From an uncultured Blautia sp. (GTDB lineage Bacteria > Bacillota > Clostridia > Lachnospirales > Lachnospiraceae): a stretch of 38,683 nt of DNA. Positions 1 to 38,683 of the stretch are shown here, in pieces. The stretch lies in assembly GCA_945864225.1 (NCBI GenBank), contig CAMBAL010000019.1, positions 1-38,683 of the forward strand, in the 5' to 3' direction. The notes beneath the pieces were generated by a model. That model saw nothing but the letters and a program-made list of their open reading frames with translations, was not told where the DNA came from and ran no database searches. Each line of letters starts with the position of its first letter. Within the stretch, counting starts at the first letter, position 1. The translations under genes and the position numbers were made by a program.

Positions 1-1
1 G

Positions 2-55
2 GCTGCAGAAAAGATCGATGTAGACGAAACAGGAAAGATCACCGGTCTGTTCTAA
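2..55 (+). CDS. 3' end of an unidentified gene (partial)
   Basis: An open frame enters from the left edge and ends at TAA (53-55), giving a C-terminus that reads AAEKIDVDETGKITGLF. Seventeen residues are too few to name a family. A hairpin terminator lies about 130 bases downstream on the same strand, which supports this being the true end of a gene. It converges on the minus-strand sugar operon. Confidence 0.55.
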   Translation, partial: AAEKIDVDETGKITGLF

Positions 56-188
56 AGACCAGCTCTGAAGATTTCCCCTGGATATCCTTTTTGGGGGAAG
101 ATTTTCAGAATCATATGTGTGGAATCCTGTCCTGGCAATCCAATGACCGGACAGTTCACCAAGATTCATAGACCTTCATAAAAACCCG

Positions 189-236
189 AAAATCCCACAC
201 TCAGGAAGACATAATCTTCCGGAGTGTGGGATTTTA
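189..236 (+). terminator. Rho-independent terminator after the partial gene
   Basis: Fourteen-base arms (AAAATCCCACACTC and GAGTGTGGGATTTT) enclose a second small hairpin (GGAAGA/TCTTCC) and are followed by a T-rich run. It would stop transcription of the gene ending at 55. The rest of 56-429 holds only a repeat fragment (275-300) and the terminator at 341-381; I see no gene there. Confidence 0.75.
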
Positions 237-274
237 ATTTCACAGAACTCATCTTTCTATGGCTTTTACGTTTC

Positions 275-300
275 ATGAATGAATTTTCAAACACGCTCTA
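275..300. repeat. MITE-like repeat, right-end fragment
   Basis: The sequence ends AATTTTCAAACACGCTCTA, matching the right terminal inverted repeat of the full element at 5283-5444, including the preceding GAATG. The left half is missing. Confidence 0.75.
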
Positions 301-340
301 ATCGACAAATCACTTTTTTCTGCATAGACATCATAATTAT

Positions 341-381
341 AAAAAGCCCCCAACTCTGCCGGAACAGAATGGAGGCCTTTC
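341..381 (-). terminator. Terminator of the sugar operon
   Basis: On the minus strand AAAGGCCTCCA pairs with TTGGGGGCTTTTT around an inner CTG/CAG step, ending in a T-run. It lies about 50 bases past the xylulokinase stop codon. Confidence 0.8.
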
Positions 382-429
382 TCACGATTTCTAAAATATG
401 TTATTAATGAATCTTTGAAAAGAAATTTC

Positions 430-1887
430 TCAGAACAATTCTTTCATGGTCGGATACAGTTTTCTGAACTGCTGGTATTTTTCCTCATATTTCGCCACCA
501 GTTCCGGTTCCGGCTCTACAGTATCTACCACTTTGGCAAGTTTTTTGCCGATGGTTTCCACATCCGGATATGCTCCGCAGCCAACAGCAGCCAGCATAGC
601 GCCGCCCATGGAAGGTCCTTCTTCATTTTCCAGAACATCTACTTTGAGATTCATAACATTGGCAATAATCTTCTTCCACAGCGGGCTCTTTGCGCCGCCG
701 CCGCAGATCTTTGTTCTTTCAATTTTGATTCCAAGGCTTCTGGCAACTTCCAGAGAATCTCTCAGACCAAAAGCAACACCTTCCAGAACTGCCTGAGTCA
801 TATCTGCTCTTGTCGTATCCATGGACATTCCAAAGAAAACGCCTCTTGCATCCGGATTGTTATGCGGAGAACGCTCACCCATCAGATATGGCAGGAAGAA
901 TACATGATTCTCACCAAGTTTCGTGATCGGTGCCTGCTCTGCGGCATAATCCTTTGTCTGCAGAATTTCTTCCGCCCACCATTTGTTGCAGGAAGCTGCG
1001 CTCAGCATACATCCCATCAGATGATAACTGCCGTCTGCATGATCAAAGGAATGCAGTGCATTGTTCTCATCCACGCCGAATTCTTTGCTGGAAATAAAGA
1101 TTGTTCCGGATGTTCCCAGGGAAATATTACACTGGCCGTCACCAACGGTTCCGGTTCCAACAGCTGCTGCCGCATTGTCGCCTGCGCCCGCTACGACTTT
1201 GACATCTGTGGACATACCAAGTTCTGCTGCCACTTCCGGCTTCAGAGTTCCCACAACCTGCCAGCTCTCATAAAGCTTCGGAAGCTGTTCTTCCGTAATG
1301 CCGCAGATTTCCAGCATTTCTTTGGACCAGCAGCGGTTCTTTACATCCAGGAGAAGCATACCGGACGCATCAGAAACATCTGTGCAGAAAGAACCTGTCA
1401 GGCAATATGCCAGGTAATCTTTCGGAAGCATAATCTTTTCAACTTTTTTGAAATTCTCTGGTTCATTTTTCTGCATCCAGAGAATCTTCGGTGCAGTAAA
1501 TCCGGCAAATGCGATATTTGCGGTATACTGGGAAAGTTTGTCTTTGCCGATCACATTGTTGAGATAATCGGTTTCCTCACCGGTACGGCCATCATTCCAG
1601 AGAATTGCCGGACGGATCACTTTGTCCTCTTTATCCAGAGTTACCAGACCGTGCATCTGTCCGCCGAAGCCAATGCCTGCCACCTGAGATTTGTCAATGT
1701 CTGCTGTCAGCTCTTTGATTCCTTCCATGCTCTGGCGGAACCAGTCTTCCGGATTCTGTTCAGACCAGCCCGGATGCGGAAAAAAAAGCGGATATTCTTT
1801 GGATACAATATTACAGATTTTGCCGGACTCTTCCATCAGAAGAAGTTTCACAGCAGAAGTACCAAGGTCAACTCCTATATAATACAT
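430..1887 (-). CDS. xylB: Xylulokinase-family carbohydrate kinase (FGGY)
   Basis: A 485-residue FGGY kinase, full length for xylulokinase. The ATPase-fold start GVDLGTSAVK is at residues 5-14. The xylulokinase-like substrate signatures GQMHG (about 76-80) and LWNDGRT (about 96-102) are present, as is the C-terminal nucleotide-site motif GGGAKSPLW near residue 395. The family phosphorylates D-xylulose to xylulose 5-phosphate in the cytosol, but FGGY specificity drifts easily. The ATG has GGAGG upstream. It is last in the operon, 76 bases after the isomerase, with a hairpin in the gap. Its partner is a FucI-type isomerase rather than XylA, so the true substrate may be another ketose such as D-ribulose. 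Confidence 0.88.
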   Translation of the reverse strand: MYYIGVDLGTSAVKLLLMEESGKICNIVSKEYPLFFPHPGWSEQNPEDWFRQSMEGIKELTADIDKSQVAGIGFGGQMHGLVTLDKEDKVIRPAILWNDGRTGEETDYLNNVIGKDKLSQYTANIAFAGFTAPKILWMQKNEPENFKKVEKIMLPKDYLAYCLTGSFCTDVSDASGMLLLDVKNRCWSKEMLEICGITEEQLPKLYESWQVVGTLKPEVAAELGMSTDVKVVAGAGDNAAAAVGTGTVGDGQCNISLGTSGTIFISSKEFGVDENNALHSFDHADGSYHLMGCMLSAASCNKWWAEEILQTKDYAAEQAPITKLGENHVFFLPYLMGERSPHNNPDARGVFFGMSMDTTRADMTQAVLEGVAFGLRDSLEVARSLGIKIERTKICGGGAKSPLWKKIIANVMNLKVDVLENEEGPSMGGAMLAAVGCGAYPDVETIGKKLAKVVDTVEPEPELVAKYEEKYQQFRKLYPTMKELF

Positions 1888-1911
1888 GTTCTTATCCTCC
1901 GATTATTGCAA

Positions 1912-1938
1912 CATCCCAAGAGAGACTCTCCTGGGATG
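1912..1938 (-). other. Intercistronic hairpin between isomerase and kinase
   Basis: Two 13-base arms (CATCCCAAGAGAG and CTCTCCTGGGATG) pair with one mismatch and a one-base loop. No T-run follows on the minus strand, so it is more likely an mRNA-stability or partial attenuation element than a full terminator. Confidence 0.5.
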
Positions 1939-1963
1939 CTGTAAAAATATTTGATATGTAAAA

Positions 1964-3451
1964 TTATCCCCACGGATTCTCAGTCGGATATCTTACGCCT
2001 GCCGGCTGGTTGTAACCGATCTCCTCAACCGGAACACCAATATATTTGAATACTTCAAACAGGGCTTTGCCATGATGTCCGAATGCTACAGCGCCATGAT
2101 GCGGATATCCTCCTTCGATCAGGACATGACGGTAGAAACGTCCCATTTCCGGAATTGCGAATACACCAATTGCTCCAAAGGAACGTGTTGCAACCGGAAG
2201 TACTTCACCATGAGCAATGTATGCACGAAGTTTGTTGTCAGCAGTGCTCTGAAGACGGTAGAATGTGATATCTCCAGGAACAATATCACCTTCCAGAGTT
2301 CCGTTTGTAACTTCTACCGGAAGAGATCTTGCCATGATCATCTGATATTTCATCTCACAGAAGGACAGCTTGCTGGAAGCAGTATTTCCGCAATGGAATC
2401 CCATGAAAGTATCTTTGTGTGTATAGTTGAATTTGCCCTCGATGGACTCTGCATACATATCCTTCGGTACGGAGTTGTTGATGTCAAGAAGAGTAACGGT
2501 ATCGTTGCTGACAACGGTTCCGATGAACTCGCTTAAGCATCCGTAAATGTCTACTTCACAGGATACCGGAATGCCCTGTGCTGTCAGACGGCTATTAACA
2601 TAACATGGAACAAATCCGAACTGAGTCTGGAATGCCGGCCAGCATTTACCTGCGATTGCAACATATTTGCGGTATCCTCTGTGTGCCTCAACCCAGTCTT
2701 TCAGAGTCAGTTCATACTGAGCAAGTTTTGCAAGGATTTCCGGTTTCTTATTGCCTGCACCAAGTTCTTCTTCCATTTCTTTTACAATTGCAGGAATTCT
2801 TTCGTCTCCGGCATGTTTGTTGAATGCTTCAAACAAGTCAAGCTCAGAGTTCTCTTCAATTTCTACGCCAAGGTTGTACAGCTGTTTGATCGGTGCATTA
2901 CATGCAAGGAAGTTCAGCGGACGCGGACCAAAGCTGATGATCTTCAGGTTGTTCAGACCATAAACAGCTTTTGCGATCGGAATAAATTCGTGGATCATAT
3001 CTGCGCAGTCTTCTGCGTCACCAACCGGATATTCCGGAATATAAGCTTTCACATTGCGCAGCTGCAGGTTGTAGCTTGCATTCAGCATACCGCAATAAGC
3101 ATCTCCACGGCCGCCGCACAGATCGTTCTGTGTTTCTTCTGCTGCTGCAATGAACATTTTCGGTCCGTCAAAGTGTTTTGCAAGAAGTGTTTCGGAAATT
3201 TCCGGTCCGAAGTTTCCAAGGTATACGCAAAGTGCGTTGCAGCCTGCTTTTTTGATATCTTCCAGAGCCTGTACCATATGGATTTCGCTCTCTACGATAC
3301 AAACCGGGCACTCATAAATATCTTCTGCATCATACTTCTTTGTGTATGCTTCTACCAGAGCTTTACGTCTGTTTACAGAAAGGCTTTCCGGGAAGCAGTC
3401 ACGGCTTACAGCTACAATTCCGATTTTTACTTTTGGCATGTTGTCAATCAT
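1964..3451 (-). CDS. L-fucose/L-arabinose isomerase family protein
   Basis: A 495-residue protein of the FucI/AraA superfamily, which interconverts aldoses and ketoses with a Mn2+ centre. The N-terminus (KVKIGIVAVSRDCFPESL) and the stretch GNFGPE fit the substrate-binding region. EVDIYG, LLDINN and FHCGNT in the C-terminal half are where metal and substrate ligands sit. It is shorter than E. coli FucI (about 590 aa), as are many Firmicute members. The ATG follows AAAGGAG. It lies between the DUF4867 gene and the kinase in a compact operon. FucI-type enzymes act on L-fucose and D-arabinose; which sugar is used here cannot be read from sequence. Confidence 0.82.
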   Translation of the reverse strand: MIDNMPKVKIGIVAVSRDCFPESLSVNRRKALVEAYTKKYDAEDIYECPVCIVESEIHMVQALEDIKKAGCNALCVYLGNFGPEISETLLAKHFDGPKMFIAAAEETQNDLCGGRGDAYCGMLNASYNLQLRNVKAYIPEYPVGDAEDCADMIHEFIPIAKAVYGLNNLKIISFGPRPLNFLACNAPIKQLYNLGVEIEENSELDLFEAFNKHAGDERIPAIVKEMEEELGAGNKKPEILAKLAQYELTLKDWVEAHRGYRKYVAIAGKCWPAFQTQFGFVPCYVNSRLTAQGIPVSCEVDIYGCLSEFIGTVVSNDTVTLLDINNSVPKDMYAESIEGKFNYTHKDTFMGFHCGNTASSKLSFCEMKYQMIMARSLPVEVTNGTLEGDIVPGDITFYRLQSTADNKLRAYIAHGEVLPVATRSFGAIGVFAIPEMGRFYRHVLIEGGYPHHGAVAFGHHGKALFEVFKYIGVPVEEIGYNQPAGVRYPTENPWG

Positions 3452-3512
3452 GATTTTTTCTCCTTTTTCTTTAAAATTTATGATTTGTTTTTCTTAGTAT
3501 TTTCCGTAATCC

Positions 3513-4130
3513 TTAAGCGAGGGTGATGTTTTCCCCTTTCAGTCCGTTAAACGCACCTGCGATGCCGGCTTCCTCATGAGCGATCAGCCATTTGTTCTTT
3601 GCAGTCATCAGGCTGTCTTCACCGGTTTTTGCGGTTTCAAAGGTCAGTTCTGTGTTGGTTTCTGCCGGAAGTACAACAACACACTGGAAACCGGATTCAT
3701 TTACGTTGCATGGTGCATAATGAAGAGTTGTTGCGTATACTTCAATTGCTGTTCCTGCCGGTACGAGAAATGCCTCGATTTTGGATGTATCGTAGGTAAA
3801 ATCATCCTCGATATCCTGCTGCCAGCCAATCAACAGCACCAGATCTGTCACTGCCACATTAACCTCGGAATTACGATGGTACTCCACAGCATTCAGTTTT
3901 TTATTGTGTCCGTTGCAGTAGCCGATCTGAATCGGAAGGCCCCCATATGCCTTGTTTCTGAGATCTTTGGCTACGTCCAGCGCTTCCAGTTCTTCTACAG
4001 ATGGAACATAAACCACATCTTCCGGAACCGGTGTGTGTTTCATTTCTTTAAGAAGCGCGCTGAGATCATACCCCTCCAGTACTTTTCCGTATTTGCGGAA
4101 AGAAGCGTCTGCTACATTCTGAATCTTCAC
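3513..4130 (-). CDS. DUF4867 family protein, first gene of the sugar operon
   Basis: A 205-residue cytosolic protein that I place in the DUF4867 family, a cupin-like group found with sugar isomerases and kinases in Firmicutes. There is no signal peptide or membrane segment. The middle reads as beta-rich (VTDLVLLIGWQQDI, AFLVPAGTAIEVYATTLHYAPC), which fits a single-barrel fold, and the HYAPC motif could hold a metal ligand. The start codon is GTG, preceded by AGGAGG at good spacing; no in-frame ATG lies nearby. It is followed after 61 bases by the isomerase. Its activity is unknown; a mutarotase, lyxose-isomerase-like or sensing role is a guess. Confidence 0.75.
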   Translation of the reverse strand: MKIQNVADASFRKYGKVLEGYDLSALLKEMKHTPVPEDVVYVPSVEELEALDVAKDLRNKAYGGLPIQIGYCNGHNKKLNAVEYHRNSEVNVAVTDLVLLIGWQQDIEDDFTYDTSKIEAFLVPAGTAIEVYATTLHYAPCNVNESGFQCVVVLPAETNTELTFETAKTGEDSLMTAKNKWLIAHEEAGIAGAFNGLKGENITLA

Positions 4131-4324
4131 CTTTTTTCCTCCTTTTGTAAATCCTTTGTTTACGTTTGCCGATGATTCTATCTTAACATTTCAGGATGTT
4201 CTTTTCGCCGGTTTTCTTGTCTATTCTATAGCACTTTTTTGACATTTTTGCTTTTCGGATCATCCTGCATGTTTTCGATTTCTTTTTTGGTTTTCTTTTG
4301 TTCCGATTTTATTTCTGCTGTATT

Positions 4325-5161
4325 TTAATCCGCTTCTTTCGTTTTGCGTTTTACAGCACTTGGAAGCACTCCGTATCTTCTCTGGAATTCCTTGGAAAAG
4401 GCACGGCTGTTGGGGAAACCATTGTCCATGGCAATCTGACTGATGGTTTTGTCCGTATTGACCAGTTCCCGATATGCATAAACCATCCGGATATCCTGAA
4501 GATATGTCTTGAAATTGATTCTGGCATATTTTTTGAACATGCGGGAAAGGTACTCCGCAGAATATCCGAATGTGGAGGCCACTTCCGAAAGCTTCAGTTC
4601 TTCCGTATAATGTTCTCTCATATATGCGGTGATTTTTGACAAAGCATCCAGCCGGCGGCTGTAATGCAGCTCTTTTTCCTGAACTTCTGTCACACGATAA
4701 TCCGCCACAAGATAATAAAGAATCTCATAATACAAAGCTCTGCTCCTGAATTCATAGCCTGTAGCCCGTCCTGCATATACCTCATACAGCATACGAATCA
4801 ACTCAGCCATATGCTCATCCATTTCCGGATTTCCTGCCTTTATAGAAAAACGGATATACCTCTGTGCCGTAAAATAATCTTCAAATTGCTTCAGCGGAAT
4901 CTGGAGTACTACGGTCTCATTTCGTTCCGGCGCATGGATGGAATGAATCTCATTCGAATTAATAATTAGAAATTCTCCTGCTTTCAGCGGATGTTCCTCT
5001 TCATTCAGAAAAAAAGACAGTTCCCCCTCCAAAACAGCAAAAATCTCTATCGATGTATGCCAATGTTTCTCCCGAATATAATTTCCATTACTTCCCTCAA
5101 ACAAAAACAGTTTGAAGGGAAGGTCCTCGTTGGGAATGATCAGTTCATGCTGAAATTCCAT
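4325..5161 (-). CDS. AraC-family transcriptional regulator with cupin sensor domain
   Basis: A 278-residue regulator. The N-terminal cupin domain (about 1-130; LFEGSNGNYIREKHWHTSIEIFAVL) would bind a sugar. The C-terminal double helix-turn-helix (about 175-275) has the typical LSEVASTFGYSAEYLSRMFKKY and ISQIAMDNGFPNSRAFSKEFQRRYG segments. I chose the ATG at 5161 because GGAGGAG precedes it; the longer frame to 5218 runs back into a MITE-like repeat and has no better site. It lies in the same direction as, and 194 bases before, the DUF4867-isomerase-kinase operon. It is very likely that operon's activator, sensing the substrate or its ketose. Confidence 0.88.
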   Translation of the reverse strand: MEFQHELIIPNEDLPFKLFLFEGSNGNYIREKHWHTSIEIFAVLEGELSFFLNEEEHPLKAGEFLIINSNEIHSIHAPERNETVVLQIPLKQFEDYFTAQRYIRFSIKAGNPEMDEHMAELIRMLYEVYAGRATGYEFRSRALYYEILYYLVADYRVTEVQEKELHYSRRLDALSKITAYMREHYTEELKLSEVASTFGYSAEYLSRMFKKYARINFKTYLQDIRMVYAYRELVNTDKTISQIAMDNGFPNSRAFSKEFQRRYGVLPSAVKRKTKEAD

Positions 5162-5177
5162 AACTCCTCCCTGCTCT

Positions 5178-5226
5178 AGAATGTGTTTGAAAATTGCTTT
5201 CCGACAGATGTACGTCACAATTTTTT
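5178..5226. repeat. MITE-like repeat, left-half copy
   Basis: AGAATGTGTTTGAAAATT followed by GCTTTCCGACAGATG and CGTCACAATTTTT matches the first 50 bases of the element at 5283 with two changes. It lies directly upstream of the AraC gene and forms part of its 5' leader. Confidence 0.85.
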
Positions 5227-5282
5227 ACCTGTTTTATACAGTATACCACAAAACCGCGCTTTAAGTATAGACTATTTCCACT

Positions 5283-5444
5283 AGAGCGTGTTTGAAAATT
5301 GCTTTCCGACAGATGTGCGTCACAATTTTTGGGGAATTTGACTCAAATGAGGGAGGCATAGCGGGCTATGTTGACCGAATGCGAGACAAATTTCCCGCAA
5401 AGTGGGGCGTGCAGATGCCGGGAATGAATTTTCAAACACGCTCT
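5283..5444. mobile_element. Full-length MITE-like element, 162 bp
   Basis: It is bounded by perfect 18-base terminal inverted repeats, AGAGCGTGTTTGAAAATT and its complement. The interior has no credible gene. It starts two bases after the trpF-remnant stop codon, reading on the minus strand. Internal landmarks (CGTCACAATTTTT, AATTTGACTCAAATGAGGG) recur in the other copies in this window. Several copies end CTCTA, hinting at TA target sites as used by IS630/Tc1-type transposases, but no clean target duplication is visible here. Confidence 0.8.
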
Positions 5445-5445
5445 G

Positions 5446-5777
5446 TCACTGTCCTCTTCGATCGAATGATAATTCTCTCACGATACGGACCGCTTCCAGG
5501 ATCTTCGCCGGATCTTTCCTACGTTCCGTTTCCAGACTGCTGCTCAAATCGACTGACCATGGATGCAGGGTATGAACTGCTTTCTCCAGATTCTCCGTAT
5601 TTAATCCTCCAGCCAGAAAATACGGACGCTCGATTTCAGGTCTCTGAGTGTTTCCCTAGAAATACTGCGAAAGCTTTTCGGAAACTCCACAATGAATCCG
5701 GCAAAATCCGGCATTGCTGCATTCACTGCCAAAATATCATCCCGGCTTCTCAGCCCGCAGATTTTTATTTTTGCCAT
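5446..5777 (-). pseudogene. trpF: trpF remnant (phosphoribosylanthranilate isomerase), internally deleted
   Basis: The start is normal: ATG with GGAGG upstream, then MAKIKICGLRSRDDI and FAGFIVEFPKSFRSIS, the TrpF N-terminus. The frame then jumps to the C-terminal phosphate-binding region, read in another frame as [14 protein letters not shown] and [13 protein letters not shown], ending at TGA 5446. About half of the roughly 200-residue enzyme, the middle barrel strands, is missing and the join is out of frame. It cannot make an active isomerase. A MITE-like element abuts its end, and a second element separates it from trpC. Confidence 0.88.
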
Positions 5778-5800
5778 ATCCTATCCTCCGTTTTTTTTAC

Positions 5801-6044
5801 GGTAGTGTCTACTTTATACATCCAAAATCGGCTCAACCCCAGTAAAATCAAGGCTTCCAGGGTCTATGAGCCTTTACCTCCCCTTTCTTTTGCTTGATTG
5901 ACCCAAATTTTACTTCGGGAATCCAGTCAAGGCCGGGCTGAAAGCCCGTTAAATTCAGCCTTGACGGGGTTTCCGTAAGTAAAATAGAATTGCTCAATCC
6001 AAAGGAAAAGGAGGTGATTTTTTCATATCGTACTTTACACTACC
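5801..6044. mobile_element. 244-bp non-coding insertion element with 8-bp target duplication
   Basis: The ends are imperfect inverted repeats, GGTAGTGTCTACTTTATAC on the left and the complement of GTACTTTACACTACC on the right. It is flanked by TTTTTTAC at both 5793-5800 and 6045-6052, an 8-bp target duplication. The interior carries an inverted pair (AGTCAAGGC/GCCTTGACGGG region) but no transposase. Size, ends and duplication length suggest a MITE mobilised by an IS256-type transposase. It separates trpC from trpF; the left duplication lies just upstream of the trpF ribosome binding site. Confidence 0.85.
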
Positions 6045-6048
6045 TTTT

Positions 6049-6585
6049 TTACAGCGCCCCACCATTCAGTTCCTCCAGCATGGCTTTTTTACCTGGACTT
6101 CGCATTAATGTTTCCCCGATCAGAACTGCATCCACCTGATTTTCATAAAGCTTCCGGATATCCTCACTGGTACGGATACCGCTTTCGGATACAAACACCG
6201 CATCAGCAGATGCCAGTTCCCGAAGCCGTATGCTGTTGCACACATCCACCTGAAAGGTACGCAGATCACGATTATTCACTCCGATGATTTTTGCACCGGA
6301 ACGCAGAGCACGGGACACCTCTTCCTCATCATGAGCTTCTACCAGCGCATCCATTCCCAGCTCTTCTGCAAGAATCCGATAACTCTTCAGCTGTTCGTCA
6401 TCCAGAATGGCACAAATCAGCAGAACTGCAGATGCTCCAAGTTCTTTTGCCTGATAAATCATATATTCATCTACTGTAAAATCCTTTCTCAGTACCGGTA
6501 TCTGAACATTCTCCGTAATCTCCTTCAGATACCGGTCACTTCCCAGGAAATAAAACGGCTCTGTCAGACAGGAAATCGCCGACTC
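6049..6585 (-). pseudogene. trpC: trpC remnant (indole-3-glycerol-phosphate synthase), N-terminus lost
   Basis: The frame reads [62 protein letters not shown] and VFVSESGI, all strong TrpC signatures, through to a normal C-terminus. The first 70 or so residues, including the substrate-binding and catalytic Glu of strand 1, are gone. The remaining part is fused in frame to the C-terminal tail of trpD (join near 6585). About 178 of 260 residues remain. There is no start codon of its own, so it is inactive. Confidence 0.9.
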
Positions 6586-7178
6586 ACCTGCATTCAGGCA
6601 TACTGCCTGACGTTTCGGCCCTTTCTCTGTTCCTGTAAGAATGGCTTTTGTGATTTCTGCATTTTCCTGGGGTGTTCCGCCCACCAGGTCCTCTTTGGAG
6701 CATCTTGTATATCCGAACTATTCCGGCGTCAGTTCATATGACTGGAACCATCCGTCACGAATCTCACAAACAGAAGTCGGTGCACTCATGGAAATCTCAT
6801 CCGGCTTGTCCTGTCCATAGACGACCATTCCACGGACAACACCAAGCTTCGCCATAACCTGCGCCAGAGGTTCTACCAAAGCTTCATCAAACACGCCCAT
6901 CAGTTCCATATTGGCACCTGCCGGATTGCTCAGAGGTCCGAGAATATTGAATACTGTGCGGATTCCCAGTTCCCGGCGGATCGGTGCCACATATTTCCCG
7001 CTGCACCTGACTTGGAGGAAGCCGCCCGGTTTCCATGTTTTGCTACCGGTACACCGCCTGCCGCGATCACCAGAGAGGAAGTTGTGGAAATATTAAAGGA
7101 ATTGGCACCATCCCCTCCTGTTCCCACAATTTCCAGCACATCCATATCATGTAAAAGCTTAATACAGTGAGCTCTCAT
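6586..7178 (-). pseudogene. trpD: trpD remnant (anthranilate phosphoribosyltransferase), multiply broken
   Basis: Three pieces can be followed. From 7178 the frame begins at [31 protein letters not shown] and [12 protein letters not shown], so the first 60-70 residues are missing. Near 6998 a deletion plus frameshift joins this to [21 protein letters not shown], losing about 45 codons. That piece runs to an amber stop at 6718, after which the same frame continues as [20 protein letters not shown] and ends within [10 protein letters not shown], where it fuses to trpC. The PRPP-site loop GTGGDG survives but no complete protein can be made. Confidence 0.92.
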
Positions 7179-7612
7179 ACCGTATGTTCCACTGCCATGA
7201 CTTCTCCGTCTTCCGATTCTGCAGTCACTCTCAGTACTTCCGGAAGTGTATCACGGACAGCCGCCAGAGAATGATATCGTGCAGCAGGAAATCCTTCCTT
7301 CAATCCATCGAAAAGCCTGCTTTCTCCTACTTTATAAATCATTTTCTGCTTACCGTGCATCAGCTCTTTCGCGTAGGATACGGTTGCGCCAAAGGCTTCA
7401 CAGATGGACTGATGTCCCAGGCACACACCAAGGATGGGAAGTTTCCCGGCAAAATATCGAATCGCTTCCACGCAGATTCCTGCATTGTCCGGACGTCCGG
7501 GGCCCGGGGAAATCATCAGCGCATCGGGATGCATGTTTTCAATTTCTTCCACGGTATATTCATCGTTGCGGACTACCCGTATATCCGGTTCCACAGAACC
7601 AACCAACTGATA
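7175..7612 (-). pseudogene. trpG: trpG remnant (anthranilate synthase glutaminase), both ends lost
   Basis: From YQLVGSVEPDIRVVRNDEYT onward the frame is TrpG: ISPGPGRPDNAGI, the nucleophile motif ILGVCLGHQ and RYHSLAA. It ends at [10 protein letters not shown] and a stop. The first 15 or so residues were lost with the end of trpE, to which it is fused in frame. The C-terminal FHPE motif holding the catalytic His-Glu pair is also lost. The triad is therefore incomplete. Confidence 0.92.
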
Positions 7613-8710
7613 CACTTCCAGATATTTTTCTACTTCCACAGATCCGATTTTGCTGATTTTCCCGATATCGTTTCTTCCCAGATCCACCAGCATGTTATGC
7701 TCTGCAAGCTCCTTTTCATCTTTCAAAAGATCTGCTTCCAGTTCCAGATCTTCGCTGCGCGTCTTTCCCCGGGGTCTTGTTCCCGCCAGCGGAAAGGTAC
7801 TGAGTTTTCCGTTTTCCAGTTTTACCAGTGTTTCCGGAGAAGCACCGGCAATTTCAATATCATCACTGGTAAAATAAAACATGTACGGAGAAGGATTGCT
7901 TGCCCTCAGAATGCGATACGTATCAAAAAGGCTGCCCTCCGCCTTTGCTCTCATCGGATTGGAAAGAACCACCTGAAATATATCTCCCTCACGGATATAA
8001 TGTCTGGCAGTTTCCACCATCTGACAGTATTTTTCTTTTGGAAACTGAGGCTGTATTTCCGACTGCAGTTTTATAGGTTTAAATTCTTTTTTCGGCCCGA
8101 ACTTAATCAGCTCTGCCAGTTCATCCAGCGTCTGTTCTGCTTTTTTGAGGGAATTTTCCAGATCATCTGTCATAACCCATGTGATCAGAAGAATTTTTTG
8201 CCGGTAATGATCAAATGCGATCACCTAGTCAAACAGCATCAGATCCATATCACGAAAATCCGGTTCTTCATGTTCTTCCAGTTTCAGCTTCGGTTCACTG
8301 TACCGGATATAATCATAAGAAAAATATCCCATCAGGCCTCCGGTAAATGGAGGCATTCCATCGATCATCGGACTTTTGTACTGATCCAGAATTTCTCTCA
8401 GAGTATCCCCAGGATGTGTGACCTGACGGATGGTTTCTTTTTCCCCATCCGGAGAGGTACTGCTTATTTTCATCGTTCCGTCTGTACATGTGATTTCCAT
8501 TGTCGGCCGGAAACCAAGAAACGAATATCTTCCCCAGACTTCTGTCTGTCCGGCACTTTCCAGCAGATAGCAGTGTCTGCTCACCTTGCGAAGAGTACGC
8601 ATAACCTCAACAGGTGTATAGCGGTCAGAATAAAGTTCCCGGCAGACAGGTATACGGCGATATTTGCCGGTGGCTGCCAGTTGACGGATGATTGTTTGTG
8701 TTGGATACAT
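7613..8710 (-). pseudogene. trpE: trpE remnant (anthranilate synthase component I): amber stop and lost C-terminus
   Basis: The gene starts normally at ATG 8710 with GGAGG upstream. It reads as TrpE through GRYSFLGFRP and PFTGGLMGYFSYDYIRY to LMLFD, then amber TAG at 8225-8227, then VIAFDHYRQKILLI in the same frame. A single AAG to TAG change would explain the stop. The chorismate-binding half continues through VVLSNPM, YMFYF, LAGTRPRG and MLVDLGRND, but stops at EVEKYLEV, where it fuses to trpG. About 120-150 C-terminal residues with part of the active site are absent. Readthrough would not rescue it. Confidence 0.93.
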
Positions 8711-8774
8711 GTAAGGGTACCTCCATTTCTGAACTTTTTTGAAAGAATCCCGCCCGGAATCACAATTCTGCAAT

Positions 8775-8825
8775 ATAAAAAACACCCATCCCGGACAGAT
8801 ATATTTCTGTCAAGGACGAGTGTCA
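8775..8825 (-). terminator. T-box attenuator terminator
   Basis: On the minus strand ACACTCGTCC-TTGACAG pairs with CTGTCCGG-GATGGGTGT around an AT-rich loop and is followed by TTTTTT. It lies between the T-box sequence and the trpE start, the usual position of the regulated terminator. Confidence 0.88.
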
Positions 8826-9050
8826 TTATTCTTCACCCGCGGTGCCACCTTGGTTCACAGCTGCTACTGTGCTCTTGCGGAATACCATCATATTCCCGGC
8901 AACTGACGTATGCCTTCACGTCGCAGAATACTCGGACATTGCCTTTGACTGCGCCCTCAGCGGCCCATTTGGCAACCTGCTTTCCGACCCGGCTCTCACC
9001 TCCCCGGACTCTCTGTGCGTGCACGATTACTTTTATTTCCGCTTCAACAG
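8776..9050 (-). promoter_or_regulatory. T-box leader, predicted tRNA-Trp responsive
   Basis: The T-box sequence AAGGTGGCACCGCGG is at 8834-8851 on the minus strand, with the attenuator terminator just downstream. Stem I upstream has AGAGAG, GGTGAGAGCC and GTCGGAAAGC elements. The likely specifier codon is TGG (8965-8967) in GCCAAATGGGCCGC, matching tryptophan and the trp genes that follow. In this family uncharged tRNA pairs with the specifier and the T-box to form the antiterminator. The leader looks undamaged although every gene behind it is broken. Confidence 0.92.
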
Positions 9051-9092
9051 TTTGTTGTGTTATTAATTTAATTCGTTAAATTCTTTTTTTAT

Positions 9093-9121
9093 ACAATAGA
9101 ACAGACATTTTTCATTGTCAA
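9093..9121 (-). promoter_or_regulatory. Promoter of the trp T-box transcript
   Basis: TTGACA (9116-9121) and TATTGT (9093-9098) are separated by 17 bases on the minus strand, directly upstream of the T-box leader. Just beyond lie two near-identical AAAATATTCT(A/G)CT segments (9127-9170) of unknown role. Confidence 0.7.
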
Positions 9122-9214
9122 CATTTAATTTCAAGCAGAATATTTTTTATTTCCAGTAGAATATTTTTTCAACTCATTATGCTGTTGCTTTCTCAATATC
9201 CTTTTCTGTAATTC

Positions 9215-9988
9215 TCAATGCCTCTGTTCTAGATTGCTGTAATTTTCACAGAACCTGCATGCAAAAGATGGCGCTTCCCCTCCTGCATACAAATGGGAGA
9301 TGTCCCCGATTCGAAGTCCCCGGAAACTGGCAATTCCCCGTTCTCTTTCTTCGGTGACAATTTCCGTGACAGAAGTCGGTGCAAGCGCAAAGCTGTGCCA
9401 CAGAATAAACGGAGAAACATTCCACAAATGGGAAAGTATCGCACAGATTACTCCGAAATGGCAGAAGAAGGTCACCGTATCGGTGCTTTCTTTCACCACA
9501 TGATAATGATTTTCTTCACGCACATATCCGTGCTCTGCAAGAAACTGATCCAGATTTCTGATCAGATTGTCGTACACAGAAACCATATCCCCGCATCTGG
9601 CTGCTTCAGAATTCTGCCATCCATTTACTGTCCAATATTCCGGATGGGATGACAGATAAGAAGGAACCATATCCCATACGATTCTCTGCTTAAACAATTC
9701 TCCGTTTTTCTTCGTGTCCGGATAAGCACTCTGCAATTCCTTCGAACCATTCAAATCCGTAACTGCCGGAAATTCTCTCAGCCAGTCCAGAACCTGTGCT
9801 GTTTTTCCCGTTTTTTTCAGAGAATAGGCAGCGGTATGCTGTGCTCTTCCAAGCGGTGACATGAAACATTCTCCCAGATTCAGATGTTCTGCCATATCTG
9901 ACAGAAGCTTTGCCTCTCTGTGCCCCTTTTCCGTCAGTGTATCATGCTCATAATCGGGATCTCCATGACGAATCAGCAAAATTCTCAT
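9215..9988 (-). CDS. Histidine phosphatase superfamily protein
   Basis: A 257-residue phosphoglycerate-mutase-like protein. The catalytic LIRHGDPDY is at residues 4-12, SPLGRAQHTA supplies the second Arg, and TFFCHFGVI the second His. There is no signal peptide, so it acts in the cytosol. The ATG is three bases after the stop of the diguanylate cyclase gene, implying translational coupling. It closes a V4R-cyclase-phosphatase operon. Substrates in this superfamily range from sugar phosphates to nucleotides and phosphoproteins and cannot be fixed from sequence. It has an unusual Cys-containing tail (CRFCENYSNLEQRH). Confidence 0.85.
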   Translation of the reverse strand: MRILLIRHGDPDYEHDTLTEKGHREAKLLSDMAEHLNLGECFMSPLGRAQHTAAYSLKKTGKTAQVLDWLREFPAVTDLNGSKELQSAYPDTKKNGELFKQRIVWDMVPSYLSSHPEYWTVNGWQNSEAARCGDMVSVYDNLIRNLDQFLAEHGYVREENHYHVVKESTDTVTFFCHFGVICAILSHLWNVSPFILWHSFALAPTSVTEIVTEERERGIASFRGLRIGDISHLYAGGEAPSFACRFCENYSNLEQRH

Positions 9989-9991
9989 AAT

Positions 9992-11230
9992 CTATACTCT
10001 CTCTTCTTTGTTTTCTCGTTTGTAATCATACATTCTGGCATCTGCCTGACGGATAATATCCTCCATGGTCAAATCATCCGAATTCCCATCAATCTGATAA
10101 ATTCCATAACTGAAGCTCACAGGATAAACATTCCTGTTATTTTCTGCAAACTCGGCTCTGGCTTCTTCCAGTTTCCTGCGCGCAAGGTTTTCGTGCAGAC
10201 CGGCAAGAACCAGACAGAATTCATCTCCGCCGATTCTGGTAAATACATCATCACTGCGGAAATTCTTCTGTATCAGCGAAACAAATTCTCTGATATAGTG
10301 ATCGCCCTCCAGATGCCCATAACGGTCGTTCACATATTTCAGGCCATCCACGTCCAGATAACAAATTGTGGCAGGCTTTTTCTCTTTGAGAATCCGTTCC
10401 ATCTGTTCTTCAAAGAAAAGCCGGTTACGGATTCCAGTTCCTGAATCAAAATACGCTTTATCGGACAGACGTTTTTCCCGGTGCCGCTCATCCGTAATGT
10501 CTGCCACTACATGTACATAGGAACTCCGTCCATGCCACACCAGAGGATAGGAATTGATGCGCAGATATTTTCCATTTACTGTCTCCAGTTCCCATACCTC
10601 CTGAGAATCTCCTTCCCACTGTATGATTTTGTCACGATTATAGTTCTCGCATTTACATTTCTGGCAAAACTCGGACTCCAGTCCCTCCAGATTTTCTTCC
10701 TTGTTGCAGTACACAACTTCCCTGTTATCAGCATCAACCACAAAAACCCATTCGGAACGGTGTCTGGTCATTTTCATTAAAAGCTCATTATATCCTTCAA
10801 TCACTTCTGCCCGCTTCTGCAGCTTTTCCGCTTCCCGTTTCAACTCAGCTTCCCGTTCCCGAAGCTGTGAAGTCATCATATTAAATGCCCGGGAAAATTC
10901 TCCCAGGTAGGATACCTGCTGAGAATAATCCCCCGCTGCAACCTGTTCTGCCTGCCATGTCAAGTGATTCAGGTTGGCATGCATATTCTTCAGATTCACA
11001 CACAGAAAATTATCTTTTTCCGGAACGGGCCCGGACAAGTTTCCCCGGGAGAGATCAGCGGAATAAGCAAGCATTTCTTCCACCGCATGCTGCAGGAACT
11101 GCATTCCCCGGCCAAGCTTGCGATACGGTTCATCCAATCTGGAAATATCCAGCGTCTCAATTGTCGAATCATAAAGAATGCTGCGCAAATACTCAAAAAG
11201 CATTTCACAGTTTCTGTTTTCCATATGCAA
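9992..11230 (-). CDS. Diguanylate cyclase (HAMP-like, PAS and GGDEF domains), no membrane segment
   Basis: A 412-residue protein making cyclic di-GMP. A HAMP-like helix (QAEQVAAGDYSQQVSYLGEF, about 94-113) leads into a coiled coil. A PAS-type sensor (about 150-255) follows, containing the cluster CQKCKC, and then a GGDEF domain (about 265-410). The active motif is intact (RIGGDEFCLVL) and RSDD five residues before it is a product-inhibition I-site. With no transmembrane segment it must sense a cytosolic signal. The likely start is TTG at 11230, three bases after the previous stop and well spaced from AAGGAG; ATG 11224 is the alternative. It is the middle gene of a three-gene operon. Confidence 0.92.
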   Translation of the reverse strand: MHMENRNCEMLFEYLRSILYDSTIETLDISRLDEPYRKLGRGMQFLQHAVEEMLAYSADLSRGNLSGPVPEKDNFLCVNLKNMHANLNHLTWQAEQVAAGDYSQQVSYLGEFSRAFNMMTSQLREREAELKREAEKLQKRAEVIEGYNELLMKMTRHRSEWVFVVDADNREVVYCNKEENLEGLESEFCQKCKCENYNRDKIIQWEGDSQEVWELETVNGKYLRINSYPLVWHGRSSYVHVVADITDERHREKRLSDKAYFDSGTGIRNRLFFEEQMERILKEKKPATICYLDVDGLKYVNDRYGHLEGDHYIREFVSLIQKNFRSDDVFTRIGGDEFCLVLAGLHENLARRKLEEARAEFAENNRNVYPVSFSYGIYQIDGNSDDLTMEDIIRQADARMYDYKRENKEERV

Positions 11231-11233
11231 ATG

Positions 11234-11770
11234 TTACTCCTTTATTTCTGCGCAAAAGCGGCATACTCTGTCTCCTGTTGCCCAGCAGTCTACTTCTTCT
11301 GCAATGTAATATTTCCCTGTATATATTGACAAAATCTCGGCAATAAAACCCTCATCAAAATTACACACATATTCTCCCAGCAGCGGAAGACCGGAGCAAT
11401 CCGCATCCTCAGAAACTGTAAGAACCATTTTTCCTGTTTTTTCTTCATATTTTTCAATACGAAGTACACCAATTTTCATTTCTGCCATCTGTGCCTGAAG
11501 CTGCGCCATAAATGCATGATAGGAAAGTGTCATATCCAGCATGGTTTCCGCAAAAAAACGGCCTGCTCTTCTGCCGGCACAGCGAAAAATATCGGCCTGG
11601 ATTTCTCTCCCGAACCGTTCTGTAAGTTCTTCTCTGACAGAATATTCCAGAAGCCTGTATACAGCCAGCGGCACAGTACTGCCCATATGTTCCCTTCCGT
11701 TTATATCAAAATTCATATAATCTGCAAGGCCAAATTTTTTCTGGTCTTCCAAAAACACATTATCTTTCAT
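11234..11770 (-). CDS. V4R-domain protein, first gene of a signalling operon
   Basis: About 178 residues. The C-terminal half fits the V4R (4-vinyl reductase) domain, a small-molecule-binding module. It has the conserved ending YYIAEEVDCWATGDRVCRFC and further cysteines in DADCSG and EYVCNFDEG, which could form a Zn site. The N-terminal part (about 1-90) is helical with no recognised domain. I start at ATG 11770 with AGGTGGGAAG upstream; a GTG nine bases earlier is less well placed. It ends three bases before the cyclase start. V4R proteins often sit with signalling partners, so this may pass a ligand or redox cue to the cyclase. Confidence 0.75.
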   Translation of the reverse strand: MKDNVFLEDQKKFGLADYMNFDINGREHMGSTVPLAVYRLLEYSVREELTERFGREIQADIFRCAGRRAGRFFAETMLDMTLSYHAFMAQLQAQMAEMKIGVLRIEKYEEKTGKMVLTVSEDADCSGLPLLGEYVCNFDEGFIAEILSIYTGKYYIAEEVDCWATGDRVCRFCAEIKE

Positions 11771-11803
11771 TCTTCCCACCTGTCCCGTTTTTTTATCCTG
11801 CTA

Positions 11804-11832
11804 TTGTTTTCTGAACGAAAACTGATTATAAT
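11804..11832 (+). promoter_or_regulatory. Promoter of the HicB-like gene
   Basis: TTGTTT (11804-11809) and a perfect TATAAT (11827-11832) with a 17-base spacer, 31 bases before the HicB-like start codon. It lies in the short divergent gap shared with the V4R operon. Confidence 0.7.
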
Positions 11833-11863
11833 AAAGAAATCAAAAAAGAAAAGAGGAAACCAT

Positions 11864-12139
11864 ATGAAATTTATCTATCCCGCTGTATTTCGCAAAACAG
11901 AATCCGGTACTTATCACGCGTTTTTCCCGGATCTGGAATGCTGCTGTGCGGAAGGTGATACTCTGGACGAAGCCATTGACAGAGCCAATGAAGCAGCCAA
12001 TGACTGGATTTCTCTGGAACTTTCCGAAGAAGGAGAACTTCCTCCTGTTTCCGACGAAAGCGACATGAATCTCCAGGAGGGAGATATTGTCCGGAATATC
12101 TCCGTTAATATCCGTTTCTACGAAGGATGGGATGAATAA
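11864..12139 (+). CDS. HicB-like antitoxin-family protein without a HicA partner
   Basis: Ninety-one residues forming one HicB (UPF0150) domain: FIYPAVFRKTESGTYHAFFP, then the DTLDEAIDRANEAANDWI helix. There is no C-terminal DNA-binding tail. HicB proteins neutralise HicA mRNA interferases, which are short and encoded next door. Neither neighbour here is HicA-like: the next gene to the right is a convergent transporter, the one to the left a divergent V4R gene. It has its own promoter and terminator, so it is a monocistronic orphan whose role may not be toxin control. The ATG follows AGAGGAAACC. Confidence 0.82.
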   Translation: MKFIYPAVFRKTESGTYHAFFPDLECCCAEGDTLDEAIDRANEAANDWISLELSEEGELPPVSDESDMNLQEGDIVRNISVNIRFYEGWDE

Positions 12140-12166
12140 ACGTTTTGTTTATTCATCCATTTTTTC
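12130..12166 (+). terminator. Terminator overlapping the HicB-like stop codon
   Basis: A perfect 12-bp stem (GGATGAATAAAC/GTTTATTCATCC), a GTTTT loop and a T-run. The left arm contains the last codons and the TAA stop. Confidence 0.88.
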
Positions 12167-12170
12167 GAAG

Positions 12171-12193
12171 AATGAATCTTCAAACACGCTCTA
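12171..12193. repeat. MITE-like repeat, right-end fragment
   Basis: AATGAATCTTCAAACACGCTCTA matches the right end of the element with one substitution. Its last three bases, read on the minus strand, are the TAG stop codon of the AEC transporter gene. Confidence 0.78.
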
Positions 12194-13135
12194 AATCAAT
12201 GCCAGCGTTTTCATAAGATACAGCCACATTGTCAGGGTAAATGCACTTCCAAGTGTTGTCATCATAACCGTACTGGATGTCAGCGTACCCTCATGTCCCA
12301 TATTTCTGGCCATAATATAACTGCTTACGGTCGTAGCTGATCCCAGCATGACCAGTATAGCCACCAGTTTTTCTTCCCGGAATCCCATCTGCACAGCAAT
12401 GGGAAGAAAGATTGCCGCCAGCACGACCAGCTTGATCAGAGAAGCCGTCACTGCCGGTTTCATCTGCGCAGTTGCCTGTTTCCATTCAAAGGAGGCTCCC
12501 ATAGCCATCAATCCAAGAGGTGTGGCAAGTACTGCTACGTTTTTTACTGTTTTTCCAAAAATTTCCGGCATCGGCAGTTTCAGAAGTGACCATACCACTC
12601 CAGCTGCAATGCCCAGAATGATGGGATTTGTCAGAATACCTCTGCAGGTCTTCCAGATCAGTTCTTTGCTCATGGTCTCCCGTTCCGGCTTCATCACAGA
12701 AAGCACGACCACGGCCATCACATTATACAGTGGCACAGTAGCAATAATCATCAGCGGCGCCATTCCCGCATTCCCATAAATATTCTGAATAAAGGCAATT
12801 CCCAGAATCGCAGCGCTGCTCCTGTAGGACGCCTGAATAAATTCTCCCTGAATCCGTTTGTCTTTCCACAGATACGAAACTGCAGCCACTCCCAGAATAC
12901 TCAGAAGTGTCGCACAAAAACAGAATACAACAAACCGCGCATCCCATACCTCCAGGAAATCCACTGTCGCCAGATCCTGAAATACCAGAACCGGCAAAGC
13001 GGCATGAAAGACAAACTTATTCATCTTATTTACGAAACTTTCGTCCATCAATCCCGCTTTTCGAAAAATCCATCCCAGTATCATAGTCAGAAAAATCGGT
13101 AATGTCGCATTCAGACTGAAAATCAGATTTTCCAC
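12191..13135 (-). CDS. AEC-family transporter (auxin efflux carrier type)
   Basis: A 314-residue membrane protein with about ten hydrophobic helices in two five-helix halves, the AEC layout. It begins with the family start NATLPIFLTMILGWIFRKAGL and MNKFVFHAALPVLVFQDL. The second half has GLMAMGASFEW and ILVMLGSATTVSSYIMARNMG, typical of bacterial members that move small organic acids or similar anions. The cargo cannot be named. It ends exactly at a MITE-like repeat, so its last residue and stop may have been reset by an insertion. It lies 19 bases after the C_GCAxxG_C_C gene in the same direction. Confidence 0.9.
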   Translation of the reverse strand: MENLIFSLNATLPIFLTMILGWIFRKAGLMDESFVNKMNKFVFHAALPVLVFQDLATVDFLEVWDARFVVFCFCATLLSILGVAAVSYLWKDKRIQGEFIQASYRSSAAILGIAFIQNIYGNAGMAPLMIIATVPLYNVMAVVVLSVMKPERETMSKELIWKTCRGILTNPIILGIAAGVVWSLLKLPMPEIFGKTVKNVAVLATPLGLMAMGASFEWKQATAQMKPAVTASLIKLVVLAAIFLPIAVQMGFREEKLVAILVMLGSATTVSSYIMARNMGHEGTLTSSTVMMTTLGSAFTLTMWLYLMKTLALI

Positions 13136-13154
13136 AACGCAAAGCCCCTTTCAA

Positions 13155-13565
13155 TCATTCATCAAAAAGGACTTCTTCTGCGATACGTGCTGCATCCATA
13201 ATGCAGTCCGGACAGGAACGAAGGACTTTTCCTGTGTCGCGGCCTTTCAGTTCTTTACAAATAATCGAACAGTTTTGACTGCGAAAACGTTCCTGAATTT
13301 CTTTGGAAAGTTTATAGGTACGTCCCTTGCTGTCCGGTCTGTCCAGATTTCCTGTACTGTTTTTCATCCCTGCAAGCGCGCATGCTCCGGAAACTGCCCC
13401 GCAGACACTTTCCATATTCCCCATACCTGCGCCAAATCCTTCTGTCATTTTGAACATGATTTCTTCGTCTACACCGACCAGATCGCAGTAAGTGCATGCC
13501 ACTGCCTGAGCGCAGTTATATCCTTTTTCATGTCTTTTGATTGTTTCCTGTACTCTCGTTTTCAT
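13155..13565 (-). CDS. C_GCAxxG_C_C family redox protein
   Basis: A 136-residue protein of the family named for its cysteine pattern. Seen here are GYNCAQAV, the core VCGAVSGACALAG, and the C-terminal NCSIICKEL and RSCPDCIMDAA cysteines. The family is common in anaerobes and probably binds a metal or iron-sulfur cofactor; its reaction is not known. ATG 13565 has a GGAG about nine bases upstream. It is followed by the AEC transporter, likely in one transcript. Confidence 0.88.
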   Translation of the reverse strand: MKTRVQETIKRHEKGYNCAQAVACTYCDLVGVDEEIMFKMTEGFGAGMGNMESVCGAVSGACALAGMKNSTGNLDRPDSKGRTYKLSKEIQERFRSQNCSIICKELKGRDTGKVLRSCPDCIMDAARIAEEVLFDE

Positions 13566-13639
13566 AATAACGTTCTCCTCTCCACTGTAGTATCATCATT
13601 TCGATTTCTTTCATCCGGCAGGAAATCATCTATCCTGCC

Positions 13640-13685
13640 AGAGCGTGTTTGAAAATTGCTTTCAGACAGTTTTCAAACACGCTCT
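13640..13685. repeat. MITE-like repeat, internally deleted 46-bp hairpin
   Basis: Both ends are perfect (AGAGCGTGTTTGAAAA and its complement) but only GCTTTCAGACAG-type sequence remains between them. The transcript would fold as one hairpin. It lies upstream of the C_GCAxxG_C_C gene. Confidence 0.88.
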
Positions 13686-13722
13686 AAGCCATATCAAAAA
13701 TCAAATTCCAGACTATGGCAAA

Positions 13723-13740
13723 GGGGGATTTTCATCCCCC
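13723..13740. other. Short perfect hairpin in an intergenic gap
   Basis: GGGGGAT-TTTC-ATCCCCC, about 100 bases downstream of the H1-like gene on the minus strand. No clear T-run follows on that strand, so termination is possible but unproven. Confidence 0.4.
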
Positions 13741-13837
13741 ATTGATTTTCAGACACTGCTTTTTGTATTGCATATTCTAACTAATTTGTCTCCGGCAGCC
13801 TGAATTTATTATCACACGCTCCGGCATCTTTGATTTT

Positions 13838-14350
13838 TTACAGAAGATAAATCGGCATCTCTTCTGTGATATGTACAGGTCGATTGCCCTGTCCTTCTTT
13901 TCCGGATTCTTCCGGAATAAATTTCACCTGTGGTTCTTCCGGCTTTGATTCCGCAGTTTTTTCCGCTTTTGGCTCTGAAGCTTTTTTTGCAGATGTTTTT
14001 CTGGTTGTCTTCTTCGGCTTTGCTGCTGTTTTGTCTTCTGCTTTTGGGGCAGCTTTCTCTGCATCTTTTGAAACATTTTCCTCTTCTGCCTTTGCAGCTG
14101 ATGCAGTTTTATTCGCTGCGGAAGTCTTTCTGGCTGAAGTTTTTCTGGTTGTTTTTGCAGCTGGTTTCTTCGGCTCCTTCTTCTCTTCTGCCTGAGGAAC
14201 AGCCTCATTCTCCGCTGCAGCGGCTTTGATTTCTTCTGTCAGATTTACGACAGATGCCTTTACTTCCTTTGTAACATTCTGTTCTGCAGCTTTTTCTTCT
14301 GTTTTTGCTGCATTGACTGCACGTCTGATGCTTGCTTTACCTACTGACAC
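13838..14350 (-). CDS. Histone H1-like Ala/Lys/Glu-rich protein coupled to ParA
   Basis: A 170-residue low-complexity protein dominated by Ala, Lys and Glu. The H1/AlgP-like basic motif TTRKTSA occurs at about 67-73 and 115-121, each followed by more Lys/Ala. The ends are not repetitive: an amphipathic N-terminus (SIRRAVNAAK) and a C-terminus ending HITEEMPIYLL. No membrane segment. The start is GTG, nine bases after AGGAGG, and lies inside the last codons of parA (14-base overlap), so the two are translated together. DNA binding through the basic repeats is inferred. I do not recognise a named family. Confidence 0.72.
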   Translation of the reverse strand: MSVGKASIRRAVNAAKTEEKAAEQNVTKEVKASVVNLTEEIKAAAAENEAVPQAEEKKEPKKPAAKTTRKTSARKTSAANKTASAAKAEEENVSKDAEKAAPKAEDKTAAKPKKTTRKTSAKKASEPKAEKTAESKPEEPQVKFIPEESGKEGQGNRPVHITEEMPIYLL

Positions 14351-15128
14351 GATTCATTACCTCCTCTGCCAACTCTGTGTATTCCTTTGCACTTCGGCTG
14401 CTTTTCTTAAATTCCACCACTGGAGCGCTGCTGTCCTGCGCCCACTCGATGCTGCTGTCCACACGGATGCAGGAATCAAACACATAAATTCCTTCCATCT
14501 CCCGCAAAGTTTCCATCGTCTGTTTAAAATAATTCTTACGGGTATCCACCTTCGTTACCACAATTCCAAGAACTTCCAGGTTCTCCGCGATCTGCTTCAC
14601 TTCATTGAGGAAATCAAACATATTGGCAAGGCCAAACATCCCCCACGGGCTTGCTTCCACAGGAATCATCACCCGGTCTGAAGCACACAGGATATTCATG
14701 ACCCAGCCGCCAAGAGTAGGCGGTGCATCAATCAGAATATAATCATAAACGCCCGAATCCTTCACCTTCTGCAGACACTTCTTCAAAATGAACTCTCTCT
14801 GCCATTTCGTAAAAAGTTCATATTCAATAGAGCTCATCAGCGTAGAAGACGGAATCAAATCCAGATTCTCATATGGTGTATGTACGATAAAATCTGTAAG
14901 ATCCTGCTGTTTCCCGATTGCATAATAAAGGTTCTCCTCGCCTGCTGCCATCTCCAGCACCCAATCCTCCGGAAAGAAGGAGAGAGAAAGATTCAGCTGC
15001 ATGTCTCCGTCGATCATCAGAACCTTTTTGCCTGCGCGGGCCATCGCTGCTCCCAGATTGGAGCAGGTCGTGGACTTCCCGCTCCCGCCCTTATTATTTG
15101 TAAAACATATGGTTATGGTCTTGTTCAT
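14337..15128 (-). CDS. ParA/Soj-family partition-type ATPase
   Basis: A 263-residue deviant Walker ATPase. The P-loop KGGSGKSTTCSNL is at residues 11-23 with the signature first Lys. The A' motif VLMIDGDMQLNLSLSF follows, and Walker B is YILIDAPPTLGG. I start at ATG 15128, preceded by GAGGGGG; the longer frame adds 15 unlike residues. ParA proteins move cargo over the nucleoid by ATP-driven DNA binding. No ParB or centromere-like repeat is nearby. Instead the gene overlaps the H1-like gene, and a two-TM protein lies 100 bases upstream in the same direction. It may position a protein complex rather than segregate DNA. Confidence 0.87.
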   Translation of the reverse strand: MNKTITICFTNNKGGSGKSTTCSNLGAAMARAGKKVLMIDGDMQLNLSLSFFPEDWVLEMAAGEENLYYAIGKQQDLTDFIVHTPYENLDLIPSSTLMSSIEYELFTKWQREFILKKCLQKVKDSGVYDYILIDAPPTLGGWVMNILCASDRVMIPVEASPWGMFGLANMFDFLNEVKQIAENLEVLGIVVTKVDTRKNYFKQTMETLREMEGIYVFDSCIRVDSSIEWAQDSSAPVVEFKKSSRSAKEYTELAEEVMNRVSR

Positions 15129-15227
15129 GGGATACCCCCTCGTACTGTGTCGAATTGACTCTGATATTGTCAATTATACGAGGTTTTCCTGATGTTTTCA
15201 AGGTAAAAGCACGCAATCTTTCTACTC

Positions 15228-16157
15228 TTATTCCTTATTTTCTTCGTTAAAGCTCTTTTTAAATTCCTCCAGACTCTGTCTGCACTCTTCTTTGATTATT
15301 CCAGAAAGTATTTCCAGAGATGTATCCCGATCTTCCTGCGTTTCTCCGCACAGAAAAGACGGCATATCCCCAATGGAAATTTCCAGGCCGCTGAGCTGGT
15401 ATCCCATATTATCATAGGCAAGCCGCACATGCATGTCCTCTCTGACAAAGTGAATGATACGTCCGTCGGATTCGCAGTAATCAAATCCCTGCTCAGACAA
15501 TACACGAATGGCCTGCCGTCTTGTAGCAGAACAACCAAGCAGCAAAATATGAAGTTCCTCCGGCCACTCAGCTCCGTGAATGAAAAAATATTCTGTTGTA
15601 TCTTCTCTGCGTGACATCAGAAGCATTCCCTTGAAGCGCTTCTCATACAAAAATTTCTCATGATCCGGATCCTTCCAGACTTCCAGATCTCCCGTACCAA
15701 TATTTTTCGCCTGTGTGATCTGAATAATTTTTCTCAGAAATTCTGCCGGTCTTTTTTCAAAATCATCAGCCTCTACATTACTGTCATGATATCGCCTTTG
15801 CATTTCTTTTGCATCTCCCTGAATACCGCGGTAATACAGGTACATTATCAAAAATGCTGTTATGAGATAAATACCCCAGAAATGATTCATCTGCTGAATA
15901 TTCTCGCAATATTCCTTCAAAAATTCCGGTATTCTCCAGGTATCTCGATATCCGTACCTGACCAGCAATGGCAAGACAACCAGAAAGATTCCAACCGCTC
16001 TATACCATAATTTCCCGTAATTCCGTTCATTATTGAACCGGTCATATCCCTCTTTTCTTCCTGAACCCTCCGTTCTGCTACATTCTCTGTTGTTTTCCCT
16101 GTTGTTTTCTCTGTTGTTTTCCCTGTTATTTTCTGTCTGATTCAGCATCATTCCCAT
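15228..16157 (-). CDS. Two-TM protein with tandem NNRE repeats at the N-terminus
   Basis: 309 residues, no family recognised. Residues 10-25 are four NNRE repeats encoded by a 12-base DNA repeat. Two membrane helices follow (about 51-70 and 92-110), then a cytosolic domain of about 200 residues with a mixed alpha/beta pattern (EELHILLLGCSATRRQAIRVL, ITQAKNIGTGDLEVW). Three ATGs within ten bases (16157, 16151, 16148) could start it; AAGGA is best spaced for 16151. It lies upstream of parA in the same direction, so the three genes may share a transcript. Confidence 0.65.
   Translation of the reverse strand: MGMMLNQTENNRENNRENNRENNRECSRTEGSGRKEGYDRFNNERNYGKLWYRAVGIFLVVLPLLVRYGYRDTWRIPEFLKEYCENIQQMNHFWGIYLITAFLIMYLYYRGIQGDAKEMQRRYHDSNVEADDFEKRPAEFLRKIIQITQAKNIGTGDLEVWKDPDHEKFLYEKRFKGMLLMSRREDTTEYFFIHGAEWPEELHILLLGCSATRRQAIRVLSEQGFDYCESDGRIIHFVREDMHVRLAYDNMGYQLSGLEISIGDMPSFLCGETQEDRDTSLEILSGIIKEECRQSLEEFKKSFNEENKE
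16086..16138. repeat. 12-bp in-frame tandem repeat (about four units)
   Basis: The unit TGTTGTTTTCCC/T on the + strand encodes NNRE on the minus strand. As a 12-base unit, expansion or contraction would keep the frame. Confidence 0.85.
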
Positions 16158-16202
16158 TCCTTTCTTTTACCTGAACTGGCATATCTCATTCAAATACGCT
16201 CC

Positions 16203-16232
16203 AGAGTGTGTTTGAATTTTCAAATACGCTCT
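16203..16232. repeat. MITE-like repeat, 30-bp end-to-end remnant
   Basis: AGAGTGTGTTTGAATTTT joined directly to CAAATACGCTCT, a hairpin made of the two ends only. A further right-end fragment (TTCAAATACGCT) abuts it on the left at about 16190. Confidence 0.72.
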
Positions 16233-16354
16233 ACCAGTACAAAACTGCTTCGTACACTATTCCAGCCAGTCTTCTTTTGTCTTCTTATACTCAGAATATA
16301 ACAGGAACGAATATTTTTTTTATTTTTACCGGATTCTTATTTCTGAGAAAATAT

Positions 16355-16540
16355 CTTTCTGTTATTGTATTTTTCTGTTACTGTATTTTTCTGTTACTAC
16401 ATTTTCTATTACTGTGTTTTTCTATTATTGCATTTTTCTGTTACTGCATTTTCTATTACCGCATTTTTCTGTTTCTGGATTTTCTATTACCGTATTTTTC
16501 TGTTTCTGGATTTTCTATTACCGTATTTTCCTGTTACTGA
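16355..16540. repeat. Degenerate 16-17-bp tandem repeat array, about 12 units
   Basis: The unit is close to TTTTTCTGTTACTGTA on the + strand, with variants such as TTTTCTATTACCGTA. The array ends a few bases from the MutS-like stop codon and fills the gap to the two-TM gene. Units differ from one another by one to four bases. The apparent reading frame through it is low complexity and lacks a ribosome binding site. The rest of 16158-16354 has only the repeat at 16203. Confidence 0.85.
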
Positions 16541-16544
16541 ATAA

Positions 16545-18269
16545 TTACTGATTCTTTCCATATTTCGCCTCTTCCAGCAATTCATAGGTAACACCATACT
16601 TCTCTGCGATATCATGCGCATAGGACAAGCCTTCCGGCGGAGCAACACGAAGTCTGTAAGAACGCTTTCCTCCTTCTGTTTCCGTAATAAGACTGGCCGC
16701 CTTGCTTTCTCCGCTCTCCCTGTTCAGGCTGTCAACTTCTCGCGCCAGCTTATGCATATGGGTATTAAAGATTGTACGAATTCCCATTTTCAGCAAAATA
16801 CGAACCACATCCCGCGCAATAAAAAATCCTTCCTCAAACGAGGTCGTGGAAAATGACTCATTCAAAAGTAAAAGGCTCTGCGGAGTTGCCTGCAGAAAGA
16901 TTTCCCGGAAACGGCTGGATTCCTCACCAAGCCTTCCCAGATCCATAGTCTGATTTTCATCAGCAGGATAATGCGTAAAAATATTATCCGCAGGACTGAA
17001 GGAAAAAGAATCCGTAGGAACATAGATTCCTCCCTGTGCAAGAAGAAACGCCACTCCCACCGCCTGCGTAATCGTAGTTTTACCGCCTCTGTTCGCCCCG
17101 GTCAGAATATACACACGATGGTCCGCATCAAAATCCAGATCATTTCCCACAATTCCGGAACTGCTTTCCTTTTTTTCCATAAATGACTGGGCAAGCTTCA
17201 GATTATACAATCCGGATGCATGCATTTCTCTCTTTTCGCTGTCCAGGATCTGAGGTTTGCACATGTGGAACCCCTGTGACTGCAGTTTTTCCACATATTC
17301 TGCCCAGTAAATATAATACAAAAGTTCCGGCAAAAGAGCGGAAATTGTCGTCGTACTGACAGAAACATGTCTGGAAAGAATATGTTTCAGTTTTTTTACA
17401 ATCCTTGTAAGCATGGAAGTCATCGCCCGGTCCAGAATGTGCGTCACGTCTCTGCTTGGCGCGTCATTAGACACTCCTGCCATTCCGGCCAGTGCCATTG
17501 CCTGCATTCCCGGCACCAGAGCGATTGCAGCCCGCTCCATCCCTGCTGTTTCCAGCGCATCATGTCCAGGCGTACGGAAGGTATACTGATTTTTCCATTC
17601 ATTTCCTTTCTGGATTTCATCTCTTCGATTCAGAAAATCACAGAAATTTGACACAATACCGGATTTTGTAAACGTTTTGTCATTGATTGACACAATTCCC
17701 ACTTCCGATGGTTCATAACGATCATTCAGATTCACACCAAGTGTCACACTTTTTACCTTGGATGTCTCTACTTTCAGTGCATCAATATCTTTTTTCAATT
17801 CTGAAAATCCGGCATCTTCGTATAATTTCCGTACATATTCCTTCAGTGCCAAAAATCCTTCAGACTGTATTTCTACTTCACTGAGGCAGGTATGGATTCC
17901 CTGCACACACTGAATATATTCATTCATCTCATCCAGCCTGTGCACAAGATCCCATACTCCGGAAGCATCCGATTCTTTTCCGAAACTTCCATAAGTCTTC
18001 AGAAAGTCCACCCGGTCCAGCAGTTTTCTCATCTGTTCCCGAAGCTGCGGAAACCGGAGGATATCTTCAAAGACATCACATCGATACTGTATCACACGCG
18101 GATCACCGGTAATATGTGTCATCACACTTCGTATAATTTTCCGCTCCGGCTCCATTTCAGACAGAAGGCTGCAGAAACCATCCACCGCCAGATCATGAGC
18201 CGTATCCTCCGGTAAAATCTGATATTCCGGCATCACATTTCCCGGATAAAGTAAACTGAATTCCTGCAT
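16545..18269 (-). CDS. MutS-like ATPase lacking the mismatch-recognition domain
   Basis: A 574-residue protein with the MutS core. A helical lever/clamp region fills the first 370 residues or so, and the ABC-type ATPase has Walker A TGANRGGKTT (about 397-406). The signature-like region is DLGRLGEESSRFREI, followed by Walker B SLLLLNESFSTTS and a His switch in FNTHMHKLA. The N-terminal mismatch-binding and connector domains of true MutS (about 850 aa) are absent. The Walker B has Asn where MutS has Asp before Glu. It is neither MutS1 nor the Smr-bearing MutS2. It lies divergent to a Y-family polymerase, suggesting a DNA repair or recombination role. Confidence 0.82.
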   Translation of the reverse strand: MQEFSLLYPGNVMPEYQILPEDTAHDLAVDGFCSLLSEMEPERKIIRSVMTHITGDPRVIQYRCDVFEDILRFPQLREQMRKLLDRVDFLKTYGSFGKESDASGVWDLVHRLDEMNEYIQCVQGIHTCLSEVEIQSEGFLALKEYVRKLYEDAGFSELKKDIDALKVETSKVKSVTLGVNLNDRYEPSEVGIVSINDKTFTKSGIVSNFCDFLNRRDEIQKGNEWKNQYTFRTPGHDALETAGMERAAIALVPGMQAMALAGMAGVSNDAPSRDVTHILDRAMTSMLTRIVKKLKHILSRHVSVSTTTISALLPELLYYIYWAEYVEKLQSQGFHMCKPQILDSEKREMHASGLYNLKLAQSFMEKKESSSGIVGNDLDFDADHRVYILTGANRGGKTTITQAVGVAFLLAQGGIYVPTDSFSFSPADNIFTHYPADENQTMDLGRLGEESSRFREIFLQATPQSLLLLNESFSTTSFEEGFFIARDVVRILLKMGIRTIFNTHMHKLAREVDSLNRESGESKAASLITETEGGKRSYRLRVAPPEGLSYAHDIAEKYGVTYELLEEAKYGKNQ

Positions 18270-18394
18270 ATGATTATTCTCCCTTTCATTAATCCAAATT
18301 AAAAAAATCCAACACTAATTTTCTTTCAGACCTTCAACGAAAAAATTACAAAATAGAATTGCACTCTGTCACTCGCCCTTTCGCTCCAGACCAT

Positions 18395-18437
18395 TTGACA
18401 TTCCATCTCCTGTCCCGTATAATCGAACTGGAGTTTT
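18395..18437 (+). promoter_or_regulatory. Consensus promoter with overlapping LexA-like box for the Y-family polymerase
   Basis: TTGACA (18395-18400), a 17-base spacer and TATAAT (18418-18423) are perfect. Immediately after the -10 comes CGAACTGGAGTTTTG (18424-18438), matching the Firmicute LexA pattern CGAAC-N4-GTTYG with one change. A repressor there would block initiation. This fits the SOS control known for polymerases of this class. The remaining divergent gap 18270-18573 holds a MITE fragment (18462-18481) and no gene. Confidence 0.72.
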
Positions 18438-18461
18438 GTTTTTTCATAGAAATCACTGGAA

Positions 18462-18481
18462 TAAATTTTCAAACACAATCT
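18462..18481. repeat. MITE-like repeat, right-end fragment
   Basis: AAATTTTCAAACACAATCTA matches the element's right end with two substitutions. It lies in the 5' leader of the Y-family polymerase. Confidence 0.6.
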
Positions 18482-18573
18482 AATCCTGAATATTCTTTCC
18501 TTAACGTAAAATAATAAAACAACACGACTCAATCACCACACTTTATCGCACACCCCGGAAGGAGGACTGCCAT

Positions 18574-20127
18574 ATGGATCGCATTTACATCGCCATAGAC
18601 CTGAAAAGCTTTTATGCATCTGTCGAATGCCGGGAGCGTAGGCTTGACCCGATGACCACCAACCTTGTGGTCGCGGACGCTTCCAGAACATCGAAAACCA
18701 TCTGTCTGGCAGTCTCTCCCTCTCTGAAAGCACACGGCATTCCCGGACGTCCACGGCTTTTTGAAGTAATACGGAAAGTACGCGAAATCAATGCCCGAAG
18801 AATGTCAGATGCCATTCGCTGTCGGGCCATTTGTCGGGATTCCAGCGGAACATATGCATTTTCCGGTTCTTCTTGCGATGCGGAACAACTGAAAAAGAAT
18901 CCTTCTCTGGAACTATCTTACATCACCGCTACACCACGTATGGCCAAATACATGGAGGTATCTGCTTCCATTTACAGTATTTATCTGAAATACGTTGCAC
19001 CGGAGGATATTCACGTTTACTCCATTGATGAAGTCTTTATCGATGCCACGGAATATCTCTCGGTTTATCATAAGAATGCCAGAGAACTGGCAATGACCAT
19101 GATCCAGGATATTCTTCACACGACTGGAATCACAGCCGCTGCCGGAATCGGTACAAACCTTTATCTGGCAAAGGTCGCCATGGATATTGTCGCCAAACAT
19201 GTCCCGGCTGACCGAAACGGCGTCCGGATCGCGGAACTGAACGAACAAACCTACCGTCAGCTTTTATGGACACATGAACCAATTACCGATTTCTGGCGTG
19301 TAGGAACGGGATATGCCCGAAAACTTCATGAAAACGGTCTTTTTACCATGGGCGATATTGCGCGCTGCTCTATCGGAAAGCCTGATGAATATTACAATGA
19401 AGACCTCTTATATAAACTTTTTGGCATCAATGCAGAGCTTCTGATCGACCATGCCTGGGGATGGGAACCCTGCACCATTGCTGAAATCAAACAATATAAA
19501 CCACAGGATAATTCTGTAGGATCCGGTCAGGTTCTCTCACATCCGTATGACTTTGAAAAAGCCCGGCTGGTAACCAGAGAAATGACGGATCTTCTGGTTC
19601 TGGATCTTGTGGATAAAAATCTCGTCACTGACCAGCTGGTTCTGACCGTAGGTTACGATATCGAAAACCTTACCGGTGATCGTGCCGGCAGCTATCACGG
19701 TCCTGTTACCGTCGACCGGTACGGCCGCCGTGTCCCCAAACATGCGCACGGCACAGAAAATCTGGGAAAATACAGCAGTTCCACCAGACTGATCACTGAT
19801 TCCATGATGAAGCTTTATGACCGGATCGTTAACCGTGATCTTCTCATCAGACGCATCACCATCTCTGCCGGTCATATCATCCATGAAGCAGATATTCCAA
19901 ATCGGGAACCAACTTTTGAACAGCTTGATCTTTTCACAGACTATGCGGAACTGGAAAAACAGAAACAAAAGGAAAATGCCGAACTGGAACGCGAAAAAAA
20001 GCTCCAGCAGGCTACTCTTGCCATCCGTAAAAAATTCGGAAAAAACGCCATCCTGAAAGGCATGAACCTTCAGGAAGGTGCTACCGCCATGGAAAAAAAC
20101 CGTCAGATCGGCGGACACAAAGCCTGA
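18574..20127 (+). CDS. Y-family DNA polymerase (UmuC/UvrX-like)
   Basis: A 517-residue translesion polymerase. Catalytic acidic residues are in [14 protein letters not shown] (residues 5-18, first Asp) and YSIDEVFID (about 149-157, Asp-Glu). The thumb and little-finger domains follow, with the helix-hairpin-helix region around [26 protein letters not shown] charged coiled tail (about 455-490) ends it. It is longer than DinB (about 350-410 aa) and resembles Firmicute UvrX. ATG 18574 follows AAGGAGG. The YolD-like gene comes 24 bases later, the usual partner, and the promoter has a LexA-like box. It would copy damaged DNA with low fidelity. Confidence 0.93.
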
Positions 20128-20150
20128 AAGAAAGAAGGAGAATCCAAATC

Positions 20151-20606
20151 ATGTCAAAAGATCCGCACCGTTATGATGATATCATTCATCTTCCTCACCA
20201 TCAGTCACAGGTTCATCCTCACATGTCTCTTTCTGACAGGGCCGCACAATTTTCTCCCTTTGCCGCTCTGACAGGGTATGACGATGCCGTACAGGAAACT
20301 GCCCGTCTGACAGAATCCCGTATCGAACTGGATGAAAATGCCAGAGTTCTTCTGGATGAACGACTCCGACTTCTGCAGATAAACCTGGAAGAACACCCTT
20401 TTGTTACTTTTACCTATTTCATCCCGGATTCCCGGAAGGAAGGCGGTTCCTACTCTCTTGCCGCCGGTATAATAAAAAAACTGGACCTTCTTCACCGCAC
20501 GATTACACTGTATGCAGACAATGGGATTTCAGACGGTACCGAAATCCCTATTGACGAAATCACCGCCATAGAGGGTGAAATTTTCCGCAGTATGTCTGTT
20601 AGATAA
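20151..20606 (+). CDS. YolD-like family protein
   Basis: A 151-residue YolD-like protein. [21 protein letters not shown] (about residues 25-45) is the hallmark start of the family, followed by a helix and a beta domain ([20 protein letters not shown]). In Bacillus, yolD-like genes are paired with UvrX/YqjW polymerases and are damage-induced; a role as a polymerase subunit like UmuD' has been suggested but not settled. It is 24 bases behind the polymerase gene with its own GGAG, so the two form one operon. Confidence 0.88.
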
Positions 20607-20629
20607 TTTTGTTACTCTGTCCAAATATT

Positions 20630-20860
20630 TTACTCAGGAAATTCCAATACCGCTATCTTGGAACGCGGAGTATTTTTCTTCTCTACAACGACCCCCTTTC
20701 GGGATTTCAGTCTCTGGGCAAGTGGAATCGGTGCACTCATTCCCAGAGAATCCTGAAGCATATAAAAATAATTTGCAGACAGATATTCTGTTACTTCATA
20801 TTCCTTACCGATTTCTATCATTGGTCCATTATCTTCAATAGAAAATTCTATCCGTCTCAT
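20630..20860 (-). CDS. Small hypothetical protein, 76 residues
   Basis: It reads MRRIEFSIEDNGPMIEIGKE, with a protein-like mix of residues and a basic stretch (RLKSRKGVVVEKKNTPRSK) near the C-terminus. A GAGGCG lies about 15 bases before the ATG, a poor fit. No known family. It is convergent with the YolD-like gene, 24 bases away. The amino-acid pattern favours a real gene, but it could be chance. Confidence 0.5.
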   Translation of the reverse strand: MRRIEFSIEDNGPMIEIGKEYEVTEYLSANYFYMLQDSLGMSAPIPLAQRLKSRKGVVVEKKNTPRSKIAVLEFPE

Positions 20861-20889
20861 TTCTGTCTCTTTCGCCTCTTTCCATCCAA

Positions 20890-20950
20890 ATACTGATTAT
20901 TTATCATGAATTATTTATCATGAATCTTTTATCATTGATTATTTACCATT
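20890..20950. repeat. Short AT-rich tandem repeat (about four units)
   Basis: TTATTTATCATGAA-type units of 13-16 bases, later units diverged (TTATTTACCATTGG). They lie upstream of the small hypothetical gene, between it and the end of the glycosidase gene. Confidence 0.65.
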
Positions 20951-20993
20951 GGCTCTTCACCGCTGCTTATTCTTCAATTCCTGTATACATTTG

Positions 20994-23459
20994 TTATTTC
21001 CAGCGTTTGAAGGTTACCTTCTCTTCCTGATGCATCGAAATTTCGATCATTTCACCGGAATATTTTCCTTCACGACCATCCGAATGAAGCACCGATACAT
21101 ACTGTCCCGGCCATGGATTCACAAGGCGGCAGGGATGTCCTTTATGGCTGACTACAGTGACCGTATCCACCATTCCATCCTTTAATGATGCACTCACTTC
21201 AAAAGCTCCGCAGGCGCAAAATCCCCGGAACGATGCCTCCGGATGATTTTTCACCGGCCATACAGGGAAAATACGCAGCACTCCCTCATGACTCTGAAGC
21301 ATCATTTCCTGGACTGCATCCGGAATCGTATTCAGTTCTTCAATACCATGGGGATTCTCTTTGAGATATCCATTGGGAAGTCCCCGATGAAGAATCATCT
21401 GCCTCATTTCTTCCCAGATAATATCCGGATCATATCCCACTCTCGCTGCTGCTGCAAAAAACAGGCAGCTCAGATTGGATGCGTTAAATGCTCCTGCTTT
21501 ATAAAAATGCGGATTCTTCACTGGTTCCCCGGACTGTCTTGCTTTTTCCAGTTCATGTATCCCCAGTGCATTTTCCACCAGAGCATGAATATGTACTGTA
21601 TTCCAGGCTGTCTGCAGTTCTTCCGGACTGCTTCCCAGACCAATGGCACTTCCCGGATAAATCTGCATGATATTTCCCGGGAAATGAAAAGACCATTTAC
21701 CGCCCACGCCCTCATCATAATAAATCTCTGTATCCATCAGTTCTTCCGGAAGCAATTCCTCCAGACTTACCTCTGCTTCCGTCCACAGAGTCGGATTCTC
21801 CTGTATTTCGCGAATGGTTCCTTTCGGATAATCTGCCAGATGTTCTGCAATTTCCGTCCATTTCTCCCGCTTTTCCTCATCAAGATCCAGTACACTGCTA
21901 ATCACCGGCATCCAGGTAAAAAAGGTTTTCAGGTAACCAAGTGTATTTACCGGATCTTCCGGCACGCCATGTTCCAGAATATTGCTGTCCGTCCGCTCGT
22001 GCATCCCATCTCCTGCTACATGATAGACGCCATCTCTGCATACAAGATCCTTTTCCCAGAAATCCGCAACACCCCGCAGAAACGGATATACTTTTCGGGC
22101 ATATTCTTCCTCTTCTGTCAGACGGTAACGGAAAATCATATTTAATGCACCATGCAAAGCCGGAGATTTCATATGGAGAAGCAATGCCTCACTGACCATG
22201 CCATGAGGTCCCAGCCCCAACGGATAATAAAGCCCTTCGTGTTCCAGAAGACGTTCTGACATTTCCCCTGTAATGTCCATCAGTTTCAGATACGGACTGT
22301 CATGAGGATCGGACTGCTGAAAATGCCCGGATACCATCAGATTCAGATACGGAGACTGATGATTGTAATTAATCTTATAGTTTCCATTCCATGCAGGACG
22401 GTCAAAGGTACTGATTCCCAGGATATTTGGCGGATACTCCGGGTCCCTGGAGACACTGGCAAGCATATATTTGGAAAGATAATATCTCTCCTCAATCAAC
22501 GGATCATCCAGAGTGATCTCCGAAACAGACCAGAACCTCTTCCACCAGGATAAATTCTGACTTCTCAGCTTTTCAACCTCTGCATATGTCATCCAGCGGG
22601 CTCTGGATACCGCATACTCATACGGTCTGGAATATTTTGCCCATGAACGCACAGGAAGCACAAAAGTGGCTTTTTCACCTGCAGCTAATTTCTTTGACGC
22701 AATTCTGGAGGTCATATCCCGCTCTTTTGGATTTTCAATAAAACATCCGGCAAATCCATCCTTTGTCGGAATATCCACATGGTCACTGAACTGCCGGTAT
22801 CCGCTGACAATATTTCCCCTGATCTGTTTCACCTGCACCGGACGTCCGCTGATCATTCCCACAAACATTCCATTCTGAATTTCTTCCGATTCACCGCTTC
22901 CCCAGATATCGACCGTACAGTCACATCCTTTTCCGGCTTCGTCCGGAAAATAAAAATCATACTCCAGGTCCAGCTCCAGTTCGGTATCAAATTCTATCAC
23001 CAGCACGTTTTCCATGGCTGCAACCCAGCTTTTCATGATACATTTTCTGCCTTCTTCATCTGTCAGGACAGTCGTTGTCGTTGCAGTCAGAAAATCCTGT
23101 TCTGTATACCAGGATGCGTTTTCCAGAGCCGGAATATCAAATACCATTCTTCCTACCGGACGAGGACTGCCTGCACCCATGGCAGGATCACATTTTGCAG
23201 AAGAGTTATCATGGAAAAACTCCCAGTTCGGAGCGCTTTCCATCTGCCAGAAATCATTCGTGGTGATCCAGAACTGTGGGAAACGGGAATTTCCAGCCAG
23301 TGCTGCCAGCAGGTCTCCATTTCCCAAAATCGGTGCATCTATTTTTGTTCCGGCATCCTGCCAGATTTTCCAACGTCCTCCTCCGGACACATCTACATTC
23401 CCGTTCGGCACTGCAGCCGGTGGTGTGTGAAATATTGTTTTATTTCTTTCTACAGTCAT
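20994..23459 (-). CDS. Glycoside hydrolase, GH95-like, cytosolic
   Basis: An 821-residue protein with the layout of GH95 alpha-L-fucosidases/galactosidases. An N-terminal beta-sandwich (about 1-280) is followed by an (alpha/alpha)6 barrel (about 320-740) and a C-terminal beta domain. RPAWNGNYKINYNHQSPYLNLM matches the conserved W-G-N-Y-N region, and DAVQEMMLQSHEGVLRIFPVWP matches the barrel-end signature. There is no signal peptide or sortase motif, so it must act on imported oligosaccharides. The ATG follows AAAGGAG. It has no sugar transporter beside it. Specificity is unknown; some residues around the barrel deviate from classic fucosidases. Confidence 0.78.
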   Translation of the reverse strand: MTVERNKTIFHTPPAAVPNGNVDVSGGGRWKIWQDAGTKIDAPILGNGDLLAALAGNSRFPQFWITTNDFWQMESAPNWEFFHDNSSAKCDPAMGAGSPRPVGRMVFDIPALENASWYTEQDFLTATTTTVLTDEEGRKCIMKSWVAAMENVLVIEFDTELELDLEYDFYFPDEAGKGCDCTVDIWGSGESEEIQNGMFVGMISGRPVQVKQIRGNIVSGYRQFSDHVDIPTKDGFAGCFIENPKERDMTSRIASKKLAAGEKATFVLPVRSWAKYSRPYEYAVSRARWMTYAEVEKLRSQNLSWWKRFWSVSEITLDDPLIEERYYLSKYMLASVSRDPEYPPNILGISTFDRPAWNGNYKINYNHQSPYLNLMVSGHFQQSDPHDSPYLKLMDITGEMSERLLEHEGLYYPLGLGPHGMVSEALLLHMKSPALHGALNMIFRYRLTEEEEYARKVYPFLRGVADFWEKDLVCRDGVYHVAGDGMHERTDSNILEHGVPEDPVNTLGYLKTFFTWMPVISSVLDLDEEKREKWTEIAEHLADYPKGTIREIQENPTLWTEAEVSLEELLPEELMDTEIYYDEGVGGKWSFHFPGNIMQIYPGSAIGLGSSPEELQTAWNTVHIHALVENALGIHELEKARQSGEPVKNPHFYKAGAFNASNLSCLFFAAAARVGYDPDIIWEEMRQMILHRGLPNGYLKENPHGIEELNTIPDAVQEMMLQSHEGVLRIFPVWPVKNHPEASFRGFCACGAFEVSASLKDGMVDTVTVVSHKGHPCRLVNPWPGQYVSVLHSDGREGKYSGEMIEISMHQEEKVTFKRWK

Positions 23460-23654
23460 ACTCTTCTCCTTTTCTTTTTTATTTCAAATCTGTTCGGATT
23501 GTGTATTTCAGATATCTTTTACAGCAAAATCGAAGCCGTTTCCCGAAGCATGTGTGCCCCTTCATAATACTTCCATTCTTTTCTGTCTGACAGCTATTTT
23601 CTCTTTACATTCTGTAATCTCTGTTCACAGTAACTTTATTCAGCATCACAGGCA

Positions 23655-24263
23655 TTATAGCCAGACATTCAAAAGTAACAGAACAAACATTCCAACTGCC
23701 GCCAATAATCCGACTCTGTACATCCATTGATTCATTATTCCTCTGGAGGAACATAATCCGAGACTGACTCTTCCCTGAAGCGGATAAAACAGCCGCAGTC
23801 CTTTGAGATTGAGAAAATCAAGAACCAAATGCGACAAAAACGCTATCTGAAAATACGGTATCATATCTGGCAAAAAAATATCCGTACATCCGGTCAGCAG
23901 TACAAGCGCCAGCAGAGAATGCATAAACGACCTGTGGGGCTGTTCCTTCCCATATGCACAAATCACCAGAAATACCGCCGCTGCAATCACAACTCTCGCA
24001 ACAGAGCTGTCTCTCATAATCATCTGATAAATGCCCACATGCCACTTATATTCAACCGCAATCATTGCTGCTGCCGCAAGAAACGAAACAAATATAATCT
24101 TATTCGCCTCTTTATGGCTTTCAGAAGTTCCGCTGTCAATATCACTGATCACCGCTCCCACTGCCGAAATGCCGGTTCCCAGTATCAGTTCCTGAATGGT
24201 CTTTGGCCGCAGAAAAGCCAGACTCACTGCCACGCCTACCGCCATATGTGTTTTTCCAAGCAT
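23655..24263 (-). CDS. YdjM-like membrane protein (metal-dependent hydrolase family)
   Basis: About 202 residues with five or so membrane segments. It shows the YdjM/DUF457 pattern: MLGKTHMAVGVAVSLAF at the start, SDIDSGTSESHKEANK, PHRSFMHSLLAL in the middle and FLSHLVLDFLN near the end. The His and Asp residues are conserved and thought to bind metal in the membrane. E. coli YdjM is LexA-controlled; no such box is clear here. I start at ATG 24263, preceded by GGGGG; the longer frame adds 14 unrelated residues. The exact function of the family is unknown. Confidence 0.87.
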   Translation of the reverse strand: MLGKTHMAVGVAVSLAFLRPKTIQELILGTGISAVGAVISDIDSGTSESHKEANKIIFVSFLAAAAMIAVEYKWHVGIYQMIMRDSSVARVVIAAAVFLVICAYGKEQPHRSFMHSLLALVLLTGCTDIFLPDMIPYFQIAFLSHLVLDFLNLKGLRLFYPLQGRVSLGLCSSRGIMNQWMYRVGLLAAVGMFVLLLLNVWL

Positions 24264-24344
24264 GAATACCCCCTGTATTTCCTGCTGTTTCGTACAGCAA
24301 ATCATCCATAACTATATCACTTGCCTGTTTTCTCTTTATCATCG

Positions 24345-26375
24345 TTATATTTCCTGCAGCATGGAAAACGCCTTCATCAATTCTTTCTCTCCATAGTCGT
24401 CAAATGCAACCGTTATCATGTCATCAGATTCCCGGATCACCGTCCCCTGTCCATATTTTGGATGCTCTACCCGTAGAGCAGAGGTTTCTGATATGACGCT
24501 GCCTTCCATACGGTGTTCTTTCTCTTCCAGATCTGCCGAAGTCTTCTGGCGCTCTTCCAGCACCATGCGCTTCATCTTCTGCAAATGTTCCGCTGCAGCT
24601 TTCGGGTCTTTCCCAAAGCCTTCCGGGATTTCCGTAAATTCCTTTGGAAAAACAGCCAGATATCTGCCGGGGCCCGGTCTCACTCCGACTCCATCCGGAT
24701 TGATGTAACAGGAAATCTCCAGATATTCTTTTGCCCTGGTCATCCCCACATAAAAAAGTCTCCGCTCCTCTTCCTCACTGTCCGGATCACTGCACCGCAG
24801 GGGAATTAGTCCGTCATTGACTCCAATAATAAACACATGGGAAAATTCCAGACCTTTGGAAGCATGAAGTGTCATCAGGCTGACTGCATCTTCCCTTTTT
24901 TCCCCGGACTCCACAGAAAATCCATTCAGCATCACAGAATTCAAAAAATCCCGTATACTCTTATAATTTCTCAGCTGCACAAACAAATTCTCTATCTGTT
25001 CCCGGTCTTTCTGATAAGAGGATGAAGAAGGATGTAGATATTGAGTCAGACACAGCCGGTCTGGCAGGTCTTCATAATCTTTCCCTGTCTCCTCATATTC
25101 CCACATTTTCTGCAGAAGCACAGAAGCTGAACACAGGGATGTTCCTTCACGAAGGGAAGTCAGCTCTTTCAGTGCTTTCTTCGACGTCCATCCTTCTCCA
25201 TACATCTTATCACACAGAACACATACCGCACTGGAAGTATCTTCATGATTCGCAAGAAATCGCAAAACATGTATAAACCAATTCACCACATGGATATCCT
25301 GCAGACTCTTTTTCACAGAAATCTGACAGGGAACCTGATTCTGGGCAAATACTTTTTCCAGAATCTCCGCCTGATTCTGCAGCCTGTAAAACACCGCAAT
25401 CTCTCTATATGCCATGCCCTGTTCATGCAGAGAGCAGATCTTTTCCGCCAAATATTCCGCTTCCTGAAAAGAATCGTAATGTTGCTGAATAACCACTCTG
25501 CCTCCGGGTTCCCTTGTTCCTTCCAGACTGCTTCCATTCTGCTGAAATCGTTTCGATGCCGCCAGGATATTTCCCGATGAACGGTAATTCACAGACAACG
25601 ACAGTTCTCTCGCCTGATATTTCTTCCTGAGCTGATAAAAAATCTGAAACGCACTGCCCCGCCAGCTATAGATCACCTGATTGGGATCCCCTACTGCAAA
25701 AAGATGGGTTTCCGGTTTTTTCATCTGTTCCAGAAGCTCCAGCTGTATCTGATCACAATCCTGCACTTCATCAACAATAATCCAGTCTGGACAAAGGATT
25801 TCCGAATGCGTCTTCAGAAGAAAAATCGCATTCTTCAGAAGATCCCGATATGTCATTTTATTCTGCTTCTTCTTTTCCTCCTCCAGAAGTCTGAGCAGTT
25901 CCGGAAAATCATCCTGATAATCTTTCTTTTTACCGCGTATATGACTGTCCATCTGCTCCAGACGTTTTCTCAGCCTGTTTTTATATTTAATTTTCAATTG
26001 ATATTGCCCGATCAGCTGCTGCGCAAGCTCCAGTTCTTCTTCCGGAAGGCACACCTGAAACTCTTCTGTATACCCCAGTTCTTCCACCGGAAGAAGTGTC
26101 TGCAGCATCCGAAGAGCCACACTGTGAAACGTCCCGAACCATGGTGTTTCTCTGCTTTCTATACCCTGATGGTTCAGACGTTCGCGTATCTCATCTGCTG
26201 CCTTATTCGTAAAAGTCAGCACAATCATATCCTTCAGAGAAACACCTTTTTTCTCATACAGATATCGGATCTTTGAAATGAGAACCGTTGTTTTTCCGCT
26301 TCCCACATTCGCATTGACCAGACAGACATTGCTGTCATCCTGTACCGTTTCCTGCTGTTCCTTATTCAGTTCCAT
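24345..26375 (-). CDS. UvrD/PcrA-like superfamily 1 DNA helicase
   Basis: A 676-residue 3'-5' helicase with all SF1A motifs. These are LNKEQQETV (Q), NANVGSGKTT (Walker A, 21-30), VDEVQDCDQIQ (motif II), AVGDPNQVIYSWRGS (III), LSVNYRSSGNI (IV), MTLHASKGLEFSHVFI (V) and RRLFYVGMTRAKEYL (VI). The C-terminus ends with a Tudor-like stretch (VEHPKYGQGTVIRES) as in PcrA, which contacts RNA polymerase. It follows the MrfA-like helicase gene by about 100 bases that contain a hairpin. A second, housekeeping PcrA probably exists elsewhere; this one looks dedicated to the repair operon. Confidence 0.92.
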   Translation of the reverse strand: MELNKEQQETVQDDSNVCLVNANVGSGKTTVLISKIRYLYEKKGVSLKDMIVLTFTNKAADEIRERLNHQGIESRETPWFGTFHSVALRMLQTLLPVEELGYTEEFQVCLPEEELELAQQLIGQYQLKIKYKNRLRKRLEQMDSHIRGKKKDYQDDFPELLRLLEEEKKKQNKMTYRDLLKNAIFLLKTHSEILCPDWIIVDEVQDCDQIQLELLEQMKKPETHLFAVGDPNQVIYSWRGSAFQIFYQLRKKYQARELSLSVNYRSSGNILAASKRFQQNGSSLEGTREPGGRVVIQQHYDSFQEAEYLAEKICSLHEQGMAYREIAVFYRLQNQAEILEKVFAQNQVPCQISVKKSLQDIHVVNWFIHVLRFLANHEDTSSAVCVLCDKMYGEGWTSKKALKELTSLREGTSLCSASVLLQKMWEYEETGKDYEDLPDRLCLTQYLHPSSSSYQKDREQIENLFVQLRNYKSIRDFLNSVMLNGFSVESGEKREDAVSLMTLHASKGLEFSHVFIIGVNDGLIPLRCSDPDSEEEERRLFYVGMTRAKEYLEISCYINPDGVGVRPGPGRYLAVFPKEFTEIPEGFGKDPKAAAEHLQKMKRMVLEERQKTSADLEEKEHRMEGSVISETSALRVEHPKYGQGTVIRESDDMITVAFDDYGEKELMKAFSMLQEI

Positions 26376-26431
26376 ATACTACAATTCCTTATGATATTTC
26401 ATTTGCATCTGCTGAAAGACGTATTCATCTC

Positions 26432-26471
26432 GTGAAAATACAAAGCATTGCTCCGCACTTCGTATTTTCAC
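26432..26471. other. Hairpin between the two helicase genes
   Basis: Fourteen-base arms (GTGAAAATAC-AAAG and CTTC-GTATTTTCAC, one mismatch) without a T-run. It probably tunes the amount or stability of the uvrD-like part of the transcript. Confidence 0.6.
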
Positions 26472-26476
26472 AATTA

Positions 26477-29140
26477 TTACTTGTATCGCCTGAACAATTT
26501 TCTCTTCCTGTATGCCTCTTCCTCTGCCGTTTCCTCATTCTGCGGCACCGCAAAAATATCCACTCGGAACAATGGCGGCACTTCCGCATAATATCCGATC
26601 ATGTTCTGAATTCCCGTACGATTTTCCGGCATATTGGCCCACTCGGCATAAAAGGAATCTTTCACAAATAACTGCAGTGCCTCTCCTGCTGTTTTGACAC
26701 TGCATACGGTCTGAAAGAACGAAGCATATACCTCACCGTTTCCCCTGGTCTTCTCACAGAATTCTCCCCATCTGTCTGGAAGCTCTGACATCCGGAATTC
26801 TTTTTGGATCCATTTTGTATCTGCCCACTTCACCAGTTTCCTGCTATCCGGAAAATCCGACTCTTCCAGAAGATTCTCAAGTCCCCACAGGACAATCCTG
26901 CGGTCAAGTCTGTAATCTCCCACACAGGCAGCACAGCCATCTTCACATTTGCATCCGGATACCATGCGTACAGCCTGTTCCACCACACGTGGCATCATCT
27001 CAAATATTTTTTCCGCAAATCCAAGACCGCCGGTATAACAGTCATAAAAATACAAAAACACCTCATCCTCTGTCTGTCCGGACACCTCCATCGCATTGGT
27101 GGAAACGGTTACTCCAATATCGGTCTGCTCTGTCATCGTTACCATTAAGGCGGCATTTTTCAACGCAAAAGACAACCCGTCAAAATGATTATTCCGCACA
27201 TATCTTCCGGATCCATCCGGCTGGAGCAGTCTCCGATATGCACGAACCACATTCCGCGGCAGTTTCAGCCAGACAGCCTCTGTATCATAATTTTTGCTCA
27301 GAGGGCTGGCAAGCTGCTGATATCCGATATTCTGCTGTGTGTGAAACTGCAGCTTCTTGTACATATACACATAATCCGCCACATTGATATCGCCAAAATG
27401 CATATCCGTTCTCTTCCAGTTCTGTTCTCTGCTGCAGTGAATGATACGGATATTAATCTCATCTCCGGGAACTGTATAATAATTGCCGTTAAACGGCACA
27501 GCGTATACCATCTTGCTTTCCATATCCATTTTTACAATCTGATAAAATTCTCCGTCATGAATATAGACTGCGCCTTCATATAGTTCGTGAAATGCCTGAC
27601 TCTCATCCATCTCCGTAATTACTTTTCCCGTTTCCTGATGAAGCAGCTGATACCGGTTTTTGTCAATGTTTCTGAGAGAAAAATCCCCTGCCGGATACTG
27701 ACCGCCGGACCAGGCAAATCGTCCGCCCTGATTTCTCACTTCTTCCATTTTCAGAAGGACCGGTATGACTTCTCCAAGATCCGGAAACACTCCCATATCA
27801 TCCAGAGACAGCGGAAGCTCCGCAGCTGCCGCCCGGATATGTGCCAGCTCGATCAGGAGATTATCCGGATCTGCAATGGCATTCTCACTGCTTCCTTCAA
27901 AAAGCCAGCCTGGTTCCAGGGCAATATACTGATCCATGGGAAGCTGATCCAGAATCAGATAGTTGGTACATTTTTTACTGTTTCGACCTGCGCGGCCGGT
28001 CTGCTGCCAGAAAGAAGCCCTTGTCCCCGGATATCCCACCAGAACGGTGGAAGATATTTTGCCGATATCGATGCCCAGTTCCAGCGCATTGGTAGAAACC
28101 AGTCCCAGCAATTCCCCGCTGATCATTCTCTGTTCAATGGACTTCCGTTCCTGAGGCGTATAACCGCCGCGGTATCCGGAAATGCGGTCAGCACCCACTG
28201 TCCCGAGAAATCCGCTGCCATCCAGATGATCCCTTGTTTCTTTCAGGATTACTTCCACATTTCGTCTGGATTTCGCAAAAGCAATAAAGCTTTCTCCCTG
28301 CTCCATCAGTTCCGGAAGCATATCTGCAGCAACATTTGTCACCGACCGCTGACAGTAATATTTCTCATCTCTGCCCGTAATCTTCGGCGGCTGTATCAGA
28401 CAGTATTCTCTCTGTGCAGTCCCGGAACCATCCCTGTCAATACAGACAAACTCCGTCCCGCAGATTTTTTCCGCCAGTTCCGCAGGATTGGCAATTGTGG
28501 CAGAACTGCACAAAAACTGCGGCTGTGAATGATAATATCTGCAGATACGGGATAAGCGCCGAAGTACATTGGCCATATGAGAACCAAATGCTCCCCGGTA
28601 TACATGAAGTTCATCCAGTACCACATATTTCAGATTCGAAAAAATAAAATCAAATCCATACTTGCTGTGATTCGGCAGCATGGCACCATTAAGCATATCC
28701 GGATTGGTCAGAATAATATTCGCCTGTCTGCGTATCCGGCTCCGCTCTGCCTGCGGGGTATCCCCGTCATAAACCCCCGCATCGATTCGATTCCGTCCGA
28801 AATATTCAATCCACGGAAGAAGCGCCCGGTACTGATCTGCCGCCAGCGCCTTGGTCGGATACACAAAAATCGCTCTTGTCATCGAATTTTCCAAAATTTC
28901 ACTGATGACCGGAAGCAAAAAGCTCAGCGTCTTCCCGCTTGCCGTAGAAGTCGTAATCACAAGATTTTTCCCCTGCTTTGCCTGTTCAAACATTTCTGCC
29001 TGATGGCAGTATAACATATGAATTCCCTGATGCTTCAGATAACCGGCAATTTCCGGCTCTAATCCTGTAGGAAAATCGGAGAATACAGGTTCTCTTGCAG
29101 GTATCGTTTTTTTATAAATAATGAAATCGTCTATCGTCAT
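26477..29140 (-). CDS. MrfA-like superfamily 2 helicase with DUF1998 zinc domain
   Basis: An 887-residue DEAD/H helicase. Walker A is TTSTASGKTLSF (about 60-71), followed by the DELH box, SATIANP and the C-terminal helicase motif QQTGRAGRNSK. The DUF1998 domain carries the cysteine set C-x-C-x3-C-x2-C in CKCEDGCAACVGDY, as in Bacillus MrfA (YprA), which repairs mitomycin-type damage with the exonuclease MrfB. No MrfB lies here; a UvrD-like helicase follows instead. The ATG has AGGAAAGAG upstream. A promoter-like TTGCAT-17-TAGAAT and a LexA-like box lie 125-185 bases upstream. Confidence 0.88.
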   Translation of the reverse strand: MTIDDFIIYKKTIPAREPVFSDFPTGLEPEIAGYLKHQGIHMLYCHQAEMFEQAKQGKNLVITTSTASGKTLSFLLPVISEILENSMTRAIFVYPTKALAADQYRALLPWIEYFGRNRIDAGVYDGDTPQAERSRIRRQANIILTNPDMLNGAMLPNHSKYGFDFIFSNLKYVVLDELHVYRGAFGSHMANVLRRLSRICRYYHSQPQFLCSSATIANPAELAEKICGTEFVCIDRDGSGTAQREYCLIQPPKITGRDEKYYCQRSVTNVAADMLPELMEQGESFIAFAKSRRNVEVILKETRDHLDGSGFLGTVGADRISGYRGGYTPQERKSIEQRMISGELLGLVSTNALELGIDIGKISSTVLVGYPGTRASFWQQTGRAGRNSKKCTNYLILDQLPMDQYIALEPGWLFEGSSENAIADPDNLLIELAHIRAAAAELPLSLDDMGVFPDLGEVIPVLLKMEEVRNQGGRFAWSGGQYPAGDFSLRNIDKNRYQLLHQETGKVITEMDESQAFHELYEGAVYIHDGEFYQIVKMDMESKMVYAVPFNGNYYTVPGDEINIRIIHCSREQNWKRTDMHFGDINVADYVYMYKKLQFHTQQNIGYQQLASPLSKNYDTEAVWLKLPRNVVRAYRRLLQPDGSGRYVRNNHFDGLSFALKNAALMVTMTEQTDIGVTVSTNAMEVSGQTEDEVFLYFYDCYTGGLGFAEKIFEMMPRVVEQAVRMVSGCKCEDGCAACVGDYRLDRRIVLWGLENLLEESDFPDSRKLVKWADTKWIQKEFRMSELPDRWGEFCEKTRGNGEVYASFFQTVCSVKTAGEALQLFVKDSFYAEWANMPENRTGIQNMIGYYAEVPPLFRVDIFAVPQNEETAEEEAYRKRKLFRRYK

Positions 29141-29212
29141 GCAGATGCTCTCTTTCCTGGTATTATCGGTTATGTTCCGATTAAAGGCTGAAACCTGTGC
29201 TTTCTCTGCTGT

Positions 29213-29231
29213 AATTTACAAACACGCTCTA
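29213..29231. repeat. MITE-like repeat, right-end fragment
   Basis: AATTTACAAACACGCTCTA, one base from the standard right end. It lies in the leader of the MrfA-like gene. Confidence 0.65.
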
Positions 29232-29261
29232 ACCCGTATATAAAAATATTTTTAAGCAATT

Positions 29262-29324
29262 GTTATACAGTCATTCTATAACAGAAACAATTGTTATGCA
29301 AGTACTTTTTCGAACATTTGTTTG
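29262..29324 (-). promoter_or_regulatory. Promoter region and LexA-like box of the helicase operon
   Basis: On the minus strand CAAACAAATGTTCG (29311-29324) matches the Firmicute LexA operator (CGAAC-N4-GTTYG when read on +). About ten bases further comes TTGCAT, 17 bases, TAGAAT. Two copies of ATAACAATTG spaced 31 bases flank the -10, a possible site for another regulator. The box sits upstream of the -35 rather than over the -10, so repression is less certain than for the polymerase. Confidence 0.6.
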
Positions 29325-29340
29325 TGTTTTGTGGGAAAGA

Positions 29341-29405
29341 ATCCTGCCAGGAGGGCTTTATTTTATCATAGGAAAATGCTAAACACTTTCCTATGATAAA
29401 ATAAA
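29341..29405. repeat. Second palindromic repeat family, copy 1
   Basis: ATCCTGCCAGGAGGGCTTT followed by a perfect 19-bp inverted repeat (TTTATTTTATCATAGGAAA, loop ATGCTAAACAC). The same order of blocks recurs at 31401-31466. Confidence 0.82.
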
Positions 29406-29450
29406 TCGGCGTACGGAAATGGCTTTTCCATGTCATTTCTGTACGCCGAT
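29405..29450. other. Long hairpin adjoining the repeat
   Basis: ATCGGCGTACGGAAATG pairs with CATTTCTGTACGCCGAT, one mismatch in 17. It directly follows the palindrome at 29357-29405. Together they could end the MarR-side transcript. The gap 29141-29539 otherwise has no gene. Confidence 0.7.
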
Positions 29451-29539
29451 GTTGGTTTTATGAATTACTTTTCAGAACATCTGATTCAATTGTTTCAATC
29501 CTGCTTTATGCTTTCACATTACTCTTCCTTGCTTACAAA

Positions 29540-29706
29540 TTACCAATATAATCCCATATATTTCTCCGCTTCATCTTCAGTTAAAGAAAATTCCTCGATG
29601 ATGTTTTTGACCACTTCCTCCCTGCTCACATGAAACTTCCTGCAGGTTCTAATTGTGCCACCAATCATTCCTTCCTGCCTTCCCTCTTGCCTTCCTTCTT
29701 GCGCTG
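29540..29706 (-). pseudogene. C-terminal remnant of an Rpn-type nuclease/transposase
   Basis: The frame reads EGRQEGRQEGMIGGTIRTC, then VVKNIIEEFSLTEDEAEKYM and a stop. This EG-rich linker plus the FSLTEDEAEKYM ending is the tail seen in Lachnospiraceae Rpn family (PD-(D/E)XK) recombination-promoting nucleases. The catalytic N-terminal 200 or so residues are absent, and the upstream bases belong to the Cys/His-rich gene in another frame. It is a leftover of a mobile or multi-copy gene. Confidence 0.7.
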
Positions 29707-29715
29707 CCCTTTTCT

Positions 29716-29886
29716 CTAATGGCCTTCTCCATGACCTCTTCCATGACCTCTTTCACGGTCACCTTCTTCTACAGGGAGTCCAAAATATTCTTTTCCCTTG
29801 GAACAGTGCAGATTGTCTGCTGGGCAGTGATGGTCACAGCAGGGACATACGTTATTTTCATTTGTCATTTTTTCCTGATTATCCAT
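29716..29886 (-). CDS. Small Cys/His-rich protein overlapping the MarR gene, 56 residues
   Basis: The protein starts MDNQEKMTNENNVCPCCDHH and continues CPADNLHCSKGKEYFG, giving five Cys and two His within residues 14-28, then a tail HGRGHGEGH. This is a likely metal-binding or redox peptide. The ATG overlaps the MarR stop codon by eight bases (ATGGATAA), with GGAGG about nine bases upstream, so it is translated together with the regulator. The His-rich tail could partly derive from fusion to the Rpn remnant. No named family is known to me. Confidence 0.78.
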   Translation of the reverse strand: MDNQEKMTNENNVCPCCDHHCPADNLHCSKGKEYFGLPVEEGDRERGHGRGHGEGH

Positions 29887-30373
29887 TGTTATCTTCCTCC
29901 ATTTTTTGTTTTATCGTTCTTTCTTTTTTCCATTGGACCAATAGTTTCTGTATCATCTTTTTCAGCTGAAGCTGTTCTTCCGGCTGTAGTGCCGAAAAAT
30001 AATCTTCTTCCTCTCTGCCCTGGCGGGATTCTTCAGCCATTGCTCTTCCCTTCTCTGTCAGGCATACGATCATCTTCCTGCGGTCTTCCTCATCTTTCTC
30101 ACGTCGAAGCAGCCCCTTCTGTTCCATCTTGGAAATAATCTCACTGATGGAACCCGGTTCAATTCCAAGCTGCTTCTGTAAAGATTTTTGACTGATCTTC
30201 GGAGTATCCAGCAAAATATTTAATATCCGATTCTGTCCTCTTTGCCGTCCGCTTTTTTTCTCTGCGATATATCCACAGCGTACAAGTAATGATAGCAGTG
30301 ATGCTTCCTCAATATTAAAATGTCCATGACATTCATGATAATACTTGCATTTTTTTTCATCAAACTCTTTCAT
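29879..30373 (-). CDS. MarR-family transcriptional regulator
   Basis: A 164-residue winged-helix regulator. The DNA-binding core is ISQKSLQKQLGIEPGSISEIISKMEQKGLLRREKDEEDRRKMIVCLTEKG (about 60-110, split here by function: recognition helix, then wing). The N-terminus CKYYHECHGHF has Cys and His that could sense metal or thiol stress. ATG 30373 has GGAAAGGGAATTCC upstream. The promoter is bracketed by inverted GGTACCTTG repeats, so it most likely represses itself and the overlapping Cys/His-rich gene. Confidence 0.9.
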   Translation of the reverse strand: MKEFDEKKCKYYHECHGHFNIEEASLLSLLVRCGYIAEKKSGRQRGQNRILNILLDTPKISQKSLQKQLGIEPGSISEIISKMEQKGLLRREKDEEDRRKMIVCLTEKGRAMAEESRQGREEEDYFSALQPEEQLQLKKMIQKLLVQWKKERTIKQKMEEDNNG

Positions 30374-30397
30374 AGGAATTCCCTTTCCACTTCTTTC

Positions 30398-30446
30398 GGT
30401 ACCTTGATATTATAATACAACCGGTTTTTCTATTTGTCAAGGTACC
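30398..30446 (-). promoter_or_regulatory. MarR promoter flanked by inverted operator-like repeats
   Basis: TTGACA (30435-30440), a 17-base spacer and TATTAT (30412-30417) on the minus strand. GGTACCTTG (30398-30406) and CAAGGTACC (30438-30446) form an inverted pair, one overlapping the -35 and one just past the start site. This is a typical autorepression layout. Confidence 0.82.
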
Positions 30447-30603
30447 AAAGCATTTTTTTAATATTATGCCTGCCATAAGTTTTCAAAGCAAACGGCAGGC
30501 ATTCTTTTCTGTATATTTTTCTATTTATCTTTGTGTATAGTTCCCTTTATATTTTCTGTAAATTCTTTTTATATCGCAGTTTCTTTTATACCACAATTTT
30601 TCT

Positions 30604-31332
30604 TCATGAAAGAGACTTCAGCACCGGAAGCAGCGCATCCAGAACAGGCTTATAACCATTCGCATACATATGCATCCCCTCTATGGTATATTCTTCTTTC
30701 AGATTTCCCTTCTCATCCCGGATTCCGTCATTCACATTCAGATATACTGCCCCAACTTCTTCTGCAAGTACAGCAACTGCCCTGTTTGCTTCTTCTATGC
30801 GTGCATTTGTCCGGATTTTCAAAATCTCCTGCATTCCGGGATTATCTTTTGCCGCTTCCGGATTGACAGGATAATAAGCAAGCATATACAGCTTTGCCTC
30901 CGGAAGATTTTCACGAATACCATTGAGTATCCGGCGATAATTCCCGATCAATGCTTCACAGCTATAATCTGCAGTATTCAGATCATTGGTACCAATATTG
31001 ATAAAAATATGAGCCGGTTTCAGGCCATAGATACAGGCATCCATATTGTCCAGCAGTTCTTTCGTTGTATAACCGCCTACTCCGCGGTTATAAACAGTCA
31101 GTGGAATGTCAAAATCCTGCAGAAACTCGTAAATCGGGAACTGTTCCATCAGACTGGAACCAACAAAAAGAATCTGTCCAGGCTTTACATATTGATTCAA
31201 CCGTTTGAATCGTTCTACTTTATCCTGCTTCTCCTGCATCCCTTTCTCTGCAAACATACTCTCTATCGCCTGCTGCAATTGTCTCTGCTGCTCTTCATTC
31301 AAACTGTTTGCGACTTCTTCCCATAACTCCAT
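30604..31332 (-). CDS. SGNH/GDSL-family hydrolase
   Basis: A 242-residue esterase-type protein. The blocks are LFVGSSLMEQF (nucleophile Ser, about 57-67), NRGVGGYTT (Gly), NIGTNDLN (Asn) and DGI-to-EGMHMYANGY (Asp/His, about 203-225). The N-terminal 50 residues form a charged helix. There is no signal peptide, so it acts in the cytosol, perhaps removing acyl groups from sugars or lipids. GGGAGG about 10 bases before the ATG lies within a MITE-derived segment. It is transcribed behind a tRNA terminator and probably has its own promoter. Confidence 0.88.
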   Translation of the reverse strand: MELWEEVANSLNEEQQRQLQQAIESMFAEKGMQEKQDKVERFKRLNQYVKPGQILFVGSSLMEQFPIYEFLQDFDIPLTVYNRGVGGYTTKELLDNMDACIYGLKPAHIFINIGTNDLNTADYSCEALIGNYRRILNGIRENLPEAKLYMLAYYPVNPEAAKDNPGMQEILKIRTNARIEEANRAVAVLAEEVGAVYLNVNDGIRDEKGNLKEEYTIEGMHMYANGYKPVLDALLPVLKSLS

Positions 31333-31343
31333 CGCCGTCTTTC

Positions 31344-31384
31344 CTCCCTCATTTGAGTCAAATTTCCCACAAATTGTGACGCAA
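31344..31384. repeat. MITE-like repeat, internal fragment (reverse orientation)
   Basis: On the minus strand CGTCACAATTTGTGGG then AATTTGACTCAAATGAGGG and AGG match positions 5330-5360 of the full element. The AGGGAGG within it serves as ribosome binding site for the SGNH hydrolase. Confidence 0.8.
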
Positions 31385-31400
31385 TATCATTCCTCTCCGC

Positions 31401-31466
31401 CACAGTGCGATCCTGCCCGGAGGGCTTTTGGGTATCACAGGAAAATGCAAAGCACTTTCCTGACGA
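31401..31466. repeat. Second palindromic repeat family, copy 2
   Basis: ATCCTGCCCGGAGGGCTTT, then GGTATCACAGGAAAATGC, AAAGCACTTTCCTGACGATA. It has the same blocks and order as 29341-29405 with about 75% identity by eye. The arms pair less perfectly. Confidence 0.75.
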
Positions 31467-31469
31467 TAC

Positions 31470-31500
31470 AAAAAAAGAACCGGGCTTGATACCCGATTCT
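31470..31500 (-). terminator. Terminator downstream of tRNA-Arg
   Basis: On the minus strand GAATCGGG-TATCAAG-CCCGGTTC is followed by seven T residues, 11 bases past the tRNA 3' end. Confidence 0.88.
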
Positions 31501-31510
31501 TCCTATTAGC

Positions 31511-31583
31511 GTGCGTTAGAGGATTCGAACCCCCGACCTTTTGGTCCGTAGCCAAACGCTCTATCCAGCTGAGCTAAACGCAC
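31511..31583 (-). tRNA. tRNA-Arg (anticodon ACG)
   Basis: 73 bases folding as a standard cloverleaf. The acceptor arms are GTGCGTT and AACGCAC, the D-loop AGCTGGATA, and the anticodon stem TTTGG/CCAAA around loop CTACGGA (anticodon ACG, reading CGN Arg codons after A-to-I change). The T-arm is GGGGG-TTCGAAT-CCTCT. CCA is not encoded. It has its own terminator. No integrase lies beside it. Confidence 0.96.
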
Positions 31584-31742
31584 ATCTTTTTGCGAATCAC
31601 CTTCGCAACAATGAGTATTCTACCCTATATAATCATTTTTGTCAACACTTATTTTAAAATTTTTTTCATTTTTTTATCAGTCGTTTTTACCAGTACCGTT
31701 TTCCTGCTTCCAGGACTCTGTCAAACCAGATTCCCTCTTTAT

Positions 31743-31822
31743 TTTACAGGTATCTCCAACGCAGAATTCCCTCATTACTTTACAGGTATCTCCAACGCAG
31801 ACTTCTCTGCATCAGAGATACC
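31743..31822 (-). terminator. Two-tier terminator after the M18 aminopeptidase, with a duplicated arm
   Basis: On the minus strand GGTATCTC pairs with GAGATACC (31785-31822) enclosing an inner GCAGA/TCTGC stem. The outer half (TCTGCGTTGGAGATACCTG) is repeated 36 bases further at 31743-31765. It lies 40-120 bases past the aminopeptidase stop. The rest of 31584-31861 shows no gene. Confidence 0.65.
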
Positions 31823-31861
31823 TTTTTCCTGCAGATCTCTTATTTCACAATACAGAAAATT

Positions 31862-33253
31862 TTATGCATCCAGCAGGAATGCCTTGTATGCTTTCTTTGC
31901 CTCATAAACATCTGCCTTGCTGGTAACTTCCCAGGGCGCGTGCATGCTCAATACAGCTACACCGCTGTCAATGACTTCCATGCCATAGAGTGCTGCGATA
32001 AATGCAATCGTTCCGCCGCCGCCAACATCCACTTTGCCAAGTTCTGCTGTCTGGAAAGCAACCTGATGGCTGTCAAAAATCTTTCTCACACAGGCAACAT
32101 ATTCCGCATTGGCATCATTGGAACCGGATTTGCCGCGGGCGCCGGTAAATTTATTCAGAACAATTCCTCTGCCGAGAAAAGCAGCGTTCTTTTTCTCAAA
32201 GCACTCTGCAAAAGCAGGATCAAACCCGGCACTTACATCAGAGGACAGCATTCTGGAATTGCGCAGTGCACGGCGCAGTGTCAGTTCCGAATAGCATCCG
32301 CAGCATTCCATAAGTTCCGCAACACTGTTTTCAAAAAATCTGGACTGCATACCGGTAGCTCCTACACTGCCGATTTCTTCTTTATCCGTAAGCAGACAGC
32401 AGCTTGTGCGTCTCGGATTTTCCATTTCCAGCATAGCCAGGAAAGAAGTATATGCACAGACACGGTCATCCTGTCCGTAGGCAGCGATCATACTGCGGTC
32501 CAGTCCGCATTCTCTTGCTTTGCCTGCAGGCACCACTTCCAGTTCTGCAGAAAGGAAATCTTCTTCTTCAACGCCGTATTTCTCATTCAGAATTCTTAAG
32601 ATATTTTCTTTGACTGCTTCTTTTTTCTTTTCATCCGGAAGGTCTGCCAGCGGACGGCTTCCGATCAGAATGTCCAGATTCTCGCCCTCCACTACTTCCG
32701 ATGCTTTTTTCTCAAGCTGCCTTCCCGCAAGATGGATCAGAAGGTCTGTGATATATACCACCGGATCCTCTTCTGCCTCTCCGATATTGACATCTACAAC
32801 AGTTCCGTCCTTTTTGACAATCACACCGTGAAGTGCCAGAGGAAGTGCTACCCACTGGTATTTCTTAACGCCACCGTAATAATGCGTATCAAGATATGCC
32901 AGATCTGCATCTTCATATAACGGGTTCTGCTTCACATCAAGACGCGGGGAATCAATGTGCGCGCCAAGAATGTTCATACCATTTTCCAAAGGCTCCTGTC
33001 CGATATGATAAAGAGCAATGATTTTCTTCATACCGACAGAATATACCTTATCTCCTGCCTTTAACTGTTCTCCGGCTGCAGCTTTTTTCTCAAGGGAAAC
33101 ATAGCCTGCTGCCTCTGCTTCTTCAATAATTCTGGACACGCATTCTCTTTCTGTCTTGCCGGCATCCAGAAAATGACGGTATAAAAGAGCTGTTTGCTCC
33201 AGTTCTTTTTCTTCTGCTTCCGTATAGGTAAGCCATGCATTTCTTCGTTCCAT
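31862..33253 (-). CDS. M18-family aminopeptidase
   Basis: A 463-residue metallopeptidase of the M18 family (aminopeptidase I / ApeA type). Zn-ligand regions include LGAHIDSPRLDVKQNP, LLTDKEEIGSVGATGM (catalytic Glu) and SAGFDP. The ending VDVGGGGTIAFIAA to VLSMHAPWEVTSKADVYEAKKAY carries the final His. Cytosolic, removing N-terminal residues from peptides. I start at ATG 33253 (AAAGGCGGAAG upstream) because the longer frame runs into the end of the PfkB gene. It follows that gene by 43 bases in the same direction. Confidence 0.93.
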   Translation of the reverse strand: MERRNAWLTYTEAEEKELEQTALLYRHFLDAGKTERECVSRIIEEAEAAGYVSLEKKAAAGEQLKAGDKVYSVGMKKIIALYHIGQEPLENGMNILGAHIDSPRLDVKQNPLYEDADLAYLDTHYYGGVKKYQWVALPLALHGVIVKKDGTVVDVNIGEAEEDPVVYITDLLIHLAGRQLEKKASEVVEGENLDILIGSRPLADLPDEKKKEAVKENILRILNEKYGVEEEDFLSAELEVVPAGKARECGLDRSMIAAYGQDDRVCAYTSFLAMLEMENPRRTSCCLLTDKEEIGSVGATGMQSRFFENSVAELMECCGCYSELTLRRALRNSRMLSSDVSAGFDPAFAECFEKKNAAFLGRGIVLNKFTGARGKSGSNDANAEYVACVRKIFDSHQVAFQTAELGKVDVGGGGTIAFIAALYGMEVIDSGVAVLSMHAPWEVTSKADVYEAKKAYKAFLLDA

Positions 33254-33296
33254 GTTTCTTCCGCCTTTCTTTTCTATCATTCCCATACTTACGATA

Positions 33297-34280
33297 TTAT
33301 AAAACACTTTCCATGGTATTTCCATACTTATCCAAAATTTCCCTGACCTGCTTCCGGCTCCGGACACCCTCACTTGCCCCTACCGTTTCTGTTGCCAGAG
33401 CTCCACAGATATTCGCGCGGCAGATACATTCTCTCAGCGTCACTCCTTCCGAAAGTCCCCAGAGAAAGCCTGCTGCAAAAGAATCTCCCGCACCAGTCGT
33501 ATCCACACAGCGGATTCCCTGAAGTGCAGGAAATTGTCCGGCGATGTCTCTGTTTTTTACAAAACATCCATCTGCTCCGCATTTGATTACCACAGTCCCC
33601 ACGCCGCAGGCCAGAAAACGTTCTGCCATCTCTCCTGTCTGAACTGCACCGGTAACCATCGCTGCCTCTTCTTTATTTGCAAAAAGATAATCCACATAAG
33701 ACAGAGCTTCACGGATATCTTCTGTTGTCTCACCGTTTTTGCACTTCGTCATATCCGCACAGACAATCATCCCTTCCTGTTTTGCTCTGCCAAAAATCTC
33801 CGCAAGTGCATCCCCTCCCAGCTCCGGCGACACAAAAATACTGGCAAGGCAGAAAATCCCGTCCGTCTCCTGTCCCTCACCGGAAAAAAGTCCGGAAAAA
33901 TGCCCGGGTGCAAGCTTTCTAAGAGAACTTTTCGGATTTGTAAAAAAACTGCGGTTTCCATCCTTCTGGACCATCACCACATTGACACCCGTCTGCACGG
34001 AATTGTCCACGGTAAACAGCTCTGTTCCGATTCCCTCTCTATGGCAATGTTCCAGAATCATACTTCCGGCCTTGTCCTCTCCCACAAGCGTAAGCAGTTC
34101 CACACTCCCGGGCTTCTCCAGAAGTCTTGCCAGTACAGTGGCTTCGTTCAGCGCATCTCCGCCTGTGGATATTTTTATAGTATCCACAGGAACAGAACCT
34201 TTTTCAAAAACATGATTCTCCACAGGACACACCAGAACATCCAGAATTCCGGCACCTGCAATCACGATCCGCTTGTTCAT
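33297..34280 (-). CDS. PfkB-family carbohydrate kinase
   Basis: A 327-residue ribokinase-like enzyme. The N-terminal signature STGGDALNEATVLARL (about 38-53) and the catalytic C-terminal DTTGAGDSFAAGFLWG (about 264-279, base Asp in GAGD) are complete. It phosphorylates a sugar or nucleoside using ATP in the cytosol. Neighbours do not show which. Close homologues include fructokinases, adenosine kinases and ribokinases. The start ATG follows AAAGGATCAGGT. It is first in a likely two-gene transcript with the M18 aminopeptidase. Confidence 0.92.
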   Translation of the reverse strand: MNKRIVIAGAGILDVLVCPVENHVFEKGSVPVDTIKISTGGDALNEATVLARLLEKPGSVELLTLVGEDKAGSMILEHCHREGIGTELFTVDNSVQTGVNVVMVQKDGNRSFFTNPKSSLRKLAPGHFSGLFSGEGQETDGIFCLASIFVSPELGGDALAEIFGRAKQEGMIVCADMTKCKNGETTEDIREALSYVDYLFANKEEAAMVTGAVQTGEMAERFLACGVGTVVIKCGADGCFVKNRDIAGQFPALQGIRCVDTTGAGDSFAAGFLWGLSEGVTLRECICRANICGALATETVGASEGVRSRKQVREILDKYGNTMESVL

Positions 34281-34342
34281 ACCTGATCCTTTCTTTCCTA
34301 TACATCTATATGGCAGACATTTTTTCTGCCATACACTTGTCT

Positions 34343-34362
34343 AATTTTTCAAACACACTTTA
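34343..34362. repeat. MITE-like repeat, right-end fragment
   Basis: AATTTTTCAAACACACTTTA, three changes from the standard right end, in the divergent gap between the PfkB and ABC-class ATPase genes. Confidence 0.55.
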
Positions 34363-34450
34363 ACCAGTACATCGCACATGTTTTCTATCACAGACTGCAA
34401 AAGTATTCCTGCATTCAGATTACTCCCGGAATGATGATTTGTCAAAACAT

Positions 34451-34512
34451 TTCCCTGCTGTGGCATTCCCTCCTGTGGTATTCTCTCCTGCGGTATTTTC
34501 TCATGCGATATT
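34451..34512. repeat. 15-bp tandem repeat, about four units
   Basis: Units close to CCCTCCTGTGGTATT (variants CCCTGCTGTGGCATT, CTCTCCTGCGGTATT, TTCTCATGCGATATT) lie head to tail upstream of the ABC-class ATPase promoter. The rest of 34281-34702 has the MITE fragment and the promoter, no gene. Confidence 0.8.
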
Positions 34513-34559
34513 CCCACTGTCCATCAGCGTTGTGACTGCGATTTTTTCAAAGAAATCAG

Positions 34560-34588
34560 TTGCTTAATTTTCTCCTGTTTACTATAGT
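34560..34588 (+). promoter_or_regulatory. Promoter of the ABC-class ATPase gene
   Basis: TTGCTT (34560-34565), 17 bases, TATAGT (34583-34588). The leader to the start codon is about 110 bases. Confidence 0.62.
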
Positions 34589-34702
34589 ATATAAATGACA
34601 TCCGGCTCTGAATTCATGTTTTTATGCATCAATAACGACACCTGCTTACTTACGAATCAATGCACGGAACGTCACAAAAATCCCAAAGGAGGTAACCATA
34701 CC

Positions 34703-36385
34703 ATGCATCATGCTTCTGACCTGCAGCACATGCTCCATTCCATTCACCGAAAAAGCTATCCTGCTTATAAATCACTGAAAGGTGCCTATCAGTTTGAGAA
34801 ATATATCTTATCCATCGACCATGTACAGGGAGATCCTTTCGCCTCCCCGTCACACATCAGTGTGCGAATTTCGCACCAGGATGCCGGATTTCCCAAAGAA
34901 TATTATCAGGAGAAAATCGGCCGCATCACACTTTGCGATTATCTTACCAGACAATTTGAACAACAGGTAAACCGCTATACCTTCCGCGCCAAAGGCTCCG
35001 GCAAAAGCGGTCTGATTTCTGTCACACACTGCGGTCAGGAAGTTCTGGAACGCACTGCCTGCGAAATCACAGAAAAAGGCATTACTGCCCGGTTCTTTAT
35101 CGGATTTCCGTCCAACGGACGCACCATCAATGCCCCGGAACTTGAAAAAATTCTTTTTGATTTTCTTCCTGTATGTGTACAGAAGGCATTCTTTTACCGG
35201 AATTTAAACCACAGTCATCTGGAACAGGCTATTTTTCTCGCAGAAGACCAGGCGTGGATCCGTCAGGAACTGAACCGCCGTTCCCTTGCTGCTTTTGTTG
35301 CAGACGGTTCTGTGCTTCCCAGAGAAAGCGGCATTTCCTCCCGCCCTATGAAAGATTCCGTACCTTTTGCATCACCGGAAACCCTTCAGATCACCATGGA
35401 GCTTCCACACAAAGGAACCATCACCGGTATGGGAATTCCCACCGGCATTACGCTCATTGCAGGAGGCGGTTATCACGGAAAATCCACCCTTCTGAACGCA
35501 CTGGAGCTTGGGGTTTACAACCACATTCCGGGAGACGGACGGGAATATGTAATCACCGATGAGACAGCCCTGAAACTCCGTTCAGAAGACGGCCGCTTCG
35601 TCAAAGATGCAGATATTTCTCTTTTTATCAATGATTTGCCGAACAAAAAAGACACCCGCTGTTTTTCTACAGAGGATGCCAGCGGCAGTACTTCTCAGGC
35701 TGCCGGAATTATAGAAGGAATGGAATCCGGCAGCCGTGTATTCCTGCTGGATGAAGATACTTCTGCCACAAATTTTATGGTTCGCGACGCCTTCATGCAG
35801 AAAGTCATCCAGCGGGAAAAAGAACCCATTACGCCTTTTCTGGAGCGTGCAGCTGACCTGTATGGAAAAGCCGGTATTTCCACCATTCTGGTAGCCGGAA
35901 GCTCCGGTGCTTTTTTTCACATTGCAGACACGATCATCCAGATGGACAATTATCGTGCAGTGGATATCACAGAGCATGTCAAAAAATTGTGCAGGGAGTA
36001 TCCTCTTCCCGGCTCTGTAATCCCCGCCTTCCAGCTGCCAGAAAGCACCCGGATTATGACAAAACCGGCTTTCCGGTTCCCTCTGAAAACAAAAGTTCAC
36101 GGAAAAGACGGATTCTCTCTGGACAGACAGGAAATCGACCTTCGCTATATCGAACAGATTACAGACAGTGAACAGACCGCTGCCCTTGGACTGCTTCTGA
36201 AATATGCAGTGGAACACCTGATTGACGGAAAACGGACCCTCGGGGATATCGTCCTGTATCTGGATGACCAGCTTCGCAAAAAAGGACTCTCGTTCCTTGC
36301 GGACGGTTCCAGTATCCCCTGCGGCTATGCCATGCCTCGTGTTCAGGAAATTTTCTCCTGCTTCAACCGCTTCCGCAGACCGTAA
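34703..36385 (+). CDS. Predicted ATPase of the ABC class (PF09818-like), stand-alone
   Basis: A 560-residue soluble protein. Walker A is AGGGYHGKSTLLNAL (about 253-267), with PTGITLIAGGGYHGKST typical of this family, and Walker B is SRVFLLDEDTSATNFMVRD (about 344-362). An N-terminal domain of about 240 residues and a C-terminal helical domain flank the ATPase. Families of this kind are widespread in bacteria and trypanosomes (MRB1590-like RNA-binding ATPases), but bacterial members have no agreed role; nucleic-acid binding is plausible. ATG 34703 follows AAAGGAGGT. It is alone, with promoter, upstream repeats and its own terminator. Confidence 0.85.
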   Translation: MHHASDLQHMLHSIHRKSYPAYKSLKGAYQFEKYILSIDHVQGDPFASPSHISVRISHQDAGFPKEYYQEKIGRITLCDYLTRQFEQQVNRYTFRAKGSGKSGLISVTHCGQEVLERTACEITEKGITARFFIGFPSNGRTINAPELEKILFDFLPVCVQKAFFYRNLNHSHLEQAIFLAEDQAWIRQELNRRSLAAFVADGSVLPRESGISSRPMKDSVPFASPETLQITMELPHKGTITGMGIPTGITLIAGGGYHGKSTLLNALELGVYNHIPGDGREYVITDETALKLRSEDGRFVKDADISLFINDLPNKKDTRCFSTEDASGSTSQAAGIIEGMESGSRVFLLDEDTSATNFMVRDAFMQKVIQREKEPITPFLERAADLYGKAGISTILVAGSSGAFFHIADTIIQMDNYRAVDITEHVKKLCREYPLPGSVIPAFQLPESTRIMTKPAFRFPLKTKVHGKDGFSLDRQEIDLRYIEQITDSEQTAALGLLLKYAVEHLIDGKRTLGDIVLYLDDQLRKKGLSFLADGSSIPCGYAMPRVQEIFSCFNRFRRP

Positions 36386-36426
36386 GAAAGTATTCCGGAA
36401 CTTCTCTCTGAAAATTTCGCACACTA

Positions 36427-36469
36427 AAACCGCCGCCTGCTGACGATCTTACCAGCTAGGCGGCGGTTT
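36427..36469 (+). terminator. Terminator of the ABC-class ATPase gene
   Basis: AAACCGCCGCC pairs with GGCGGCGGTTT around a 21-base interior that itself has CTGCTGA/ TACCAGCTAG pairing. The stem is nearly symmetrical, with T-rich sequence beyond it. Confidence 0.85.
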
Positions 36470-36479
36470 ACTTGGTTTT

Positions 36480-36740
36480 ATTTTTTAGGGAAAGGAAAGA
36501 GTTCCGGCAACGCTCCCGGCATTGAAGTGTTACCGGCATCTTAAAAGCGGTTTGACTTTTAAGATGTATATATCATATCGTATAAATGTGAGGAGAATTT
36601 GTCCAATTTCTAATAAATTTATAAAATTTATTAAAAATGGTTTATAATCTTTGATTTTTATATACTCTTTGAGAGTAATTCCTGTGTTTACCCCAATTTT
36701 TACCCCAATACGCTCCCTTAATAATCAAAAGAGGCAGCAG
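36480..36740. other. Probable left boundary region of an integrated element
   Basis: AT-rich, without a gene, between the chromosomal terminator and the 3' end of the integrase gene. It contains a direct repeat of TTTACCCCAA at 36687-36696 and 36699-36708, spaced 12 bases, which could be integrase arm-type or excisionase sites. An imperfect palindrome around AAATTTATAAAATTTATTAAA is at 36615-36635. The att core cannot be fixed without the other end. Confidence 0.45.
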
Positions 36741-37889
36741 TCATAAAACCGCCACCCCAGTAAAACCATTTTCAATTTGCTTCATTTCCTGTTGTTTGGT
36801 ATCCGGAAGAACATGCGAATATAAATCTGCAGTCATAGCCAGACTGTTATGCCCCAGAATCTTTTTCAAAGTCTGCATGTTGCCGCCCTCTTCTATATAA
36901 CGGGTAGCAAATGTATCTCTGAACGCATGGTGCGTAAAATACTCTATGTCTATTCCCTGCGCTTTAAGTCTTTTCAGTACACTATTGATCGAATACCCTA
37001 CTGTAGAAGAAGCAATCGCTCTGGATCCGTTACTCCCAATAAAAACATTATTATCCATCTGCCGGGCAAATACTTCTCCATACACCATTGAAATCTTTTC
37101 GCGCTGCATCTGAAGGATCTGTTTTATCGTATCATTCATAGGAACATCTCTCTTACTGGTTTTTGATTTCGGAGATGTTTCTGCAATTCCCCCACCTTTT
37201 TTCCATGAAATTGTTTTCGAAACATGAACCACATTATTGATATAATCAATATCCGACCATTTTAAGGCAGTAATCTCATTAATTCGCATCCCTGTGCATA
37301 AGGAAAAGCAGAAAAATTCATACAGCCATTCGTTCCGTGCTTCCTGCATGAATGCCTGTTGTTCTTCTCTGGTTAAAGCACGGTGAATTGTCTCACTGGC
37401 TTTTGGCTGCCCATCTGTTCTCAAAGGCTTTACAGTAAGTGAAGGATTCTTTGTGAGAATTTCATCATCAACAGCACCGCTTAATACAGATTTCAAGACC
37501 GCTATAACAGAATTAGTCGTTGTAGCACTTAATTTCTTCGATAAATCCTGCTGCAGTTTTATCACCTCTCGTTTTTCAATTCTCTGAACTTTCGTCTTTC
37601 CAAGAACTGGCTTGATATGGTTATCATACCTTGATCTCACTATTTTAGCACTACTTTCCTTCACTATCCCAATTCTTGACTTCTCCCATTCCCCAAAATA
37701 GGAATCCAAGGTCACATTCTTGTTTGAATTATATAATCCTGCCTTTATGTCCTCACGCATTTGCATTTCATTCTCAGAGCATTCTTTCACGCTATGGCCA
37801 TAAGCACTGTATCTCTTACCGTTCACCGTGAACCGTTTCTCAAACAGACCGTTTTCTTTCTTCCTCATTCCGGATGGCATCCTCGCCAT
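36741..37889 (-). CDS. Site-specific tyrosine recombinase (integrase)
   Basis: A 382-residue phage/ICE-type integrase. The N-terminal arm-binding region has MRKKENGLFEKRFTVNGKRYSAYG (about 8-31). The core-binding SAM-like domain (about 55-150) precedes the catalytic domain with Arg in CTGMRINEITAL, Lys in TSKRDVP, HAFRDTFATRY (His-x-x-Arg) and LGHNSLAMTADLYSHV (His/Tyr nucleophile). ATG 37889 follows AAAGGTGGTG; an upstream GTG in frame is less likely. With its C-terminus facing the chromosome, the element should extend to the right beyond this window. Confidence 0.94.
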   Translation of the reverse strand: MARMPSGMRKKENGLFEKRFTVNGKRYSAYGHSVKECSENEMQMREDIKAGLYNSNKNVTLDSYFGEWEKSRIGIVKESSAKIVRSRYDNHIKPVLGKTKVQRIEKREVIKLQQDLSKKLSATTTNSVIAVLKSVLSGAVDDEILTKNPSLTVKPLRTDGQPKASETIHRALTREEQQAFMQEARNEWLYEFFCFSLCTGMRINEITALKWSDIDYINNVVHVSKTISWKKGGGIAETSPKSKTSKRDVPMNDTIKQILQMQREKISMVYGEVFARQMDNNVFIGSNGSRAIASSTVGYSINSVLKRLKAQGIDIEYFTHHAFRDTFATRYIEEGGNMQTLKKILGHNSLAMTADLYSHVLPDTKQQEMKQIENGFTGVAVL

Positions 37890-38002
37890 AAATAACACCA
37901 CCTTTTCTATGCGAACAGGGCAGCAGGCGCCGCCCCAGGTAGGACAGCCCTGGTAACACTGTCCTGTGTATATGTATCATCTTCGAATGTAATTTCTTAT
38001 CC

Positions 38003-38032
38003 GGCAGCAGGATTATTGGCGCTCCTGCTGCC
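38003..38032 (-). other. Perfect hairpin between integrase and accessory genes
   Basis: GGCAGCAGGA and TCCTGCTGCC form a 10-bp stem. On the minus strand it follows the 58-residue gene by about 30 bases with no T-run, so it may be a weak terminator or a recombinase-related site. Another GGACAG/CTGTCC hairpin is at about 37946-37968. Confidence 0.5.
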
Positions 38033-38064
38033 TATTTTGGTTGGTTACATCTATGTACTTGGAA

Positions 38065-38241
38065 TTATCCTAGATCTCTCGACCATTTACGCCGTAGGAA
38101 CTCCACATTTTCAAAAATCATCTGCTGTATTGCTTTTGAAGAATCTTCCAGACTTACCAAGCGGGACCGCATATCAGAAAGCCAGGACTCCGGTATAATG
38201 CGGATCAGGTGACGGAAATATGGTGCAATGTCATTGTGCAT
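38065..38241 (-). CDS. Small protein of the integrated element, 58 residues
   Basis: It reads MHNDIAPYFRHLIRIIPESW and continues with a helical, charged sequence ending FLRRKWSRDLG. The ATG overlaps the end of the upstream gene (ATGCACAATGA contains its TGA), so it is translationally coupled. No family recognised. It has no obvious excisionase helix-turn-helix, although size and place beside an integrase would fit an accessory role. Confidence 0.65.
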   Translation of the reverse strand: MHNDIAPYFRHLIRIIPESWLSDMRSRLVSLEDSSKAIQQMIFENVEFLRRKWSRDLG

Positions 38242-38671
38242 GTGTAGCACCGCCTTTCCTTCTGGCACGCTCTTCGCGTTTGCCCTGGATCACGCCGTAA
38301 GTGTACGCCTGAGACATTAAAAACATGGGGGCGCTGAAACCACCAGATTTTTTTATTATCTCATTGAATACCGCACGCAAATATGTATCTTTAATGCAAA
38401 CAATCCCTTGTTGTCCATTTATTCTCAGTTCCTCTTTTATTTTTCTGGCACGTTTGACATCTCTCAGCACTTCAAGCGTTTCTCGGAATCCGGAAGGAAC
38501 CTTGTCAACAATCTCCTGTTCTTTCTCCTGATCTGCTTTCAGAAATGCTTCTGCAGACCTAAGATAAATGTCAAAATCCTTGTTGTCACTATTCAGCACC
38601 ACGATATCCGCGGCTTTATCATAAAAAAGCGTGAGAGTATCAATAGGAGCATCGTCATCAAACTGGTTCAA
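38231..38671 (-). CDS. Hypothetical protein of the integrated element, 146 residues
   Basis: Soluble, acidic N-terminus (MNQFDDDAPIDTLTLFYDKA) and basic C-terminus (GVIQGKREERARRKGG). A central helical segment carries many Lys/Glu. The C-terminal motif AYTYGVIQGKREERARRK resembles small proteins found in Firmicute prophages and integrative elements, a recollection I cannot check. It may begin here or be extended, as the window edge is 12 bases upstream and no ribosome binding site can be judged. Confidence 0.65.
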   Translation of the reverse strand: MNQFDDDAPIDTLTLFYDKAADIVVLNSDNKDFDIYLRSAEAFLKADQEKEQEIVDKVPSGFRETLEVLRDVKRARKIKEELRINGQQGIVCIKDTYLRAVFNEIIKKSGGFSAPMFLMSQAYTYGVIQGKREERARRKGGATHAQ

Positions 38672-38683
38672 AATACATGTTGC

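Follow-up and report, generated by a model that had tools for sequence, protein, structure and literature searches.

The locus examined here raises the question of why a promoter and a Trp T-box leader stand undamaged above tryptophan biosynthesis genes that are broken or gone. The window, i.e. the whole 38,683-nucleotide stretch analysed, belongs to a draft Blautia genome (G000; 115 contigs, an estimated 84% complete), and was compared within a set of 64 genus genomes that includes it. In our assessment the locus is, with high probability, a recently inactivated trpEGDCFBA operon of a Blautia-type gut bacterium, in which the intact leader reflects the youth of the loss.

The Trp T-box leader is preserved

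The following leader elements were identified:

9093..9121, minus strand: promoter-like site TTGACA - 17 nt - TATTGT (sigma-70-like consensus scan, 10/12 bases; such a match alone is no proof of function)
8809..9056, minus strand: Trp T-box leader (Rfam RF00230 covariance model, 77.9 bits, E 4.1e-17)
8965..8967, minus strand: UGG specifier in stem I (read from the T-box model alignment; columns invariant in the genus alignment)
8776..8823, minus strand: attenuator terminator hairpin with U-run (read from the sequence)

The RF00230 match covers the full length of the model (1-219), and both the specifier codon and the T-box bulge GGTGGNACCGCG are present. Because its 77.9 bits fall below the gathering score of 93, a gathering-threshold Rfam search of the window misses this leader; nor did such searches return a T-box, but only tRNAs, from 15 sources with trp loci of relatives and from 14 more sources. 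Leaders of relatives were instead collected by motif search and alignment. Nine of the 43 loci examined gave none (four lacked a TrpE match and five the motif, two of the latter explained by a contig end), and removal of the divergent G048 and G063 before columns were counted left 32 rows. Across these rows UGG is invariant, GGTGGCACCGCG is conserved except for a T in one row, and the leader of the window keeps 110 of 110 near-invariant columns. The attenuator hairpin was not reported by a simple terminator scan. In the sister genome G064 the orthologous leader (L251 7307-7624, 86%) sits above an intact operon. The leader would probably still respond to uncharged tRNA-Trp but would yield only non-functional transcripts.

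Nine lesions in the trp structural genes

Lesions were mapped against the intact operon of G064 (L027, which provides the residue numbering), found on contigs C19 and C46 with the same flanks either side of a contig break. The remnants and their surroundings are as follows:

9215..9988, minus strand: gene of the histidine phosphatase family, intact, flanking the leader on its upstream side (Pfam; relatives' loci)
7618..8710, minus strand: trpE remnant, residues 30-394 (tblastn, 87% identical to L027 TrpE)
8225..8227, minus strand: in-frame amber in trpE (ORF stops, then reopens; Gln in the outgroup genomes compared)
7175..7618, minus strand: trpG remnant, residues 15-158 (in-frame fusion to trpE; stop at the G/D join)
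7000..7178, minus strand: first trpD piece, residues 65-125 (98% identical to L027 TrpD)
6585..6999, minus strand: second trpD piece, residues 164-302 (after a 112-bp frameshifting deletion)
6718..6720, minus strand: in-frame amber in trpD (ORF list; Gln in relatives)
6049..6584, minus strand: trpC remnant, residues 89-268 (in-frame fusion to the trpD piece)
5801..6044, no strand assigned: MITE-like mobile element separating trpC from trpF (inverted ends GGTAGTGT; 8-bp duplication of the target, TTTTTTAC)
5446..5777, minus strand: trpF remnant, residues 1-51 and 145-202 (about 280 bp of the middle deleted; join out of frame)
5282..5444, no strand assigned: repeat with inverted ends, in place of the lost trpB-trpA-peptidase (self-comparison; 94% copy in G013)
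4325..5160, minus strand: AraC-family regulator, intact flank (Pfam; collinear in G064, G072, G024 and G075)

A preliminary description of the DNA, made from its sequence alone, had proposed a trp operon eroded gene by gene beneath an intact T-box with a TGG specifier, and comparison with G064 bears this out. In line with that description, trpE carries an amber (TAG at residue 192) and loses its C-terminus into trpG through a deletion of ~428 bp, joined in frame; trpG loses its end into trpD (~421 bp, out of frame); and trpD, with its internal deletion of 112 bp, likewise out of frame, and a second amber (TAG at residue 256), runs into trpC across a further in-frame deletion (~392 bp). TrpB and TrpA, described as absent, have no match in the window, and the peptidase gene that lies behind trpA in intact relatives, where the order is trpEGDCFBA, has been lost with them. 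The 3' end of trpC seems to be natural and not a lesion, since the TrpC matches of many relatives also stop near residue 268. In total, six deletions, two nonsense changes and one insertion were counted, and 997 of 2204 codons are left.

The insertion is the MITE-like element, 244 bp long, which sits at the trpC stop codon and has copies on contigs C4 (97%) and C43 (99%) of the same genome, each with its own 8-bp duplication, as well as a 95% copy in G013. A partial second copy of the repeat that replaces trpB-trpA-peptidase lies at 5176-5225.

The preliminary description had further held that deletions hit mostly gene junctions and join frames cleanly. Neither preference withstood counting, and both were dropped: three of the five internal deletions span a gene junction (P = 0.15) and two of the five joins are in frame (P = 0.54), in both cases within chance.

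The remnants are probably young

The fourfold-site distance to G064 is 0.99, and a value of about 1.0 to the sister suggests a very recent loss. At 542 conserved codons, 15 replacements (including the two nonsense changes) were counted in the remnants, overlapping the 0-20 found in ten intact relatives of our choosing and consistent with recent loss; G064 shows 5, and the broken operon of G017 10 at 459 such codons. Similarly, 4 of 264 genus-invariant residues are broken in the remnants, two of them at breakpoints, and intact genomes in the same count break 0 to 11. Given this overlap with intact genes, the age is to be read as an upper-bound estimate. What is left of the coding sequence shows roughly as little decay as the leader does, and recency alone therefore explains the intact leader. 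What seems unusual is the tempo, in that six large deletions are accompanied by little point decay.

Tryptophan supply and stages of loss within the genus

A second trp locus was sought across the G000 assembly (est. 84% complete, so that one may lie in the missing part), where TrpA had no match and the TrpB model matched once, at 30 bits where its cut-off is 392, in keeping with the tryptophan auxotrophy predicted earlier. Another Trp T-box in this genome, also with a UGG specifier, precedes importer genes that we call only TrpXYZ-like, as the TrpX candidate scores 214.2 bits and does not reach the NCBIfam TrpX equivalog cut-off of 390. An importer with a UGG T-box is also present in G064. 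The substrate is predicted from sequence to be tryptophan, and, given an importer under its own Trp T-box, the bacterium is probably a tryptophan auxotroph living on uptake.

Loss of trp is common in the genus, as TrpA exceeds its cut-off in only 41 of the 64 genomes. The operon is broken at an early stage in G017, which keeps its leader; G010 retains 0.6 kb of trp scraps in pieces of ~35-200 nt; and in G072 the whole operon is gone. The leader motif was sought and not found in G010, nor was it found in the stretches taken around the flanking genes of the trp-less G072, G024 and G075. A tree of the flanking genes places G000 itself without good support; near it, G064 with G024 and G075 form the one well-supported group.

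Taken together, these observations suggest the following order of events. Biosynthesis would have died through two nonsense changes and the loss of trpB and trpA, at a time when the TrpXYZ-like importer under its Trp T-box was already there. Deletions of 0.1-3.4 kb would have outpaced the build-up of point mutations and stripped away over half of the codons, the promoter and T-box leader surviving since time was too short and no deletion had reached them.

Alternative explanations

Selection may have added to this course, with which it is compatible. The T-box would switch the broken operon on at each tryptophan shortage, at a cost, and deletions cutting that cost would be favoured and outrun point decay. 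The ratio of large deletions to point changes fits such a process, as do a TrpB scrap in G010 still 93% identical to the intact protein, a second T-box gene of G000, CstA-like (C16:40857), shredded alike into pieces 94% and 86% identical, and the faster-than-neutral removal of young Salmonella pseudogenes (PMC2916853). However, identity is lower in the remaining scraps of G010 (TrpG 70%; TrpA 46%, a gapped match), the only two shredded loci in G000 both came to light by looking at T-boxes, which leaves the link to T-boxes tentative, and a neutral deletion bias may suffice; we regard selected shredding as a possible but rather unlikely addition. Somewhat more doubtful is the general form of the idea, that T-box-controlled dead genes here are shredded by clean internal deletions far faster than by point mutation, starvation-induced readthrough being costly and the leader among the last parts to go. 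If true, trp loss in the genus would pass through G017, G000, G010 and G072 as successive stages.

We consider it very unlikely that the organism has an intact operon from which the draft assembly lost stretches. In favour of this reading, G000 is a fragmented draft, as are the genomes with the other broken operons (G017, G010), and three deletions are similar in size (392-428 bp). All five joins are known from one assembly only: in none of the other 63 genomes of the genus does an alignment reach more than a few bases across the E/G or the G/D join (22 of the 64 having no match there at all), and a simple, non-exhaustive prefilter with 26-mers over the five joins, own-locus copies excluded, gave no match of at least 22 bases in the loci compared. 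Against an artefact, the joins, judged by eye, share at most ~5 bases with the lost side, too few for the usual assembly-graph misjoin. Furthermore, the window contains no N, the ambers, and likewise the element flanked by its target duplication, count as lesions in their own right, and the scraps of G010 are far smaller pieces (see above). Comparable other genes of the contig match over their own length: of 43 relatives' ORFs with a match, 35 are covered to at least 0.90, the remaining 8 rows (0.21-0.89) being, to judge by position and identity, probably a paralogue or frames that are antisense or alternative. In other parts of the window, too, long matches run collinear with relatives.

Less probable again is a leader kept by selection, e.g. 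one that soaks up uncharged tRNA-Trp or drives a gene downstream. Its conserved columns show no departure and the downstream AraC gene lies on the same strand, but more than 3 kb of remnant plus repeat separate the two, and the coding remnants are conserved to a similar degree, so that a leader-specific constraint was dropped as a candidate. The preliminary description had offered recent decay or tRNA titration for the leader's persistence; the former agrees with the undecayed remnants, whereas the latter has no support, the motif being missing from G010, which has lost more of the operon, and from the stretches taken around the flanking genes of G072, G024 and G075. Finally, that the frames left open across joins (TrpE-TrpG, 349 aa; TrpD-TrpC) encode new functional proteins is extremely improbable, as an upstream amber interrupts each, all four parent proteins lack more than a quarter of their length, in-frame joins are not above chance, and no relative examined shares the joins.

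Comparison with known systems

On the favoured reading, a gut commensal is seen soon after it began to lose a costly amino-acid pathway, with the starvation switch intact. With four stages of trp loss in a single genus, one can test whether selection or mutational bias clears away dead operons, and how gut bacteria become auxotrophic. A search of open-licence literature, covering titles and the starts of abstracts, for pseudogenes beneath a T-box or riboswitch leader, for remnants of trp and for orphan riboswitches listed no matching case.

T-boxes of trpE are mentioned in PMC2494555, and the T-box-regulated trp operon of Firmicutes (RF00230) shares the leader class and UGG specifier found here and, in intact relatives, the order trpEGDCFBA; in contrast, the structural genes are broken here. 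In human gut bacteria, according to the sections available of PMC9026213, tryptophan synthesis emerges as the amino-acid phenotype that varies most, whatever the taxonomic level, although that survey, as far as those sections go, scores complete and incomplete pathways and not stages of decay. The closest counterpart for supply is an auxotrophic Streptococcus suis, which relies on uptake through a TrpXYZ importer under a Trp T-box (PMC9382623, in excerpt). Both have a UGG T-box over genes for a substrate-binding protein, permease and ATPase, whereas TrpX here lies below the family cut-off and the importer is known from its sequence. Lastly, Kuo and Ochman report from Salmonella, in the extracts used of PMC2916853, that deletions dominate pseudogene decay and that removal follows soon after inactivation, and the present locus resembles those young pseudogenes on both counts. 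It differs in degree: 346 of 378 Salmonella pseudogenes carry one inactivating mutation and a small fraction have lost more than 20% of their length (same extracts), compared with nine lesions and the loss of over half of the codons in this operon.

Remains of a complete trp operon

In G000, a 2.67-Mb draft genome of 115 contigs (completeness estimate 84%) of which the window is contig 19, the minus strand carries, 5' to 3', a phosphatase-family gene, promoter-like site, T-box leader, trp remnants, repeat and AraC-family gene.

Features of the trp locus in the window
9215-9988, minus strand: phosphatase-family gene, intact, upstream end of the locus
9121-9093, minus strand: promoter-like site (sequence match)
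8809-9056, minus strand: Trp T-box leader
8710-5446, minus strand: remnants of trpE, G, D, C and F
5801-6044: MITE-like element of 244 bp with GGTAGTGT ends, lying at the stop codon of trpC and flanked by an 8-bp target duplication
5282-5444: repeat with inverted ends, between the trp remnants and the AraC-family gene
4325-5160, minus strand: AraC-family gene, intact, downstream end of the locus

In the sister genome G064, a full trpE-G-D-C-F-B-A operon (L027, matched to the 56,041-bp contig C46 by its length and its identical Trp proteins) is followed by a peptidase gene, which we take to be an M20 peptidase, then araC and one further gene, presumably DUF4867, and is collinear with the window in alignment. 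The G064 leader, at the end of a separate contig (C19), adjoins the same phosphatase gene and is 86% identical to the window leader. From this collinearity and shared neighbour it follows that the window's locus formerly carried a complete trp operon. Breakpoints were placed by comparison with L027.

Losses in the window relative to L027
trpE/trpG: deletion of about 428 bp, frames joined
trpG/trpD: deletion of 421 bp, stop codon at the join
within trpD: deletion of 112 bp, frameshift
trpD/trpC: deletion of 392 bp, frames joined
within trpF: deletion of about 280 bp, join out of frame
trpB, trpA and peptidase gene: lost entirely

TAG codons also occur at TrpE 192 and TrpD 256, where outgroup genomes encode Gln, and 997 of 2204 codons survive. 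A preliminary description of this locus, as a trp operon eroded beneath a T-box, holds in almost every respect. Its further claims, that deletions fall mostly at gene junctions and join frames cleanly, are not supported: three of the five internal deletions span a junction (P 0.15), and the reading frame is kept at two of the five joins (P 0.54), and neither pattern therefore calls for explanation. At the trpG/trpD join (7175-7178) the stop overlaps an ATG (ATGA), resembling a coupled start, probably by chance.

Two more copies of the MITE-like element, each with its own 8-bp duplication, were found in G000 (C4 and C43), and a further copy in the genome G013. Where the trpB-trpA-peptidase segment has been lost, the 5282-5444 repeat is accompanied, at a distance of about 60 bp, by a partial copy in direct orientation (5176-5225); recombination between copies of this kind could have produced that deletion.

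Authenticity and age of the lesions

The joins are supported by a single assembly, the main weakness in reading them as true deletions rather than assembly artefacts. Against an artefact, the joins lack homology as judged by eye, the window is free of N, and the ambers and element insertion are independent lesions. Furthermore, 35 of 43 relatives' ORFs matching the window were covered at 0.90 or more (the other eight being judged antisense frames, alternative frames or a paralogue), and long matches across 18700-38600 are collinear without large gaps, though some of this region stays unmatched among the four genomes searched.

The remnants break 4 of 264 residues invariant among the intact genomes compared, two of them at breakpoints; the intact genomes themselves break 0 to 11. 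At 542 codons conserved among a chosen set of outgroups, the remnants carry 15 replacements, counting both ambers, against 5 in G064 and 0 to 20 in ten intact relatives. Relative to a mean of 6.6, the excess is about eight changes, although, since intact genes show overlapping counts, it may be smaller. Over roughly 1200 replacement sites, we estimate that this would amount to less than 1% of neutral divergence, a short final stretch of the branch (fourfold-site distance between window and G064, 0.99). In a 32-row alignment, the leader agrees with all 110 near-invariant columns. Since the coding pieces are about equally fresh, its survival requires no function; of the two explanations previously offered for its persistence, recent decay is favoured, while titration of tRNA-Trp is unsupported. 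The locus is an ordinary pathway loss, well preserved at an early stage, and the strain is likely a tryptophan auxotroph.

Loss and uptake among relatives

Of 64 genus genomes, 41 have a TrpA above its family cut-off and likewise 41 a TrpD; among the 34 of better quality, 24 have a TrpA match. Four stages of loss are visible. G017 retains the leader, with an in-frame internal trpE deletion (about 420 bp by alignment coordinates) and an amber in trpD; G000 represents the window's stage; in G010 the operon is reduced to about 0.6 kb (L245, about 6190-6770) consisting of trpE, G, B and A scraps in order, with no T-box motif found upstream, and adjoins tRNA genes resembling those upstream of the G017 operon; and G072 has its araC and phosphatase matches separated by 13 bases. 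In G024 and G075 these flanks sit on separate contigs, and the flank stretches examined yielded no T-box motif. The losses look repeated, as trp-less G024 and G075 cluster with trp-bearing G064 in the flanking-gene tree (support 1.0), though G000 and G072 are placed weakly.

G000 has ten T-box matches besides the window's leader, with specifiers read by us from alignments. One (C62), with specifier UGG, precedes an ABC importer of three genes; the product of the first matches TrpX with a score of 214 bits, short of the 390-bit cut-off. As the importer is also present in G064, behind a similar leader, uptake probably predates pathway loss. In Streptococcus suis, a tryptophan auxotroph, a Trp T-box is reported over trpXYZ (PMC9382623). 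A G013 contig (L315, G013:C45:60000-68000) is 99.75% identical to G000:C62 (L255) over 5.7 kb, and an 82% version also occurs on G013 C106; the near-identical contig may belong to the window's species and have been binned with G013.

Tempo of deletion

A second G000 locus looks similarly shredded: an orphan T-box (C16:40857-41148; L263 4858-5149, scraps to about 4596), missing its bulge region and with an AUC specifier by our reading, precedes two pieces of a CstA-like protein, one of 63 residues (94% identical) and one of 28 (86% identical); the gene for the full-length protein, with a T-box of its own, is 20 kb distant. With two such loci seen, either selection against starvation-induced expression or plain deletion bias may account for the shredding. 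The tempo of deletion is the point of specialist interest at this locus. In a Salmonella survey, 346 of 378 pseudogenes carried a single inactivating mutation and just a small fraction had been shortened by over a fifth (PMC2916853); in contrast to the pseudogenes described there, the window's operon shows little point decay alongside six large deletions, one insertion and two nonsense mutations.
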